Origin: Lumbricus terrestris
Taxonomy: Eukaryota > Annelida > Clitellata > Crassiclitellata > Lumbricidae
NCBI GenBank assembly: GCA_949752735.1
Contig: OX457052.1
Location: 13,305,037-13,369,036 of the forward strand
Reading direction: 5' to 3'
Length of the DNA: 64,000 nt
How positions within the stretch are numbered: the stretch's first letter is position 1; each line of letters begins with the position of its first letter. The notes beneath the pieces were generated by a model, which was not told where the DNA came from, made no database searches, and saw nothing but the letters and a program-made list of their open reading frames with translations. The translations under genes and the position numbers were made by a program. Positions 1-64,000 of the stretch are shown here, piece after piece.

Positions 1-66
1 GGATTCGAACCTGCAACAATCCGGCTGCAAGGCAGCGAACATACCCACTACACCACCGCGCTCCAC
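1..66 (-). repeat. tRNA-derived SINE head, cut by window edge
   Basis: Read on the minus strand, this has an A-box-like TGGTGTAGTGG followed by a B box GGTTCGAATCC, as in a Pol III promoter of a tRNA-derived SINE. The SINE body continues beyond position 1. It belongs to the same family as the copies at 1030-1245 and 49035-49262. Confidence 0.7.
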
Positions 67-1029
67 ACAGTGCTATAGTTAAATTATTTTAATCAACGCA
101 AAATGTTCGGCACAAAATGGAGATACCTGTGCAGGTGTTTGGAGCGGTACATCTTGTACCAGCGATGCAATTTGAACACGTTGCTGAAAAGTAAATTATT
201 GCAGAATGAAGTCACAAAAACTGTAAAATATGAATCTCGTATCGTTACCACAAATTTTCATCATAACATCTTTGTTAAACTACTTAAAATTAATTTGGGC
301 AAACTTTTCTGCGCCAAGTTATTTTTTCTATTAGGCCTACACCTTACTGTATATGAGACTTACTGTACCTACTACCTGTGCATGTATACCGGTACAGGCC
401 TGTTTGCGTAACTTGTTTAATTTTTCTTATTATTGCCAAGCACCGAGTTAAGCTTTGATTGGAAGTTGATACAAAGAGATAAGTACATTCTGGTTTCACG
501 AGGATAAATGAGGTCGTTTTTGTTTCTGTATCATTCATTGTATCTTTTATTGACCTGTTGCAATAACACCAATTCCATCTAGTCGGAATTGACATGTAGG
601 ACCTATATACTGAATCATTTGGCTTTTCTATCGAACCAAGGCTTCTATTTCCAAATGCAGTTATACAAGACGGCAAGCTGTTTCCAATTTTGCGCATAAT
701 AGCTGCGTGATAGAAGACGCGATAGATGGAGGGGATGCTGCTTCTAATGATTGCAGAGGATAACATTCCGCTCTGTTGCTTACTCTGCACAGCATCATAA
801 AGAGATCATGAGTTTGCACTTAGCGACTGGTTAGCTATTGATTCCGAACTTGACACGCTAGTCGTTGCTTAAGTTACAGATAACTGCCACCCTGGCGAGA
901 TGAATACAGCCTTCAATCACAAGTAACACGCCATAAAACAAATCATAAGACCTAATCACGTGCGTCAAAATGTAGGCCTACCGGGCGTAAACTACGTACG
1001 TCATTCTAATGCAATTTTTTATATTTATT
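67..1029. other. non-coding; contains a dispersed repeat
   Basis: No convincing gene. About 118-225 resembles 43585-43690 (shared CAGGTGTTTGGAGCGG core and following text), so it is a low-copy dispersed repeat of unknown type. Open frames here on either strand show no domain or coding character. Confidence 0.5.
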
Positions 1030-1245
1030 TCTCCATTTCTATAGCGTCCTTTAAAACTCTCTACTCAGAGGCGCTCCCGACTACAGAGCGGACACTGCAT
1101 AGGAGTTTCACGCCAAAGCGCCCAAGCAATTGCGAATGAAGGACATGCTCGAGGTCCCTACCTACGCGGCGACTTGAGGTGGATTCGAACCACGAACTTT
1201 CCGGCTCCAAGGCGACGATGCCACCACTACACCAACGCGCCACAC
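1030..1245 (-). repeat. tRNA-derived SINE, near complete
   Basis: The minus strand reads from the tRNA-like head (A box near 1230, B box GGTTCGAATCC near 1190) through the body to a tail with CTATAGAAATGG and T/A-rich sequence. The body matches 49035-49262. The tail motif AGAGGCGCT is shared with a LINE 3' end at 2600-2700. Confidence 0.8.
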
Positions 1246-1354
1246 GGCGCCTACTATACGTGATTTCTCATATAATTTTATATCTTTGCTTCTACTTATT
1301 ATTAGACAGACGAGGAAATGTTTGCACAAGTGTCCTCAATCGCATTTGTATCTA

Positions 1355-1430
1355 AACATTTATATAGCGCCTCTCTCATAATAGACTATTCAGAGGCGCT
1401 TTCAGTACAGAAGACCCGGGGAAAAGAAAC
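1355..1430 (-). repeat. SINE tail fragment
   Basis: Contains the SINE tail signature (TTATATAGCGCCTCT then CAGAGGCGCT) without a tRNA head. It is a 3' fragment of the same family as 1030-1245. Confidence 0.55.
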
Positions 1431-2329
1431 GCCTTGAGAGAGCGGGAGGTTGCGGGGAAGAGTCAAGGAGGCAGACCGCAAAACTGAAATGCATGCTTTA
1501 CTGGACTGCCTGTTCGAGCGCATGGACGCCCACAGAAAATATTGTGCAGGAAGGGCAAATCTCGATGGTCACGGTTAAAGTTTTTTTGTTGCAAGAGGTT
1601 GGAAATGCAAGGCAGGAAATTAGGAACATACGTGGGTATTTTTTTATAGAGGTTTTCTAATGCAAATTTGTTAGAATCACTTTTAAATTTTTTTATTATG
1701 AATTATAGCTTCTTTAGTGCAAAGAAATTTTGTAACAACCAAAAAGTAGCAGTTAAAAATAGGTTTCAACTTTGGGCGGGCGCCCATGATCGAGCGTATG
1801 GTACATGCACTTTCTTCTAATAAAAATAGTCTATATACTTTCTGCATGTTCAGCTATGGTGTGATTCCACAGAAACCTATAGTAGCAGATAATTTATACT
1901 GAGAGTGCACTTACGGGTCGTGCACGTCGTGCCGGTCCATCCAGTCTGACATCTTCTGCCCTGACGTGATTCTTGCACATAAATGATTCTACCACAGCTC
2001 ATCGTGCTATTAAAAATGGTAAATTTAACTAGGCTATACATGTAGACCTATAATAAGATAGCATCAGACTGAGTTTATTAAATAGCAGGGCGGTTATGAT
2101 GTGTTTTTTTTTTAAAGAAGTCAACGATTTCTTCATAGCAAGCAATAGGCTATTAATTTAATCGACATTGAAAGAAGGAACAGAAAATTGATTATATTTA
2201 TAGATAAAATGGGCGCTTAACATTTTTTCAACATGAAGTATAAGCTAAACTCAATCACAATGTCGTCTTAACATAACCTCGCGTTCACTGTCAAGGCACA
2301 TAAAAAATTCGGTTAAAATTAATTTGGGC
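1431..2329. other. no gene seen
   Basis: AT-rich intergenic or intronic DNA. I see no coding exon, repeat unit or RNA gene. Confidence 0.4.
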
Positions 2330-2706
2330 CTGATTCATGCGCTGATCTACTAATTCACCAATTAATTGGGTCTTGCCCCAAAATATCTGACTAATGTTTT
2401 ACTTCGTCCTCGCTCAGCTTCCTCCCATCGTCCGCTTCGCTCATCCAACAGACTTGACCTATTGGTTCCTCGGTCTAGAACTGCTATGGCTCAGTCTCGA
2501 TCTTTTGTCTCAATTGGTCCTTCTCTCTGGAATGCTCTTTCTCCTTCTGTTCGCTCTACACTTCTGTCTGTCAGTCTCTCCTCTGCTCTGTCTCTTCTCA
2601 AAACCTGCTTCTTCTCACGGGGCCTTGCGCACTGGGAGCGCCTCTGAACGGTTCACCCTACTAGAGGCGCTTTATAAATGTTTAAATACAAAAACAAAAC
2701 AAAAAT
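2330..2706 (+). mobile_element. LINE 3' end (C-terminus of RT ORF + tail)
   Basis: An open frame at 2366-2647 encodes about 93 residues containing PSLWNALSPSVRS and ending LAHWERL. That is the usual extreme C-terminus of a non-LTR retrotransposon ORF2 (established family knowledge). The stop is followed by a short 3' UTR with GAGGCGCTTTATAAATG, also seen in the SINE tails here. It is a 5'-truncated copy with no RT catalytic motifs. Confidence 0.75.
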
Positions 2707-2798
2707 AATTTATTCATAAATTCCTAGCAGCAAGTTAACCCTTTAAGTTTAATCAACGTCTAGGTCAGAAACAAAATAAATGCAAAATCTGCACTTAC

Positions 2799-2906
2799 TA
2801 CACGGTTGTACATCGTCCCCTCCCTCTGCCAGAGCAGCTCCTCCTTGTCACTGGATTGCAGTTTTGCTTCGTAACTGCGATGTAATACGTATAAGTCTCG
2901 AAGTGA
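2799..2906 (-). CDS. candidate internal exon, unknown protein
   Basis: A minus-strand 108-nt block has an acceptor (ACTTTGCAG) just above 2906 and a donor (GTAAGT) just below 2799. It is exactly 36 codons, phase 0-0. The peptide starts SLRDLYVLHRSYEAK and is rich in charged residues, like a helical region. I do not recognise the protein. It could be an exon of a separate minus-strand gene downstream of the EGF gene, or chance. Confidence 0.35.
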
Positions 2907-3066
2907 CTGCAAAGTTCCCGGCACATTTGGTTGGAAGGGTAAAACAGGTTTGTACAATGCGCATGTAAAAGAATGCTCGATTTATCGATAGTTAGCGAAA
3001 AATTTATGTAACATGGTTATTAATTTATTTCACAAGTCGATGAGACGATAGATTATAGGCCATTCA

Positions 3067-3320
3067 CAGTGGCGTAGCCAAGGGGGTTTCGGAGGTTAAA
3101 ACCCCATGGCTTAAGAAAAAAAGTTTTTTAAAGGTTATTTATCCACTTAAATAAGAAAAACAAAATAATTGCTTGTAGTAACAAATGTTTTCTTACTTTA
3201 TTCCATATGTTACTTTAGTCCCTTCTTATCTACTGTAATACTGTTGGGTTGGTGTCAGGAAGGGCATTCGGCCTGGTCATAAACCTCCCCCATCATCATA
3301 AATTTCTGGCTACGCCACTG
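3067..3320. mobile_element. hAT-type MITE
   Basis: Ends CAGTGGCGTAGCCAAGG and (inverted) CTTGGCTACGCCACTG-like, flanked by 8-bp duplications GCCATTCA / GCTATTCA (one mismatch). It has no coding capacity. It is related to 5996-6163, sharing the GGGTTAAAACCCC and GGTTTTTTAA-type interior. Confidence 0.8.
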
Positions 3321-3328
3321 GCTATTCA

Positions 3329-5478
3329 AGCTACATTAACGCATTATTCGAGAATGAAAAGAGACAGTAATAGCTGCTAACGAAAACGCGAAGTTATTCA
3401 AAAAGAGTCTACCTTTCAACGCAATCCTGAATCGACAGCATCAACAGCGTCAGCTCCAACAATTGAAATTTCATTATTGATTGATGTTGCTAGTTTTCAC
3501 AACCTGTATTATCTCTGATCACCTGCGCCAATGTGGTTCTACCTCGTAAATAATATAGACGCAGGCTAGTTATTATCTCAGTCTTAATGAGGTTCTCGTA
3601 CGACTGATTCAGGCTTATCAATTGTAGGCCTATGATAGATTTCAAATAGGCCTACAATTGACGCGGCACAATACGCTTTAACACTGTTGGAACCGATGCA
3701 AGTGTAAATCAATACGAAAACTAGGACGCTTTAGATTATGACAATAATAATTATCCTTTTCCATAATGTGACACTTCAGGCATCAAGGGTAGCCTACAGT
3801 TTACTGCAGTAACCGCAGTTCTCGACAACTACGCACTGCTGTAGACCTACATGTGACGGTGCTTGTAACAATTGAATTTGGGATGTAATTAGACTATGTA
3901 ATTAAGGGGGTTCCAGTAGGCTCTAGGTTCGAATAACTAGTCTATGCGCTTTGTTTCTTATGTGCATAGATATGTGCGCGCATGTGCTCGCAATGGAAAA
4001 TAAGCCAAACCAAGCCCAGGATTTAAATGCAGTGGAAATGGAAGAGGGGCACAATGAGATCCATTTTGCTCCGGATCTCGACTCTACATGTAGCAGCTGG
4101 CCAGTATTCGAGAAACGTAAAACTGTTGCAATTTGATACACTATTGCTAGATATGACTTTGACCGCAACACCCTGAATTTTAGGCAAGAATAAAATAATA
4201 GGCTAGGCTACTCATTATAGGCGAAGATGGAGTTGTGTAAAAGCCAAAGTAAACTATAGTCTTCATTAAATGATTTAGAACACTTGATCTGGTTCACATG
4301 CAGCTCGTGTCTTTCGTTTTAAGACGATTTCAACTACCCGAGGGAAAACTTAGAACAATTGATAATGATCGAAGAATTATCCCGGATCTCGATTCCTGCA
4401 ATTGGAAAAATTACTGCAGAACGGGGGCAGATTAATTAAACTGGCGAAGGCAATTACGAGCATTTGACGTTGACGAATATGAAACACCTCTGAAATGGAT
4501 TATTCAATAACATGGAGCTCTTAGATTAAAATTGAAAATGCATTCTCTACGTCATTAAAAAGGCAGCAAATGGAAGCACAAGGTCATAGTGAGTGAGTTA
4601 TAATGATGGCACCAAGAGTTTAATATTTTCTAAACGGAGTTCGATTTCTGTAGAGTCAAACTATAAATGTGACGAACATAATTATTTAGCCTACACGATG
4701 GAGAGGAGAGTCACACGAGGAATTGCCTCTGAATTGAACGAGCACGAATTTTAAGGTAGAATGAAGTACCAATAGGACAATAATTGATCCCATCGCTGTC
4801 TTAGCTCGAGTATAGTTAGGACTATTTCACTTATTACCCGACAGCTATAAGAAAATGATAGGGCCTACAGTCCCTACACTATGATAGGGGAATTGTAGGT
4901 CTATCGGGTTTTGAGACTAGCGAAGCACAGGCTGTGCACATCAAGGCAACTATAGATGATTACGCGATATTTATTGTATAGCCTAATATCAGTGTGCTTA
5001 ATTTGCCTAGACAAAAACTCTTCGATTTATGGTACCATCATAATATTATTATATCAAGCAAAGCCGTACGGCAGCATTATTGTAGAGTCTATGTCTATGC
5101 CTGCCTACCCGTTAAGCTATTGAAACAATAAAAATTATGAAGCTAACATATACATGTACAATATCCTTTTACAGTCAACGAGTAGATTTATCCAGAACTC
5201 CAAATGACTGCCATTTAAAACCTTTCAGCTGTTCTCAACCTTGTGATCGTCTATTATATGCAATTAGAGATGTAAGTTTATTGTATGCAGGCCTATACAA
5301 TATACATTGTCTAAATTAAATGCATTTTGGCATATAATTGCTTACAGTATAGAAGCACAGCATGACCATGAAACCGATATAATAATTGTGTCGAATAAAC
5401 TGTACACGAGGGGAGTCGCAGTTAGGGTAGGCCAACTCATTTGCCAGACATCTGCATTGAAATGATACATAAGAGTAA
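3329..5478. other. no gene seen
   Basis: About 2.1 kb of AT-rich DNA with several GTAGGCCTA-type motifs. Short open frames at 3923-4171 overlap on both strands without splice or domain support, so I do not call them. Confidence 0.4.
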
Positions 5479-6736
5479 CTTGGAAGTCCTACACGTTAAG
5501 CTGCGACAGCTGAATGATGTCAATATTAAGTCCGCATACCAGTGGCAGTTCTAGAGTTATGGACTGTGGGTTAATAAATGCTTTGGCCAATCCTTCCACT
5601 CCCCTCACCTCCCATAAAAATGCATATACATTTTCAATTTTTCATACCCAGTTGCCCATTAAGTTCCAGCAACCTGCTTAATTTAAAACTAACCGACATT
5701 TTTTGGCCGACATTTTTATAAACAGAATAATTTCTAAAATATGATTACTTCATTATGAAAAGCGGAAAAAATATTTTTAAGCTGCTCATTAGAGTTTTAT
5801 CGACTTTATTTGTCTATTTAAAGTCAGTTGATCTAATGAGAATTAAGCTTGGGAGATTAGGAGACTTTGCCAACTCAAATCAATACAGGCAGGCACTGCA
5901 TGGCTAATTACACCTAACCCGGAGGAGCTGAAAATTTAATGTGAAAAGGGGCTCTAGCCCCTAGTCACCCTATAGTGCCTCAGTAAAACCGCAACCAGTG
6001 GCGTAGGCAAGGGGGGCGGTTTCGGGGGTTAAAACCCCTCATTGGCTCCGGGGAAAAAGGTTTTTTAAGGTTATTTTTCCATTTAAGTAAGAAAAAAAGC
6101 AAAAAACAAGGTTTCCGGCCATAAACCCCCCCCTCCAATCAAAAATTCCTGGCTACGCCACTAACCGCAACTCCATATATATATTTAACCAGTTGAGTTA
6201 TCCAGAACCCAGATGACTGCAATCTAAACCGTGCTCTAAATTAGATATCGAGTTTAACGAAGAAGAGCAGAAACTGATCAAGACAATTAATTTAGGTTTA
6301 GATGATTTTGAGATATAGATTACACACGTCAATATGGTCAATGACCTCTCGGATTTCAGTCATTAGAATAAATCAAACAAAGTCGCATTACAGCAATAAT
6401 AATAATAATAATAATAATCGTAATTATGTTGATTACTAAACTACATGATGCGATTGTAGAGTCTAATTTGCAAGTATACAATATATAGGCCTATATTGAA
6501 CACGTTACGTTGGGCGAAAGAAGTAAATATAGCCTATGCATATTGCATGCAGTATGGCAGTACAGCATAGCAGGAACTGTAGTTCTGTACATGTTGGTCA
6601 TACTACGACTATATAACAAGCTTGTTCTCTGTCAACTGTACAAATCACTGCCAACATGTTTAATCAATTATTGATCATAAGAATTATTCAGTACAAAATA
6701 CGTAGATCTATATAGTTCTACAACTGCGTCAATTTA
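5479..6736. repeat. ~1.2-kb duplicated segment, copy 1
   Basis: Highly similar, in the same orientation, to 62910-64000 at the window's right edge, through the shared end ACAACTGCGTCAATTTA. This copy carries a MITE (5996-6163) and a (TAA)n tract (about 6394-6418). The other copy lacks the MITE and has a CT/AT microsatellite instead. No coding content recognised. Confidence 0.85.
5996..6163. mobile_element. hAT-type MITE with visible empty site
   Basis: 168 bp, ends CAGTGGCGTAGGCAAGG and CTGGCTACGCCACTA, flanked by the 8-bp duplication ACCGCAAC on both sides. The paralogous copy at about 63395-63412 has one uninterrupted ACCGCCACT-like site, which confirms the insertion. Confidence 0.85.
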
Positions 6737-6772
6737 ATTTCCACTAGGCCTATTTGAGTTAAAACATCGTTC

Positions 6773-7087
6773 TCATTGTTCTGTTCGCATTTTTGTAGCG
6801 CCATTTTCAGCAGATGTAGGTCTATCACCGGATTCTTTAGCCTCTTGATCGTGGCCAAAGGTTTCGACTGTTGGAGGAAGAGAGTCAGTTGCTGATGCCA
6901 TGAAGGTGTCGTTCGTATAGTAGTTGAAGCTCGATTGGTAACTGCGATGCGAAATACCGCCGTTCACCGCACACTCTGTCGAACATTCCGATAACGTCAT
7001 GTGGTTTACATTAGAACAGAGCTCGTTGAGACCCATACGCTTTGCTTCAACTGAAACATTATTAGATGTGTTCCAGCAGCCTGTCAA
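6773..7087 (-). CDS. possible alternative cytoplasmic-tail exon of the EGF gene
   Basis: A 104-residue open frame lies on the EGF gene's strand, ~750 bp below its transmembrane exon. It is hydrophilic, Ser/Thr/Glu-rich, has a tyrosine pair in NYYTND, and ends MRTEQ. A TTGACAG acceptor precedes the third codon region. The transmembrane exon contains an internal GTAGGAAA that could act as donor and bypass its own stop. This would give a second tail. All splicing is inferred, and it may be a chance frame. Confidence 0.3.
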   Translation of the reverse strand: MTGCWNTSNNVSVEAKRMGLNELCSNVNHMTLSECSTECAVNGGISHRSYQSSFNYYTNDTFMASATDSLPPTVETFGHDQEAKESGDRPTSAENGATKMRTEQ

Positions 7088-7124
7088 CGGCGCTGTACTT
7101 TCTAATCACTCATTCAGTCATCAC

Positions 7125-7725
7125 AAGAATTTATATAGTGCTCCTTCAAGGCTACTACTCAGGAACGTTCCCGACACAACCTCGGCTACAGAGGACAGTT
7201 TTTAGATTGCGATAGAGCGTATCATGGAGGGGGGGCTTGGTAGCAGGCGCAGGTATCGGGGTAGCCAATTCCAGACCACATGACCAGCAACAGAGAAACC
7301 GTGTCTCTGCCTGATGGACGCCAAAGAGACAAGAATTCCGCTCTGTGCAGAGGGACGAAGGAAACGGCGGGCCTATGTATTGGAGCAGCAAAACTCCCTG
7401 AGATATAGGCGGGGCAAAACCAAGGAGGCAGTGCCACAAATCCTATGAACAATTCGCTGCGTGAGAGGTAGCCAGCGCAGACCATTCTGCATGTACTCAG
7501 AATACAATGCATACAATAGAAGTGAAATTTGATATCGCCCTCCTTACAAAGCTCAGAAGTGCACAAACGCCTCGACGGCGCAACTGCAATTGTACTGCAG
7601 AGCAATTACTGTGAATGAAGGACTTGCTCAAGGTTCCTACACAGTAATCGCCTTGGACGGGGATCGAACCCGTATTGTTCGTGTTACAGGCCGACCGCTT
7701 TAACCAATCGACCACCGTACCTCAC
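7125..7725 (-). repeat. tRNA-derived SINE, long or interrupted copy
   Basis: The minus-strand head at about 7655-7725 has A box TGGTCGATTGG and B box GGGTTCGATCCCC. The body motif AAGGACTTGCTCAAGG lies at 7617-7635 and the tail motif TTATATAGTGCTCCTTCAAGG at 7130-7150. The ~400 bp between are not in the other copies and may be an insertion or another subfamily. Several open frames inside are shadows. Confidence 0.6.
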
Positions 7726-7838
7726 ACAACGAACCGTGGTTGTGACAGAAATAGCCTACGCAAAACGAGGCGTGCCAATTCAAATGTCTAAATGAAAATA
7801 TTTCAAGACAAAGTCAGTAGCTCATAAAAAGCTGAAAA

Positions 7839-8068
7839 TTATTTCACTGTCGTTTTCGACGGTTTGGAAACGCCTACCGATGACTGCTTATTATGTAGGC
7901 TACATTCGTTTGTTTTCCTACCAGCCGTTGGTTTGTAGCGACAGCATTTCCTTTTCTTTACAGCCACACATATAATAATAACAACGAGGAAGATCACACA
8001 CACCGGAATCACAACTGAACAAGTCACAATTATTGTGATCAGTGGAAGCGACCCTCCAGCGACAGTTT
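7839..8068 (-). CDS. terminal exon: transmembrane segment and short tail
   Basis: The acceptor TTTTAG lies just above 8068, entered in phase 1. The exon encodes a short Gly/Ser linker, then about 27 hydrophobic residues ([15 protein letters not shown] through ICVAV) and the stop-transfer KKRK, followed by about 40 polar residues ending KTTVK and TAA. This fits a type I protein with EGF repeats outside and a short tail inside. An internal GTAGGAAA after KPTA could be an alternative donor. No clear AATAAA was seen just downstream. Confidence 0.7.
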
Positions 8069-11000
8069 CTAAAACGTGCAACAAATCAATTGGCTATTCA
8101 ACTTCCTGACCTCTATTATAGACCTTTTGTCATAAGTCAACCATTGTTTTGTTTATTTAATTTCTATTGCGAAAATTCACATTACATCACTCCATGGAAG
8201 TGCGCCAGAGGTGTTTGTTGCTCTTGCATAAACCATATTCAATACAATTAAAACAGAACATTCATTAATTAATTTCCATACATGGTCCTGATTTCAAGAA
8301 GAGACATCAGAGGTACATGTAGGCTTCTAAACACAAGTGGGCCTAGAGGCAAAGGGCTGCCAACTCGAATTTATTTCGAGAATTCTTGGCGAATCTACAT
8401 AGCGCCTCGTCTGAAGACCGACTCAGAGGTGAAGAATAATAATTATTGATACTAACTAGCATGATTAGTCGGTTAGCCTATAGCCTAATATACCTACTCC
8501 TGAAAAATTACGCATAGCGAAACATTTGACTAAGTATAACAGCAGAGCCATGGCTAATCAAAATTCACACGCCCTGTGAGGTGCCACTCAGCATAATTTA
8601 TACATCAGTTGACTGACGATAAACAAGTTCAGAGTTCAAGTGTGGCGCCGCACACCGAAATGAGCATTAAGTCGGAGATTACACATCAGAGATATTAGAG
8701 AAATAGTATTTTTTAATTTTTTTATTTTTTGTGAAAAAAGTTAATAAAAAAAATTTTTAACAACAAATTTTGAATTTTTTTTCAAAAGACAAGTAGCCAA
8801 GCTATTTTAATGCTCTTGCTTTGCAAAATTTTTTTAAAATTAATTTAATTTAATTAATCAATTAATTTAATTAAATCACTTTTTTCCTTGTATCTTCGGC
8901 TAGGATTAAGCTAGAGCAATAATTTTTGTGTCAGTTTGTCGCCTGAGACAAGGCCTTTGAAATGATGCATCAAACGCAATATGTTGCAAAATCACCTTAA
9001 TGCTCATTTCGGTGTGCGGCGCCACAAGTATTCTTTTCGTCCTCAATGAACCCCCCCCACTTCTATCAGCTGCTCTGGCTCCTTACTCTAGTCTCTATGG
9101 CAACCGGACTCGGTCCGGGTCCTCCACTGGACATTGATCTTTTCGACAACCCCTCTGATACATATATATATTCGTTTTATTGAGAATCTCGCTGACACAC
9201 CGCAGCCAGTTACCAATAATAAATGATTAAGACAAATCATGACAATTCAAACAACTGGGTGGAAGTCAGAAAGAGGGGCAATGGTCGAGTATCTGTAAAG
9301 TACTCGAGAAATGTAATTTCTTTCGTCCTTAATTGGTAGTTCAAAACTGTGAGGACGAGGACGCAGCGCTCGTGAATAATCTGGTGCCCAGCGCACAGCT
9401 TCAGAGCAGCGCTTTAGACATGTGCATTCGGAGCTTGCGATTATGCCGCCGGTGACTTTTACAGCTCTCAGTGAGTAGCGGTTTTGTAGTTCTCAGAGCA
9501 TTGCTCTGCTTAGTAAGCGTTTAAGTAAGACATTTGATCCAGTAACATGGGACGCCGTGTTGTAATGGGTATGTTTGTGTTCTTGCAGCCGTAGGGCTGC
9601 AGGTTCGAATCCACTTCAAGCCACCGCGTAGGGACCTGAAGCAATTTCTTCACTCGCAATAATTGCGAGTGAAGAACTTGCGGTAATTATTGCTCGGGCA
9701 CTTCCTCGTGAAACTCCGATGCAGTGTCGGCGCTGTAGTCGGGAGTGCTTCTCAGTAGTGAGCTTGAAGGGGAGCAGAAAAAGGTCATCAATTATTCTGG
9801 CAGGGAAAATTGGTTTATTTTCCAGACATTTCGACCAAACGACTAAAAAAAGGTCATCAGATTTTTTCTGGCAAAGATCACCGAAAATTTTGACCCCCCC
9901 TTTGAAAATTTCTGTATCGGACCATGATAGGCCTATACGTTGACACGAACCTTTACACTGAAAATCGTCCACTAGCTCAAAGCCAGGATCGCATGAACAT
10001 GAATAATTTCCGATGTCATTGATGCAAACTTGATTGCAATTGGAAACTGCTCTCTGACATTCATCGATATCTGAAATTAAACGTCTAGAGATTCACTAGG
10101 CCCATTCAGGTTACTCAAAAGATGTATAGAAATTTTCACATAGATCCACTTGGTCTGAATCCGAAAGTTCTATTAGATGCTTGCTTCATCGATAAACGCC
10201 TAATCTAAGATATCGGTCCTCCGATTCAGTGCTGTTGATCATGCCTGTTAAAACCAGTCGAAAACACTTAAGTTTGATATGCAATATTTGCAACACATAG
10301 GCTAAAACTGACTACAAACTAATTACGAGCGCAATAAATTAATAGCATAAGGTATAGGAACCGCTATAACAAGTGCACATACAAACAAACAAACAATAAT
10401 AAACATAAAAACAAATAAACAATTTTTCTGAATTTAATACCCACCCTCGCACTGAAACTCGTTTATTAGCTCAAAGCCTTGGTTACATGAACATGAATAA
10501 TTTCCGATATTGTTTTCACATATCTGATTGCATTGGAATATCTCCATCCCGCATTCATCTTCATCTGTTGAACAGAGATCAACAAAAACATAATTTTTAA
10601 AGAAATAAATAGGCCTACTACTACCATGCAATACAAAGAAACTATAAAATTACTCCATAAAAAGGCAGATTTATAAATAAGTTATGTCTAGTAACCAGAG
10701 TGGAGAGATGCGTCGCCCGATGAGCGCCGCACATGCACAGAAAAGACTAAGGTCTATTAATCGCAATAACCTTCACATAGAAATTCGTTCACTAGCTGAA
10801 ATGCAGTTCACGTCGCAAATAAAGGTCTAATGTAGTTGCCGATGTTATTTTGGTTCACGCGATGGCGACATTTATTTATATCTACCACAAATAAACAAAC
10901 CATAGCTGTGTGTGGCACGGTGACCAATTGCGGTCGGCGGTTATTACGCTGTGTGTATAGGAACCGCGAGAAAGTCCTTTGCGAGCAGTTGTACATTTCA

Positions 11001-14000
11001 GTTTCTTTCTATGCTGTCTCATTTAGTTATCACTGTCATCTAGGCCTACACATCTTTTAACTTACCGTCGCATGTTCGTTCATCTCCGGTCAAACTATAT
11101 CCTGGCAGGCAGTCGCACGTGTAGTTTCCAATGCCATTTATACACAGTTGAGAACAATTGGATGTCCCAGATGCACACTCATCGATATCTAGAAATCGCA
11201 AAGAAGCTATCTGTTACAGTTTTATTTTATCCTTTCCTTATTTTCTATGCAGAGTTAGTCGCATTCAGATTTTCCAGAAAGGCATTGAACGATATGAACA
11301 AATGGCGAAAACAATTTACACGATTGCACGTCTGTTCAGCATGCTTTGTAGCTCTCTTTCTATCCTACAAGATCATTGAGTTGTCTACACATCTTTCAAC
11401 TTACCGTTGCATGTTCCTTTATCTTCCGATAAACTATATCCTGCAAGACAATCGCACGTGCAGCTTCCAATGCCATTTTTACACAACTGAGTGCAATTGG
11501 ATGTTCCGGATGCACATTCATCGATATCTACAAAATAAAATAGCAAAGAAGCAATCTGCTTATTTTGTCTATTTTCTCATTTTATGTGCAGAAAACATTC
11601 AGATCATGTTTCAGACATCGTAATCGTAAACACGGAACTTCTACAGCGCCTACAAAACGGAAGTCATCCAGCTTATTGCATGAGCTCAGTCAAGACAAAA
11701 TCGACAGGCAGGGGTCACGAACCGGAGAATAGCTAATCAGACGGCTAGGGTGGATGGTGTTTAAAGTTGAAACGAGTGATAGGTAGGGGAAACGACGGAT
11801 CATGGCAGGGTAGGATCAGGATAAAAATGCATTGAACGATATCAGCAAATAACGAAAACATGTCTGTTCAACTTGCTTAGTCATTCTCTGAATTTCATGC
11901 CGACTCATTGAGTTAGGACTATTTATACATGTTTCAACTTACCGTTGCATGATCGTTCATCTTCCGCCAGACTATATCCTCGCTGGCAGTCGCACGTATA
12001 GTTTCCAAGAACGTTTACACACAGTTGAGAACAACCGGAAGTAGTTGGCTAACTGTCTTAATGAGCTCAGTGACGTCACTGAGTGAGCTCATTAAGACAG
12101 TTAGCCTGGGTGAGCTCATTAGTATGCAGAGCTCAGACAATGACAAGCTCCGCCCCTAATTAATATTCATGCTGTGACGTCATTTGCTAGAACTTTCTGG
12201 ACCATTCTAGAAGGTCTATTGTTCCTTTGTCCGGCTCTTTGTCCGTCTGCGTGTTTGTCTAACTGTCTGTGTGCATACCTAGGTGATTAAGAGATCGTTT
12301 ATGATGCGCGCGCGCGTAATGGCTTTATTATACATGATAAGAATCTCTACGGCGCGCCAGCGCAGACGAATTTCAAAATAAAAAACTCAGAAAACTCCAA
12401 GATTTTCCACTTAGACAAAGCACTAAATTTTCACTTTTATCTTTTAATGCAGTGAATGTACTATAGTCAATGCTTTAATTTAATAATTAAATGCGTGCAA
12501 GGAGGATGCTTGTCAGATGGCGCCACTTATTGTAATTACTTTATTTAAAAGATGATACTTGTATCTTTAAGAATTATTTGTTATGCAATCTTTGCGAGTG
12601 ATACACGGTTTATGCAAATATGTGTCCGTCAAATGTTGAATGTGAAATGGATGTATTTGGCAACTACAAGTGCGAATGCGACATTTGTGGAATCGATGAG
12701 CGAACGGAGGATGAGAAAGCTACGAAATATCGCCTCATGAGATTGAAAGCGGAGAATGAAAAACTCAAAAAAGCAGCTACTTGCGCGGTATGTAAAAATA
12801 AGCAAGTGGAAACACTGCTACTTCCATGCAGACACGTAAATATGTGCGACCCATGTACAGACGAAGCTACAGAATGTCCTCAATGCAAAGAACGCATATT
12901 GGGCTTTGTCAGAATATATATTGTATAAAAGTTTCTTACATCATTTCAAGAACTCACTTTTCGTTATGGATCCAACTTGGCAACACCCGTTTTCGGCTAT
13001 AGTGAGCGGACCTTCTGGATGTGGGAAAACACAATTCACGCTACGATTTATAGATCATTTACATTATATGGTCAAACCTCAGATAGAAAAAATTATCTGG
13101 TGTTACGGAATATACCAAGAGATTTTCGACAAATATTCGCAAATTCAATTTCACGAAGGATTACCCGACTTGAATATTTTCGATGGTAAGCAGAAAACGC
13201 TTCTGATATTGGACGACCTTATGAGCGAGACTGATGACCGCGTTACCAAATTATTTACAAAGATCAGCCACCACAGGAACGTTTCGATACTGTACCTGAC
13301 GCAGAATCTATTCTACAGCAGCAAACATACGAGAACCATCAGTTTGAATGCACATTACTTTGTTCTTTTCAAAAACGTGAGAGATTCGACGCAGATAGCA
13401 AACCTGGCAAGGCAGATGTTCCCCGGCAAGTCGAATTTCATGATAGAGGCATTCGGAGATGCGACCATGGCGCCTTTCGGATATCTGTTGGTTGATCTCA
13501 AACCGGAGACGGATGAACGTTGCAGATTAAGAACGAACATTTTCCCTGGCGAGACGCATTTTGTATACGTAAGAAAGTGAATATAAGGTCGTGTAATCGC
13601 TCGAACGTTCATTCGTTGAAAATGACGGCTCCACTGAAGGAGAAATTTGAGAAACTGAGATTGCTTAAAGAGTCGTCACCCAAAGTGAGGAAACGTATTT
13701 TGAAAGATTGCAACACCTCTCTACTTTACTGTCTCTGTGAGTGTGCACTCAACGTTTTAAAAGGAGTTGTTCCTTTGGAAAAAGCTCAGAAGAAGAGACT
13801 TGGTCGTTTCAAACACAAGTTAAGAAAATTGGCTTCCAAGAAAACTCGTGTAAAGATTAAGAAACGATTAGTACAGACTGGTGGTTTCATAGGTGCATTA
13901 CTTACCCCCGTGCTTTCCTTTCTGGGTACCTTGCTAAGTAATAAACTGTAGCATGGAACATACAAAGAAGATGGTCTTGGTTGAACCCAGACAGATTGAA

Positions 14001-17000
14001 AAATGGAAGGAAACCATGTTGGACAAGACTTTGTCCAAATTGGATACGCAGATGTACGACATTCTGCATCGCGATATTGCCGATGACGATAAAGCTAAAC
14101 TCTATTCCAACAGTCTGAGTCGCTATCTGAACATTGATAAACCTACTGTACTTACCAAATTCGAAAAGAAGGAAGATGAAGTGTCAACTGTTGAGAAAGC
14201 ACAACCGGTCAAAACCAATAGCATAGAAGCTCAAGTCTTGGAAACCGTGCCAAAGAAATGGAAAACGCAGGCTGCTAGACTTTTAACTCACATGAAGAGC
14301 AATCCTGACGTTTCGTGGTCTACTAAAGGTGAACTTGTGCTGAAGAATGCGACTGTTCCGAAGACGCACGTGGTGGACTTGGTAAACGATCTGCTGAGAA
14401 AACGTACAACAGCTTCACCGCCTACCGGATGGATGCAACTGGCCGACGCCTTGAAAGATTCCAACATTCCTCGCGAGTTGATCGGCAATCAAGATCGTTG
14501 GAAATATATTAACGGCCCGCTCGATGATAGTCAGGCATTTACACCGAAAAGTATACACGGAGAACAACATCAACAACACCATCTGAATGCGAGTTGGTTA
14601 CCCTACTGATGGAGTCTTACTTCGATCCTAAACAGCCGGCTAGCTTCGGCGGCGTATCTTCCTTTCAAAGACATAATTATTGACGATAAATTTAAAACTA
14701 AGGATGTTAAACATTGGCTTTCGAAACAGGACGCTTACACGTTACATAAACCTGTCAGGTTGAACTTTAGGCGTAGACAGACTTTTACAGTAGGAATTGA
14801 CGATCTATGGCAAGCTGACTTGGCCGATCTTTCTGCATTGTCGAAACATAATGATAAAAATAAATATATTTTAACGTGTATAGACGTCTTTTCTAAATAT
14901 GCTTGGGCAGTTCCGCTCAAGTCAAAGTCGGGATCAGATTTGACTGCAGCCTTTTCGGCCATTTTGGTAGATAGACAGCCCGCTCATTTACAGACCGACA
15001 AGGGAACAGAGTTCCTTAATAGAAGTTTTCAATCCATGCTGCGCAAGAATTCCATTCGCTTTTACACATCTGAAAATAGCGATATAAAGGCCTCTGTAGT
15101 AGAAAGATTCAATCGCACGCTTAAGACGAAAATGTGGAAGTACTTTACGTATAAGAATACGTATCGATATGTTGATGTTTTGCAAGATCTTATGCAATCG
15201 TACAACAATACATATCATAGAAGTATAGACATGATACCTAGTCAAGTGACAAAGGAAGACGAAAATAGTATTAGAAGTCGTTTGTACGGTCAAAAGAAAA
15301 GTCCAGCAAAGTGGAAATATGCAGTAGGTGATAAAGTGAGAATTGCAAAGGCTAGAATCGCATTCAAAAAGGGCTACCTTCCCTCTTGGTCCGAAGAGAT
15401 TTTTAAGATCATAGCTCGCATACCTTCCGATCCAGTAACTTACGAATTAGCCGATTTAAAAGACGAGACGCTAAAGGGTAAATTCTACGAAGTCGAATTG
15501 CAAAGAATTTTGAAAGATGACGTGTACGGTATCGAAAAGGTCTTAAAAACGCGTAAGCGCCGTGGAAAGACCGAATATTATGTCAAGTGGAAAGGTTACG
15601 ACGACAAATTTAACTCTTGGACTCAGGATATATTCGATGTCTAGCACTGACAATGCGCATTCTGTAATAGTCTACATGCGAGTATGGCTCACTTTTATCT
15701 AGCGCTACCAAGCAACAGCTCCATGAAGTATTATCCAAGCAATACTGCGGCACACTTTACAACAAAATTGGAAAACGGCATTTCGTTATCGGGCGATTGG
15801 GAAGTTGGCTTGATTGAAATACATTATCCGCACACGTGGAACAATATAACATCCGACGATTGTGAATTTATTTATTGGCAAGAATCGAAAAAGTATTCTG
15901 ACGGTTTGCATTGGCCAGGCGATCAAAAGACAATACAATTACCTACTGGGTATTACGAAAATATGCATGATATTGTATATGCTGTAAATACGAATATACA
16001 GGAGTTTGCGGTCGAACATAAACTTGATAAATATTCACATTTTAAATATGACACAATAACGAAAACACTCAAAGGTGAAATAAATCTAGGAGCGGGAGTA
16101 AGATTCTCCACAGCATTATGCTTTATTTTGGGCATAGACGAAAGACAGAATCCTATTTATAACCTCAATTTTGGTAAATATGACGCTGAAGAGAATGAAG
16201 AATATTATAAAGAGCATTACGAAGAGTTTAATAAAGTATGGGATGAGGTACCCGATGTGGAATGGGAATCTGAGTATATTGGAGATATAAATCCAGCATT
16301 CTCAAGCATACACGTTTATTGCAACATTCTGTCACATGTACCTGTTGGCGATACGACAACCCCATTACTTCGAATAGTTCACATTGAAGGCAAAAATGGC
16401 GACAATGTGCATATCATGTACGAGAATGCAGTCTACGTACCCCTTCAGCAGAAAAGCTTCGATTCGATAGAAATAGATATTAGGGGCGACACTGGGAATG
16501 CAATACCATTCGAGTATGGGAAGTCGTTCGTATTACTTCATTTCAGACAGTGCAAGAAACCGCATCTCATTCAATAAAATATGGCTCAATTTTACCTTAC
16601 GCTCCCCAGCAATAGTTCCATGCTGTTTTATCCAAACAATACCATAACACATTTTACCACGAGATTGGAAAATCCAATATCCCTAACCGGTGACTGGGAA
16701 GTCGGGCTAGTTGAATTACAATACCCTCATAGTTGGAGCAATTTAGAAAGAAATGAAGGTAGAATCTCGTATATGCACGTCAAGTTTTCTGAAACGGGTG
16801 ACATACTACCAGGATCGCTGCATAGAACTACACGACTGCCAACCGGATACTATGAAACACCACAAGATCTTATCGATTCCATAAACAAATTTATAAGTCT
16901 TGTTGTGGATGAAATGGAATTGACTACATTCCCAAAGTTCAAATACGATCCTATATCGAAGCGACTCAAGGGTGATATAAACAAAGGTGCAAATATTCAG

Positions 17001-20000
17001 TTTTCACCAACCATATGTTCAATGCTGGGCGTTGATGCACGTCAAAATCCAATTCTCAATTACGATGATGAGGATGACTACATTGTTGATTTCGTGGGCG
17101 ACAATGCTTGCGATGTAAATCGCGGGTTTTGCTCCCTGTACGTATATTGCAATGTGTTGGAACAAGTCCCTGTGGGAGATACGAAGGCACCACTGCTCAG
17201 AATTGTAAACGTGTCAGGGAAAAGTGGCGATAGCGTGCGTGCTACTTACGAAAAGCCCGTTTACATTCCGTTGCAACAGAAGACTTTCGACTCCATCGAG
17301 GTGGATATAAGGGGCGACACTGGAAGTCCTATCCCATTCGAATACGGGAAGGCAATTGTGACACTACACTTTAGACATCGTAAGATACCTTATCTTTTGC
17401 AATGAAAAAACAATTTTGCTGCGATGCAAGTCGTTTGGCATACGAGGACTACTATGTACAACAGAGTGGCAATGGCATGCCAGTTTTTCAAGGTGCGCGC
17501 ATGCAACGTGGGCATGGCGTGGGCAGCTTTCTTGGCGGTCTGTTTAGAAGTGCCTGGCCGCTTATTCAGACTGGCGCTAAGGCAATTGGCAAACAGGTTT
17601 TGAGAACCGGTCTGCAGATTGCCAACGACGTCGCAGACGGTGGTCAGTTGATAGACTCGGCCAAACGTCGCGTTCCAGAAGGTATAAAAGCGTTTACATC
17701 TTCCAAAGATGACAATGTGCAAAGCGGTGGCGGCAGGAAGAGACGTAAAAGATCGTTGAAAAGAATTAACAAGAGAACCAAGGAAGATATTTTCGGCAAA
17801 GTTTGAAAAATGGCATTCGTTCATCCACAATCTTGCGAATGTACAAAGAGCGAATTGGATCTGTTTACCGTACCTCCCACACAGACCAGTATCGAAACCG
17901 GGTCGTACGTAGAGTATAATCCAATAGCCACCATTTCGCAAGGTACGCCGATCGAATTTAGCATTACAGGGGCCGGCCAAGATTATTTGGACTTGTCGAA
18001 TACACAACTATACGTCAGGGCAGCAATAATAAGAGCGAATAACGATCCGACTGATGCTGGCGACCATGTTGGACCTATCAACCTATTCCTACACAGTCTG
18101 TTTTCGGAAGTCGACATCACTTTAAATGACACGCTCGTTACTTCTTCTAACAACACGTATGCGTATCGTAGCTATATGGAGACCATACTTAGTTACGGTG
18201 ATGCAGCCAAAGCTTCGCAACTTACCTCTGCTCTCTTTTACAAGGATACAGCCACACACTTGGAAGACGCCAATCCGCACGACGACGATATAGCGAATGT
18301 CGGTTTTAAGAAACGCAGTGCGTTGACCGACGAAGGACGCGTCGTTGATATGATAGGAGGTATTCACAGCGACCTATTCTTCCAAGAAAGATTTCTCCCA
18401 AACGATATTAATATAAAAATCCGACTCGTAAGAAACAAGGATCCATTCTGCTTGATGTCAGCGACGCAGGGTGCCGCATATAAAGTAAAAATCTTGGAAT
18501 GCAAGTTGTACGTTAGAAAAGTAAAACTAAGTCCGTCGGTGTTTCTAGCGCATGCCAAAGCGCTTGAGGTTGGCAATTTGAAGTTTCCCATTCGAAGAGC
18601 CATTTGCAAGACTTTCACGGTTCCGGCAGGAAACTTGGATGCGTCACAGGAGAGTCTCTTCTCCGGTCAGATTCCTACACGTATCGTTATCGGTTGCGTG
18701 GACAACGACGCGTTTAACGGAGTCTATACGAAGAATCCATTCAACTTCAAACATATGAATCTGACCCAACTAAAAGTATACTTGGACGGTCAACAGCAAA
18801 CCATCAAACCTTTGGAAACGAATTTCGCAAACAATCAGTTTGTGAATGCTTACGCTTCGCTGTTTACTGGTACTGGAAAGTGGATGCGCGACGAAGGAAA
18901 TCAGATAGCGAGAGAGGACTTTGCCGGTGGATACGCTCTTTACGCATTCGATTTAACACCGGACCTGGCAGAAGGTGGTCACTTTAACCTCATCAAACCG
19001 GGAAATATTCGTGTTGATATGAAGTTCGGCCAGGCTTTGGCTAGAACCATAAACGTCATCGCATTCGCAGAATTTGAAAATATTCTGGAAATCGACCGCT
19101 CCAGAAACGTGATTTTCGACTATACCAACTGAAATGGACGGTGACACGATATATTCGATACTACGTGCAGATGCAAAGTGTGATCCCATGTTTCTGGGTG
19201 TGTTTCCATGCGACCGCTTACCTTCAACGATAAACAGAAATCGCCCCTCCATTCTCGTGTGTAATACAGATACGTACGGCAATCCAGGGAAACATTGGAT
19301 CGTTATTTACATAGAGAATTCTGACTATGGGGAATACTTTGACTCGCTGGGCGCACCACCCGAAGCACCGTTCAGAACATTTTTACATAGACATTGTGCA
19401 CGCTGGATTTTTACTGATCGGCAATTGCAAAGCTTAGTTAGCAAATTTTGTGGACATTACTGTATTTTATATTCGTTGCATAGAGCTAGAGGTAGAAATA
19501 TCAATGCTGTAGCGAACATGTTAACTTTTGATACTGGATTGAACGATTATTTAGTTTATAATTTCGTTTCCAAAGCATGAGAATAAAGTTTCTGGAACTT
19601 GAAAAGTGTTGTAGTTATTTGTATGCGTGAATCTGAATGCTAGAGATCGAAAACATACCAAAGTTCTGCTATGATCATTTAATAATGCACACACAACAGA
19701 TGGCGTCAACGTTGTAACAAACTTCATCCTTGTAAGCATTAAAAGATAAAATTTATAAAATCTTGGTTTTTTTCTGAGTGGAAAATTATAGATGTAAAAT
19801 TTTGGGTTTTCTAGGTTTTTTTTTTCTAGGTGGAAAATCTGGGTTTTTTTTCTAGGTGGAAAATCTTGGGTTTTTCTGGGTTTTTTTTTTTTTTTTTTTC
19901 TAGGTGGAAAACCTGACTTTTTCTAGGTGGAAAATCTGGCTTTTTTCTAACTTTTTAATTCGCTGCTTCTAGCATATTTCTTTTTCTCGAAGATGGCCCG

Positions 20001-20845
20001 CGGCACAGATTCTTATCGCAGCAAATAAAGTCATTCATAGCCCTTTCTTCATTAACGTATCGCGTCGGTCGAGTGACCATGCTGAATAATACAATGGTTT
20101 CTTCCACCATAAGAAACACTGATAGTGCCATTCACAAATCTGCATTAGGAGAGGGTATCGCTTTTCGCTTTTTGTAGAATGGACTGGAAAGAAAAAGTAT
20201 AGTTTAAAATGCATGCACGTTGCGATTTAAAATGTATGTATGAACATCGGTTTGACACTTAATTATGACATACACATGTGGAGCAAATACGCAGAGGGCT
20301 TAAAGAGGACCGGTGACCTTTGTATAAGACGCGCGTGATCGGTCCATTGTTAACACAATAGGTGTATGCAGAGTCGGTCAGAAGCGCCGGAGGGCACAGA
20401 GGTCGGCTTTGTCAGACTCGTGTTCCGTCACGCTGCGTGATTTCTGGTGTCGCTGTCCCGATGCTCTGTACAAACTCAGATATTCGCCGAGTATGCGCTC
20501 GCACCCTTACTCTAAATTTCTATATGTTCTAAATTTTACCCTTATATCTCCAATACGCTTATTAGTTGCGCCTTGCGTAGAAAGATGTGTCTGTCGCACT
20601 GCCAGTCTAGGTCCTATATAATCGAGGAGGGATCCGTAAATGTTTCCTCTTTTTAAGATTCAGCGCTGAATAAATTTTAAGAAACAACGCTGCTGATTGC
20701 ATTGATTTATTGCTTATGACAAGTGTGAATAAAAGATTATGTAGCGCATATAGAATGAACTATGTGAGTGAAGCTGGCCAATTCTTAGCTCTTTTTAAAA
20801 TTAATGCGAGACGAGGACGGTTGGTTTGATAGCGCTCTCACACGC

Positions 20846-20877
<32 letters not shown>

Positions 20878-23800
20878 GAGAGTCACATACACAAAGGACA
20901 ATAGTCAATATGCAAATAGGCAAAGCGTGATAGTATCTAGGTATGCACACAGACAGGCACAAACATAGCCAAAGACAGCCAGGCGTACAGACAGACATAC
21001 AAACAGTTACTGGAATTTTCGAGAACGTTCACGTAGATGACGTCACAACATGAATATTAATTAGGTATGTCATTAAAGGCTGCTTATAGCCAGTTAGGTA
21101 TACACACAGACAGGCACAAACATGCACACAGACAGACAGACAAACACGCAGACGGACAAAGAGCCGGACAAAGGAACAATAGACCTTCTAGAATGGTCCA
21201 GAAAGTTCTAGCAAATGACGCCACAGCATGAATATTAATTAGGGGCGGAGCTTGTCATTGTCTGAGCTCTGCATACTAATGAGCTCACCCAGGCTAACTG
21301 TCTTAATGAGCTCACTCAGTGACGTCACTGAGCTCATTAAGACAGTTAGCCAACTACTACCGGATGTTCCAGATGTGCATTCATCGATATCTATATATCG
21401 CAAAGAAGCAACACATGTTCGTTCAGCTTTAAGAAAATCTTTTTCTTATTTCTATACAGAGATGGTATCATTCAAATTTTTCAGGGTGGGGGGTCCCGTA
21501 GCTCAGTGGTGAGAGCGCTGGTCGTTAAACTGAGAGTCATCCGCGCGACCCGGGTTCAAGCCTCGCTCAGGGCATTAATTTATTAAAGTTTCTGTTAGCT
21601 GCCGCTGGCGCTTTGCTGTAGTGTTGCTTGACTCGGGTTCTGCTAAAAATAAAGATAGCCCTCCCACTTCTGGCTTGGCCGATCAGGAGTGATCCAGTAC
21701 TTAGGCCATTAGTGTTAAGACGGTCTTAACACTAATGGCCTAAGTACTGAACCCACTGCTGTAAAGTCGACCTGCGTATCGTGCTATAGTGGGCCGTATT
21801 TCGTATAACATGTAGGCCTACTTGTAATCATTCTGCGGTCTGTCAGATTGAAGCATTAAACGAAGATATTATTATTATCAACAATTAGCAAAAACAATTC
21901 GCATAATTACTTGCACGTCTGTTCACCTTGATTTCTCATTCTCTGTCTTGCAAAGTTGGGTCGTTGAGATGTCTACACATAATTGAACTAACCGTTGCAT
22001 GTTCGTTCATTCTTCGCCAAACTATATCCTGGAAGACAGTCGCACGTGTAGTTTCCAATGCCATTTGTGCACAGTTGGGAACAATTATATGTTCCAGATG
22101 TACACTCGTCGATATCTAGGAATAGCCAAAGAGCAATCTGCCAAGATTATTTTGTCTATTTTCTCATTAAATCTCCGTACGGAGTGAGAGAGCATTCAGA
22201 TGTTCCCGAAATCGGCATCGTTAACTCGGAAATTCTACAGCGCCCACAAAAGCAAAGTCGCGGGTGCCAGCTTACTTGCAGGCGCTCAGTCAAAACAAAG
22301 TCGATAGGGAGATGGTGAAGATAAGGAGAGGCAGGCAGGCAATTAGTCAGACGGCCAAGGTGGATCAGGTTTAGAGTTGAAACGCCGTGTGAGCTGAAAG
22401 ATGTGGAGAGATTAGGATAGGACAGGATAAGGTTAAAATAATTAATTGATCGAAATGAAAAAAATTGAAACGAAAATAACTTGTAAGTCCACGACAACAC
22501 GTCTTTTCAGTCTGTTTTGTCATCCTCTCTCATTGTTGTCTCATTGAGTTGACTACACATCATTCAACTAAGAATGCTCTTCCGCTAATCTGTGTCTTTG
22601 CAGGCAAACCCAGGTGCAATTTCCATGACCAATAATGCACAATCGAATACATTCAAATTCTTGTGTCGTGAAAGGGTCAAAGACATTAAAAATCGCGAAG
22701 AGCATAGTTTGATCAGCTGCATGTCTTTTTAGCTAATTTTGATCATCTGTTTTTTTTCATGCTGTTTCTTTGAGTTTTCAACACATCTTTCATCAATTTA
22801 CCGTTGCATGATCGTTCATCTTCCGTCAAATAATATCCTGGCAGGCAGTCGCACGTGTAGTTTCCAATGCCATTTTTGCACAGATGAGAACAATTGGATG
22901 TTCCAACTGTACACTCGTCGATATCTATAAATCGTAAAGAAGCAACACTTGTCTGTTCAGTTTAGTTAGGTTTTTGGTTATTGTTATGCATGGTCGAAGA
23001 CATTCAAATATTCCACAAAGACATTCGACGATATAAACGAATAGCCAAAGTAATACATTGGCCTACTGGGTGGCTGTTCAACACATCAGTGTTCTTTTGT
23101 TTCTTCATAATGAAGTTTCATTTAGTTAATATCTACACATCTTTTAGCCTACCATCGCATGATTGTTGTCTACACATCATTCAACTTACCGTTGCATGTT
23201 CGTTCATCTTCCGATAAACTATGTCCTGGAAGACAGTCGCACGTATAGTTTCCAAGGGCGTTTATACACAGTTGAGAACAACCGGATGTTCCAGATGTAC
23301 ATTCGTCGATATCTAGAAATCACAAAAAGCTCTCGAGCTTATTTTGTCTATTTGCTAATTTGTATATAGTACCTTAATTTAAGAATGCTCCGCTAATCTG
23401 TATCTTTGCAGGCAAACCTAGGTGCAATTTCCATGACCAATAATGCACAATTGAATACATTCATATTCTTTAGTCGGGAAAGGGTTAAAGACATTGAAAA
23501 AATCGCGAAGACCATAGTAATATCAGCTGCATTCCTTTTTTTAAAGCTAATATTGATCATCTGTTTTTTTCTATGCTGTTTCTTTGAGTTTTCAACGCAT
23601 CTTTCATCAACTTACCGTTGCATGATCGTTGATCTTCCGTCAAATAATATCCTGGCAGGCAGTCGCACGTGTAGTTTCCGAGGTCATTTATACACAGTTG
23701 AGAACAATCGGACGTTCCAGATGTGCATTCATCAGTATCTAGAAATCACAAAGACGCAATCAGATCTCTTCAGCTTTGCCTGTCTATTTGGTGATTTCTA

Positions 23801-26800
23801 TACTATAGTACCTTAATTTAAGAATGCTCTTCCGCTAATCTGTATCTTTGCAGGCAAACCCAGGTGCAATTTTCATGACCAATAATGCACAATCGAATAC
23901 ATTCATATTCTTGTGTCGTGAAAGGTCAAAGACATTAAAAATTGCGAAGAGCATAGTTTGATCAGCTGCATGTCTTTTTAGCTAATTTTGATCATCTGTT
24001 TTTTTCCATGCTGTTTCTTTGAGTTTTCAACACATCTTTCATCAATTTACCGTTGCATGATCGTTCATCTTCCGTCAAATAATATCCTGGCAGGCAGTCG
24101 CACGTGTAGTTTCCAATGCCATTTTTGCACAGCTGAGAACAATTGGATGTTCCAACTGTACACTCGTCGATATCTAAAAATCGTAAAGAAGCAACACTTG
24201 TCTGTTCAGTTTAGTTAGGGTTAGGCTTTTGGTTATTGCTATGCATGGTCGAAGATATTCAAATATTCCACAAAGACATTCGACGATATAAACGAATAGC
24301 CAAAGTAATACATTAGCCTACTGGGTGGCTGTTCAACACATCAGTGTTCTTTTGTTTCTTCATAATGAAGTTTCATTTAGTTAATATCTACACATCTTTT
24401 AGCCTACCATCGCATGATTGTTCATCTTCCGCCAAACGATATCCTGGATAGCAGTCACACGTATAGTTTCCAAAGCCATTTACGCACAGTTGAGAACAAT
24501 TGGATGTCCCAGATGCACACTCATCGATATCTAGAAATTGCAAGGAAGCCATCTGTTCAGTTTTATTTTATCCTATTGCTTATTTTCTGTGCAGTGCTAG
24601 TCGCATTCAGATGTTCCAGAAATGCATCGAACGATATCAACAAATGGCGAAAGCAATTTACGCGATTGCACGTCTGTTCAGCTTGCTTTGTACATGTATA
24701 GTTCTCTTTCTATGCTACAAGATCATTGAGTTGTCTACACATCATTCAACTTACCGTTGCATGTTCGTTCATCTTCCGATAAACTATGTCCTGGAAGACA
24801 GTCGCACGTATAGTTTCCAAGGGCGTTTATACACAGTTGAGAACAACCGGATGTTCCAGATGTGCATTCGTCGATATCTAGAAATCACAAAAAGCTCTCG
24901 AGCTTATTTTGTCTATTTGCTAATTTCTATATAGTACCTTAATTTAAGAATGCTCTTCCGCTAATCTGTATTTTTGCAGGCAAACCCAGGTGCAATTTCC
25001 ATGACCAATAATGCACAATTGAATACATTCATATTCTTTTGTCGGGAAAGGGTTAAAGACATTGAAAAAATCGCGAAGACCATAGTAATATCAGCTGCAT
25101 TCCTTTTTTAAAGCTAATATTGATCATCTTTTTTTTCTATGCTGTTTGTTTGAGTTTTCAACGCATCTCTCATCAACTTACCGTTGCATGATCGTTGATC
25201 TTCCGTCAAATAATATCCTGGCAGGCAGTCGCACGTGTAGTTTCCGAGGTCATTTTTACACAGTTGAGAACAACCGGACGTTCCAGATGTGCATTCATCA
25301 GTATCTAGAAATCACAAAGACGCAATCAGATCTCTTCAGCTTTGCCTGTCTATTTGGTGATTTCTATATTATAGTACCTTAATTTAAGAATGCTCTTCCG
25401 CTAATCTGTATCTTTGCAGGCAAACCCAGGTGCAATTTTCATGACCAATAATGCACAATCGAATACATTCATATTCTTGTGTCGTGAAAGGTCAAAGACA
25501 TTAAAATTGCGAAGAGCATAGTTTGATCAGCTGCATGTCTTTTTAGCTAATTTTGATCATCTGTTTTTTTCCATGCTGTTTCCTTGAGTTTTCAAAACAT
25601 CTTTCATCAATTTACCGTTGCATGATCGTTCATCTTCCGTCAAATAATATCCTGGCAGGCAGTCGCACGTGTAGTTTCCAATGCCATTTTTGCACAGCTG
25701 AGAACAATTGGATGTTCCAGCTGTACACTCGTCGACATCTAAAAATCGTAAAGAAGCAACACTTGTCTGTTCAGTTTAGTTAGGGTTAGGCTTTTGGTTA
25801 TTGCTATGCATGGTCGAAGATATTCAAATATTCCACAAAGACATTCGACGATATAAACGAATAGCCAAAGTAATACATTAGCCTACTGGGTGGCTGTCCA
25901 ACACATCAGTGTTCTTTTGTTTCTTCATAATGAAGTTTCATTTAGTTAATATCTACACATCTTTTAGCCTACCATCGCATGATTGTTGTCTACACATCAT
26001 TCAACTTACCGTTGCATGTTCGTTCATCTTCCGATAAACTATGTCCTGGAAGACAGTCGCACGTATAGTTTCCAAGGGCGTTTATACACAGTTGAGAACA
26101 ACCGGATGTTCCAGATGTGCATTCGTCGATATCTAGAAATCACAAAAAGCTCTCGAGCTTATTTTGTCTATTTGCTAATTTCTATATAGTACCTTAATTT
26201 AAGAATGCTCTTCCGCTAATCTGTATCTTTGCAGGCAATCCTAGGTGCAATTTCCATGACCAATAATGCACAATTGAATACATTCATATTCTTTAGTCGG
26301 GAAAGGGTTAAAGACATTGAAAAAATCGCGAAGACCATAGTAATATCAGCTGCATTCCTTTTTTTAAGCTAATATTGATCATCTGTTTTTTTCTATGCTG
26401 TTTCTTTGAGTTTTCAACGCATCTTTCATCAACTTACCGTTGCATGATCGTTGATCTTCCGTCAAATAATATCCTGGCAGGCAGTCGCACGTGTAGTTTC
26501 CGAGGTCATTTATACACAGTTGAGAACAACCGGACGTTCCAGATGTGCATTCGTCGATATCTAGAAATCACAAAAAGCTCTCGAGCTTATTTTGTCTATT
26601 TGCTAATTTCTATATAGTACCTTAATTTAAGAATGCTCTTCCGCTAATCTGTATCTTTGCAGGCAAACCTAGGTGCAATTTCCATGACCAATAATGCACA
26701 ATTGAATACATTCATATTCTTTAGTCGGGAAAGGGTTAAAGACATTGAAAAAATCGCGAAGACCATAGTAATATCAGCTGCATGTCTTTTTAGCTAATAT

Positions 26801-29800
26801 TGTTCATCTGTTTTTTTCCATGCTGTTTATTTGAGTTTTCAAAACATCTTTCATCAATTTACCGTTGCATGATCGTTCATCTTCCGTCAAATAATATCCT
26901 GGCAGGCAGTCGCACGTGTAGTTTCCAATGCCATTTTTGCACAGCTGAGAACAATTGGATGTTCCAACTGTACACTCGTCGATATCTAAAAATCGTAAAG
27001 AAGCAACACTTGTCTGTTCAGTTTAGTTAGGGTTAGGCTTTTGGTTATTGCTATGCATGGTCGAAGATATTCAAATATTCCACAAAGACATTCGACGATA
27101 TAAACGAATAGCCAAAGTAATACATTAGCCTACTGGGTGGCTGTTCAACACATCAGTGTTCTTTTGTTTCTTCATAATGAAGTTTCATTTAGTTAATATC
27201 TACACATCTTTTAGCCTACCATCGCATGATTGTTCATCTTCCGCCAAACGATATCCTGGATGGCAGTCACACGTATAGTTTCCAAAGCCATTTACGCACA
27301 GTTGAGAACAATTGGATGTCCCAGATGCACACTCATCGATATCTAGAAATTGCAAGGAAGCCATCTGTTCAGTTTTATTTTATCCTATTGCTTATTTTCT
27401 GTGCAGTGCTAGTCGCATTCAGATGTTCCAGAAATGCATCGAACGATATCAACAAATGGCGAAAGCAATTTACGCGATTGCACGTCTGTTCAGCTTGCTT
27501 TGTACATGTATAGTTCTCTTTCTATGCTACAAGATCATTGAGTTGTCTACACATCATTCAACTTACCGTTGCATGTTCGTTCATCTTCCGATAAACTATG
27601 TCCTGGAAGACAATCGCACGTATAGTTTCCAAGGGCGTTTATACACAGTTGAGAACAACCGGATGTTCCAGATGTGCATTCGTCGATATCTAGAAATCAC
27701 AAAAAGCTCTCGAGCTTATTTTGTCTATTTGCTAATTTCTATATAGTACCTTAATTTAAGAATGCTCTTCCGCTAATCTGTATCTTTGCAGGCAAACCTA
27801 GGTGCAATTTCCATGACCAATAATGCACAATTGAATACATTCATACTCTTTAGTCGGGAAAGGGTTAAAGACATTGAAAAAATCGCGAAGACCATAGTAA
27901 TATCAGCTGCATTCCTTTTTTTAAGCTAATATTGATCATCTGTTTTTTTCTATGCTGTTTCTTTGAGTTTTCAACGCATCTTTCATCAACTTACCGTTGC
28001 ATGATCGTTGATCTTCCGTCAAATAATATCCTGGCAGGCAGTCGCACGTGTAGTTTCCGAGGTCATTTATACACAGTTGAGAACAACCGGACGTTCCAGA
28101 TGTGCATTCATCAGTATCTAGAAATCACAAAGACGCAATCAGATCTCTTCAGCATTGCCTGTCTATTTGGTGATTTCTATATTATAGTACCTTAATTTAA
28201 GAATGCTCTTCCGCTAATCTGTATCTTTGCAGGCAAACCCAGGTGCAATTTCCATGACCAATAATGCACAATTGAATACATTCATATTCTTTAGTCGGGA
28301 AAGGGTTAAAGACATTGAAAAAATCGCGAAGACCATAGTAATATCAGCTGCATTCCTTTTTTTAAGCTAATATTGATCATCTGTTTTTTTCTATGCTGTT
28401 TCTTTGAGTTTTCAACGCATCTTTCATCAATTTACCGTTGCATGATCGTTCATCTTCCGTCAAATAATATCCTGGCAGGCAGTCGCACGTGTAGTTTCCA
28501 ATGCCATTTTTGCACAGCTGAGAACAATTGGATGTTCCAACTGTACACTCGTCGATATCTAAAAATCGTAAAGAAGCAACACTTGTCTGTTCAGTTTAGT
28601 TAGGGTTAGGCTTTTGGTTATTGCTATGCATGGTCGAAGATATTCAAATATTCCACAAAGACATTCGACGATATAAACGAATAGCCAAAGTAATACATTA
28701 GCCTACTGGGTGGCTGTTCAACACATCAGAGTTCTATTGTTTCTTCATAATGATGTTTCATTTAGTTAATATCTACACATCTTTTAGCCTACCATCGCAT
28801 GATTGTTCATCTTCCGCCAAACGATATCCTGGATGGCAGTCGCACGTATAGTTTCCAAAGCCATTTACGCACAGTTGAGAACAATTGGATGTGCCAGATG
28901 CACACTCATCGATATCTAGAAATTGCAAGGAAGCCATCTGTTCAGTTTTATTTTATTATATTGCTTATTTTCTGTGCAGAGTTAGTCGCATTCAGATGTT
29001 CCAGAAATGCATCGAACGATATCAACAAATGGCGAAAGCAATTTACGCGATTGCACGTCTGTTCAGCTTGCTTTGTACATGTATAGTTCTCTTTCTATGC
29101 TACAAGATCATTGAGTTGTCTACACATCATTCAACTTACCGTTGCATGTTCGTTCATCTTCCGATAAACTATGTCCTGGAAGACAGTCGCACGTATAGTT
29201 TCCAAGGGCGTTTATACACAGTTGAGAACAACCGGATGTTCCAGATGTGCATTCGTCGATATCTAGAAATCACAAAAAGCTGTTGAGCTTATTTTGTCTA
29301 TTTGCCAATTTCCATATAGTACCTTAATTTAAGAATGCTCTTCCGCTAATCTGTATCTTTGCAGGCAAACCCAGGTGCAATTTCCATGACCAATAATGCA
29401 CAATTGAATACATTCATATTCTTTAGTCGGGAAAGGGTTAAAGACATTGAAAAAATCGCGAAGACCATAGTAATATCAGCTGCATTCCTTTTTTTAAAGC
29501 TAATATTGATCATCTGTTTTTTTCTATGCTGTTTCTTTGAGTTTTCAACGCATCTTTCATCAACTTACCGTTGCATGATCGTTGATCTTCCGTCAAATAA
29601 TATCCTGGCAGGCAGTCGCACGTGTAGTTTCCGAGGTCATTTATACACAGTTGAGAACAATCGGACGTTCCAGATGTGCATTCATCAGTATCTAGAAATC
29701 GCAAAGACGCAATCAGATCTCTTCAGCTTTGCCTGTCTATTTGGTGATTTCTATACTATAGTACCTTAATTTAAGAATGCTCTTCCGCTAATCTGTATCT

Positions 29801-32800
29801 TTGCAGGCAAACCCAGGTGCAATTTTCATGACCAATAATGCACAATCGAATACATTCATATTCTTGTGTCGTGAAAGGTCAAAGACATTAAAAATTGCGA
29901 AGAGCATAGTTTGATCAGCTGCATGTCTTTTTAGCTAATTTTGATCATCTGTTTTTTTCCATGCTGTTTCTTTGAGTTTTCAACACATCTTTCATCAATT
30001 TACCGTTGCATGATCGTTCATCTTCCGTCAAATAATATCCTGGCAGGCAGTCGCACGTGTAGTTTCCAATGCCATTTTTGCACAGCTGAGAACAATTGGA
30101 TGTTCCAACTGTACACTCGTCGATATCTAAAATCGTAAAGAAGCAACACTTGTCTGTTCAGTTTAGTTAGGGTTAGGCTTTTGGTTATTGCTATGCATGG
30201 TCGAAGATATTCAAATATTCCACAAAGACATTCGACGATATAAACGAATAGCCAAAGTAATACATTAGCCTACTGGGTGGCTGTTCAACACATCAGTGTT
30301 CTTTTGTTTCTTCATAATGAAGTTTCATTTAGTTAATATCTACACATCTTTTAGCCTACCATCGCATGATTGTTCATCTTCCGCCAAACGATATCCTGGA
30401 TGGCAGTCACACGTATAGTTTCCAAAGCCATTTACGCACAGTTGAGAACAATTGGATGTCCCAGATGCACACTCATCGATATCTAGAAATTGCAAGGAAG
30501 CCATCTGTTCAGTTTTATTTTATCCTATTGCTTATTTTCTGTGCAGTGCTAGTCGCATTCAGATGTTCCAGAAATGCATCGAACGATATCAACAAATGGC
30601 GAAAGCAACTTACGCGACTGCACGTCTGTTCAGCTTGCTTTGTACATGTATAGTTCTCTTTCTATGCTACAAGATCATTGAGTTGTCTACACATCATTCA
30701 ACTTACCGTTGCATGTTCGTTCATCTTCCGATAAACTATGTCCTGGAAGACAGTCGCACGTATAGTTTCCAAGGGCGTTTATACACAGTTGAGAACAACC
30801 GGACGTTCCAGATGTGCATTCATCAGTATCTAGAAATCACAAAGACGCAATCAGATCTCTTCAGCTTTGCCTGTCTATTTGGTGATTTCTATATAGTATC
30901 TTAATTTAGGAATGCTCTCCCGCTAATCTGTGTCTTTGCAGGCAAACCCAGGTGCAATTTCCAAGCCCAATAATGCACAATCGAATACATTCATATTCTT
31001 GTGTCGTGAAAGGTCAAAGACATTGAAAAAATCGCGAAGACCATAGTAATATCAGCTGCATTCCTTTTTTTAAGCTAATATTGATCATCTGTTTTTTTCT
31101 ATGCTGTTTCTTTGAGTTTTCAACGCATCTTTCATCAACTTACCGTTGCATGATCGTTGATCTTCCGTCAAATAATATCCTGGCAGGCAGTCGCACGTGT
31201 AGTTTCCGAGGTCATTTATACACAGTTGAGAACAACCGGACGTTCTCAACTGTGTATGTGCATTCATCAGTATCTAGAAATCACAAAGACGCAATCAGAT
31301 CTCTCCAGCTTTGCCTGTCTATTTGGTGATTTCTATATAGTATCTTAATGTAGGAATGCTCTCTCGCTAATCTGTGTCTTTGCAGGCAAACCCAGGTGCA
31401 ATTTCCAAGACCAATAATGCACAATCGAATACATTCATATTCTTGTGTCGTGAAAGGGTCAAAGACATTAAAAATTGCGAAGACCATAGTTTGATCAGCT
31501 GCATGTCTTTTTAGCTAATTTTGATCATCTGTTTTTTCCATGCTGTTTCTTTGAGTTTTCAACACATCTTTCATCAATTTACCGTTGCATGATCGTTCAT
31601 CTTCCGTCAAATAATATCCTGGCAGGCAGTCGCACGTGTAGTTTCCAATGCCATTTTTGCACAGCTGAGAACAATTGGATGTTCCAGCTGTACACTCGTC
31701 GATATCTAAAAATCGTAAAGAAGCAACACTTGTCTGTTCAGTTTAGTTAGGCTTTTGGTTATTGCTATGCATGGTCGAAGATATTCAAATATTCCACAAA
31801 GACATTCGACGATATAAACGAATAGCCAAAGTAATACATTGGCCTACTGGGTGGCTGTTCAACACATCAGTGTTCTTTTGTTTCTTCATAATGAAGTTTC
31901 ATTTAGTTAATATCTACACATCTTTTAGCCTACCATCGCATGATTGTTCATCTTCCGCCAAACGATATCCTGGATGGCAGTCACACGTATAGTTTCCAAA
32001 GCCATTTACGCACAGTTGAGAACAATTGGATGTCCCAGATGCACACTCATCGATATCTAGAAATTGCAAGGAAGCCATCTGTTCAGTTTTATTTTATCCT
32101 TTCGCTTATTTTCTGTGCAGTGCTAGTCGCATTCAGATCTTCCAGAAATGCATCGAACGATATCAACAAATGGCGAAAGCATCTTACGCGATTGCACGTC
32201 TGTTCAGCTTGCTTTGTACATGCATTGTTCTCTTTCTATGTTACAAGATCTTTGAGTTGTCTACACATCATTCAACTTACCGTTGCATGATCGTTGATCT
32301 TCCGTCAAATAATATCCTGGCAGGCAGTCGCACGTGTAGTTTCCGAGGTCATTTATACACAGTTGAGAACAACCGGACGTTCCAGATGTGCATTCATCAG
32401 TATCTAGAAATCACAAAGACGCAATCAGATCTCTCCAGCTTTGCCTGTCTATTTGGTGATTTCTATATAGTAGGCCTATCTTAATTTAAGAATGCTCTTC
32501 CGCTAATCTATGTCTTTGCAGGCAAACCCAGGTGCAATTTTCAAGACCAATAATGCACAATTGAATACATTCATATTCTTGTGTCGTGAAAGGGTCAAAG
32601 ACATTAAAAATTGCGAAGACCATAGTTTGATCAGCTGCATGTCTTTTTAGCTAATTTTGATCATCTGTTTTTTCCATGCTGTTTCTTTGAGTTTTCAACA
32701 CATCTTTCATCAATTTACCGTTGCATGATCGTTCATCTTCCGTCAAATAATATCCTGGCAGGCAGTCGCACGTGTAGTTTCCAATGCCATTTTTGCACAG

Positions 32801-35800
32801 CTGAGAACAATTGGATGTTCCTGCTGTACACTCGTCGATATCTAAAAATCGTAAAGAAGCAACACTTGTCTGTTCAGTTTAGTTAAGGTTAGGCTTTTGG
32901 TTATTGCTATGCATGGTCGAAGATATTCAAATATTCCACAAAGACATTCGACGATATAAACGAATAGCCAAATTAATACATTGGCCTACTGAGTGGCTGT
33001 TCAACACATCAGTGTTCTTTTGTTTCTTCATAATGAAGTTTCATTTAGTTAATATTTACACATCTTTTAGCCTACCATCGCATGATTGGTCATCTTCCGC
33101 CAAACGATATCCTGGATGGCAGTCACACGTATAGTTTCCAAAGCCATTTACGCACAGTTGAGAACAATTATTGGATGTCCCAGATGCACACTCATCGATA
33201 TCTAGAAATTGCAAGGAAGCCATCTGTTCAGTTTTATTTTATCCTATTGCTTATTTTCTATGCAGTGTTAGTCGCATTCAGATCTTCCAGAAATGCATCG
33301 AACGATATCAACAAATGGCGAAAGCATCTTACGCGATTGCACGTCTGTTCAGCTTGCTTTGTACATGCATTGTTCTCTTTCTATGCTACAAGATCATTGA
33401 GTTGTCTACACATCATTCAACTTACCGTTGCATGTTCGTTCATCTTCCGATAAACTATGTCCTGGAAGACAGTCGCACGTATAATTTCCAAGGGCGTTTA
33501 TACACAGTTGAGAACAACCGGATGTTCCAGATGTGCATTCGTCGATATCTAGAAATCACAAAAGCTCTCGAGCTTATTTTGTCTATTTGCTAATTTCTAT
33601 ATAGTACCTTAATTTAAGAATGCTCTTCCGCTAATCTGTATCTTTGCAGGCAAACCCAGGTGCAATTTCCATGACCAATAATGCACAATTGAATACATTC
33701 ATATTCTTTTGTCGGGAAATGGTTAAAGACATTGAAACAATCGAGAAGACCATAGTAATAATTATCAGCTGCAAGTCTTTTTTTGCTAATATTGATCATC
33801 TGTTTTTTTCTATGCCGTTTCTTTGAGTTTTCAACGCATCTTTCATCAACTTACCGTTGCATGATCGTTGATCTTCCGTCAAATAATATCCTGGCAGGCA
33901 GTCGCACGTGTAGTTTCCGAGGTCATTTATACACAGTTGAGAACAACCGGACGTTCCAGATGTGCATTCATCAGTATCTAGAAATCACAAAGACGCAATC
34001 AGATCTCTCCAGCTTTGCCTGTCTATTTGGTGATTTCTATATAGTAGGCCTATCTTAATTTAAGAATGCTCTTCCGCTAATCTATGTCTTTGCAGGCAAA
34101 CCCAGGTGCAATTTCCAAGACCAATAATGCACAATCGAATACATTCATATTCTTGTGTCGTGAAAGGGTCAAAGACATTAAAAATTGCGAAGACCATAGT
34201 TTGATCAGCTGCTACTGGGTGGCTGTTCAACACATCAGTGTTCTTTTGTTTCTTCATAATGAAGTTTCATTTAGTTAATATCTACACATCTTTTAGCATG
34301 ATCGCATGATCGTTGATCTTCCGTCAAATAATATCCTGGCAGGCAGTCGCACGTGTAGTTTCCGAGGTCATTTATACACAGTTGAGAACAACCGGACGTT
34401 CCAGATGTGCATTCATCACTATCTAGAAATCACAAAGACGCAATCAGATCTCTCCAGCTTTGCCTGTCTATTTGGTGATTTCTATATAGTAGGCCTATCT
34501 TAATTTAAGAATGCTCTTCCGCTAATCTGTGTCTTTGCAGGCAAACCCAGGTGCAATTTCCAAGACCAATAATGCACAATCGAATACATTCATATTCTTG
34601 TGTCGTGAAAGGTCAAAGACATTAAAAATCGCGAAGAGCATAGTTTGATCAGCTGCATGTCTTTTTAGCTAATTTTGATCATCTGTTTTTTTTCATGCTG
34701 TTTCTTTGAGTTTTCAACACATCTTTCATCAATTTACCGTTGCATGATCGTTCATCTTCCGTCAAATAATATCCTGGCAGGCAGTCGCACGTGTAGTTTC
34801 CAATGCCATTTTTGCACAGCTGAGAACAATTGGATGTTCCAGCTGTACACTCGTCGATATCTAAAAATCGTAAAGAAGCAACACTTGTCTGTTCAGTTTA
34901 GTTAGGCTTTTGGTTATTGCTATGCATGGTCGAAGATATTCAAATATTCCACAAAGACATTCGACGATATAAACGAATAGCCAAATTAATACATTGGCCT
35001 ACTGGGTGGCTGTTCAACACATCAGTGTTCTTTTGTTTCTTCATAATGAAGTTTCATTTAGTTAATATCTACACATCTTTTAGCCTACCATCGCATGATT
35101 GGTCATCTTCCGCCAAACGATATCCTGGATGGCAGTCACACGTATAGTTTCCAAAGCCATTTACGCACAGTTGAGAACAATTGGATGTCCCAGATGCACA
35201 CTCATCGATATCTAGAAATTGCAAGGAAGCCATCTGTTCAGTTTTATTTTATCCTATTGCTTATTTTCTATGCAGTGTTAGTCGCATTCAGATCTTCCAG
35301 AAATGCATCGACCGATATCAACAAATGGCGAAAGCATCTTACGCGATTGCACGTCTGTTCAGCTTGCTTTGTACATGCATTGTTCTCTTTCTATGCTACA
35401 AGATCATTGAGTTGTCTACACATCATTCAACTTACCGTTGCATGTTCGTTCATCTTCCGATAAACTATGTCCTGGAAGACAGTCGCACGTATAATTTCCA
35501 AGGGCGTTTATACACAGTTGAGAACAACCGGATGTTCCAGATGTGCATTCGTCGATATCTAGAAATCACAAAAAGCTCTCGAGCTTATTTTGTCTATTTG
35601 CTAATTTCTATATAGTACCTTAATTTAAGAATGCTCTTCCGCTAATCTGTATCTTTGCAGGCAAACCCATGCAGGTGCAATTTCCATGACCAATAATGCA
35701 CAATTGAATACATTCATATTCTTTTGTCGGGAGAGGGTTAAAGACATTGAAAATAAAGCGAAGACCATAATTTGATCAGCTGCATGTCTTTTTAGCTAAT

Positions 35801-38800
35801 ATTGATCATCTCATTTTTATGCTGTTTCTTTGAGTTTTCAACACATCTTTCATCAACTTACCGTTGCATGATCGTCGATCTTCCGTCAAATAATATCCTG
35901 GCAGGCAGTCGCACGTATAGTTTCCGAGGTCATTTATACACAGTTGAGAACAACCGGACGTTCCAGAAGTGCATTCATCAGTATCTAGAAATCACAGAGA
36001 TGCAATCAGATATCTCCAGCTTTGCCTGTCTATTTGGTGATTTCTATATAGTATCTTAATTTAAGAATGCTCTTCCGCTAATCTGTATTTTTGCAGGCAA
36101 ACCCATGCAGGTGCAATTTCCATGACCAATAATGCACAATTGAATACATTCATATTCTTTTGTCGGGACAAGGTCAACGACATTGAAAAAATCGCGAAGA
36201 CCATAGTTTGATCAGCTGCATGTCTTTTTAGCTAATATTGATCATCTGTTTTTTCTATGCTGTTTCTTTGAGTTTTCAACACATCTTTCATCAATTTACC
36301 GTTGCATGATAGTTCATCTTCCGTCAAATAATATCCTGGCAGGCAGTCGCACGTGTAGTTTCCAATGCCATTTTTGCACACCTGAGAACAATTGGATGTT
36401 CCAGCTGTACACTCGTCGATATCTAAAAATCGTAAGGAAGCAACACTTGTCTGTTCAGTTTATTTAGGCTTTTGGTAATTGCTAGGCCTATGCAAGGCCG
36501 AATATATTAAAATATTCCACAAAGACATTCGACGATATAAACGAATAGTCAAAGCAATACATTAGCCTGCTGTATCGCTGTTCAACACATCAATTTCTTT
36601 TGTTTATTCATAATGAAGTTTCATTTAGTTAATATCTACATATCTTTTAGCCTACCATCGCATGATTGTTCATCTTCCGCCAAACGATATCCTGGATGGC
36701 AGTCGCACGTATAGTTTCCAAAGCCATTTACGCACAGTTGAGAACAATTGGATGTCCCAGATGCACACTCATCGATATCTAGAAATTGCAAGGAAGACAT
36801 CTGTTCAGTCTTATTTTATCCTTTTGCTTATTTTCTATGCAGAGTTAGTCGCATTCAGATGTTCCAGAAATGCATCGACCGATATCAACAAATGGCGAAA
36901 GCAATTTACACGATTGCACGTCTGTTCAGCTTGCTTTGTATATGTATAGTTCTCTTTCTATGCTACAAGATCATTGAGTTGTCTACACATCTTTCAACTT
37001 ACCGTTGCATGTTCGCTCATCTTCCGATAAGCTATGTCCTGGATGACAGTCGCACGTATAGTTTCCAATGCCATTTTTACACAGCTGAGAGCAATTGGAT
37101 GTTCCAGATGCACACTCATCGATATCTACAAAAGAAAATAGCAAAGAAGCAATCTGCTTATTTTGTCCATTTTTTCATTTTATGTGCAGAGTCAGAGAAC
37201 ATTTAAATCATGTTTCAGACATCGTAATCGTAAACACGGAATTTCTACAGCACCTACAAAGGATAAGTCACCGGAGCCAGCTTACTGCAGGAGCTCAGTC
37301 AAGACAAAATCGATAGACATGGGTCAAGAACCAGAGAATGGCTAATCAAAAGGCTAGGGTGGGTGATGCTTAAAGTTGAAACGAGTGGAAAGTAGTTGAA
37401 GGGACCGATCATGGTAGGGTAGGATCAGGATAAAAATGCATTGAACGATATCAATAAATAACGAAAACATGACTGTTCAACTTGGTTTGTCATTCTCTGA
37501 ATTGCCATGCTGTCTCATTGAGTTAGGATTATGTATACATGTTTCAACTTACCGTTGCATGATCGTTCATCTTCCGCCAGACTATATCCTGGCAGGCAGT
37601 CGCACATGTAGATTCCAATGGCGTTTATACACAGTTGAGAACAATTGGATGTTCCAAATGTACATTCGTCGATATCTATATATCGCAGAGAAGTTTGTTC
37701 AGCTTTAAAGAAAATCTGTTTCTTATTTCTATGCAGAGTTGAGAACATTCAGATTTTCCAGAAATGCATTATTAGCAAAAACAATTCACATAACTACTTG
37801 CACGTTTGTTCACCTTGATTTCTCATTCTCTGTCTTGCAAAGTTGGGTCGTTGAGACGTCTACACATAATTGAACTAACCGTTGCATGTTTGTTCATCCT
37901 GCGCCAAACTATATCCTGGAAGACAGTCGCACGTGTAGTTTCCAATGCCATTTGTGCACAGTTGGGAGCAATTATATGTTCCAGATGTACACTCGTCGAT
38001 ATCTATAGAAATAGCCAAAGAGCAATCTGCTAAGATTATTTTGTCTATTTTCTCATTAATTTTCTGTACGGAGTGCGAGAGCATTCAGATGTTCCAGAAA
38101 TCGGCATCGCTAACTCGGAATTTCTACAGCGCCCACAAAAGCAAAGTCGCGGCTGCGAGCTTATTTGCAGGCGCTCAGTCAAAACAAAGTCGATAGGAAG
38201 ATGGTGAAGATAAGGAGAGGCAGGCAGGCAATTAGTCAGACGGCCAAGGTGGATCAGGTTTAGAGTTGAAACGGCGTCGGAGCTAGGAGATGTGGAGAGA
38301 TTTGGATAGGACAGGATAAGGTTAAAAAATTAATTGATCGAAATAAAAAAAATTGAAACGAAAATAACTTATAAGCCCATGACAACATGTCTGTTCAGCT
38401 TGCTTTGTCATCCTCTTTCATTGTTGTCTCATTGAGTTGTCTACACATCTTTCATCTCACCATTGCATGTTTGTTCATCTTCCGTTAAATTGTATCCTGG
38501 GAGACAGTCGCACGTGTAGTTTCCAAGGTCATTTTTGCACAGTTGAGAACAATTGGATGTTTCAGATGCACACTCATCGATATCTAGAAATTGCAAATAC
38601 GAAATCAGATTTTTTTCAGGTTATCTTTATTTGCTAATTCTATGCATTATCTTAATTTAGGAAAACTCCTCCGCTAATCTATATAGTTGCTGTATGTCGA
38701 CTTAATTTTCTTGAATAAACAAAATAGACCTATATATATCGAAAATAATGTGATTCGGTGACAGAGCCGTCGATCTTTATTTAGACAAAGAAATTGGGCT

Positions 38801-40575
38801 TGCCTCCAGACTAAATATGTCCAGCAATTGAACAAAACGTGCAGCTCTGCTACTCAATAAATGCCTCAAAAAGATTTATAGCCTAATCATTTAAATCATA
38901 GCCAACGCTATCTACCGACCGTGACATGTAAGTCCATTGGCGTCCAATGCATATCCAGTATTGCATCGACAGCTGAAACTACCGTTAGTGTTGACACACG
39001 TGTGCGCGCATCCAGATGTCCTTAGTGTACATTCGTCAATATCTAAATACAATGCAATACACGCAGCTTTTAGAACTGGTTACCATAGATCTAAATAAGT
39101 CAGTGGTATTGACTAAAATAATAATGTCACGCAGTGATAACTATTAGCCTAGAACCGAAGTCCATGACTCTTATTCACCCATATCAAAATGCGTCGAAAG
39201 TATCGGATCAAATTACCTAACCACAGTAGGCCTAACCAGACCCATTATCGGCCGCCATTCAGGCTAAAAAACTACACTTAGTACCACACAAAATCTGCCT
39301 AACAAGTGAACAGAGTGTGGAGTCTGGCTACTTAAAAAATTCTCTTTGTTTATAATCCAAAATCGTATACGTCTCCACCAACCATGACATGTGCGTCCAT
39401 TGGTGTCCAGCGCATATCCAGTGTTGCATCGGCAACTGAAGCTCCCGTAAGTGTTGACACACGTATGCGCGCATCCGGATGTCCTTAATGCACATTCGTC
39501 AATATCTGAATGCAGTGCAACAAAACAGCTATTAGAATGTGTTAACATAAATCAGTGTGTGGTTACTGTATTTTAGTTATGTTAATGCCGCGCACGCGAT
39601 GGCTATCGGTGAAGTCTGAGATATTCTTGGCTTGATTTACATTCACCTATATCTGAATGCATCGATAACAATCTGATTGGGTGACAGAGGCTAAACATCG
39701 ATCTTTATTCATATATTAATCAGACTAAGAAATTAGACTTTCCACCAGATTAAATTTGTCTAACAACTGAGCAGAGTGTGCAGATCCCCTAAGCTGATTG
39801 GTCTGGTGAGGTTATCTGATCAGATTCTGATAAGATAACCTAACCAGACCATTCAAGCCAAAAAACTAGACTTAGTAGGTTACCACACAAAATCTGCCTA
39901 ACAAGTGAACAGAGTGTGGAGTCTGGCTACTTAAAAAATTCTCTTTATTTATAATCCAAAATCGTATACGACTCCACCAACCATGACATGTGCGTGCATT
40001 GGCATCCAAGGCATATCCATTATTGCATCGGCAACTGAAACTTCCGTAACTGTTGACACACGTATGCGCGCATCCGGATGTCCTTAATGCACATTCGTCA
40101 ATATCTGAATGCAGTGCAACAAAACAGCTATTAGAATGGGTTAACATAAATCAGTGTGTGGTTACTGTATTTTAGTTATGTTAATGCCGCGCACGCGATG
40201 GCTATCGGTGAAGTCTGAGAGATGTTCTTAGCTTGATTTACATTCACCTATATCTGAATGCGTCGATAACAATCTGATTAGGTGACATAGGCTAAACATC
40301 GATCTTTATGCATATGTTCAGACTAAAAATTATATAGACTTGCAACCAGATTAAATTTGTCTAGCAATTGAGCAGAGTGTACAGATCACCTAAGCTTGCT
40401 CAATAAATAACTTTAAATTTTATAATCTACAATTGTATACGACTCCACCAACCATGACACGTGCGTCCATTGGCACTCAGCGCATATCCAGTGTTGCATC
40501 GGCAACTGAAACTTCCGTAACTGTTGACACACGTATGCGCGCATCCGGATGTCCTTAGTGCACATTCGTCAATGT
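7839..40575 (-). CDS. giant cbEGF-repeat single-pass membrane protein gene (3' part)
   Basis: A minus-strand multi-exon gene whose 5' end lies outside the recognised exons. Reading from 40575 downward there are four divergent cbEGF exons, then H, G, F, E, the homogenised B/A/D/C array, a second G-F-E-B-like group, two 120-nt cbEGF exons, and a transmembrane exon ending in a stop at 7839. Exons are almost all 123 nt and phase 1-1, so loss or gain of one keeps the frame. Most start D-I-D-E-C, have six Cys, and keep the C-x-[DN]-x4-[YF]-x-C hydroxylation pattern, so calcium binding is expected (family knowledge). The layout recalls fibropellin-, fibrillin- or Notch-type proteins, but nothing assigns orthology. 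No signal peptide is in the window. One exon is split by the Polinton at 12040-21358, and two others look broken (31144-31273, 34300-34422). Confidence 0.85.
8069..8641. other. intron, with a SINE-tail fragment
   Basis: Intronic to the EGF gene. About 8385-8435 contains a SINE tail fragment (CATAGCGCCTCGTCTGAAG...CTCAGAGG). Nothing else recognised. Confidence 0.45.
8642..9025. mobile_element. MITE with perfect 30-bp inverted ends
   Basis: The arms 8642-8671 and 8996-9025 are exact inverted copies beginning GTGGCGCCGCACACCG. Flanks share AAGT, a possible 4-bp target duplication. The interior is A/T-rich and non-coding. Confidence 0.8.
9545..9765 (+). repeat. tRNA-derived SINE (plus strand)
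   Basis: B box AGGTTCGAATCC is at about 9600-9611, followed by the SINE body CACCGCGTAGGGACC. The body then reads to a GTAGTCGGGAGTGCTTCTCAGTAGTGAGCTTGAAGGGG tail stretch typical of the family here. It contains the hairpin at 9650-9680. Confidence 0.7.
9650..9680. repeat. short perfect hairpin inside SINE
   Basis: TTCTTCACTCGCAA, a 3-nt spacer, then its exact inverse TTGCGAGTGAAGAA. Other SINE copies have only the second arm (CAATTGCGAGTGAAGGAC), so the first arm looks like a templated inverted duplication. Confidence 0.75.
9766..9910. repeat. fragment of a hAT-MITE interior
   Basis: Contains paired AAAAAGGTCATCA motifs and a C-run, like the interiors of 40812-41102 and 44773-44992. Termini and duplication were not found, so this is tentative. 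Confidence 0.3.
9951..10070 (-). CDS. cbEGF exon (120 nt, membrane-proximal)
   Basis: Minus-strand exon between ...AG and GTTCGT. It starts D-I-D-E-C, has six Cys and GNYSCSC (an N-Y-S sequon). It is the last EGF before the transmembrane exon and differs clearly from the array types. Confidence 0.75.
10445..10564 (-). CDS. cbEGF exon (120 nt)
   Basis: Starts D-E-D-E-C, six Cys, GNYSCSC, ending FQCEG before donor GTGGGT. It is a close relative of 9951-10070, so these two are a local duplicate pair. Confidence 0.75.
10771..10881 (-). pseudogene. decayed cbEGF exon
   Basis: Keeps acceptor, D-I-N-K-C start and NNIGNY core, but is 111 nt, has lost most cysteines and carries an in-frame TGA after LFAT. 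It is a relic of the 9951/10445 subtype. Confidence 0.7.
11066..11188 (-). CDS. cbEGF exon, B-like
   Basis: 123 nt, AG/GTAAGT borders, phase 1-1, D-I-D-E-C start, six Cys, GNYTCDC. Flanking introns match those around 36656-36778, so it is the left-hand counterpart of that exon. Confidence 0.85.
11405..11527 (-). CDS. cbEGF exon, E-like, with an extra cysteine
   Basis: 123 nt with normal borders. The usual GNYTC core reads GSCTC, so the repeat has seven cysteines and no sequon. Counterpart of 37003-37125. The odd cysteine could leave a free thiol. Confidence 0.8.
11943..12039 (-). CDS. cbEGF exon, 3' piece (split by Polinton)
   Basis: This holds the last 97 nt of a 123-nt exon (counterpart of 37553-37675), up to and including one copy of ACCGGA. 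The remainder is 21365-21390. Removing the element and one ACCGGA gives a normal-length phase 1-1 exon with six Cys. The coding sequence is otherwise undamaged, so the insertion looks young. Confidence 0.9.
12034..12039. repeat. 6-bp target-site duplication (left)
   Basis: ACCGGA abuts the left end of the element, and the identical hexamer at 21359-21364 abuts the right end. Six-bp duplications are the Polinton/Maverick hallmark. Confidence 0.95.
12040..12260. repeat. Polinton left terminal inverted repeat
   Basis: 221 bp matching the reverse complement of 21138-21358 with no indel and one mismatch that I can see (A/G at about 12177). It begins AGTAGTTGGC and contains a terminal hairpin, two TGACGTCA sites, CTCCGCCCC and TTCTAGAA. 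Confidence 0.93.
12047..12106. repeat. terminal hairpin of left TIR
   Basis: Arms 12047-12069 and 12084-12106 are exact 23-nt inverses (start GGCTAACTGTCTTAATGAGC). The loop is itself part of the 18-nt palindrome CTCAGTGACGTCACTGAG (12066-12083). The right TIR can form the same fold. Confidence 0.9.
12261..12619. promoter_or_regulatory. left internal non-coding region, probable promoter of the gene block
   Basis: About 360 bp with no gene between the TIR and the first ORF. It has a GCGCGCGCG run near 12307 and a TATTTAAA at 12542-12549, about 70 bp before the RING ATG. Promoter function is inferred from position only. Confidence 0.3.
12620..12928 (+). CDS. RING-finger protein (IAP-type RING)
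   Basis: 102 aa. Residues 55-89 hold a C3HC4 RING (C55, C58, C70, H72, C76, C79, C86, C89), followed by an aliphatic tail (LGFVRIYIV) as in inhibitor-of-apoptosis RINGs. A charged helix at 33-53 precedes it. An E3 ubiquitin ligase role is expected from the family, and virus-like elements often carry such genes to act on host proteins. Residues 2-24 have five cysteines in a pattern resembling a fragment of an EGF domain (FGNYKCEC), which may be coincidence or capture. ATG at 12620 is the first start that keeps the Cys-rich part. A spliced 5' extension is possible. It ends 37 nt before the ATPase ATG. Confidence 0.8.
   Translation: MCPSNVECEMDVFGNYKCECDICGIDERTEDEKATKYRLMRLKAENEKLKKAATCAVCKNKQVETLLLPCRHVNMCDPCTDEATECPQCKERILGFVRIYIV
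12966..13580 (+). CDS. genome-packaging ATPase (FtsK/HerA, A32-like)
   Basis: 204 aa from ATG 12966, the first Met in the frame. Walker A GPSGCGKT is at residues 15-22 and Walker B LLILDD at 79-84, followed by a Gln-containing sensor stretch (YLTQNLFY). Size and motif order fit the compact packaging ATPase of Polintons, adintoviruses and virophages, which pumps DNA into the capsid (family knowledge). It sits second in the block, 37 nt after the RING stop and 41 nt before the next ATG. No frame damage. Confidence 0.92.
   Translation: MDPTWQHPFSAIVSGPSGCGKTQFTLRFIDHLHYMVKPQIEKIIWCYGIYQEIFDKYSQIQFHEGLPDLNIFDGKQKTLLILDDLMSETDDRVTKLFTKISHHRNVSILYLTQNLFYSSKHTRTISLNAHYFVLFKNVRDSTQIANLARQMFPGKSNFMIEAFGDATMAPFGYLLVDLKPETDERCRLRTNIFPGETHFVYVRK
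13622..13951 (+). CDS. small basic protein with C-terminal hydrophobic segment
   Basis: 109 aa from ATG 13622. Central residues ~55-85 are densely Lys/Arg ([14 protein letters not shown]), and residues ~90-106 form a hydrophobic, Gly-containing segment ([16 protein letters not shown]). Such proteins lie near the ATPase in related elements and may bind DNA or membranes, but no function is established here. The stop is followed after one nucleotide by the next ATG, so the two are tightly linked. Confidence 0.7.
   Translation: MTAPLKEKFEKLRLLKESSPKVRKRILKDCNTSLLYCLCECALNVLKGVVPLEKAQKKRLGRFKHKLRKLASKKTRVKIKKRLVQTGGFIGALLTPVLSFLGTLLSNKL
13953..14609 (+). CDS. conserved-looking 218-aa protein of unknown function
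   Basis: ATG at 13953, one nucleotide after the previous stop. The N-terminal half is charged and helical ([16 protein letters not shown]). The C-terminal half contains [22 protein letters not shown] and [12 protein letters not shown]. The stop TGA (14607-14609) overlaps an ATG at 14609 (TGATG). I cannot name a fold. Position between the packaging gene and integrase suggests a virion or DNA-associated role, which is inference. Confidence 0.65.
   Translation: MEHTKKMVLVEPRQIEKWKETMLDKTLSKLDTQMYDILHRDIADDDKAKLYSNSLSRYLNIDKPTVLTKFEKKEDEVSTVEKAQPVKTNSIEAQVLETVPKKWKTQAARLLTHMKSNPDVSWSTKGELVLKNATVPKTHVVDLVNDLLRKRTTASPPTGWMQLADALKDSNIPRELIGNQDRWKYINGPLDDSQAFTPKSIHGEQHQQHHLNASWLPY
14609..15644 (+). 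CDS. retrovirus-type integrase with C-terminal chromodomain; start out of frame
   Basis: The main frame is open from 14610. From Leu at 14760 it encodes 294 aa with the DDE core: D20 (WQAD), D80 (QTDKGTEF) and E115 (VVERFNRT), 34 residues between the last two. A chromodomain closes it (residues ~255-294, [15 protein letters not shown]). There is no in-frame ATG before the catalytic core. An ATG at 14609 overlaps the previous stop and opens a 24-codon frame, ended by TGA 14681-14683, whose peptide ([16 protein letters not shown]) fits an integrase N-terminus. Reaching the core needs a +1 shift between about 14650 and 14680. This may be a programmed shift, a mutation or a sequence error. Known role: insertion of the element with 6-bp target duplication. 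Chromodomains can steer insertion to marked chromatin. Confidence 0.88.
15684..16577 (+). CDS. Polinton-associated structural-type protein, paralog 1
   Basis: 297 aa from ATG 15684. It begins [13 protein letters not shown], followed by a Tyr-Pro-x-Asn-x(8-10)-Thr strand pattern and GDWEVGL. It ends with a conserved Asp-Ile-Arg-Gly-Asp-Thr-Gly and FEYGK block. It is clearly paralogous to the next gene along its whole length, with an acidic insertion around residues 165-190. Beta-strand-rich character and position before the pVI-like and capsid genes suggest a minor capsid or vertex protein, but I cannot prove this. Confidence 0.75.
   Translation: MAHFYLALPSNSSMKYYPSNTAAHFTTKLENGISLSGDWEVGLIEIHYPHTWNNITSDDCEFIYWQESKKYSDGLHWPGDQKTIQLPTGYYENMHDIVYAVNTNIQEFAVEHKLDKYSHFKYDTITKTLKGEINLGAGVRFSTALCFILGIDERQNPIYNLNFGKYDAEENEEYYKEHYEEFNKVWDEVPDVEWESEYIGDINPAFSSIHVYCNILSHVPVGDTTTPLLRIVHIEGKNGDNVHIMYENAVYVPLQQKSFDSIEIDIRGDTGNAIPFEYGKSFVLLHFRQCKKPHLIQ
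16581..17405 (+). CDS. Polinton-associated structural-type protein, paralog 2
   Basis: 274 aa, ATG three nucleotides after the upstream stop. It shares the N-terminal [17 protein letters not shown], the VPVGDT segment and the C-terminal DIRGDTG block with paralog 1. The gene arose by tandem duplication, long ago judging by the many differences. Its stop overlaps the next start in ATGA (17402-17405). A two-component vertex or surface structure is one explanation for keeping both copies. This is inference. Confidence 0.75.
   Translation: MAQFYLTLPSNSSMLFYPNNTITHFTTRLENPISLTGDWEVGLVELQYPHSWSNLERNEGRISYMHVKFSETGDILPGSLHRTTRLPTGYYETPQDLIDSINKFISLVVDEMELTTFPKFKYDPISKRLKGDINKGANIQFSPTICSMLGVDARQNPILNYDDEDDYIVDFVGDNACDVNRGFCSLYVYCNVLEQVPVGDTKAPLLRIVNVSGKSGDSVRATYEKPVYIPLQQKTFDSIEVDIRGDTGSPIPFEYGKAIVTLHFRHRKIPYLLQ
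17402..17806 (+). CDS. adenovirus pVI/pX-like small capsid-associated protein
   Basis: 134 aa, start overlapping the previous stop by four nucleotides. Residues ~35-75 form a Gly-rich amphipathic stretch ([17 protein letters not shown], then [14 protein letters not shown]). The C-terminus is strongly basic ([17 protein letters not shown]). This combination and position directly before the major capsid gene match the membrane-active/core pVI- or pX-like proteins of adintoviruses and Polintons (family knowledge). Three nucleotides separate it from the capsid ATG. Confidence 0.8.
   Translation: MKKQFCCDASRLAYEDYYVQQSGNGMPVFQGARMQRGHGVGSFLGGLFRSAWPLIQTGAKAIGKQVLRTGLQIANDVADGGQLIDSAKRRVPEGIKAFTSSKDDNVQSGGGRKRRKRSLKRINKRTKEDIFGKV
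17810..19132 (+). CDS. major capsid protein (double jelly-roll type)
   Basis: 440 aa, ATG in good context (AAAATGG). The N-terminus contains a [13 protein letters not shown] motif and a beta-rich opening ([14 protein letters not shown]). Midway are [19 protein letters not shown] and the strand-rich C-terminus [22 protein letters not shown] recognise this as the widespread capsid family found in invertebrate Polintons (also annotated in nematode genomes as F54H12.2-like). It should form the icosahedral shell as trimers. The frame is complete with no lesions. The assignment rests on family recognition, not a structure. Confidence 0.85.
   Translation: MAFVHPQSCECTKSELDLFTVPPTQTSIETGSYVEYNPIATISQGTPIEFSITGAGQDYLDLSNTQLYVRAAIIRANNDPTDAGDHVGPINLFLHSLFSEVDITLNDTLVTSSNNTYAYRSYMETILSYGDAAKASQLTSALFYKDTATHLEDANPHDDDIANVGFKKRSALTDEGRVVDMIGGIHSDLFFQERFLPNDINIKIRLVRNKDPFCLMSATQGAAYKVKILECKLYVRKVKLSPSVFLAHAKALEVGNLKFPIRRAICKTFTVPAGNLDASQESLFSGQIPTRIVIGCVDNDAFNGVYTKNPFNFKHMNLTQLKVYLDGQQQTIKPLETNFANNQFVNAYASLFTGTGKWMRDEGNQIAREDFAGGYALYAFDLTPDLAEGGHFNLIKPGNIRVDMKFGQALARTINVIAFAEFENILEIDRSRNVIFDYTN
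19134..19580 (+). CDS. adenain-like maturation cysteine protease
   Basis: 148 aa, ATG one nucleotide after the capsid stop. Catalytic set: H54 ([10 protein letters not shown]), D70 (YFDSLG), Q99 and C106 (KFCGHYC), in the order typical of adenovirus-type/Ulp1-fold proteases, at the short length usual for Polintons. It should cleave capsid precursor proteins during maturation (family knowledge). It is the last gene of the block, with AATAAA two nucleotides after its stop. Confidence 0.92.
   Translation: MDGDTIYSILRADAKCDPMFLGVFPCDRLPSTINRNRPSILVCNTDTYGNPGKHWIVIYIENSDYGEYFDSLGAPPEAPFRTFLHRHCARWIFTDRQLQSLVSKFCGHYCILYSLHRARGRNINAVANMLTFDTGLNDYLVYNFVSKA
19582..19587 (+). terminator. polyadenylation signal of the Polinton gene block
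   Basis: AATAAA begins two nucleotides after the protease stop. I found no other obvious signal between the packed genes 13.9-19.1 kb, consistent with shared 3' processing. Confidence 0.65.
19760..19960. repeat. T-tract / CTAGGTGGAAAAT tandem repeat
   Basis: About six imperfect copies of a T-run followed by CTAGGTGGAAAATCTGG, with one T-run of about 17. It lies just beyond the gene block inside the element. Could be slippage-prone sequence or a functional cis region. Confidence 0.7.
19961..21137. other. right internal non-coding region of Polinton
   Basis: About 1.2 kb with no supported gene. A (ATT)n tract lies at about 20846-20876. From about 20940 to 21137 there are degenerate repeats of TIR-like text (ACACAGACAGGCACAAACAT, a second CTAATTAATATTCATG-TGACGTCA-type module at about 21030-21070), absent from the left end. 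Confidence 0.55.
21138..21358. repeat. Polinton right terminal inverted repeat
   Basis: Inverse of 12040-12260, ending GCCAACTACT. It contains the mirror-image terminal hairpin. Confidence 0.93.
21359..21364. repeat. 6-bp target-site duplication (right)
   Basis: ACCGGA, identical to 12034-12039. It is followed directly by the rest of the interrupted cbEGF exon. Confidence 0.95.
21365..21390 (-). CDS. cbEGF exon, 5' piece (split by Polinton)
   Basis: The first 26 nt of the exon whose remainder is 11943-12039. It holds acceptor, D-I-D-E-C start and the T-S-G-T region, cut exactly at the ACCGGA site. Confidence 0.88.
21489..21690 (+). repeat. second tRNA-derived SINE family
   Basis: The head has A box TAGCTCAGTGG and B-box-like GGGTTCAAGCC, with a tRNA-like order, but acceptor and T stems pair poorly, so it is not a functional tRNA. 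The body continues into ATTAATTTATTAAAG and TAAAAATAAAGATAGCCC. Confidence 0.6.
21695..21749. repeat. near-perfect 55-bp palindrome
   Basis: Arms 21695-21721 and 21723-21749 are exact 27-nt inverses (start CAGTACTTAGGCC) around one G. Confidence 0.9.
21993..22115 (-). CDS. cbEGF exon, G-like
   Basis: 123 nt, phase 1-1, six Cys, GNYTCDC. Exon and both introns match 37880-38002, as part of the duplicated block on the array's two flanks. Confidence 0.85.
22130..22560. repeat. intron block duplicated at 38030-38450
   Basis: Near-identical intron text (CGCCCACAAAAGCAAAGTCG, AGGCAGGCAGGCAATTAGTC) recurs on the right flank of the array. The left copy ends by joining into a P relic instead of exon H, marking a deletion. 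Confidence 0.8.
22802..22924 (-). CDS. cbEGF exon A1
   Basis: Type A: 123 nt, D-I-D-E-C-T-V-G, six Cys, [25 protein letters not shown]. The N-Y-T sequon is present. Confidence 0.87.
23160..23176. other. scar of deleted B exon
   Basis: The first bases of a B exon (CATCGCATGATTGTT) run directly into the intron before C (GTCTACACATC). About 310 bp are missing at a GTT microhomology. The same junction occurs near 25980. Confidence 0.8.
23190..23312 (-). CDS. cbEGF exon C1
   Basis: Type C: 123 nt, [37 protein letters not shown]. Sequon present. Confidence 0.87.
23616..23738 (-). CDS. cbEGF exon D1
   Basis: Type D: starts D-T-D-E-C, with Thr replacing the usual Ile, then [13 protein letters not shown] and [12 protein letters not shown]. 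Confidence 0.87.
24051..24173 (-). CDS. cbEGF exon A2
   Basis: Type A, 123 nt, intact splice borders, six Cys, N-Y-T sequon. Confidence 0.87.
24408..24530 (-). CDS. cbEGF exon B1
   Basis: Type [34 protein letters not shown]. Here the residue after CDC is Tyr (CTATCC), whereas later B copies have His. Confidence 0.87.
24755..24877 (-). CDS. cbEGF exon C2
   Basis: Type C, 123 nt, intact. Confidence 0.87.
25182..25304 (-). CDS. cbEGF exon D2
   Basis: Type D, 123 nt. Lys replaces Ile after the third Cys (AATTTTTAC versus TTATAC in other D copies). Confidence 0.87.
25616..25738 (-). CDS. cbEGF exon A3
   Basis: Type A, 123 nt. Starts D-V-D-E-C (GACATC instead of GATATC). Confidence 0.87.
25976..25996. 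other. scar of deleted B exon (second)
   Basis: The same B/intron junction as near 23160, so either one deletion copied by unit duplication or a recurrent event at the same microhomology. Confidence 0.8.
26010..26132 (-). CDS. cbEGF exon C3
   Basis: Type C, 123 nt, intact. Confidence 0.87.
26438..26560 (-). CDS. cbEGF exon D3, D/C hybrid
   Basis: Type D over most of its length, but the acceptor-side end is TCGTCGATAT (D-I-D-E-C) and the following intron is C-type. The crossover lies within the exon. Confidence 0.86.
26863..26985 (-). CDS. cbEGF exon A4
   Basis: Type A, 123 nt, intact. Confidence 0.87.
27220..27342 (-). CDS. cbEGF exon B2
   Basis: Type B, 123 nt, intact, CDCHPGY form. Confidence 0.87.
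27567..27689 (-). CDS. cbEGF exon C4
   Basis: Type C, 123 nt, intact; one silent change (CAATCG in place of CAGTCG). Confidence 0.87.
27995..28117 (-). CDS. cbEGF exon D4
   Basis: Type D, 123 nt, D-T-D-E-C start, intact. Confidence 0.87.
28436..28558 (-). CDS. cbEGF exon A5
   Basis: Type A, 123 nt. Its donor-side intron is D-type (TTTCTATGCTG, CAACGCATC), marking another intron-level exchange. Confidence 0.87.
28793..28915 (-). CDS. cbEGF exon B3
   Basis: Type B, 123 nt, intact; GTGCCAG replaces GTCCCAG near the N-terminal half. Confidence 0.87.
29140..29262 (-). CDS. cbEGF exon C5
   Basis: Type C, 123 nt, intact. Confidence 0.87.
29569..29691 (-). CDS. cbEGF exon D5
   Basis: Type D, 123 nt, D-T-D-E-C. 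Has Asp in place of Gly before the second Cys (TCGGACGTT), like D1. Confidence 0.87.
30004..30126 (-). CDS. cbEGF exon A6
   Basis: Type A, 123 nt, intact. Confidence 0.87.
30360..30482 (-). CDS. cbEGF exon B4
   Basis: Type B, 123 nt, intact. Confidence 0.87.
30707..30829 (-). CDS. cbEGF exon C6, C/D hybrid
   Basis: The donor side is type C. The acceptor side is type D (GGACGTTCC, TCATCAGTAT, D-T-D-E-C) and the following intron is D-type. This is the reciprocal arrangement to D3. Confidence 0.86.
31144..31273 (-). pseudogene. cbEGF exon D6, frameshifted by a foldback insertion
   Basis: 130 nt instead of 123. GTTCTCAACTGTGTAT replaces part of the normal text and is the exact inverse of ATACACAGTTGAGAAC about 8 nt away. 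The net +7 shifts the frame between the D-T-D-E-C start and the rest. If spliced in, it would truncate the protein. Skipping it would keep the frame. Confidence 0.85.
31583..31705 (-). CDS. cbEGF exon A7
   Basis: Type A, 123 nt, D-I-D-E-C-T-A-G variant, intact. Confidence 0.87.
31934..32056 (-). CDS. cbEGF exon B5
   Basis: Type B, 123 nt, intact. Confidence 0.87.
32281..32403 (-). CDS. cbEGF exon D7 in a C position
   Basis: The donor-side intron is that of a C exon (GTCTACACATCATTCAACTT), but the exon and acceptor side are wholly D. An exchange at the exon border removed C, so this unit is A-B-D. Confidence 0.87.
32719..32841 (-). CDS. cbEGF exon A8
   Basis: Type A, 123 nt, intact (TTCCTGCTG variant near the N-terminus). 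Confidence 0.87.
33076..33201 (-). CDS. cbEGF exon B6 with one extra codon
   Basis: 126 nt. A 3-nt duplication (AATTATTGG for AATTGG) adds one residue just before the second Cys. Frame kept. Confidence 0.87.
33426..33548 (-). CDS. cbEGF exon C7
   Basis: Type C, 123 nt; core GNYTC read from an AATTTCC variant (silent region change), intact. Confidence 0.87.
33855..33977 (-). CDS. cbEGF exon D8
   Basis: Type D, 123 nt, D-T-D-E-C, intact. Confidence 0.87.
34300..34422 (-). pseudogene. cbEGF exon D9, B/D junction with lost donor
   Basis: The body is type D (start D-S-D-E-C), but the donor side joins the B-type intron as TTTTAGCATGATCGCATG. The normal CCTAC (minus GTAGG) donor is gone. It is an extra exon in an unusually long (2.0-kb) unit and probably cannot be spliced normally. 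Confidence 0.75.
34738..34860 (-). CDS. cbEGF exon A9
   Basis: Type A, 123 nt, intact. Confidence 0.87.
35089..35211 (-). CDS. cbEGF exon B7
   Basis: Type B, 123 nt, intact; GATTGGTCATC variant near the C-terminus, as in B6. Confidence 0.87.
35436..35558 (-). CDS. cbEGF exon C8
   Basis: Type C, 123 nt, intact. Confidence 0.87.
35862..35984 (-). CDS. cbEGF exon D10
   Basis: Type D, 123 nt, intact, slightly diverged (CCAGAAGTGC; CGTATAG). Confidence 0.87.
36300..36422 (-). CDS. cbEGF exon A10
   Basis: Type A, 123 nt, intact; CACACCTGAG variant before the third Cys. Confidence 0.87.
36656..36778 (-). CDS. cbEGF exon B8
   Basis: Type B, 123 nt, intact. Right-flank counterpart of 11066-11188. 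Confidence 0.87.
37003..37125 (-). CDS. cbEGF exon E
   Basis: 123 nt, C-like with a B-like acceptor side, six Cys, GNYTCDC. Counterpart of 11405-11527, which has gained a Cys. Confidence 0.86.
37180..37545. repeat. intron block duplicated at 11580-11935
   Basis: Shares ATCGTAATCGTAAACACGGA and the following ~300 bp with the left flank, in the same order relative to exons E and F. Confidence 0.8.
37553..37675 (-). CDS. cbEGF exon F (paralogous empty Polinton site)
   Basis: 123 nt, uninterrupted. Core reads GIYMC, so no sequon. Counterpart of the exon split at 12039/21365. Its equivalent site reads AATTGGATG rather than ACCGGATG. Confidence 0.86.
37880..38002 (-). CDS. cbEGF exon G
   Basis: 123 nt, [19 protein letters not shown], intact. 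Counterpart of 21993-22115. Confidence 0.87.
38461..38583 (-). CDS. cbEGF exon H
   Basis: 123 nt, [21 protein letters not shown], donor GTGAGA. Single copy. Its left-flank equivalent was lost. Confidence 0.85.
38584..38919. other. intron
   Basis: Intron between H and the divergent upstream cbEGF group. No feature seen. Confidence 0.4.
38920..39042 (-). CDS. cbEGF exon, divergent group 1
   Basis: 123 nt, donor [31 protein letters not shown], six Cys, no sequon. Different subtype from the array. Confidence 0.86.
39383..39505 (-). CDS. cbEGF exon, divergent group 2
   Basis: 123 nt, donor [36 protein letters not shown]. Confidence 0.86.
39560..40300. repeat. ~600-bp tandem duplication around group 2/3 exons
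   Basis: About 39280-39690 and 39885-40290 are close copies, each with one cbEGF exon and a short relic (CTTGATTTACATTCACCTATAT near 39630-39653 and 40230-40252) that is the acceptor side of another decayed EGF exon. Confidence 0.8.
39982..40104 (-). CDS. cbEGF exon, divergent group 3
   Basis: 123 nt, close duplicate of 39383-39505 ([10 protein letters not shown] variant), six Cys. Confidence 0.86.
40453..40575 (-). CDS. cbEGF exon, divergent group 4 (most 5' recognised)
   Basis: 123 nt, starts D-V-D-E-C, GSFSCRC. No further upstream EGF exon was recognised to 64000, where transposons dominate, so a long intron follows. Confidence 0.84.
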
Positions 40576-40811
40576 CTAAATACAATTCAAATTATGCTTA
40601 TTGCTGCTTTGATGCATGCTTTATGAAACAAATCATCAATGAGGTGGAAAATACCATGAGGTAATGCAGGGCCGTATTTACTTTGGTGGAGGCCCATGTG
40701 CACCGCTGTGGTGGAGGCCCAATGGACATAAGATAATAATTTTAAATACAATTACAATTTCAATGGCGCAGTACCACAGCAATGCCGTTACAAGGGCGCC
40801 TCACCTACAAC

Positions 40812-41102
40812 CATAGGCGTACGGGAGATTTCAGCAGTGGGGCGGGGGGCAAAGATTTAACTTCTGTCCGAAAATAATCCTGAAATCTCGTTGAAAATAC
40901 AACTTTTTCCCAGAAAAAGCTGACGACCTTTTTTAGTCATTTCCCGGTCTGCTTGCCCGAAAGCACACAGACTTGCCCGAAATTGCTCGAAAAGTTGACG
41001 ACCTTTTTTTAGTAATTTCCCGGGTCTTCTTGCCCGAAAAACAGTTTTGCCCGAAATTTGGTTTTTTTTGCCCCCACTGGACTCCCGCCTCGTACGCCTA
41101 TG
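40812..41102. mobile_element. MITE nested in the hAT relic
   Basis: Ends CATAGGCGTACGGGAG and an inverse with a 5-bp insertion. Flanks CCTACAAC / TCTACAAC (7 of 8). The interior repeats GACGACCTTTTTTAG and TTGCCCGAAA. Confidence 0.7.
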
Positions 41103-41309
41103 TCTACAACTAAAGGTTACAAAGACCCAATGCCACCAGCAAGACCCTGCATGGCCCCAAGTTATATAATTATAAACTCCGCTGTTGCCCTTTTAAGATA
41201 ACTGAAGACTTTCATTGAATCAAAGCGAGATTGCTTCCAGGAGTACGAGAAAGAACAGAAGGGATCGAGAAATCCCGAACGGCAGATTAGATTCAAAAGA
41301 GAAAACGAC

Positions 41310-42092
<783 letters not shown>

Positions 42093-42459
42093 GACTTCAT
42101 AACCAGGAGAAACTAACTTCTGACCTTTCAGGCTTTCACGTTTCTTTCAATTGTTTCTTTGCTTAAAATATTTGTGTGAAATTGTATCTGTGGGCAGTGC
42201 ACAGTACTGTCTGTAAAAACTCTTGCTTTTGTGGTGGAGGTCCCTATGTGGTGGAGGCCCGTGGGCACTGGCACCTTGTGACCAACCCTAAATCTGGACC
42301 TGAGGTAATGTATATAAACTGACATGAACTGAAATCTCATTTTGCTACTGCTGCTTTGACCGCTTACAAAATCGAAGATGACACCACCGTCAAAAATAGT
42401 AATTTAAGTAATTGGAAGGAAGACCAATAATGACAGACTTTGTCTTAGTGCTATCTAAC

Positions 42460-43429
42460 GGTTCACTATCGATAAGGCGACTTCGAAAGGGCGACCATCA
42501 ACAGAGCGACTTCAAAAGGGCGCCGATTTTAAAGGCGACTTATCAAAAGAGCGACCATCAAAAGGGCGACCGATCTAAAGGGCGACCATCAAAAGGGCGA
42601 CTTATTGGCTAAAATCGGTCGGTGAAAGACGGTAGATCTAAGAAAAATACGCAAACAGGCTGTTTGTTTACTCTTTTTGGGCAATCTAAAGGGTCAACAT
42701 CGAACGTTCTCAGTGGTTCAATGAAAAAGGTCGATGAAAGACGGTAGGGCCTATATGTAAGAGAAATACCGACTGAGGATTAGGTAGCCTATGCCTATGG
42801 TAGGCCTATCTGTCATAACTACTATGTGGTCAGTGGTCGGTATTTTACTCTTTAGTTCAATTAAAGCGGCCGGACTACATGAAAAAAAATACAAAAAAGG
42901 CTTATTCAGGCCTACGCTATGAGTACCTCTATATCGCTTAAATGGAATCTGGATTGATGAAAATATTCTTGCTTAAATTGGAGCTGGATTGATGAAAATA
43001 GTTTTGCTCAATTGGAAGCTGGATTGATGAAATGTTATTACTTAAATGGAAGCTGGATTGATGAAAATATTCTAGCTTAAATGGAAGCTGGATTGAGGAA
43101 AATATTCTTGCTTAAACGGAAGCTGGATTGAGGAAAATATTCTTGCTCAAATGGAAGCTGGATTGATGAAAATATTCTAGCTTGAATGGAAGCTGGATTG
43201 ATGAAAATATTCTTGCTTAAATGGAAACTAACGGTTCACACTACTTCTACAGACGCCGTTTTATAAATGATTAAATATGATAATAGGTCGCCCTTTTGAT
43301 GGTCGCCCTTTAGATCGGTCGCCCTTTTGATGGTCGCTCCTTTGATCAGTCGCCTTTAAAATCGGCGCCCTTTTGAAGTCGCTCTTTTGATGTTCGCCCT
43401 TTCGAAGTCGCCTTATCGATAGGATACCC
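42460..43429. mobile_element. foldback element with modular inverted ends
   Basis: 970 bp, 8-bp duplication TATCTAAC (42452-42459, 43430-43437). The ~150-bp inverted ends are made of repeated GGGCGACCATCAAAA-type modules and start near CTATCGATAAGGCGAC. The interior (~42937-43230) has eight copies of a ~34-bp unit containing GGAAGCTGGATTGATG. Confidence 0.85.
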
Positions 43430-43439
43430 TATCTAACAA

Positions 43440-43764
43440 GACCGACGTCAATTGGTCTGTAATTATGGACTGAAGCCAAATAAGCATAAGATAATTAGGT
43501 TCAGAGCTAGATGATCTAAGAAAGAACTGTATCTTTTGGATTAACTTCAACAACTATTGCTTGCTTTAATGACGAAATTTAGGGCCTACCTGTACAGGTG
43601 TTTGGAGCGGTGCATCTGGTACCGACGCGACAGTACGAACAAATGGCTGTTAAAATAATTGCAAAGCATTAAGTAAATCCAACAAAATACATCGAGATGA
43701 AGTTCATTTATCAGTATATATATAGTCAGCACCTTTAACATCTATGTCTAAAAAGCTCTATAGA
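43440..43764. other. non-coding; dispersed-repeat copy
   Basis: About 43585-43690 matches 118-225. No gene seen. Confidence 0.45.
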
Positions 43765-45626
43765 CAGTGATGGGGAAAATACTTTTTAAAAGTATTTTGA
43801 GTATAAGTAAAAATACTTGGTCACAAAAGTATTTAAAATACAAGTAAAAATACTTTTAAAAAAAGTATTTAAAATACAAGTATAAAATACTTGGCTTGAA
43901 AAAGTATTTAAAATACTAAGTACAAATACTCAATGCCAAACTATATAACAATTAAGGAAGTCATATTACGTTGCGACAAAAAATACTTAACATAGAATTT
44001 TGAACACAAACAAACATTTTCTTCAGTTCAGCATTCTTTGTGTCCATGGCTAATGTGTCTCATGGAATTAATTAGCCCATACCATCATTACTGTCTTCTT
44101 AAACACTTGAAGGGCAGCCACCCAGCTGTATGGTGACTTCTCACTTCTGGCTCATATCCTGCTTTCCAGTGATGTAGTTAAGTCCACCTGAGCTTAGTCC
44201 GAGTCATGCCCTAGTCCATCTAAACTGAGTCAGAGTTGAGTCTGGGTCTAAAGGTGTCCGAGTCTGAGTCTAAGACGCTAGCGAGGGGTACAAGTTCGAG
44301 TCGGAATCCATTAACATCGAGATCCACAGAAACACTCAATTTAATGGCATATAAATTTTTTCGGTCGCCCACTATCTATGCAGAAAGAATGGTCAATGTA
44401 ATTTATCCAAATTGAACTTTAAAAACACTAAATTAGATAAAGTTTTGTTCAGTAATATGACGCAATGAGATGGATAAAAGTTGTTCCACTTCTGAACACA
44501 GGTTCAACGTACATACCTTATAAAATCTGCTATGTTGAGACGTCCTATCACAATTCTGCCCATCGGCAAAACCCTTTGGGGTACTTTTTAAAGTAATTGT
44601 TTGAAATCTGTGGTATGGGAATGGCCTATCCCTTGTGATAATAATACAATAGGCTACACCAGCACAGGTCAACTAAGACACTAAGTGTTATAGGTGTCTT
44701 CCTGTATGCTGTAATTCGTCAAGTGTGTAGTCTGTGATCCATTAATGGAGATCAATGTAATGAAACTCTGCGCAGTGGCGGCGCTAGGGGGCTGGGGCTA
44801 AGTCCCCTACAAGAGGCTCAGCCCCCCTAAAAAAGGAGCATCCGAAATTTTTTACGGTGAAATATCCACGATTTTGGGCTGACGACTAAAAAAAAATCGT
44901 CAGAAATTTTGGCGGCGAAAATGGAAAATTTTCATGAGATTTTCGGTCGAGACTTCAGCCCTCCCGAAACCGAAATCCTGGCGCCGCCACTGACTCTGCG
45001 CCCCGTTCCAAGGTCAGAGAAGTTCCAATTGCCACCAGCCAATAGACACGTCTAAATATGCCTTCCTCATTTGTCCTATTCATAAACATCTACAGGGTAG
45101 ATAGTTAAATCTAGCCTATGTCCTATTCTGACATAAACAAGACATAAACAAGACATAAACAAGTCCATTGTGGTGCTAAACATCAAACTGATTTCGAACA
45201 TAGGCCTAATTATAATAATATTATGCGTGTCATTGATGCCTCATAGGTATTATGTATAGACTCGGTGTACTCTTCCCATACACCATACATCAAATACACC
45301 TGTAATTAACATTCCTCACCCTGTGGTCAGCAGTGCCCAGTCATCCGTCACTATGACTAATCAATGTCAGCCTGTTCTACTGATTGTGTGACTTAAACCT
45401 CCTGTACAAAGGATTCCTTTATTTGTGTAATGAAGCAGCCTAGTGCATGAGAATCCAATATTGCATAGCTAATTGCAGCTGGGGAGGTTTAAAAGTATTT
45501 TGAAAAAGTATTTTGACATAATCATAATTTTAAGTACAAAATACTACCAAAAAAGTATTTTAAGTACTTAGATTGTATTTAAAATACTATTTTAAATACT
45601 AGTATTTTAAATACTTCCCATAACTG
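43765..45626. mobile_element. non-autonomous hAT-type element
   Basis: 1862 bp, ends CAGTGATGGGGAAAATAC and inverse TACTTCCCATAACTG, 8-bp duplication TCTATAGA. Subterminal A/T-rich repeats of AAGTATTTAAAATAC lie on both sides. No transposase recognised. Hosts the MITE 44773-44992. Confidence 0.85.
44773..44992. mobile_element. hAT-type MITE nested in 43765-45626
   Basis: 220 bp, ends CAGTGGCGGCGCTAGG and inverse CCTGGCGCCGCCACTG, exact duplication ACTCTGCG. Termini match those of 52789-55738, suggesting one transposase family. Confidence 0.88.
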
Positions 45627-45799
45627 TCTATAGATGTGCTGTATTAATTTGACTTCATTTTAAATTTTTATAGACTTAAAGTATTTGTCTTGTTAGTGAC
45701 TAAGTCTAAGTTCATTGGCTGCCACTGTCCCACAGGAGTTCCGTCTGTTTTCTAGGATATTACTGAAGCATTATTTTATTCAAATCAAACTGCACTTTT

Positions 45800-45892
45800 T
45801 TGCCGTGCTGGAGAAGGGAGTGCTTCTGAGTTGTTCCCTTGAAGAGGCGCTGTAGAAAATTTTGAATCACTTCTTGAATGAATGAATGTCTA
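45800..45892 (+). repeat. SINE tail with (GAAT)n
   Basis: GAGTGCTTCTGAGTTGTTCC, GAGGCGCTGTAG, then TGAATGAATG: the 3' part of the common SINE. Confidence 0.6.
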
Positions 45893-46274
45893 AGCGTTAC
45901 ATTGAGATCAGCTACTTGAGTTCATAGCTCGAGGGTACGCGTACCCTAAAATAGAATGCGTTAAAATACTACGTACCTTTCAAAAAATACAATACGCGTA
46001 TGGTACGTACCATACAATGTACACGAAAATTGTGTTGATGGCTTACACGAAAATTGTGTTGATGGCTTACTCGGCCTACATGTACGTATATATGCAGTCA
46101 ACAGTACGCATCATTGATATCGGTATTTCCAGTAGCGTGGCAGTAAATTTAATTTGATAAATTCTTCTGTTATAATTAATTGAATGCAATTGTTCAACCT
46201 TTTCCTTGGAGTTGGACTTTTAAGTGCTGCAGCAGAACTGAGCCACTAACTAACATGAATGAATGAACTTGTTT
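45893..46274. other. no gene seen; short repeats
   Basis: Contains a directly repeated TACACGAAAATTGTGTTGATGG unit and ACGTACC-rich text that recurs inverted near 47765-47845 around the LINE, perhaps a shared host repeat. Confidence 0.4.
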
Positions 46275-46277
46275 ATT

Positions 46278-46336
<59 letters not shown>

Positions 46337-47600
46337 AGTCAAATAGTATAAACATGCCTCTATAAACATAGTGCAAAAGGAATCAGGAAAAAGCTAACAG
46401 CTTATAAAACCCTGACCCCTAGCTCCAAGACTATTTTTAGTGCAAGTCAGTATTAATACTTAACTAAAACTTAATTAATACTTAATTAATTAGAACATAA
46501 CTGAAAGTAATGGGGATAAACATACAATGCAATGCAATAATGATGATAATAATAATAATAAAATATGTAATATTAAATCATATTAATAAATGGTAATAAT
46601 ACTAAATAATAATAATAAATAATAGAAACAGCATATTATTGCAGCAGTAAATCGTCACAGTCTACAAAGAATTAGAGACTCGGAAACATCATAATAAACA
46701 GTCAGGATACTAACATACAGTGTCTAGATTGCTGCAAGATAAATGCAGGTATAAAGACCAAAGTTAATCAACATATGCAATAGTTTGAAAACAAAGTCTT
46801 TTTAACATTTTTCTTGAAGGCACATACACTATTTTTCCTCTTCACATCATCTGACAGAGAGTTCCATAAACGGGGACCTAGAATTCGGAAGCTATTAAAG
46901 CGACATGTGGTACGGGCAAAAGGAACAACATACCACGAGTATTAAACGAGTGAAATTGAGCCACTGTCATAAAATAATTTTTAAATATGGGGGTAAGAGA
47001 TTATTTCCAAATTTGTACATAAGGACGACAATAGACAAATAGTACAGGTCATAAACTTTGAGAATATTAAGTTTACTGAATAAAGGGTTGGAATGGGCTA
47101 AATAGGGAGAGTTAGAGATAATACGACACGCAGCTTTCTGAAGCTTTAGAATTCGGTCCAAGTTGCAGGATCTGTGCGGAGAAGCCCAAACAACACAACA
47201 GTAATTGATATATGGTTCTAGTAAGGTATGGTATAAAAGCTTCAATTTCTCAGTTGGTAGTACATGTCTGACCTTACGTAAAATGCCCACAACCTTGGAC
47301 ACTTTGTTGGTGACCATGTCCACATGTTTATTCCATTTAAGATTTTCAGTAATAAGAACACCAAGAAATTTAGTTTCACGTACACGAGGGAGATGCACAT
47401 CATTTACACATATGTCAAAATCTGAGTCAAGAGTCACCTTATTTCCAAATATCATATAGTTAGTCTTATTTAGGTTCAAAGATAATAAGTTGGCGGCAAA
47501 CCAGTGGCTTAATAGTTTTAAGTCATCATTCAGAGTTTTAGCTAGCATGAGAGGACAGTGCCCAGTGGCAAAAATATTCGTGTCGCCAGCAAACATGATT
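46275..47600 (-). mobile_element. LINE fragment: RT C-terminus and 3' end
   Basis: A 209-aa frame at 46967-47596 begins in the RT active-site motif, here FAGDT instead of FADDT (first catalytic Asp lost), and continues through LGVLITENLKWNKHV and ILKLQKAACRII. Further pieces (GPRLWNSLSDDVKR) lie at about 46790-46930. The 3' end runs into (CA)n at 46279-46335. 5'-truncated and inactive. Confidence 0.85.
46279..46335. repeat. (CA)n microsatellite at LINE 3' end
   Basis: About 28 CA units, directly next to the LINE tail. Confidence 0.95.
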
Positions 47601-49034
47601 AAACATTAATTAGTGCATTACGTGCAATGTATGCTGGATAAACATAGACCTACAATATAGCATTGCAGCAATTCACTACGCTGTATACTTGGCTGTGACT
47701 GCTTGCTTAAATTAAATTGAATATTCTTACAATGAGCAATGACGAGGCAAACGTATTTTATTAATGTTTACGTATCCTAAAATAGGGTGCGCTAAAATAC
47801 GTACGTACCTTTCACAAAATAGAATACGTATGGTACGTACCCTCGAGCTTTGCTTGTGTTAAACGACATGCAGAACATTAAACCACAATTCGATCATAAA
47901 TTTTGAAAAACTCGTTAACTAGAAAACTTTGCACACATACGAGAATTGCAGGAAGGATAAGTTCTCCATCCGGACTGGCATCTTTCGGCACTATAAGTCT
48001 CAGAAACATATCTTGACTGATGATCACAGTGGCTAAAAGCAATTTAATTAATGTTTATAGTAGAGGCCTAGTGTAGTATAATGCAACTGCTCTTGGTAGG
48101 CCTATTGCCCGTAATAGTTTTTATTCATTTATTTTATTTATTATTTTTTTCCTCAACCAAATCAACAAACAAACATGATATAATTATGGCATTGAACAAT
48201 ACTTTTGCTATTAATTTAATGTTTTTGCAGGATTATGGGATTAAATTTCAGTCGCATTTGTTTTAATCAACACGTAATCAGTATATTTAACCCTGTGCTT
48301 TTACTCTGTCCTTGTTAAATGAATTATCTTATAAATCTATTGGACGCTCTGATGGCATGATAATAGATTGCACAGATGTTTTCAAAAGGAGATATATGTA
48401 TGAAAGTATACGCATAGAGAACATTCTAGTCAGTGTTTGAACTTATTCAAACTGGTGTTGGCCTGATCAAAAATAATTAGGCCTACCCATAGTAGCCTAC
48501 TTTCTTCCATAGAAGAAATCCATTGTAGGCTATTTTAAAAGGGATGGGACTATGTTTTGCTCGCGGAAAGCTGGTCAGTATATCAGACATAACACCCAAA
48601 GCATAATTATGTACTTCGACTGGTGCAAAAATAATACAGAGCTCGAGTCATGGCAGACTCAAACGCAATACTCAGTTGAGAGCCTTTCGCGATTGACAGC
48701 AGCGCTTGACATTATTAACTGCTAATTTAATAAATGATTGCGGAATAATTGTAATACATTAGGCCTAATAATGAAAAAAGCGACTTAGTCTGCTTACTTC
48801 AGTTCTCCAGATGAACTTGATGATCCTCCAATATGTGAAGGCGTGGAGATACGATCATATGCATATACGAGATCTATGAATCTATCATATGGTTATTATG
48901 AAGCACCGTGCTTTTTCTATGCATGGCTCTCCCTGCAATCTGAAATGGGCTCCATGCGGAACTAGCCTACGCCTAATGCCGATAATACCCTTGCGGCCAC
49001 GTTCTACTCTAACCTTACGACTGCTCTCTTTATT
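47601..49034. other. no gene seen
   Basis: Non-coding, AT-rich. The short frame at 48081-48266 is hydrophobic but has no supporting signal. Confidence 0.35.
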
Positions 49035-49262
49035 TATTTATTTATCCATTTCTATAGCGCCCCTTCAAGCTCACTACTCAGAGGCGCTCCCGACTACGGC
49101 GCGTACACTGCATCGGAGTTTTTCACGCCGTAGCGCCCAAGCAATTGCGAGTGAAGGACTTGCTCAAGGTCCCTACGCGGCGACTTGAGGTGGATTCGAA
49201 CCTCGAACCTTCCGGCTTCAAGGCAACGACGCCACCGATAGGCCTACACCACCGCGCCCCAC
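49035..49262 (-). repeat. tRNA-derived SINE, complete-looking
   Basis: Minus-strand head (B box GGTTCGAATCC near 49190), body CGCCGCGTAGGGACC..., tail CTATAGAAATGG with TAAA repeats. Near-identical in layout to 1030-1245. Confidence 0.85.
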
Positions 49263-51929
49263 GGGGTTGAGTCGGAATCTGAGTAGAAAGTCTTGAAAGG
49301 GTGCTATATAAACCTCTGAAATCAAAGAATGAATGTTTGCATTAACCTACGAGAGCGCTGGTGAGTCTTTAGTGTGTAGCGACTGTAGCCCACGGGATCC
49401 TACTAGCTATGATTCTTTCACTTACCTGCACCTTGTTATAATAAATTATTATCTAGTTTAATGACGAATGCTTTTTGTCAGCGACTTTAATGATGCCTTA
49501 ATTTAGGCTAGTATCGCCTTGTGTAAGGTTTCAATTCCAAAGGCGTTATGTAAACTGCATGGATAACTAACTAACAATTAGTTTAATGAATCAAACGTAC
49601 AGCAACGTGGCAGCTACCTTGTTGCAACAAGATACGTGAAAAGCTAATGGTGCGGCATGACCTGTGAATCCACTTGGAATGTTGTACTATTTAAAGCAGC
49701 CCTGATTATTTTGTGACCAGTTCGCTCACTAATTAACATGCAATTATTGTCTCGAATAATATTGACCAGTGACAGGTCACGTCAATAGTAAATGCTTTTA
49801 TTGTGATCTTACATATCATTTGCGATCTGAATGGGCACCTATACTTACTAAATGGTTTGGCAGTTGTGGCCTGTCCACCATCCAGAACATGTACGACTCG
49901 ATTGTATGGAGCAATGGTACTGGGCAACGCTTCGGTACTGAACATAGCTTTCTACGTGTCTGCCAAACAAGCAAAACATCACCGATATTTTCAATGTCGG
50001 TGATTAAATGCGAGGCAAGAAATGACAATTGTCGTATTTTCATCAGCTACAAGATATTGAGGTAATTGCAAGTAAATAATTTCGAAAACGATGCGAAAAC
50101 GATGCTATTCGTCTGCGGATAAACATTTTGAGATATCAAATAGTTACGATTAGGACTAGGCTAAATTTAGTTCTTTTACATTTTAAAAGTGGGTAGCGAT
50201 TAGCCTCTATGTAGTGCAGTAGACGATAGAAATAAAACGGGAATAGAAAATACGTAGACAGGTTGGATAGAGATGTAAATGGATGAAGGGCACACGTAGC
50301 CTACAGTAGTCTACGGAGGGAAATTTAGAGATGGATACAAAAAAAAACAATTGTCTGGGCCCCTCTGGGGGACACTACTTGACAGTCTTGTTTCGTAGGG
50401 CGCTGTAGCATGTAGACATTTATAGTGTTGCCACGGACAACCCACTCATAATAATAATTCACGAATATATCCAAAAGCTTTAGTTAGTTATTTTGTTATA
50501 ATCATGGATGAATCAAACATTCTGGAGAAGTGATTTACCTTGCATAAACAACTGGAAGCGAGACTACGCAGAACAATAGCGTAATCTCCAGAGGTAAAAT
50601 TAAGTTCATGCTTGAAATGCAGTCCTTTGCTGTGATGGCTTTGACTTCTGATGTTCACCTTATTACAGCTAGCCAACTGATTCAAATGAGGCACCAATAA
50701 TTACTTTTTTTCTCTCTCAAAAAACACATAGCCTATTCCAACCAATAATCAAGTATAGTATTAGACAAATAGGCCTACTGAATAAGGGAGCAACGACTGT
50801 ACAAAACAATTAGTGTGGTATGACGATATTCTACACCTACACTGTGAACGGAAAATGATGCACTCCGCTAATGTTTCAATAATTATTGATAATATTCTAG
50901 TTTACTATGCAAGCTTTAGAAAACGTTCATCTAAGTCGTTATTAAAATAATTAACTATAAGCCTATATTCTAACTCTAAGTTTGTTCTAAATATTCTTCT
51001 GCAGATTTGAAAAGACGGCTAGAGACAGGGCTGTTTTCAATGAATTTTTAGAACTGCACAACTCCTCCTTTCCTTCCCAATCATCCATGGTAAATTACTT
51101 CCAATCGAAGGAAAATGACCTTTTTGCTAGTTTTAACTGTACAGAAGTGTTTCTACAACTGCACATTTTGTGTTAAAAAACCTGGCTAGAGATGCGCACG
51201 TTACTAAATTAATGCTGTATGGATACAAATGCAGCAGTTTGTCATCTTCTGTAATCACAATAATTCTTCTGCATAAAATGTCGTCATCAGCGAGACTTTA
51301 ATTTCAATGACTGTTGGATTTTAAAATTTATTTATCGCAATAACAGCGATTAGAACAGTTCAAATTTCTTTGAGGTTCCCCAAGTTCATAATGGTTATTG
51401 CTTAACTTGAAAACAAATATCGATTGTTTTTTCGCTCACAGTGTAGCCTGTAATTGCGTGCGCATGAGTTAATTAAGAAGGAATGTCTGCAGTCTGTGAT
51501 TGACCAACAGAAACCAAATCACTTTCCCCAAAAGTGATACCATCAATTTTTCTACAAATATGATATGGCACTACGCTAACCAAACACGACATCATGTGTT
51601 TGGTTTTCATGCCGTCGATGTAGTAGTCCAACAGTCGTTACGGTGTCCCGGACTTTGCACCGACTAATGCATTTTTTAAAATTCAGCAGTAACAGAAATG
51701 TCCACGTTCATAGTCTGAGTATGCCTTCGTCCCTCATCAGTAGTCCTTTTTGTGTCATCCTGCACATCGGGCAATGCAGCTTATCCATTTCTCCAGGTCC
51801 ACCGCCAGTTGCATAGCCCCGTCCCACGTCATCTCAAAGCATTTCAAGTCTTTCCTAATGGTGACAGAAATCAGCAGGTGGGCATCGGCATCCATCTGTG
51901 AATCTCCCTTCGTAGACTAGGTCGGCTCT
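49263..51929. other. no supported gene
   Basis: 2.7 kb. SINE-tail-like text lies at 49294-49335. Overlapping frames on both strands at 49733-50065 and one at 50488-50697 (with a GCAAG/GTAAAT donor) were examined but lack enough support. Confidence 0.35.
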
Positions 51930-52184
51930 GACTAAGGATTATGTCGAAGACTTTAGCTTGCTCCCTTGTCTCCTCTCGTCTTGATTATGCTAATGCGATT
52001 TTTGTTGGCATTTCAGACTACGAGCTACATAGGCTGCAGCGCATCCAAAATTCCTTAGCCCGGGTTGTGCTGCGTGTCCCACTACGATCAAGTTCTTCAG
52101 TTTTACTTCATCAGCTGCATTGGCTTCCTGTCGAGTTCAGGATTAAATTTAAATTGGCCTGTTTAACCTACAAATCCCTCTCTA
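51930..52184 (+). mobile_element. LINE C-terminal ORF, part 1
   Basis: Frame from 51941: LVSSRLDYANAIFVGISD, LHRLQRIQNSLARVV, LLHQLHWLPVEFRIKFK. This is the post-RT region of a CR1/L2-like LINE (family knowledge). It continues at 52641 and 55739 after two insertions. Confidence 0.85.
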
Positions 52185-52640
52185 CCGGTGTAAAGGTTTC
52201 AAATTACCCCCTCCTGAACATTACCCCCCGGTAACTTGAAACCGGTTTCAGATTACCCCCCGGAAACTAGATTTGCATCAATCATCGCATTTATTGCATC
52301 TAAAAAATCAGAAACATCATCCCGCTTCTTGTTTTGGTCTGAAGATTTTCATCCGTCATCCCACTTCGTGGTTTGCTATCATTATTTTGTTCCGAAAAAA
52401 ATAATAGCCTCGAAGCCATTTTCTCCATGTAAACTTCAGCGGCGAATAGTATTTTAGTTACAGATGAAAATATTGATAACAAACCACGAAGTGGGATGAC
52501 GGATGACAATCTTCAGACCAAAACAAGAAGCGGGATGAATTTTTGGATATTTTTAGTGCAATAAATGCCATGATTGATGCAATTTACAGTTTGCAAGGGG
52601 GTAATGTTTAGGAGGGGGTAATCTGAAACCTTTACACCGG
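52185..52640. mobile_element. foldback element inserted in the LINE
   Basis: 456 bp, ends CCGGTGTAAAGGTTTCA and inverse. Internal long inverted text (CGCTTCTTGTTTTGGTCTGA ... inverse) makes much of it self-complementary. No clear target duplication. Confidence 0.8.
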
Positions 52641-52788
52641 AACACCTCCCTACCTTCAGTCACTGTTTACTCCTTACATTCCTCCTCGTTGCCTACGATC
52701 ATCAAGCATGGGTCGTTTAGCTGAACCCCGATGCAGAACTGTTATGGGCTCGCGTGCATTCCATGTTTCTGCTCCCAAAGAATGGAAT
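52641..52788 (+). mobile_element. LINE C-terminal ORF, part 2
   Basis: Continues part 1: PPRCLRSS, GRLAEPRCRTVMGSRAFHV, PKEWN. Cut at AATGGAAT by the hAT-type element. Confidence 0.85.
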
Positions 52789-52929
52789 CAGTGGCGGCGC
52801 TTCGCCAGGGCATGGCAGGGCAAATGCCCTGGTAAAAAAGCCTTTGCCCTGGCTGTTGCCCTGGTCGTTGCCCTGCCAGAAATTTTACCATGGGAGAATT
52901 TTTTCGGGTATATTGCTTCTTACTGCTCA

Positions 52930-53185
52930 CATCCGTCCGGTCTTGGGCAGGGCAAAAGTTCTGGCAGGGCAAAATTCTGGCAGGGCAAAAGTCTATGAAG
53001 AGAAAAAAATCTAACAGGGCAATTTTCTGGCAGGGCAAAATTTCTGACAGGGCAAAAGTTCTGGCAGAGCCAAAATTCTGGCAGGTTAAAGACTGTGAAA
53101 TTATGGCAGGGCAAAAGTTTTGACAGAGGAAAATTCTGGCAGGGCAAAAATTCTGGTGGCTCAAAAGTTCCTGCAGGGAAAATTC
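52930..53185. repeat. GGCAGGGCAAAA minisatellite
   Basis: About a dozen imperfect 18-20-bp copies of TCTGGCAGGGCAAAA. Frames across it (RAKVLAGQ, ARILPCQNF) are repeat artefacts. Confidence 0.85.
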
Positions 53186-54039
53186 TGTTGCTGTCTATCA
53201 ACATCTTTAAGTATAAAACTCAAAGTTTGTCCTTCTGTGTGTGGGATGCACCAATTTTGCCCGGAGGCCTACTCGGAAATTACAGCGATTCGTTTAAAAA
53301 AAAATTTTGCAATCGATTCTTACCCACATTTGGAGTTAAACGCCACTATTTTCGGCTGCCAATTCACTTTATAAGTCCCGAGATGTCAACATTTAAACTT
53401 GCACGCGATAAGCGATTCAAAATCCATTCACGTTGATCGCCTCCACAAGGCCTCCATTGACTACCAGAGAACTACAGCCAATGGCATGACGGTTTGAGGT
53501 CACGTGATATTTACTTCTATCGACAATATTTGCGAGGATTATTCTCGGCTTTTTTCTTCTGATCCACACGAGAAAATCATAAAGATCGCCATCCAAAAAT
53601 CTTTCCATATTTTAAATTTCGCTGTTATAAAAACGATATATTAGACACGGCATAATTATGTTCACTAAACTCATGACGTCATTATTTTGAGCTCAAATCT
53701 TAACGTCACATCTCGCCAAACCGCGTAGCAAAAATGTTGTGGACGTAAATAATGCGAATATAACTGCAAATAATCGGAATAAAAAAGCGTAGATTTAAAA
53801 AACTTCCTTTATCTAAGTGGCAAAGAACAATTTATGAAAAAAGCACGTTGCGCTGAATGGTAGTATCTTTTCAGAAAAAGTCGTTTTTCTCAGTTACGTG
53901 TCGAATGGACTTAACGGGTTTTGCTCTTCGATTATCGACCAGACCTGTACACCTAGCGGAGAGGTTCGTTACTTCTCCTTAACGCGGGGGTCGATGGAAG
54001 GCGGGGTCAGAATGGTGAAGTCGGAACGGGGTCAGGCGT

Positions 54040-54091
54040 GGCTGGGGACAAAAACTTATATTTCCCGGGCAACGCCGGGTTATTCAGCTAG
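54040..54091 (+). mobile_element. Helitron-like 3' terminus
   Basis: Hairpin CCCGGGCAACGCCGGG at 54064-54079, then TATTCAG and CTAG followed by T, the usual Helitron 3' end. The 5' end was not found. Confidence 0.55.
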
Positions 54092-54285
54092 TTACCATAT
54101 ACAACTAACAGCGTAGGCCTAGCTGTCGCTTTCTTGCTTTTCAAATGAATCGTAAGCATTTGCGTAGACAATAGACCTATAGGACTATACCTGACTCCGT
54201 TACTTTATTTGCTGAACGCTTTGCTTTCGAAATGCTACTCGAAAGAGGATTTGCAATGCTTCACAAAATCACCGAGATTGGTCTA

Positions 54286-55483
54286 CAGGTTGGGCCATAA
54301 AAATACCCTAAAGTTTCTTTGCCCATAATCCTGGCCAGAGGTAGCTGTTTTTAAACAAATTTTTTAGGCTTAAAGAAAATTCATATTCATACATGATGGC
54401 CAGATTTAATAAAAAAATATTCAAACAGAACAAAAGTTGGTGAGACCACTCACTGTTATATGACGATTCAAAGAACATGACGCAGCAAAAAGTAACAAAA
54501 ACGAATTTATTAAGTAACATCTCAAATAATTGGTGTCAAATAAACTTGTTATTGACAGAAAATCGTTATTATTATTTAGAAAAAAACAAGTAACAGCATA
54601 GCTGCACGTCGCTGTGACATCAATTAGCAAGATGACTGTAAAGTTGGTAAATAAAGAATTTTTCTGATTAGTAATTTTGTTTTTAAGATAATAAAATCGA
54701 AAATCGAAATTTCTATCAAATTAAAATGCCCAAGGTGTTGGTGGCAAGCAAAATTTGTATTCATGCACTTCATGAGCAAGGTCTTGGAGATAAAGCTATA
54801 ATCGCCGCTTAATTTGATTAACAGTGATTGCAGAGAAATGAAGAGCTAAATAATTTAATGAAATAGAGTTAATAAATGTGCCGTTTATTAAAGGAGATCG
54901 GTTCAACGTCAATAGGCTATTACAGTACTGTTTTCATTGAGAAGAACCAATGGTTCCAAATATCCGGATTTGAACCCGATGATTTTATCAACAGTGGAGA
55001 GTTATTGCTCGTGAAATACCGCAATTTGCAGCCAAAACCAAGAACGATAAGAGAATGAAAATTGATGGTCGCATTGGAGCTGATTGGGAAGATTTACCTC
55101 TGGAACACATCACCAGGTCCATTTAAAAACTGTGCAAAAGACTCGAAACAAGTGTGGGCATTGTGGTGGACACATTGAAGACAAGATGTGGTGTACTATT
55201 ACGTTCATTTGATAGCAATAATATTATTATTTGAGATGAGACTTATAAAAAAATCGTTTGTTGCTACTTTTTGTTGAGTTATGTTTTTGAATCGTCAAAA
55301 AGTCGGTTGTCTCACTAAAAGTCATATAACTCTTGTTCTATTTGAAATATTGCGATGAAATCTGGCCACTCTGCGTAAATAATTATGAATTGTCTCTAAG
55401 CCTGTAAAATTTGATTAATTTTTTACTTCTGGCTAAGATAATTATTGGCAAAAACCTTAGGGGTCTTTTTATGGCCCACACTG
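54286..55483. mobile_element. Tc1/mariner relic
   Basis: 1198 bp, ends CAGGTTGGGCCATAAAAATACC / inverse of GGTCTTTTTATGGCCCACACTG, flanked by TA. About 54726-54812 encodes an N-terminal MPKVLVASKICIHALHEQG-type stretch. Farther on are PDLNPM- and GGHIE-type remnants at 54950-55190. Many lesions. Confidence 0.75.
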
Positions 55484-55746
55484 TATAAGGATTCTAGGAT
55501 TTACTTTTCAAATGTCAAAGTGTTCGGTTTCATGGCTTCGCCCATTTTGATCCTCTGACCAGCCACCCTAATAGTGTAAGGTGGCTTAGGTGGGTGATTT
55601 ATGGCATGCACGGTAGCGCAAAATTATAGGCCTATGTCAGCCTGTACTACCGAGCACGCGACTCGCCCTCTGCCCTGGTTACTTGTGTGACTGCCCTGGC
55701 TATGCCCTGGCTACAAAAAGTGTCTGGCGCCGCCACTGAATGGAAT

Positions 55747-55860
55747 CTACTTCCACTCTCTCTTCGTTGCTCAAATTCACTCCCTACCTTCCAAAAACGG
55801 CTCAAAACTCACTATTTCTCTTTGACTTTCAAGCACATGGACCTTTAACTGCATCTTCCT
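55747..55860 (+). mobile_element. LINE C-terminal ORF, part 3
   Basis: Continues after the hAT: LPLSLRCSNSLPTFQKRLKT, HYFSLTF, stop near 55848. Completes the LINE C-terminus. Confidence 0.8.
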
Positions 55861-56219
55861 CTGGCGGCTAACTTTTCGCGCCTCATATTCACATTTTGGT
55901 GTGACCTTGCGCGTGTAATAATATCAGACAAATTCAATGCATGTCCAAATGACACACGACAAGGGTTCGGATGACGCCTTTGTTTTTACTTCTCCTATTT
56001 TAAGGATGTGGATTAAATTATGCTACTTAACCTATTGGGACGCCTGGCTAATCTCTGCTCTCGACAATTGCAATTAGACCTATAAGTCAGATTTGGACAG
56101 GATCATATTCAGCGACCTCAGAACGCTGATGATTTAGATGCCCGTGTACGGACCCTGCTAGACCGAGATGATTATTGTTTATCACTAGTATCACTAATTA
56201 AACAGCGCTGTCATCTCTC
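55861..56219. other. LINE 3' UTR or unique DNA
   Basis: No gene seen; probably the LINE 3' end followed by intergenic or intronic DNA. Confidence 0.35.
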
Positions 56220-56524
56220 TTCAACCAGCTCTTCATCCATCTCCTTCTCCTCTCCCCATTCTTCTTTTCTCAGCCTCTTCCTCCTCCTCCTCCTCGCCTT
56301 CCTCTTCCTCCTCCTCCTCCTCGCCTCGTCTTCTTCATCCACTTCCCATTGCTCCTCCTCTTGGTTTTCTTATTATTATTCCTTTTTCTCTTCCTCTTCT
56401 CCTTCTTCTCCTTCTCCTTCTCCTCCTCCTTCCCCTTCTCCTCCTTCCCCTTCTTCTTCTCCTTCTTCTTCTTCTTCTTCTTCTTCTTCTTCTTCTTCTT
56501 CTTCTTCTTCTTCTTCTTCTTCTT

Positions 56525-56622
<98 letters not shown>

Positions 56623-56700
56623 ACTACTACTACTACTACTTCTGCTGCTGCTACGACTACTACGGTTGCTAGTAATCTTCTTCTCCTCTTCCTCCTTCTA
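56220..56700. repeat. pyrimidine-rich and trinucleotide microsatellite tract
   Basis: CTC/TTC-rich text, then (TTC)n about 56449-56523, (TAC)n to 56590, (TGC)n to 56620 and (TAC)n again. Predicted poly-Phe/Tyr/Cys frames are artefacts. Confidence 0.93.
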
Positions 56701-56904
56701 TAGCGCTTCCTCATCTTATTCAATGCCTCAGTCAGGAATCAAAGCGCACACCCATGAGTGTAAATTCCACTGCCCAGACATTTATATAATAGGCTGACGT
56801 GGTTTTGCAGAAATTTGACACACCAGCAGGTCATATGAATTTCAGAAAAAAACGAACTGACAGACATTGTAATTAAATGAGTGCGCTTGATACAAGGAAC
56901 TAAC

Positions 56905-57085
56905 CTTTACAGAAGCTACTCAGAGGCGTTTCCGACTACACCCCGGGCAATGAATCGAAATTTCACGCCGAAGCACATGAGAAATTGCGGGTGAAGGACT
57001 TATAATAGGGTCCTGCTCGGCTTGAAGTGCGTTTGAACCAACCCACAGCCTTCAAGTTCCACGGCACCGAACAAATCCCGACACC
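56905..57085 (-). repeat. decayed tRNA-derived SINE
   Basis: CTACTCAGAGGCG, CGGGTGAAGGACTT and the head-like GTTTGAACC are recognisable but diverged. Confidence 0.55.
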
Positions 57086-57189
57086 AGGTGGGGTAAAACC
57101 CGAAATTTATCGCTAAATGCCGGAAACCAAGATGTGCGCTTGTTGGGGTCTTCCGCACCGCAGAGGCGTGTGGGGCAGGGTGTGGTAAA

Positions 57190-57236
57190 AATATAAAAAT
57201 TCCCGAGCAACGCCGGGCAACCCAGCCAGTGTTTTA
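57190..57236 (+). mobile_element. possible degraded Helitron 3' end
   Basis: CCCGAGCAACGCCGGGCAACCCAGCCAGT resembles 54064-54092 but with CCAG instead of CTAG. Confidence 0.35.
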
Positions 57237-57712
57237 TAAACCAAGAACCCCGAATGTAAACAAAATTCTTTAATGGCCAACGAAATAAATGCAACTGAAA
57301 TTCGATAATAGCTTGTTACAGTATAAATGATTACATGCTTAATAAGGTGGGCAACAGCGAAATAAAAAAAAACTGCAATCGATTGTCGATATAGCTGTGT
57401 CTCTAATCGCAATAGGTCGAAGCGCTGTTTTAGCCTAATATTAATATTCCGACTGCTATACGCAACCTATTTAATATCCTTGTTTCCTGTTCATGGACAA
57501 TATACATAATTTAGTGTAGCCAGTAGCGGATCCAGAAGGTTTAAATGGGGGGAGACAAATAGGAAGGGTGGATGACGAGCGGCCAAAGGTCGATCGCCGA
57601 GGCGCGCAGCGCCGAGAGGGTGGAGGAGAGGGGGAGGGACTTGTGCCCCTCCCCGGCCAGAATTCTTTTAATTTCCGCATTGCAATGATAGCATTTTAAG
57701 CTGCCATCTTAA

Positions 57713-59209
57713 CCCATTAACTACCAACTTTTTTTCTTCAAGAACACTAACTTTTCAACATACCCTGGCATGTGTACATGGGAACCAGGTTTAAAAAATT
57801 AATTTTGGGTACCTCCGGAAAAAAAACTGGTGTCAAAGTGGTGCACCCTGGGAAGGTGCGCTAGTGGTTAAGCAGTACTTCACATGCTTAGTGTATAAGG
57901 AAGCAAAGCATGTATCATTTGTCATAAAATTCAGTTTTTGGCTAGATTGTCAAGCAGTGCCACGACATTCACTCATAATGTCTCATGTTTTGTCTTGAAA
58001 TTCATTGAATCAGTGCATGTGAAGTCCAATATCACACTTTTATACCCATTTTGATACAATGCGAACAGTAGGCCTACCACTGAGTCGAGTGTATCAGCAA
58101 GAAATGGACTGGTCGAAGTGATTCCCGCAAGGACATGTGGGTTCAATGGTTGTGCTCTGCCTGAGTACCTGGTCTGGTCCGGTTGAGCAGGTTGCATTTG
58201 GTACCACACACCCCTCCCTCCACAGACAGCAGGAAGACTCGGTGGCTGCTACTGGTATGACATTGTCTTGCAGCACAAGAACAATGCATTCCACATCATT
58301 ACATCAAACATGAATGCAAACAGTGGAATTCACTATTTTCTTGTCATCACTGTAGTTCTGTAGGTTGTCACAATTTCACCAACATCGCCTATTTTCACAC
58401 TGCGCTGTGCAATCCAACAAATTCATTTTGGCGGGAAAGTTTTTAGACGGTTCTGTCAAGGCATCCAACATGTTCAGGCAGTCTCACTGAAGCGAATAAG
58501 TTATCAAAGGCATGATTTGGAAGCATTGATGGTATCTCAGTACAAACTAATGAGCCAAACAAACAAAATTGAGACGCTTATATGGCATATCATTGACTCC
58601 GTAATGCATACGTATACCCTACGAATGCATGGTCGAGGTTATCACATCCCAATGTCATCTGCATGGCGTTATAGAAATTGAAGATGCCCTCAGCAGTAAG
58701 TTTCAACGACTATTCGGAAGTTCAAGAACACATAACTAGCGTTTCCAGTCCAATAACACGTAAACTTGATGGTTATGAACAGTCGATTTACGCTGTTCAC
58801 CATTATCGAAAACCTGTACCCATTCGCTACTAGCGCACCCTCACAGGGTGCAGCAGTAATGTCATCATAATTCTTCAATAAATAGCAATATTTCTATAAT
58901 TTCTCTAATTATCATACACACAGATATAATTCTATCATATTTGATGCTTGAAATTGAATAATAATAAAAACTTAATTTTTCATTCCTTGCAATTTTTCTT
59001 AGTTGTGAGATGACGTCACTTTCGTAATAAATCACCTAAATTTTTCAGATAAAGATATTAAAACTAGAAAAACTCTGCATGGATTGTTTAATCAGCTCAA
59101 TATAGATCAGAAAATTAAATAATATATTTAGTTCAAGCCGGATAAGAAAATTTTTGAGCCAGTTTTTGAATGCACCCTCCCAGTAGAAAATCTCCTAGTA
59201 GAGAATGGG
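57713..59209. mobile_element. piggyBac-like element
   Basis: 1497 bp flanked by TTAA on both sides, ends CCCATTAACTACC and inverse of CCCATTCTCTACTAGG. The minus strand has broken frames (57973-58294) that I cannot align confidently to a transposase. Confidence 0.55.
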
Positions 59210-59317
59210 TTAATGAAATTGCTCTGCTACTTAAATGCTGAAAAACCAAGCAAGAACTACCAAACCATCAGAATTGGGAAGCCATTTAGTAGTGATGTTG
59301 ATTCACTAATCGAATCA

Positions 59318-61130
59318 AATGAAATTTATTGATCCCATCAACGTACAAGAATTTATGATCACATAAAATAATAGCAAGTTACATACATAGCTTACACAGT
59401 AATGCAATGAGGAGATTTAATAACAAATTAAGACACGTGAGCCAACAGATTAATAAAGTAAAAGCGATCAAAGCAGAGGATGTCTCACTGAGTGATTGGG
59501 AACAACAGGCCCACCATAGGGACAAAGTCCCGCTAAGAAGGGGCCTATTTAGCTTAGTATAGAAATAAAAACTTGAAGATGACATAAGCTTTCAGCACGA
59601 TAGACCGAGGGAACACAAACCTTAGTGACAACAATAAATATGCTATTGAAACACAAGAGTTGAAAACAAACTTAACTAACTTAACTAACACTAAGATACG
59701 TGCTCCAGTGTACGTGCCCTTAAAGCACGCTTGAAACACGAGAAACTAGCAGAGGTTCGGATTTCTAGAGGTAGGTTGTTCCATAGCAGTGGGCCCTGAA
59801 ACTTAATGGATAGTTTACGGATGTTAGTTCTTGTAAAGATTAATTTATAATCCAGCTTATTTCTTGCGCCAGCATTAAATTTGGTAAGGCGAAAATAAAT
59901 GGGAATGCAGGTGGGAGGAGTTTGTAGTGATATTTGTACATAAATTCACAAGTTTGGATGAATTTGATCTGTGTGATGGTTAGTAGTTCAAGTGATAAAA
60001 ATAGTGGTTGTGTATGAGAGTTAGGCCTAATGAGAGATTTAGTTATGATTCGTATGGCCTTTTTTGTGCAATTTGCAATTTTCTTAAGTGAGAAGCATAA
60101 GTGGAAGTCCAGATGATATTACAATAAATAAGATAAGGACAAACGCGAGTATAGTACAAGTTGGTCAGAATGTGAGAAGGTAGTAGGTAGGAAATTAGAT
60201 TAATGATGCCAATACTTTTAGTGATTTTCGTATTGATTTCTTTAATATGTAAGTTCCATTTTAGGTGCTGTTCCATTTTAAGTGTTGGTCCAATGAATGC
60301 CAAGAAATTTAGATGTGATAACATGAGGAATCGTTGTGCCATCAATGACTATACTATATCTGTTGCATGTGATGGTATTTGCTTTTTATTAGTTCTAAAT
60401 CATATAAAATTGGTCTTAGAGAGATTAAGTGACAACTTATTTGCATTGAACCAGGTACTTGTAGCCTTTGATTCTTCATTAGCTGACTGAAATAATTGGT
60501 CATAAGAGACATGGGATAGAAAAACACTTGTGTCATCAGCAAACACGATATAATATAGTAGAGCAGAAGAGTTGGGGAGGTCATTTATATATACTATGAA
60601 AAGAAGGGGACAAAGAATGGAGCCCTGGAGAACTCCAAATCGAAAGGTAAAAAGTCAGATAGTGAATTGTTACATAAAACTTGTTGCTGGCTACTTGCTA
60701 AGTAGCTTGCGAATCAATGCACAGCTGCAGTATACCTTTAATTCTGTAATGTTCGAGTTTGGCAAATAGAATCTTATGGTCGACCGTATCATGGGCCTCT
60801 GCTAGGTCCAGGAAGATGCCTAATGAGCATTGATTACTATCAATAGCAGCTGAGATTTTGTCTTGGATATCAGGTAAGGACATAGATGTTGAATGTGCTG
60901 GTTGGAGCCCATGTTGCAGAATGCAGAGGGTAGAAGATATTCTTCTGTTTAATATAGGAGAATAATCGGTCGTATAATACTCTTTTATAAAATTCGAAAA
61001 AGAAGAGTAGTATGGAGATGGGTCTGTAATTAGATACTTCAGATTTGGTGCCTTGTTTCTAGATTGGTAGCACCTTGGCCATTTTAACTGCTAATGAGAC
61101 TATGCCTTTCCTTAGGGAGCATTTATTACT
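59318..61130 (-). mobile_element. LINE relic, RT region and C-terminus
   Basis: Minus-strand pieces in several frames: an RT N-terminal stretch near 60900-61060, GIFLDLAEAHDTVDHKILFAKLEHY (60698-60883), LKWNLHIKEINTKITKSIGI (60043-60345) and a GPLLWNNLP-type end near 59770-59800. Frameshifted and inactive. The 3' end is near 59318 (ATCAATAAATTTCATTTG on the minus strand). Confidence 0.8.
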
Positions 61131-62200
61131 TCAGAAAGTGGGTCAGCCAACAGGTTAATGACTTGGGATGTTATGAAGGGGTGTATAATATATACTGTAT
61201 ATCATCAAAACCTGAGCTGTGGGTGGCTTTAATGGTTTTGTTTATGTTAAGTACTTCATACGGATTGGTTAGAAGTAGGACTAAGGAACCCATGGAAGAG
61301 GGAGGCATAAATGCCTGAAAATCCTTTTCAGAGGGATTAATCTTATCAGATAGAGCTTGTGCCAGTCCGGTGAAATATGCATTAAACAGTACTGTTTAGC
61401 CATACATAGGCTTGTGCCAGTCTGGTTAAATATGTATTACGCTGTTTAGCCATACAGTCATACACATACTAAGTGTTCATCGAACAAATATGCTGAAATT
61501 TGACAGTTTGAAATGTATGTATATGTATATTCGTTTAATAAGCAAAAACAGGTTGGCAAACCGCAACCTGGTACATTGAGATAGACAAAAATTACACTGA
61601 AATAAAAATATTAATACCATAGGGAGTAATCAGTTATTGGAATTAAATTGAATCAATAGTTAGACTATGCTTTAATGATATGTTTGAAATTGAAAAGGAC
61701 TCTAGAAACAAGGTTTCGGTCATCTTTGCTCGGAAGTTCAAAATTGTGCATACGAGCCCTGAGACCTGGACGACGGTTGTTCTTTGGCGGAAAAGAGTTC
61801 GAAGTAATTTAATTTATAGTAATTGTGTGACAGATAGCTGTGGAAAGAAGCCATATAGTTGTACAAAGAAGCATTTGTACAAAGTTTAACAGTGAAGTAT
61901 AGGCCTACCTATTGTAAAATGATGATATCATACAATTATTATGATAGTGAATAATAATATCATAATCATGATTATAATAGTAAATAACATCATGGTATAT
62001 TATGACAATTCATGTTAAACAGTATTACAAACAGTAACTAAAAGCTACTGTCATTTTGTCAAAATAATTTTCTGCGGAAAAAGGTCATTTCTTTCGGAAA
62101 AATTGTGCCCTCCGTGGAGATGTCTAAATTTTAAAATAACTGGATTATATGGACTTGTTATCTGGTATTATTTCACAATGAGTCTACACTCTGCAACATC
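61131..62200. other. no gene seen
   Basis: AT-rich, with a directly repeated TTGTGCCAGTC...ACTGTTTAGCCATAC unit near 61360-61455. Frames are not convincing. Confidence 0.35.
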
Positions 62201-62224
62201 AGTAGAACATTAAGTCCGTCTTCT

Positions 62225-62334
62225 GTCATTGTGTTCCGAATAGTAGTTATTAGTTAACGTTTGCTCTAGCCTACTTTCGAGAAAGCTCTTTCGGCTTTAG
62301 CACTACAAACTGGAAGTGTTGCCAATATAGTCAA
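62225..62334 (-). pseudogene. hAT transposase dimerisation remnant
   Basis: Minus strand encodes LTILATLPVCSAKAERAFSKV, the hAT C-terminal signature, then decays. A SINE tail (62335-62415) is inserted just upstream. Confidence 0.65.
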
Positions 62335-62415
62335 CATGGGCCTCTGAGTAGTTTCTTGAAGGGGCGCTATATAAATGCCCTGAATGAATGAATGAATGAA
62401 TGTATGAATGAATGG
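62335..62415 (+). repeat. SINE tail with (GAAT)n
   Basis: GCCTCTGAGTAGTTTCTTGAAG, GGGCGCTATATAAATGC, then GAATGAATG repeats. 5'-truncated SINE copy inside the hAT remnant. Confidence 0.75.
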
Positions 62416-62909
62416 TATGTACTGTACTGTTAGAAGAGCATCACCAGGACATGAATTCAATGCCTTAATTGCTGAATAAGTATATGAAGATGTGGTGCCA
62501 AAACCTTCTTTCATACGACACAAAGAGTGATGAGGGGGGACAAGTTCTGCTAAGATTTCAAATGGGGGCCATGGCCGGATTGGCCCCAGGATCCGCCCCT
62601 GATTAATAGTTATTTGTTTAGAACTAGTTGTAAGTGTTGTTAGTGTTAATATTTTAGCATTTTACTATGAATATATACACGAATAGACATACATGGTATG
62701 CCATAAATCATAGTCGGATACTGTTTAAAGATTGTTTCTTTTCGTTGCATCATATTAAGACAATGTAATTGTGTGAAAGGCTTAGATTTTAATGACGTTT
62801 ACATGTATATATTAATTCTCCTGGCCAAGACTGACCCCTGCAAAAAAACTTGTGGGCGCCCATAGATGGGGTCATGGCCGGATTGCCCCCGCCCCCCGAT
62901 CCGCCTCTG

Positions 62910-63407
62910 ACTTGGAAGGCCTACACGTTAAGCTGCGACAGTTGAATGATAACAATATTAAGTAATTTAAGTCCGCATACCAGTGGCAGCTCTAGAGTTA
63001 TGGAGTGTGGGCTAATAAATGCTTTAGCCAATCCTTCCCCTACTCTCACCTCCCATAAAAAATGCATATACATTTTCATACCCAGTTGCCCATTAAGTTC
63101 CAGAAACCTGTTGAAATTAAAACTAACCGACATTTTTGGCCGACATTTTTATAAACAGAATAATTTATAAAATACGGTTACATCATTATGAAAAGTGGCA
63201 AAAAAAATTTTTAACTGTCCATTACATTTTTTAACGACTTGGATTTTTCTATTTAAAGTCACTTGATCTAACGAGAATTAAGCTTGGGAGATTAGGAGAA
63301 TTTGTCACCTCAAATCAATGCAGGCACTGTATGGCTATCACATCTAACCCGGAGGGGCTGAAATGTGAACAGAGGCTCTCCCCCCTAATGCCTCAGTAAA
63401 ACCGCCA

Positions 63408-63483
<76 letters not shown>

Positions 63484-64000
63484 ATCAGTAGTGTTCTCCA
63501 GAACCCACATGACTGCAATTTAAACCGTGCTCTAAATTAGATATCGAGTTTAACGAGGAAGCGCGAGAAACTAACCAAGACAATTAGGCTCAGATGATTT
63601 TGGGATATAAGCTTAGATTACACACGTCAATCAGCGCGCAATGCTAAGCCGCCCCAACTCCTGCTGGATTTCAGTTTTTAGAATAACCTAATCAAGCAAA
63701 GTTGCATAACAGTAATAATAATAATAATAATCATAATTATGTTGATGACTAAACTACATGATGCGATTGTAGAGACTAATTTGCAAGTATAGAATATTAT
63801 ATTGAACACGTTACGAGTAAATATTATATGCATATTGCATGCAGTATGGCAGTACAGCATAGCAGGAACTAATTCTGTACATGATGGTCTTACTACGACA
63901 ATAAAACAAGCTTGTTCTCTGTAAACTGTAAAAAAATCATTGCCAACATTTCCAATTAATTATTGATCATAAGAATTAGTTATACAACTGCGTCAATTTA
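62910..64000. repeat. ~1.2-kb duplicated segment, copy 2 (cut by window end)
   Basis: Matches 5479-6736 in the same orientation. It begins directly after a hAT-type terminus (CCGCCTCTG, ending 62909). It lacks the 5996-6163 MITE and instead has (CT)n(AT)n at about 63411-63480. Confidence 0.85.

What the first reader, a model, noticed from the sequence alone, without database searches (positions are those of the whole stretch)
12040..21358. Compact Polinton-type element with a full capsid module but no DNA polymerase B
Seen: exact 6-bp duplication, 221-bp TIRs with one mismatch, and intact ATPase, integrase, protease, pVI/pX-like and capsid genes in 9.3 kb. No frame could encode a ~1000-aa PolB, and the two non-coding ends total under 2.2 kb. 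Known: Polintons and adintoviruses are normally defined by PolB. Inference: either a satellite-like element that keeps its own capsid and integrase but borrows a polymerase, or a PolB-less lineage replicating another way. I cannot say whether this class has been described.
Basis: partly seen in the sequence, partly recalled or inferred. Interest (0 to 1): 0.92.

Follow-up and report, generated by a model that had tools for sequence, protein, structure and literature searches.

The report
Virus-like element split in two
A virus-like DNA element in an animal-like genome carries shell and insertion genes but no DNA-copying enzyme, and the same genome holds separate elements with the same ends that carry that enzyme, so one viral genome seems to be split into two cooperating pieces.

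Summary
Window 12040-21358 is a 9,319-bp Polinton-type element with TIRs identical at 220 of 221 positions, an exact 6-bp duplication (ACCGGA), and capsid, packaging, protease and integrase genes, but no PolB. One correction: its integrase frame breaks after about 22 residues.

It is not a one-off deletion. The source genome (1.06 Gb) has at least 96 places with this major capsid gene (85-100% identical; 88 without a stop). None lies within 30 kb of any of 113 PolB places found. Thirteen capsid elements with both ends and TSDs resolved are 8.3-10.3 kb long.

A PolB is on separate elements (ten of 9.6-13.2 kb, one more with a nested retrotransposon), also with 6-bp TSDs. They share about 0.33 kb of left end and 1.05 kb of right end with capsid elements; no capsid or integrase gene was found in those read. 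TIR variants are mixed between the two kinds as much as shuffled labels. Samples from both kinds show purifying selection (dN/dS 0.07 and 0.12).

Best reading: a bipartite Polinton, with replication and capsid/integration parts complementing each other in trans. Particles and activity are not shown. Seven literature searches showed no split Polinton.

The parts
12034..12039 (.). left target-site duplication ACCGGA
   Evidence: empty site
12040..12260 (+). left terminal inverted repeat, begins AGTAGTTGG
   Evidence: 220 of 221 identical to the right TIR
12040..12370 (+). left common region shared with the PolB elements
   Evidence: homology stops 325-333 bp from the end in 10 of 10 PolB copies, 86-96% identity
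12620..12928 (+). RING-finger protein, 102 aa
   Evidence: PF13920 6.8e-11; also beside the ATPase in copies L027 and L028
12963..13580 (+). packaging ATPase, A32/IVa2-like, 205 aa
   Evidence: Pox_A32 1.3e-5; 150 of 859 candidates scored in the genome, 88% identity or more
13622..13951 (+). small basic protein of 109 aa, pX-like by recall; 13610-13951 was used in searches
   Evidence: for the start; homologue in the same order in L001 and L002
13953..14609 (+). conserved 218-aa protein of unknown function
   Evidence: no Pfam match; same order in L001 and L002
14609..15644 (+). rve integrase with chromodomain; frame broken near the N-terminus in this copy
   Evidence: PF00665 1.6e-12, PF00385 9.8e-9; frame change
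15684..16577 (+). putative minor capsid/penton-like paralogue A, 297 aa
   Evidence: 55% identical to the next gene; a single gene at this place in L001 and L003; penton role inferred from gene order
16581..17405 (+). putative minor capsid/penton-like paralogue B, 274 aa
17402..17806 (+). pVI-like 134-aa protein (label recalled)
   Evidence: homologues between the minor capsid gene and the MCP in L001-L004
17810..19132 (+). major capsid protein, double jelly roll type, 440 aa
   Evidence: PF21738 0.003, below its cut-off; 2,956 relatives among 8,000 candidates scored; 96 of 895 candidates scored in the genome
19134..19580 (+). adenain-type maturation protease, 148 aa
   Evidence: PF00770 1.5e-4; dN/dS 0.12 over 91 pairs of 14 equal-length copies
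19581..20305 (+). capsid-element-specific non-coding stretch with T-rich repeats
   Evidence: outside the homology with the 9 PolB right ends in hand
20306..21358 (+). right common region shared with PolB elements; includes the right TIR
   Evidence: homology starts at window 20306-20314 in 9 of 9 PolB copies whose right end was in hand; the tenth piece held no right end
21359..21364 (.). right target-site duplication ACCGGA

Best explanation
The element is the capsid-and-integration half of a bipartite Polinton. The other half is a separate element with the same ends that carries a PolB of the protein-primed class (class by recall and homology) and a PC4-like protein. Likely cycle: PolB made by one element primes DNA synthesis on the TIRs of both; the rve integrase made by the other inserts both, leaving 6-bp duplications; the capsid proteins and ATPase, if particles form, package both through the shared end regions. 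Shown: complementary gene sets, shared ends, same TSD length, high copy number, purifying selection on samples of both. Inferred: trans-priming, trans-integration, packaging, mutual dependence.
For: Of 40 scored places matching this element's TIR (of 354 candidates), 16 lie beside an MCP, 14 beside a PolB, 0 beside both; of the 10 others, 8 belong to four palindromes, 1 is the far end of a PolB element, 1 lies beside an ATPase. 6-bp TSDs on 11 PolB and 13 capsid elements. 0 of 96 MCP and 0 of 150 ATPase places within 30 kb of a PolB place found. Left-TIR tree: labels need 11 and 10 changes, shuffled means 10.0 and 9.6; right-end tree 7 against 6.3-6.4. This window's TIR is closer to a PolB element's (0.991) than to any of the 13 other capsid elements' compared (best 0.966). 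No capsid-element gene found in one nearly whole PolB element or in ten 7-kb right-side pieces. dN/dS: PolB 0.07 (one pair), protease 0.12. A second capsid end type has a TIR identical at 347 of 347 positions beside another PolB lineage. A PolB of the same class sits with integrase and ATPase genes on one viral contig.
Against: No particles, episomes or expression were tested. A third capsid lineage (86% MCP) shows 24 of 40 TIR places beside capsid genes and 0 beside a known PolB; its partner is unidentified. For the second end type 21 of 40 TIR places are beside neither, and of three such neighbourhoods sampled one held a PolB and two no recognised gene. Ends of the 93% MCP lineage were not found in the pieces read. 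Only the best candidates are scored (PolB: 42 of 1,610, 33 of 1,362, 69 of 1,405), so an unscored PolB near an MCP is possible where ends were not resolved. Two MCP relatives and two PolB relatives share longest-contig lengths (32,451 and 32,263 bp), which may mean unsplit relatives elsewhere. This copy has a broken integrase frame, and at least two of 20 other capsid copies have a disrupted protease.
Confidence: 0.78

Rival explanations
1. Satellite and helper: the capsid element is a derivative that borrows PolB from an autonomous Polinton.
For: Relatives in other animals carry PolB beside the same capsid genes: L001, L003, L004.
Against: In the PolB elements read with matching ends no capsid, ATPase or integrase gene was found; no L001-type PolB among 33 scored of 1,362 candidates (at most 36% identity over about 190 aa); no scored MCP lies near a PolB place found.
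Confidence: 0.1
2. Both kinds are internal-deletion leftovers of a lost monopartite parent, amplified in trans like other non-autonomous transposons.
For: A parent with both modules would be about 18-20 kb, a normal Polinton size; a PolB of this class is found on a contig with other Polinton genes.
Against: Leftovers need no coding capacity, yet 88 of 96 MCP and 23 of 25 full-length PolB frames of the first lineage have no stop, with dN/dS of 0.07 and 0.12 in the samples tested. Left and right boundaries of the shared ends are constant.
Confidence: 0.08
3. A PolB-less lineage replicating only with host enzymes; the shared ends with PolB elements are incidental.
For: The element itself has no polymerase. 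Its ATPase also weakly matches PF00910 (2.2e-4, just above the cut-off).
Against: TIR variants are mixed between the kinds, with pairs recurring at both ends. The ATPase homologue in L001, which has a PolB, gives the same PF00910 match (2.4e-4).
Confidence: 0.03
4. Assembly artefact that dropped the polymerase.
For: Repeats of this length can collapse.
Against: 13 capsid and 11 PolB elements at different places with intact TSDs.
Confidence: 0.01

Closest known systems
Polinton/Maverick (animal type; Adintoviridae)
   Same: rve integrase with chromodomain, packaging ATPase, adenain-type protease, DJR MCP, TIRs, 6-bp TSD (the last two as family traits recalled); gene order as in L001
   Different: PolB is on a separate element; each element is about half size; RING gene and tandem minor-capsid paralogues
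Capsid-less Polintons (PMC4028283: nine elements without MCP, protease and ATPase; passages read)
   Same: PolB element without capsid genes
   Different: in the PolB elements read here no integrase was found either, and they share ends with capsid elements
Tlr1 and polinton-like viruses (PMC11071308 and PMC4028283, passages read)
   Same: capsid module without ordinary PolB; Tlr1 also has an rve integrase
   Different: they encode another replication protein; none was recognised here
Bidnaviruses (PMC11071296, passages read; PMC4061559, start of abstract seen)
   Same: PolB-bearing DNA genomes, some of them segmented
   Different: parvovirus-type capsid and SF3 helicase; single-stranded DNA
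Polydnaviruses (PMC1919376, start of abstract seen)
   Same: segmented dsDNA with proviral loci
   Different: wasp-associated, replication-deficient particles; unrelated gene set (recalled)
Adenovirus defective genomes with duplicated ends (recalled)
   Same: the four palindromic elements here carry two copies of one end
   Different: here they are integrated with 6-bp TSDs

Membership tests
Polinton/Maverick | protein-primed PolB on the element | tested here: not met
Polinton/Maverick | rve-family integrase | tested here: met
   PF00665 1.6e-12; frame broken in this copy
Polinton/Maverick | FtsK/A32-type ATPase and cysteine protease | tested here: met
Polinton/Maverick | TIRs with 6-bp TSD (trait recalled) | tested here: met
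Polinton/Maverick | jelly-roll capsid genes | tested here: met
   PF21738 0.003, below its cut-off; homologues in L001-L004 in Polinton gene order; no fold was predicted
Adintovirus (definition in PMC11071296) | PolB with OTU-like domain and hexon in one genome | tested here: not met
   PolB is on other elements; in the separate PolB Cys115 and His209 are invariant in 38 aligned sequences (OTU assignment recalled)
Adintovirus (definition in PMC11071296) | rve integrase with C-terminal chromodomain | tested here: met
   PF00385 9.8e-9
Polinton-like virus / Tlr1 | own alternative replication protein | tested here: not met
   no polymerase, primase or separate helicase family among ten proteins; the ATPase weakly matches PF00910 (2.2e-4) and a DnaC-like loader family (6.4e-5), read here as its P-loop
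Virophage/satellite | dependence on an autonomous helper virus | tested here: inconclusive
   no autonomous helper with these ends among scored copies
Bipartite virus | complementary gene sets on parts with shared termini | tested here: met
   partner of the third capsid lineage not found
Bipartite virus | both parts replicated and packaged together | not testable with these tools
   needs reads, particles or expression data

The most novel reading that the evidence does not exclude
A genuine bipartite double-stranded DNA virus of animals: a Polinton whose replication and capsid/integration modules have become two separately integrating segments that share terminal origin and packaging regions, co-replicate, exchange ends and are packaged, giving off palindromic defective genomes.
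Probability: 0.45. Interest if true: 0.95.

Novelty: new variant of a known kind. Interest (0 to 1): 0.9.

Why it matters
Segmented double-stranded DNA virus genomes are, to my knowledge (recalled), almost unknown apart from the wasp polydnaviruses. If confirmed, this shows a self-synthesising transposon/virus split into two interdependent parts inside a genome, in high copy and under selection, which makes the origin of multipartite genomes open to study with sequence data. It also means that lack of PolB need not mark a dead Polinton, so surveys that use PolB alone to find Polintons would miss the capsid half.

Tried and rejected
Dead ends: the MCP, integrase and L001-PolB scans of viral contigs found no confirmed relative. 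A possible PolB relic at 20166-20038 (-) had E=0.79 in the window and 0.007 in the 1.8-kb tail, 0.34 in a repeat with other settings; the alignment is poor and I do not count it. PHROGs matched the integrase to transposases (2.7e-11) and the ATPase to a DnaC-like loader family (6.4e-5), and no other protein below 1e-3. A profile of the PolB found no polymerase in the PDB. Structure prediction never started. PenA/PenB dS was saturated. Literature: seven searches, listings and abstract beginnings seen; passages of PMC11071296, PMC11071308 and PMC4028283 read; PMC10159356 searched for three terms, none found; PMC8502044 not held.

Rejected: simple deletion, assembly drop-out, replication by the host alone (see rivals). 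Left open: metagenome contigs that may carry both genes; viral contig L113, which has a 38% PolB and no match to the capsid-element genes, its other ORFs not examined. A note says that 15 of 26 TIRs have their closest match in the other kind; recounted it is 13 of 26.

Rows dropped: of 20 capsid copies, 11 gave no TSD pair in the pieces fetched; one of these was resolved later. Of 10 PolB copies, 1 had no right end in its piece. Trees: 14 capsid, 12 PolB, 4 palindromes (left); 8 and 11 (right). Protease dN/dS used 14 of 21 copies: six were left out because my filter asked for a start MDG (five of them seem open from MDS, one is frame-shifted), one for another length. This choice of open copies lowers dN/dS somewhat. 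PolB dN/dS rests on one pair.
Full report
What is there. Window 12040-21358 is a complete insertion of 9,319 bp. It starts AGTAGTTGG, ends CCAACTACT, and is flanked by ACCGGA on both sides. The TIRs agree at 220 of 221 positions. It sits inside a host tandem repeat: with the flanks joined over one copy of the duplication, 43 of 45 BLAST hits in the same window span the junction, the 12 printed at 87-92% identity. The genes all run rightward: RING, packaging ATPase, two small proteins, rve integrase with chromodomain, two tandem minor-capsid-like paralogues, a pVI-like protein, MCP and adenain-type protease. There is no PolB: ten query proteins (eight of the PolB class found here, the L001 PolB, a small TM protein) found nothing better than E=0.27 in the window. 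One point of the finding is wrong. The integrase frame changes after about 22 residues, compared with copy L028. The ATPase also weakly matches PF00910 (2.2e-4) and a DnaC-like loader family (6.4e-5); its homologue in L001 gives the same PF00910 match, so I read this as the shared P-loop.

Relatives in other animals. A scan of prokaryote genome contigs returned four loci, all in MAGs and by inference animal host DNA, two of them from the same tubeworm-symbiont MAG. L001 has the same gene order plus an open 1,401-aa PolB frame (PF03175 2.8e-9) beside the ATPase. L003 and L004 have PolB stretches on the opposite strand after the protease, decayed in L003. L002 (mussel-symbiont MAG) shows no PolB in 21 kb, but its frames are broken and its ends were not found. 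So PolB-bearing relatives exist, and a PolB-less form may occur elsewhere too.

Other copies in the same genome. The window lies in an unnamed 1,056-Mb assembly. The MCP search scored 96 of 895 candidates, 85-100% identical; 88 have no stop. The ATPase search scored 150 of 859, all at 88% or more. Elements with both ends and a 6-bp TSD: this one, one, nine of 20 tested, one with another end type (9,946 bp) and one of the 86% lineage (8,319 bp). These 13 are 8.3-10.3 kb long, too short for a capsid module and a PolB. Ends of the 93% lineage were not found in the pieces read.

Where the PolB is. Searching with this element's TIR scored 40 of 354 candidates. Six TIR-paired elements without a scored MCP were read in pieces. 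Two carry an open 1,109-aa frame, 24-25% identical over two stretches to the L001 PolB (blastp 9e-20), with DFE, NSIYG and DTDS motifs, and a PC4-like protein (PF02229 4.7e-18). Pfam does not name this PolB itself, but 13 of 38 members of its alignment match PF03175 (best 2.6e-22). In the genome 42 places were scored of 1,610 candidates: 25 full-length at 93-100% (23 without a stop), 3 partial, 14 at 71-73%. Nine of ten PolB copies tested have TIRs and perfect 6-bp TSDs at both ends, besides the two. Ten are 9.6-13.2 kb long and one is 18.3 kb with a nested LTR retroelement. No capsid-element gene was found in one nearly whole PolB element (10.9 of 11.35 kb in two pieces) or in ten 7-kb right-side pieces.

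The two kinds were never found together. 0 of 96 MCP places lie within 30 kb of 113 merged PolB places; the nearest is 97.9 kb away, and random placement on the 16 contigs with known sizes gave 0.65 on average, so the absence itself is what unlinked elements would show and the point is that linkage is absent. 0 of 150 ATPase places lie within 30 kb of 114 PolB starts. Of the 40 TIR places, 16 are beside an MCP, 14 beside a PolB, none beside both. Of the other ten, eight belong to four palindromes, one is the far end of the 18.3-kb PolB element, and one is beside an ATPase.

Shared ends. Homology between PolB elements and this element stops 325-333 bp from the left end in 10 of 10 copies and begins at window 20306-20314 in 9 of 9 copies with a right end in hand. 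So there are common regions of about 0.33 and 1.05 kb, and the latter makes up most of the long non-coding right tail. In the left-TIR tree (14 capsid, 12 PolB, 4 palindromes) the labels change 11 and 10 times, against shuffled means of 10.0 and 9.6; well-supported branches force at least 4 and 5. The right-end tree (8 and 11) gives 7 against 6.3-6.4, at least 5 forced. Two pairings recur at both ends: capsid C6_66308543 with PolB C5_39288020, and capsid C2_58654480 with PolB C14_15710498 (the latter with weaker support on the left). For 13 of 26 elements the closest TIR belongs to the other kind, including this window (0.991 against 0.966). Ends thus do not go with gene content.

A second pairing. 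Capsid elements with another end type (AGTAGTGGG) gave 40 scored TIR places of 1,146 candidates: 14 beside an MCP, 5 beside a PolB, 0 both, 21 neither. One PolB of a different lineage (57% identical to the first) sits beside a TIR identical at 347 of 347 positions; two other neighbourhoods sampled held no recognised gene. A third lineage (86% MCP) gave 24 capsid, 0 PolB and 16 unassigned places of 40, so its partner is unknown.

Selection. Two PolB copies: dN 0.013, dS 0.189. Protease, 91 pairs of 14 equal-length copies out of 21: mean dN 0.011, mean dS 0.090. At least two of the 20 other copies have a disrupted protease. The samples say that both kinds have been kept as coding elements; not every copy is sound.

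Palindromes. Four TIR-paired elements of 7.6-9.6 kb have two mirrored arms, 96-99.7% identical. Each arm carries 1.0-1.9 kb of the right end of the capsid element, in two of them reaching into the protease gene, plus DNA I did not identify. All have 6-bp TSDs. They resemble fold-back products of linear, end-primed replication (recalled from adenovirus work) and suggest that DNA with these ends is mobilised in trans.

Comparator. A viral contig (L112, 17.4 kb) has a PolB of the same class (39%), an rve integrase and an A32-type ATPase, with a 477-aa MCP-like and a penton-like protein, on one molecule (the last two labels are recalled). A second contig, L113, has the PolB (38%) and no match to the capsid-element genes. 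So a PolB of this class can sit in a monopartite genome.

Conclusion. The data are best explained by a Polinton split into a replication element and a capsid/integration element that share ends and complement each other. Not shown: that the proteins act in trans, that particles form, or that the two travel together. Two contig-length coincidences (32,451 bp for P0007 and P0122, 32,263 bp for P0085 and P0127) may mark unsplit relatives in other species; I could not read those contigs. In the literature searched I saw capsid-less Polintons (PMC4028283) and adenovirus-type capsid genes in genomes without PolB and integrase (PMC11071296), but no split Polinton. The search covers only openly licensed papers, mostly through listings.

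Noticed in passing
G000 C17:7243341-7252589, C12:9985531-9995104, C10:20345080-20352650, C18:6636608-6644578: Palindromic elements with the capsid element's right end on both sides, arms 96-99.7% identical, with 6-bp TSDs; like integrated fold-back defective genomes.
   Followed up: partly
window 12620-12928: RING-finger gene upstream of the ATPase, not detected in L001-L004; possibly an IAP-like host-control protein (inference).
   Followed up: no
window 15684-17405: Tandem paralogues (55% identical) where L001 and L003 have a single gene.
   Followed up: partly
L002 1-21262: Decayed capsid element in a mussel-symbiont MAG contig with no PolB found; may be another PolB-less lineage.
   Followed up: partly
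window about 22000-37300: Long host tandem repeat array; the element is inserted in a unit of this repeat family.
   Followed up: partly
L014:2-520, L016:2-499: Shared ORFs of about 170 aa in the middle of two palindromic elements; no Pfam match for the L014 one.
   Followed up: no
window 46967-47605 and 9616-10092: A reverse-transcriptase-like ORF and an EGF-like ORF (both by recall), as expected in an animal genome.
   Followed up: no
G000, several end types: Nearly identical capsid proteins (MCP 99-100%) occur in elements with three different TIR types, so ends seem to be exchanged between modules.
   Followed up: partly
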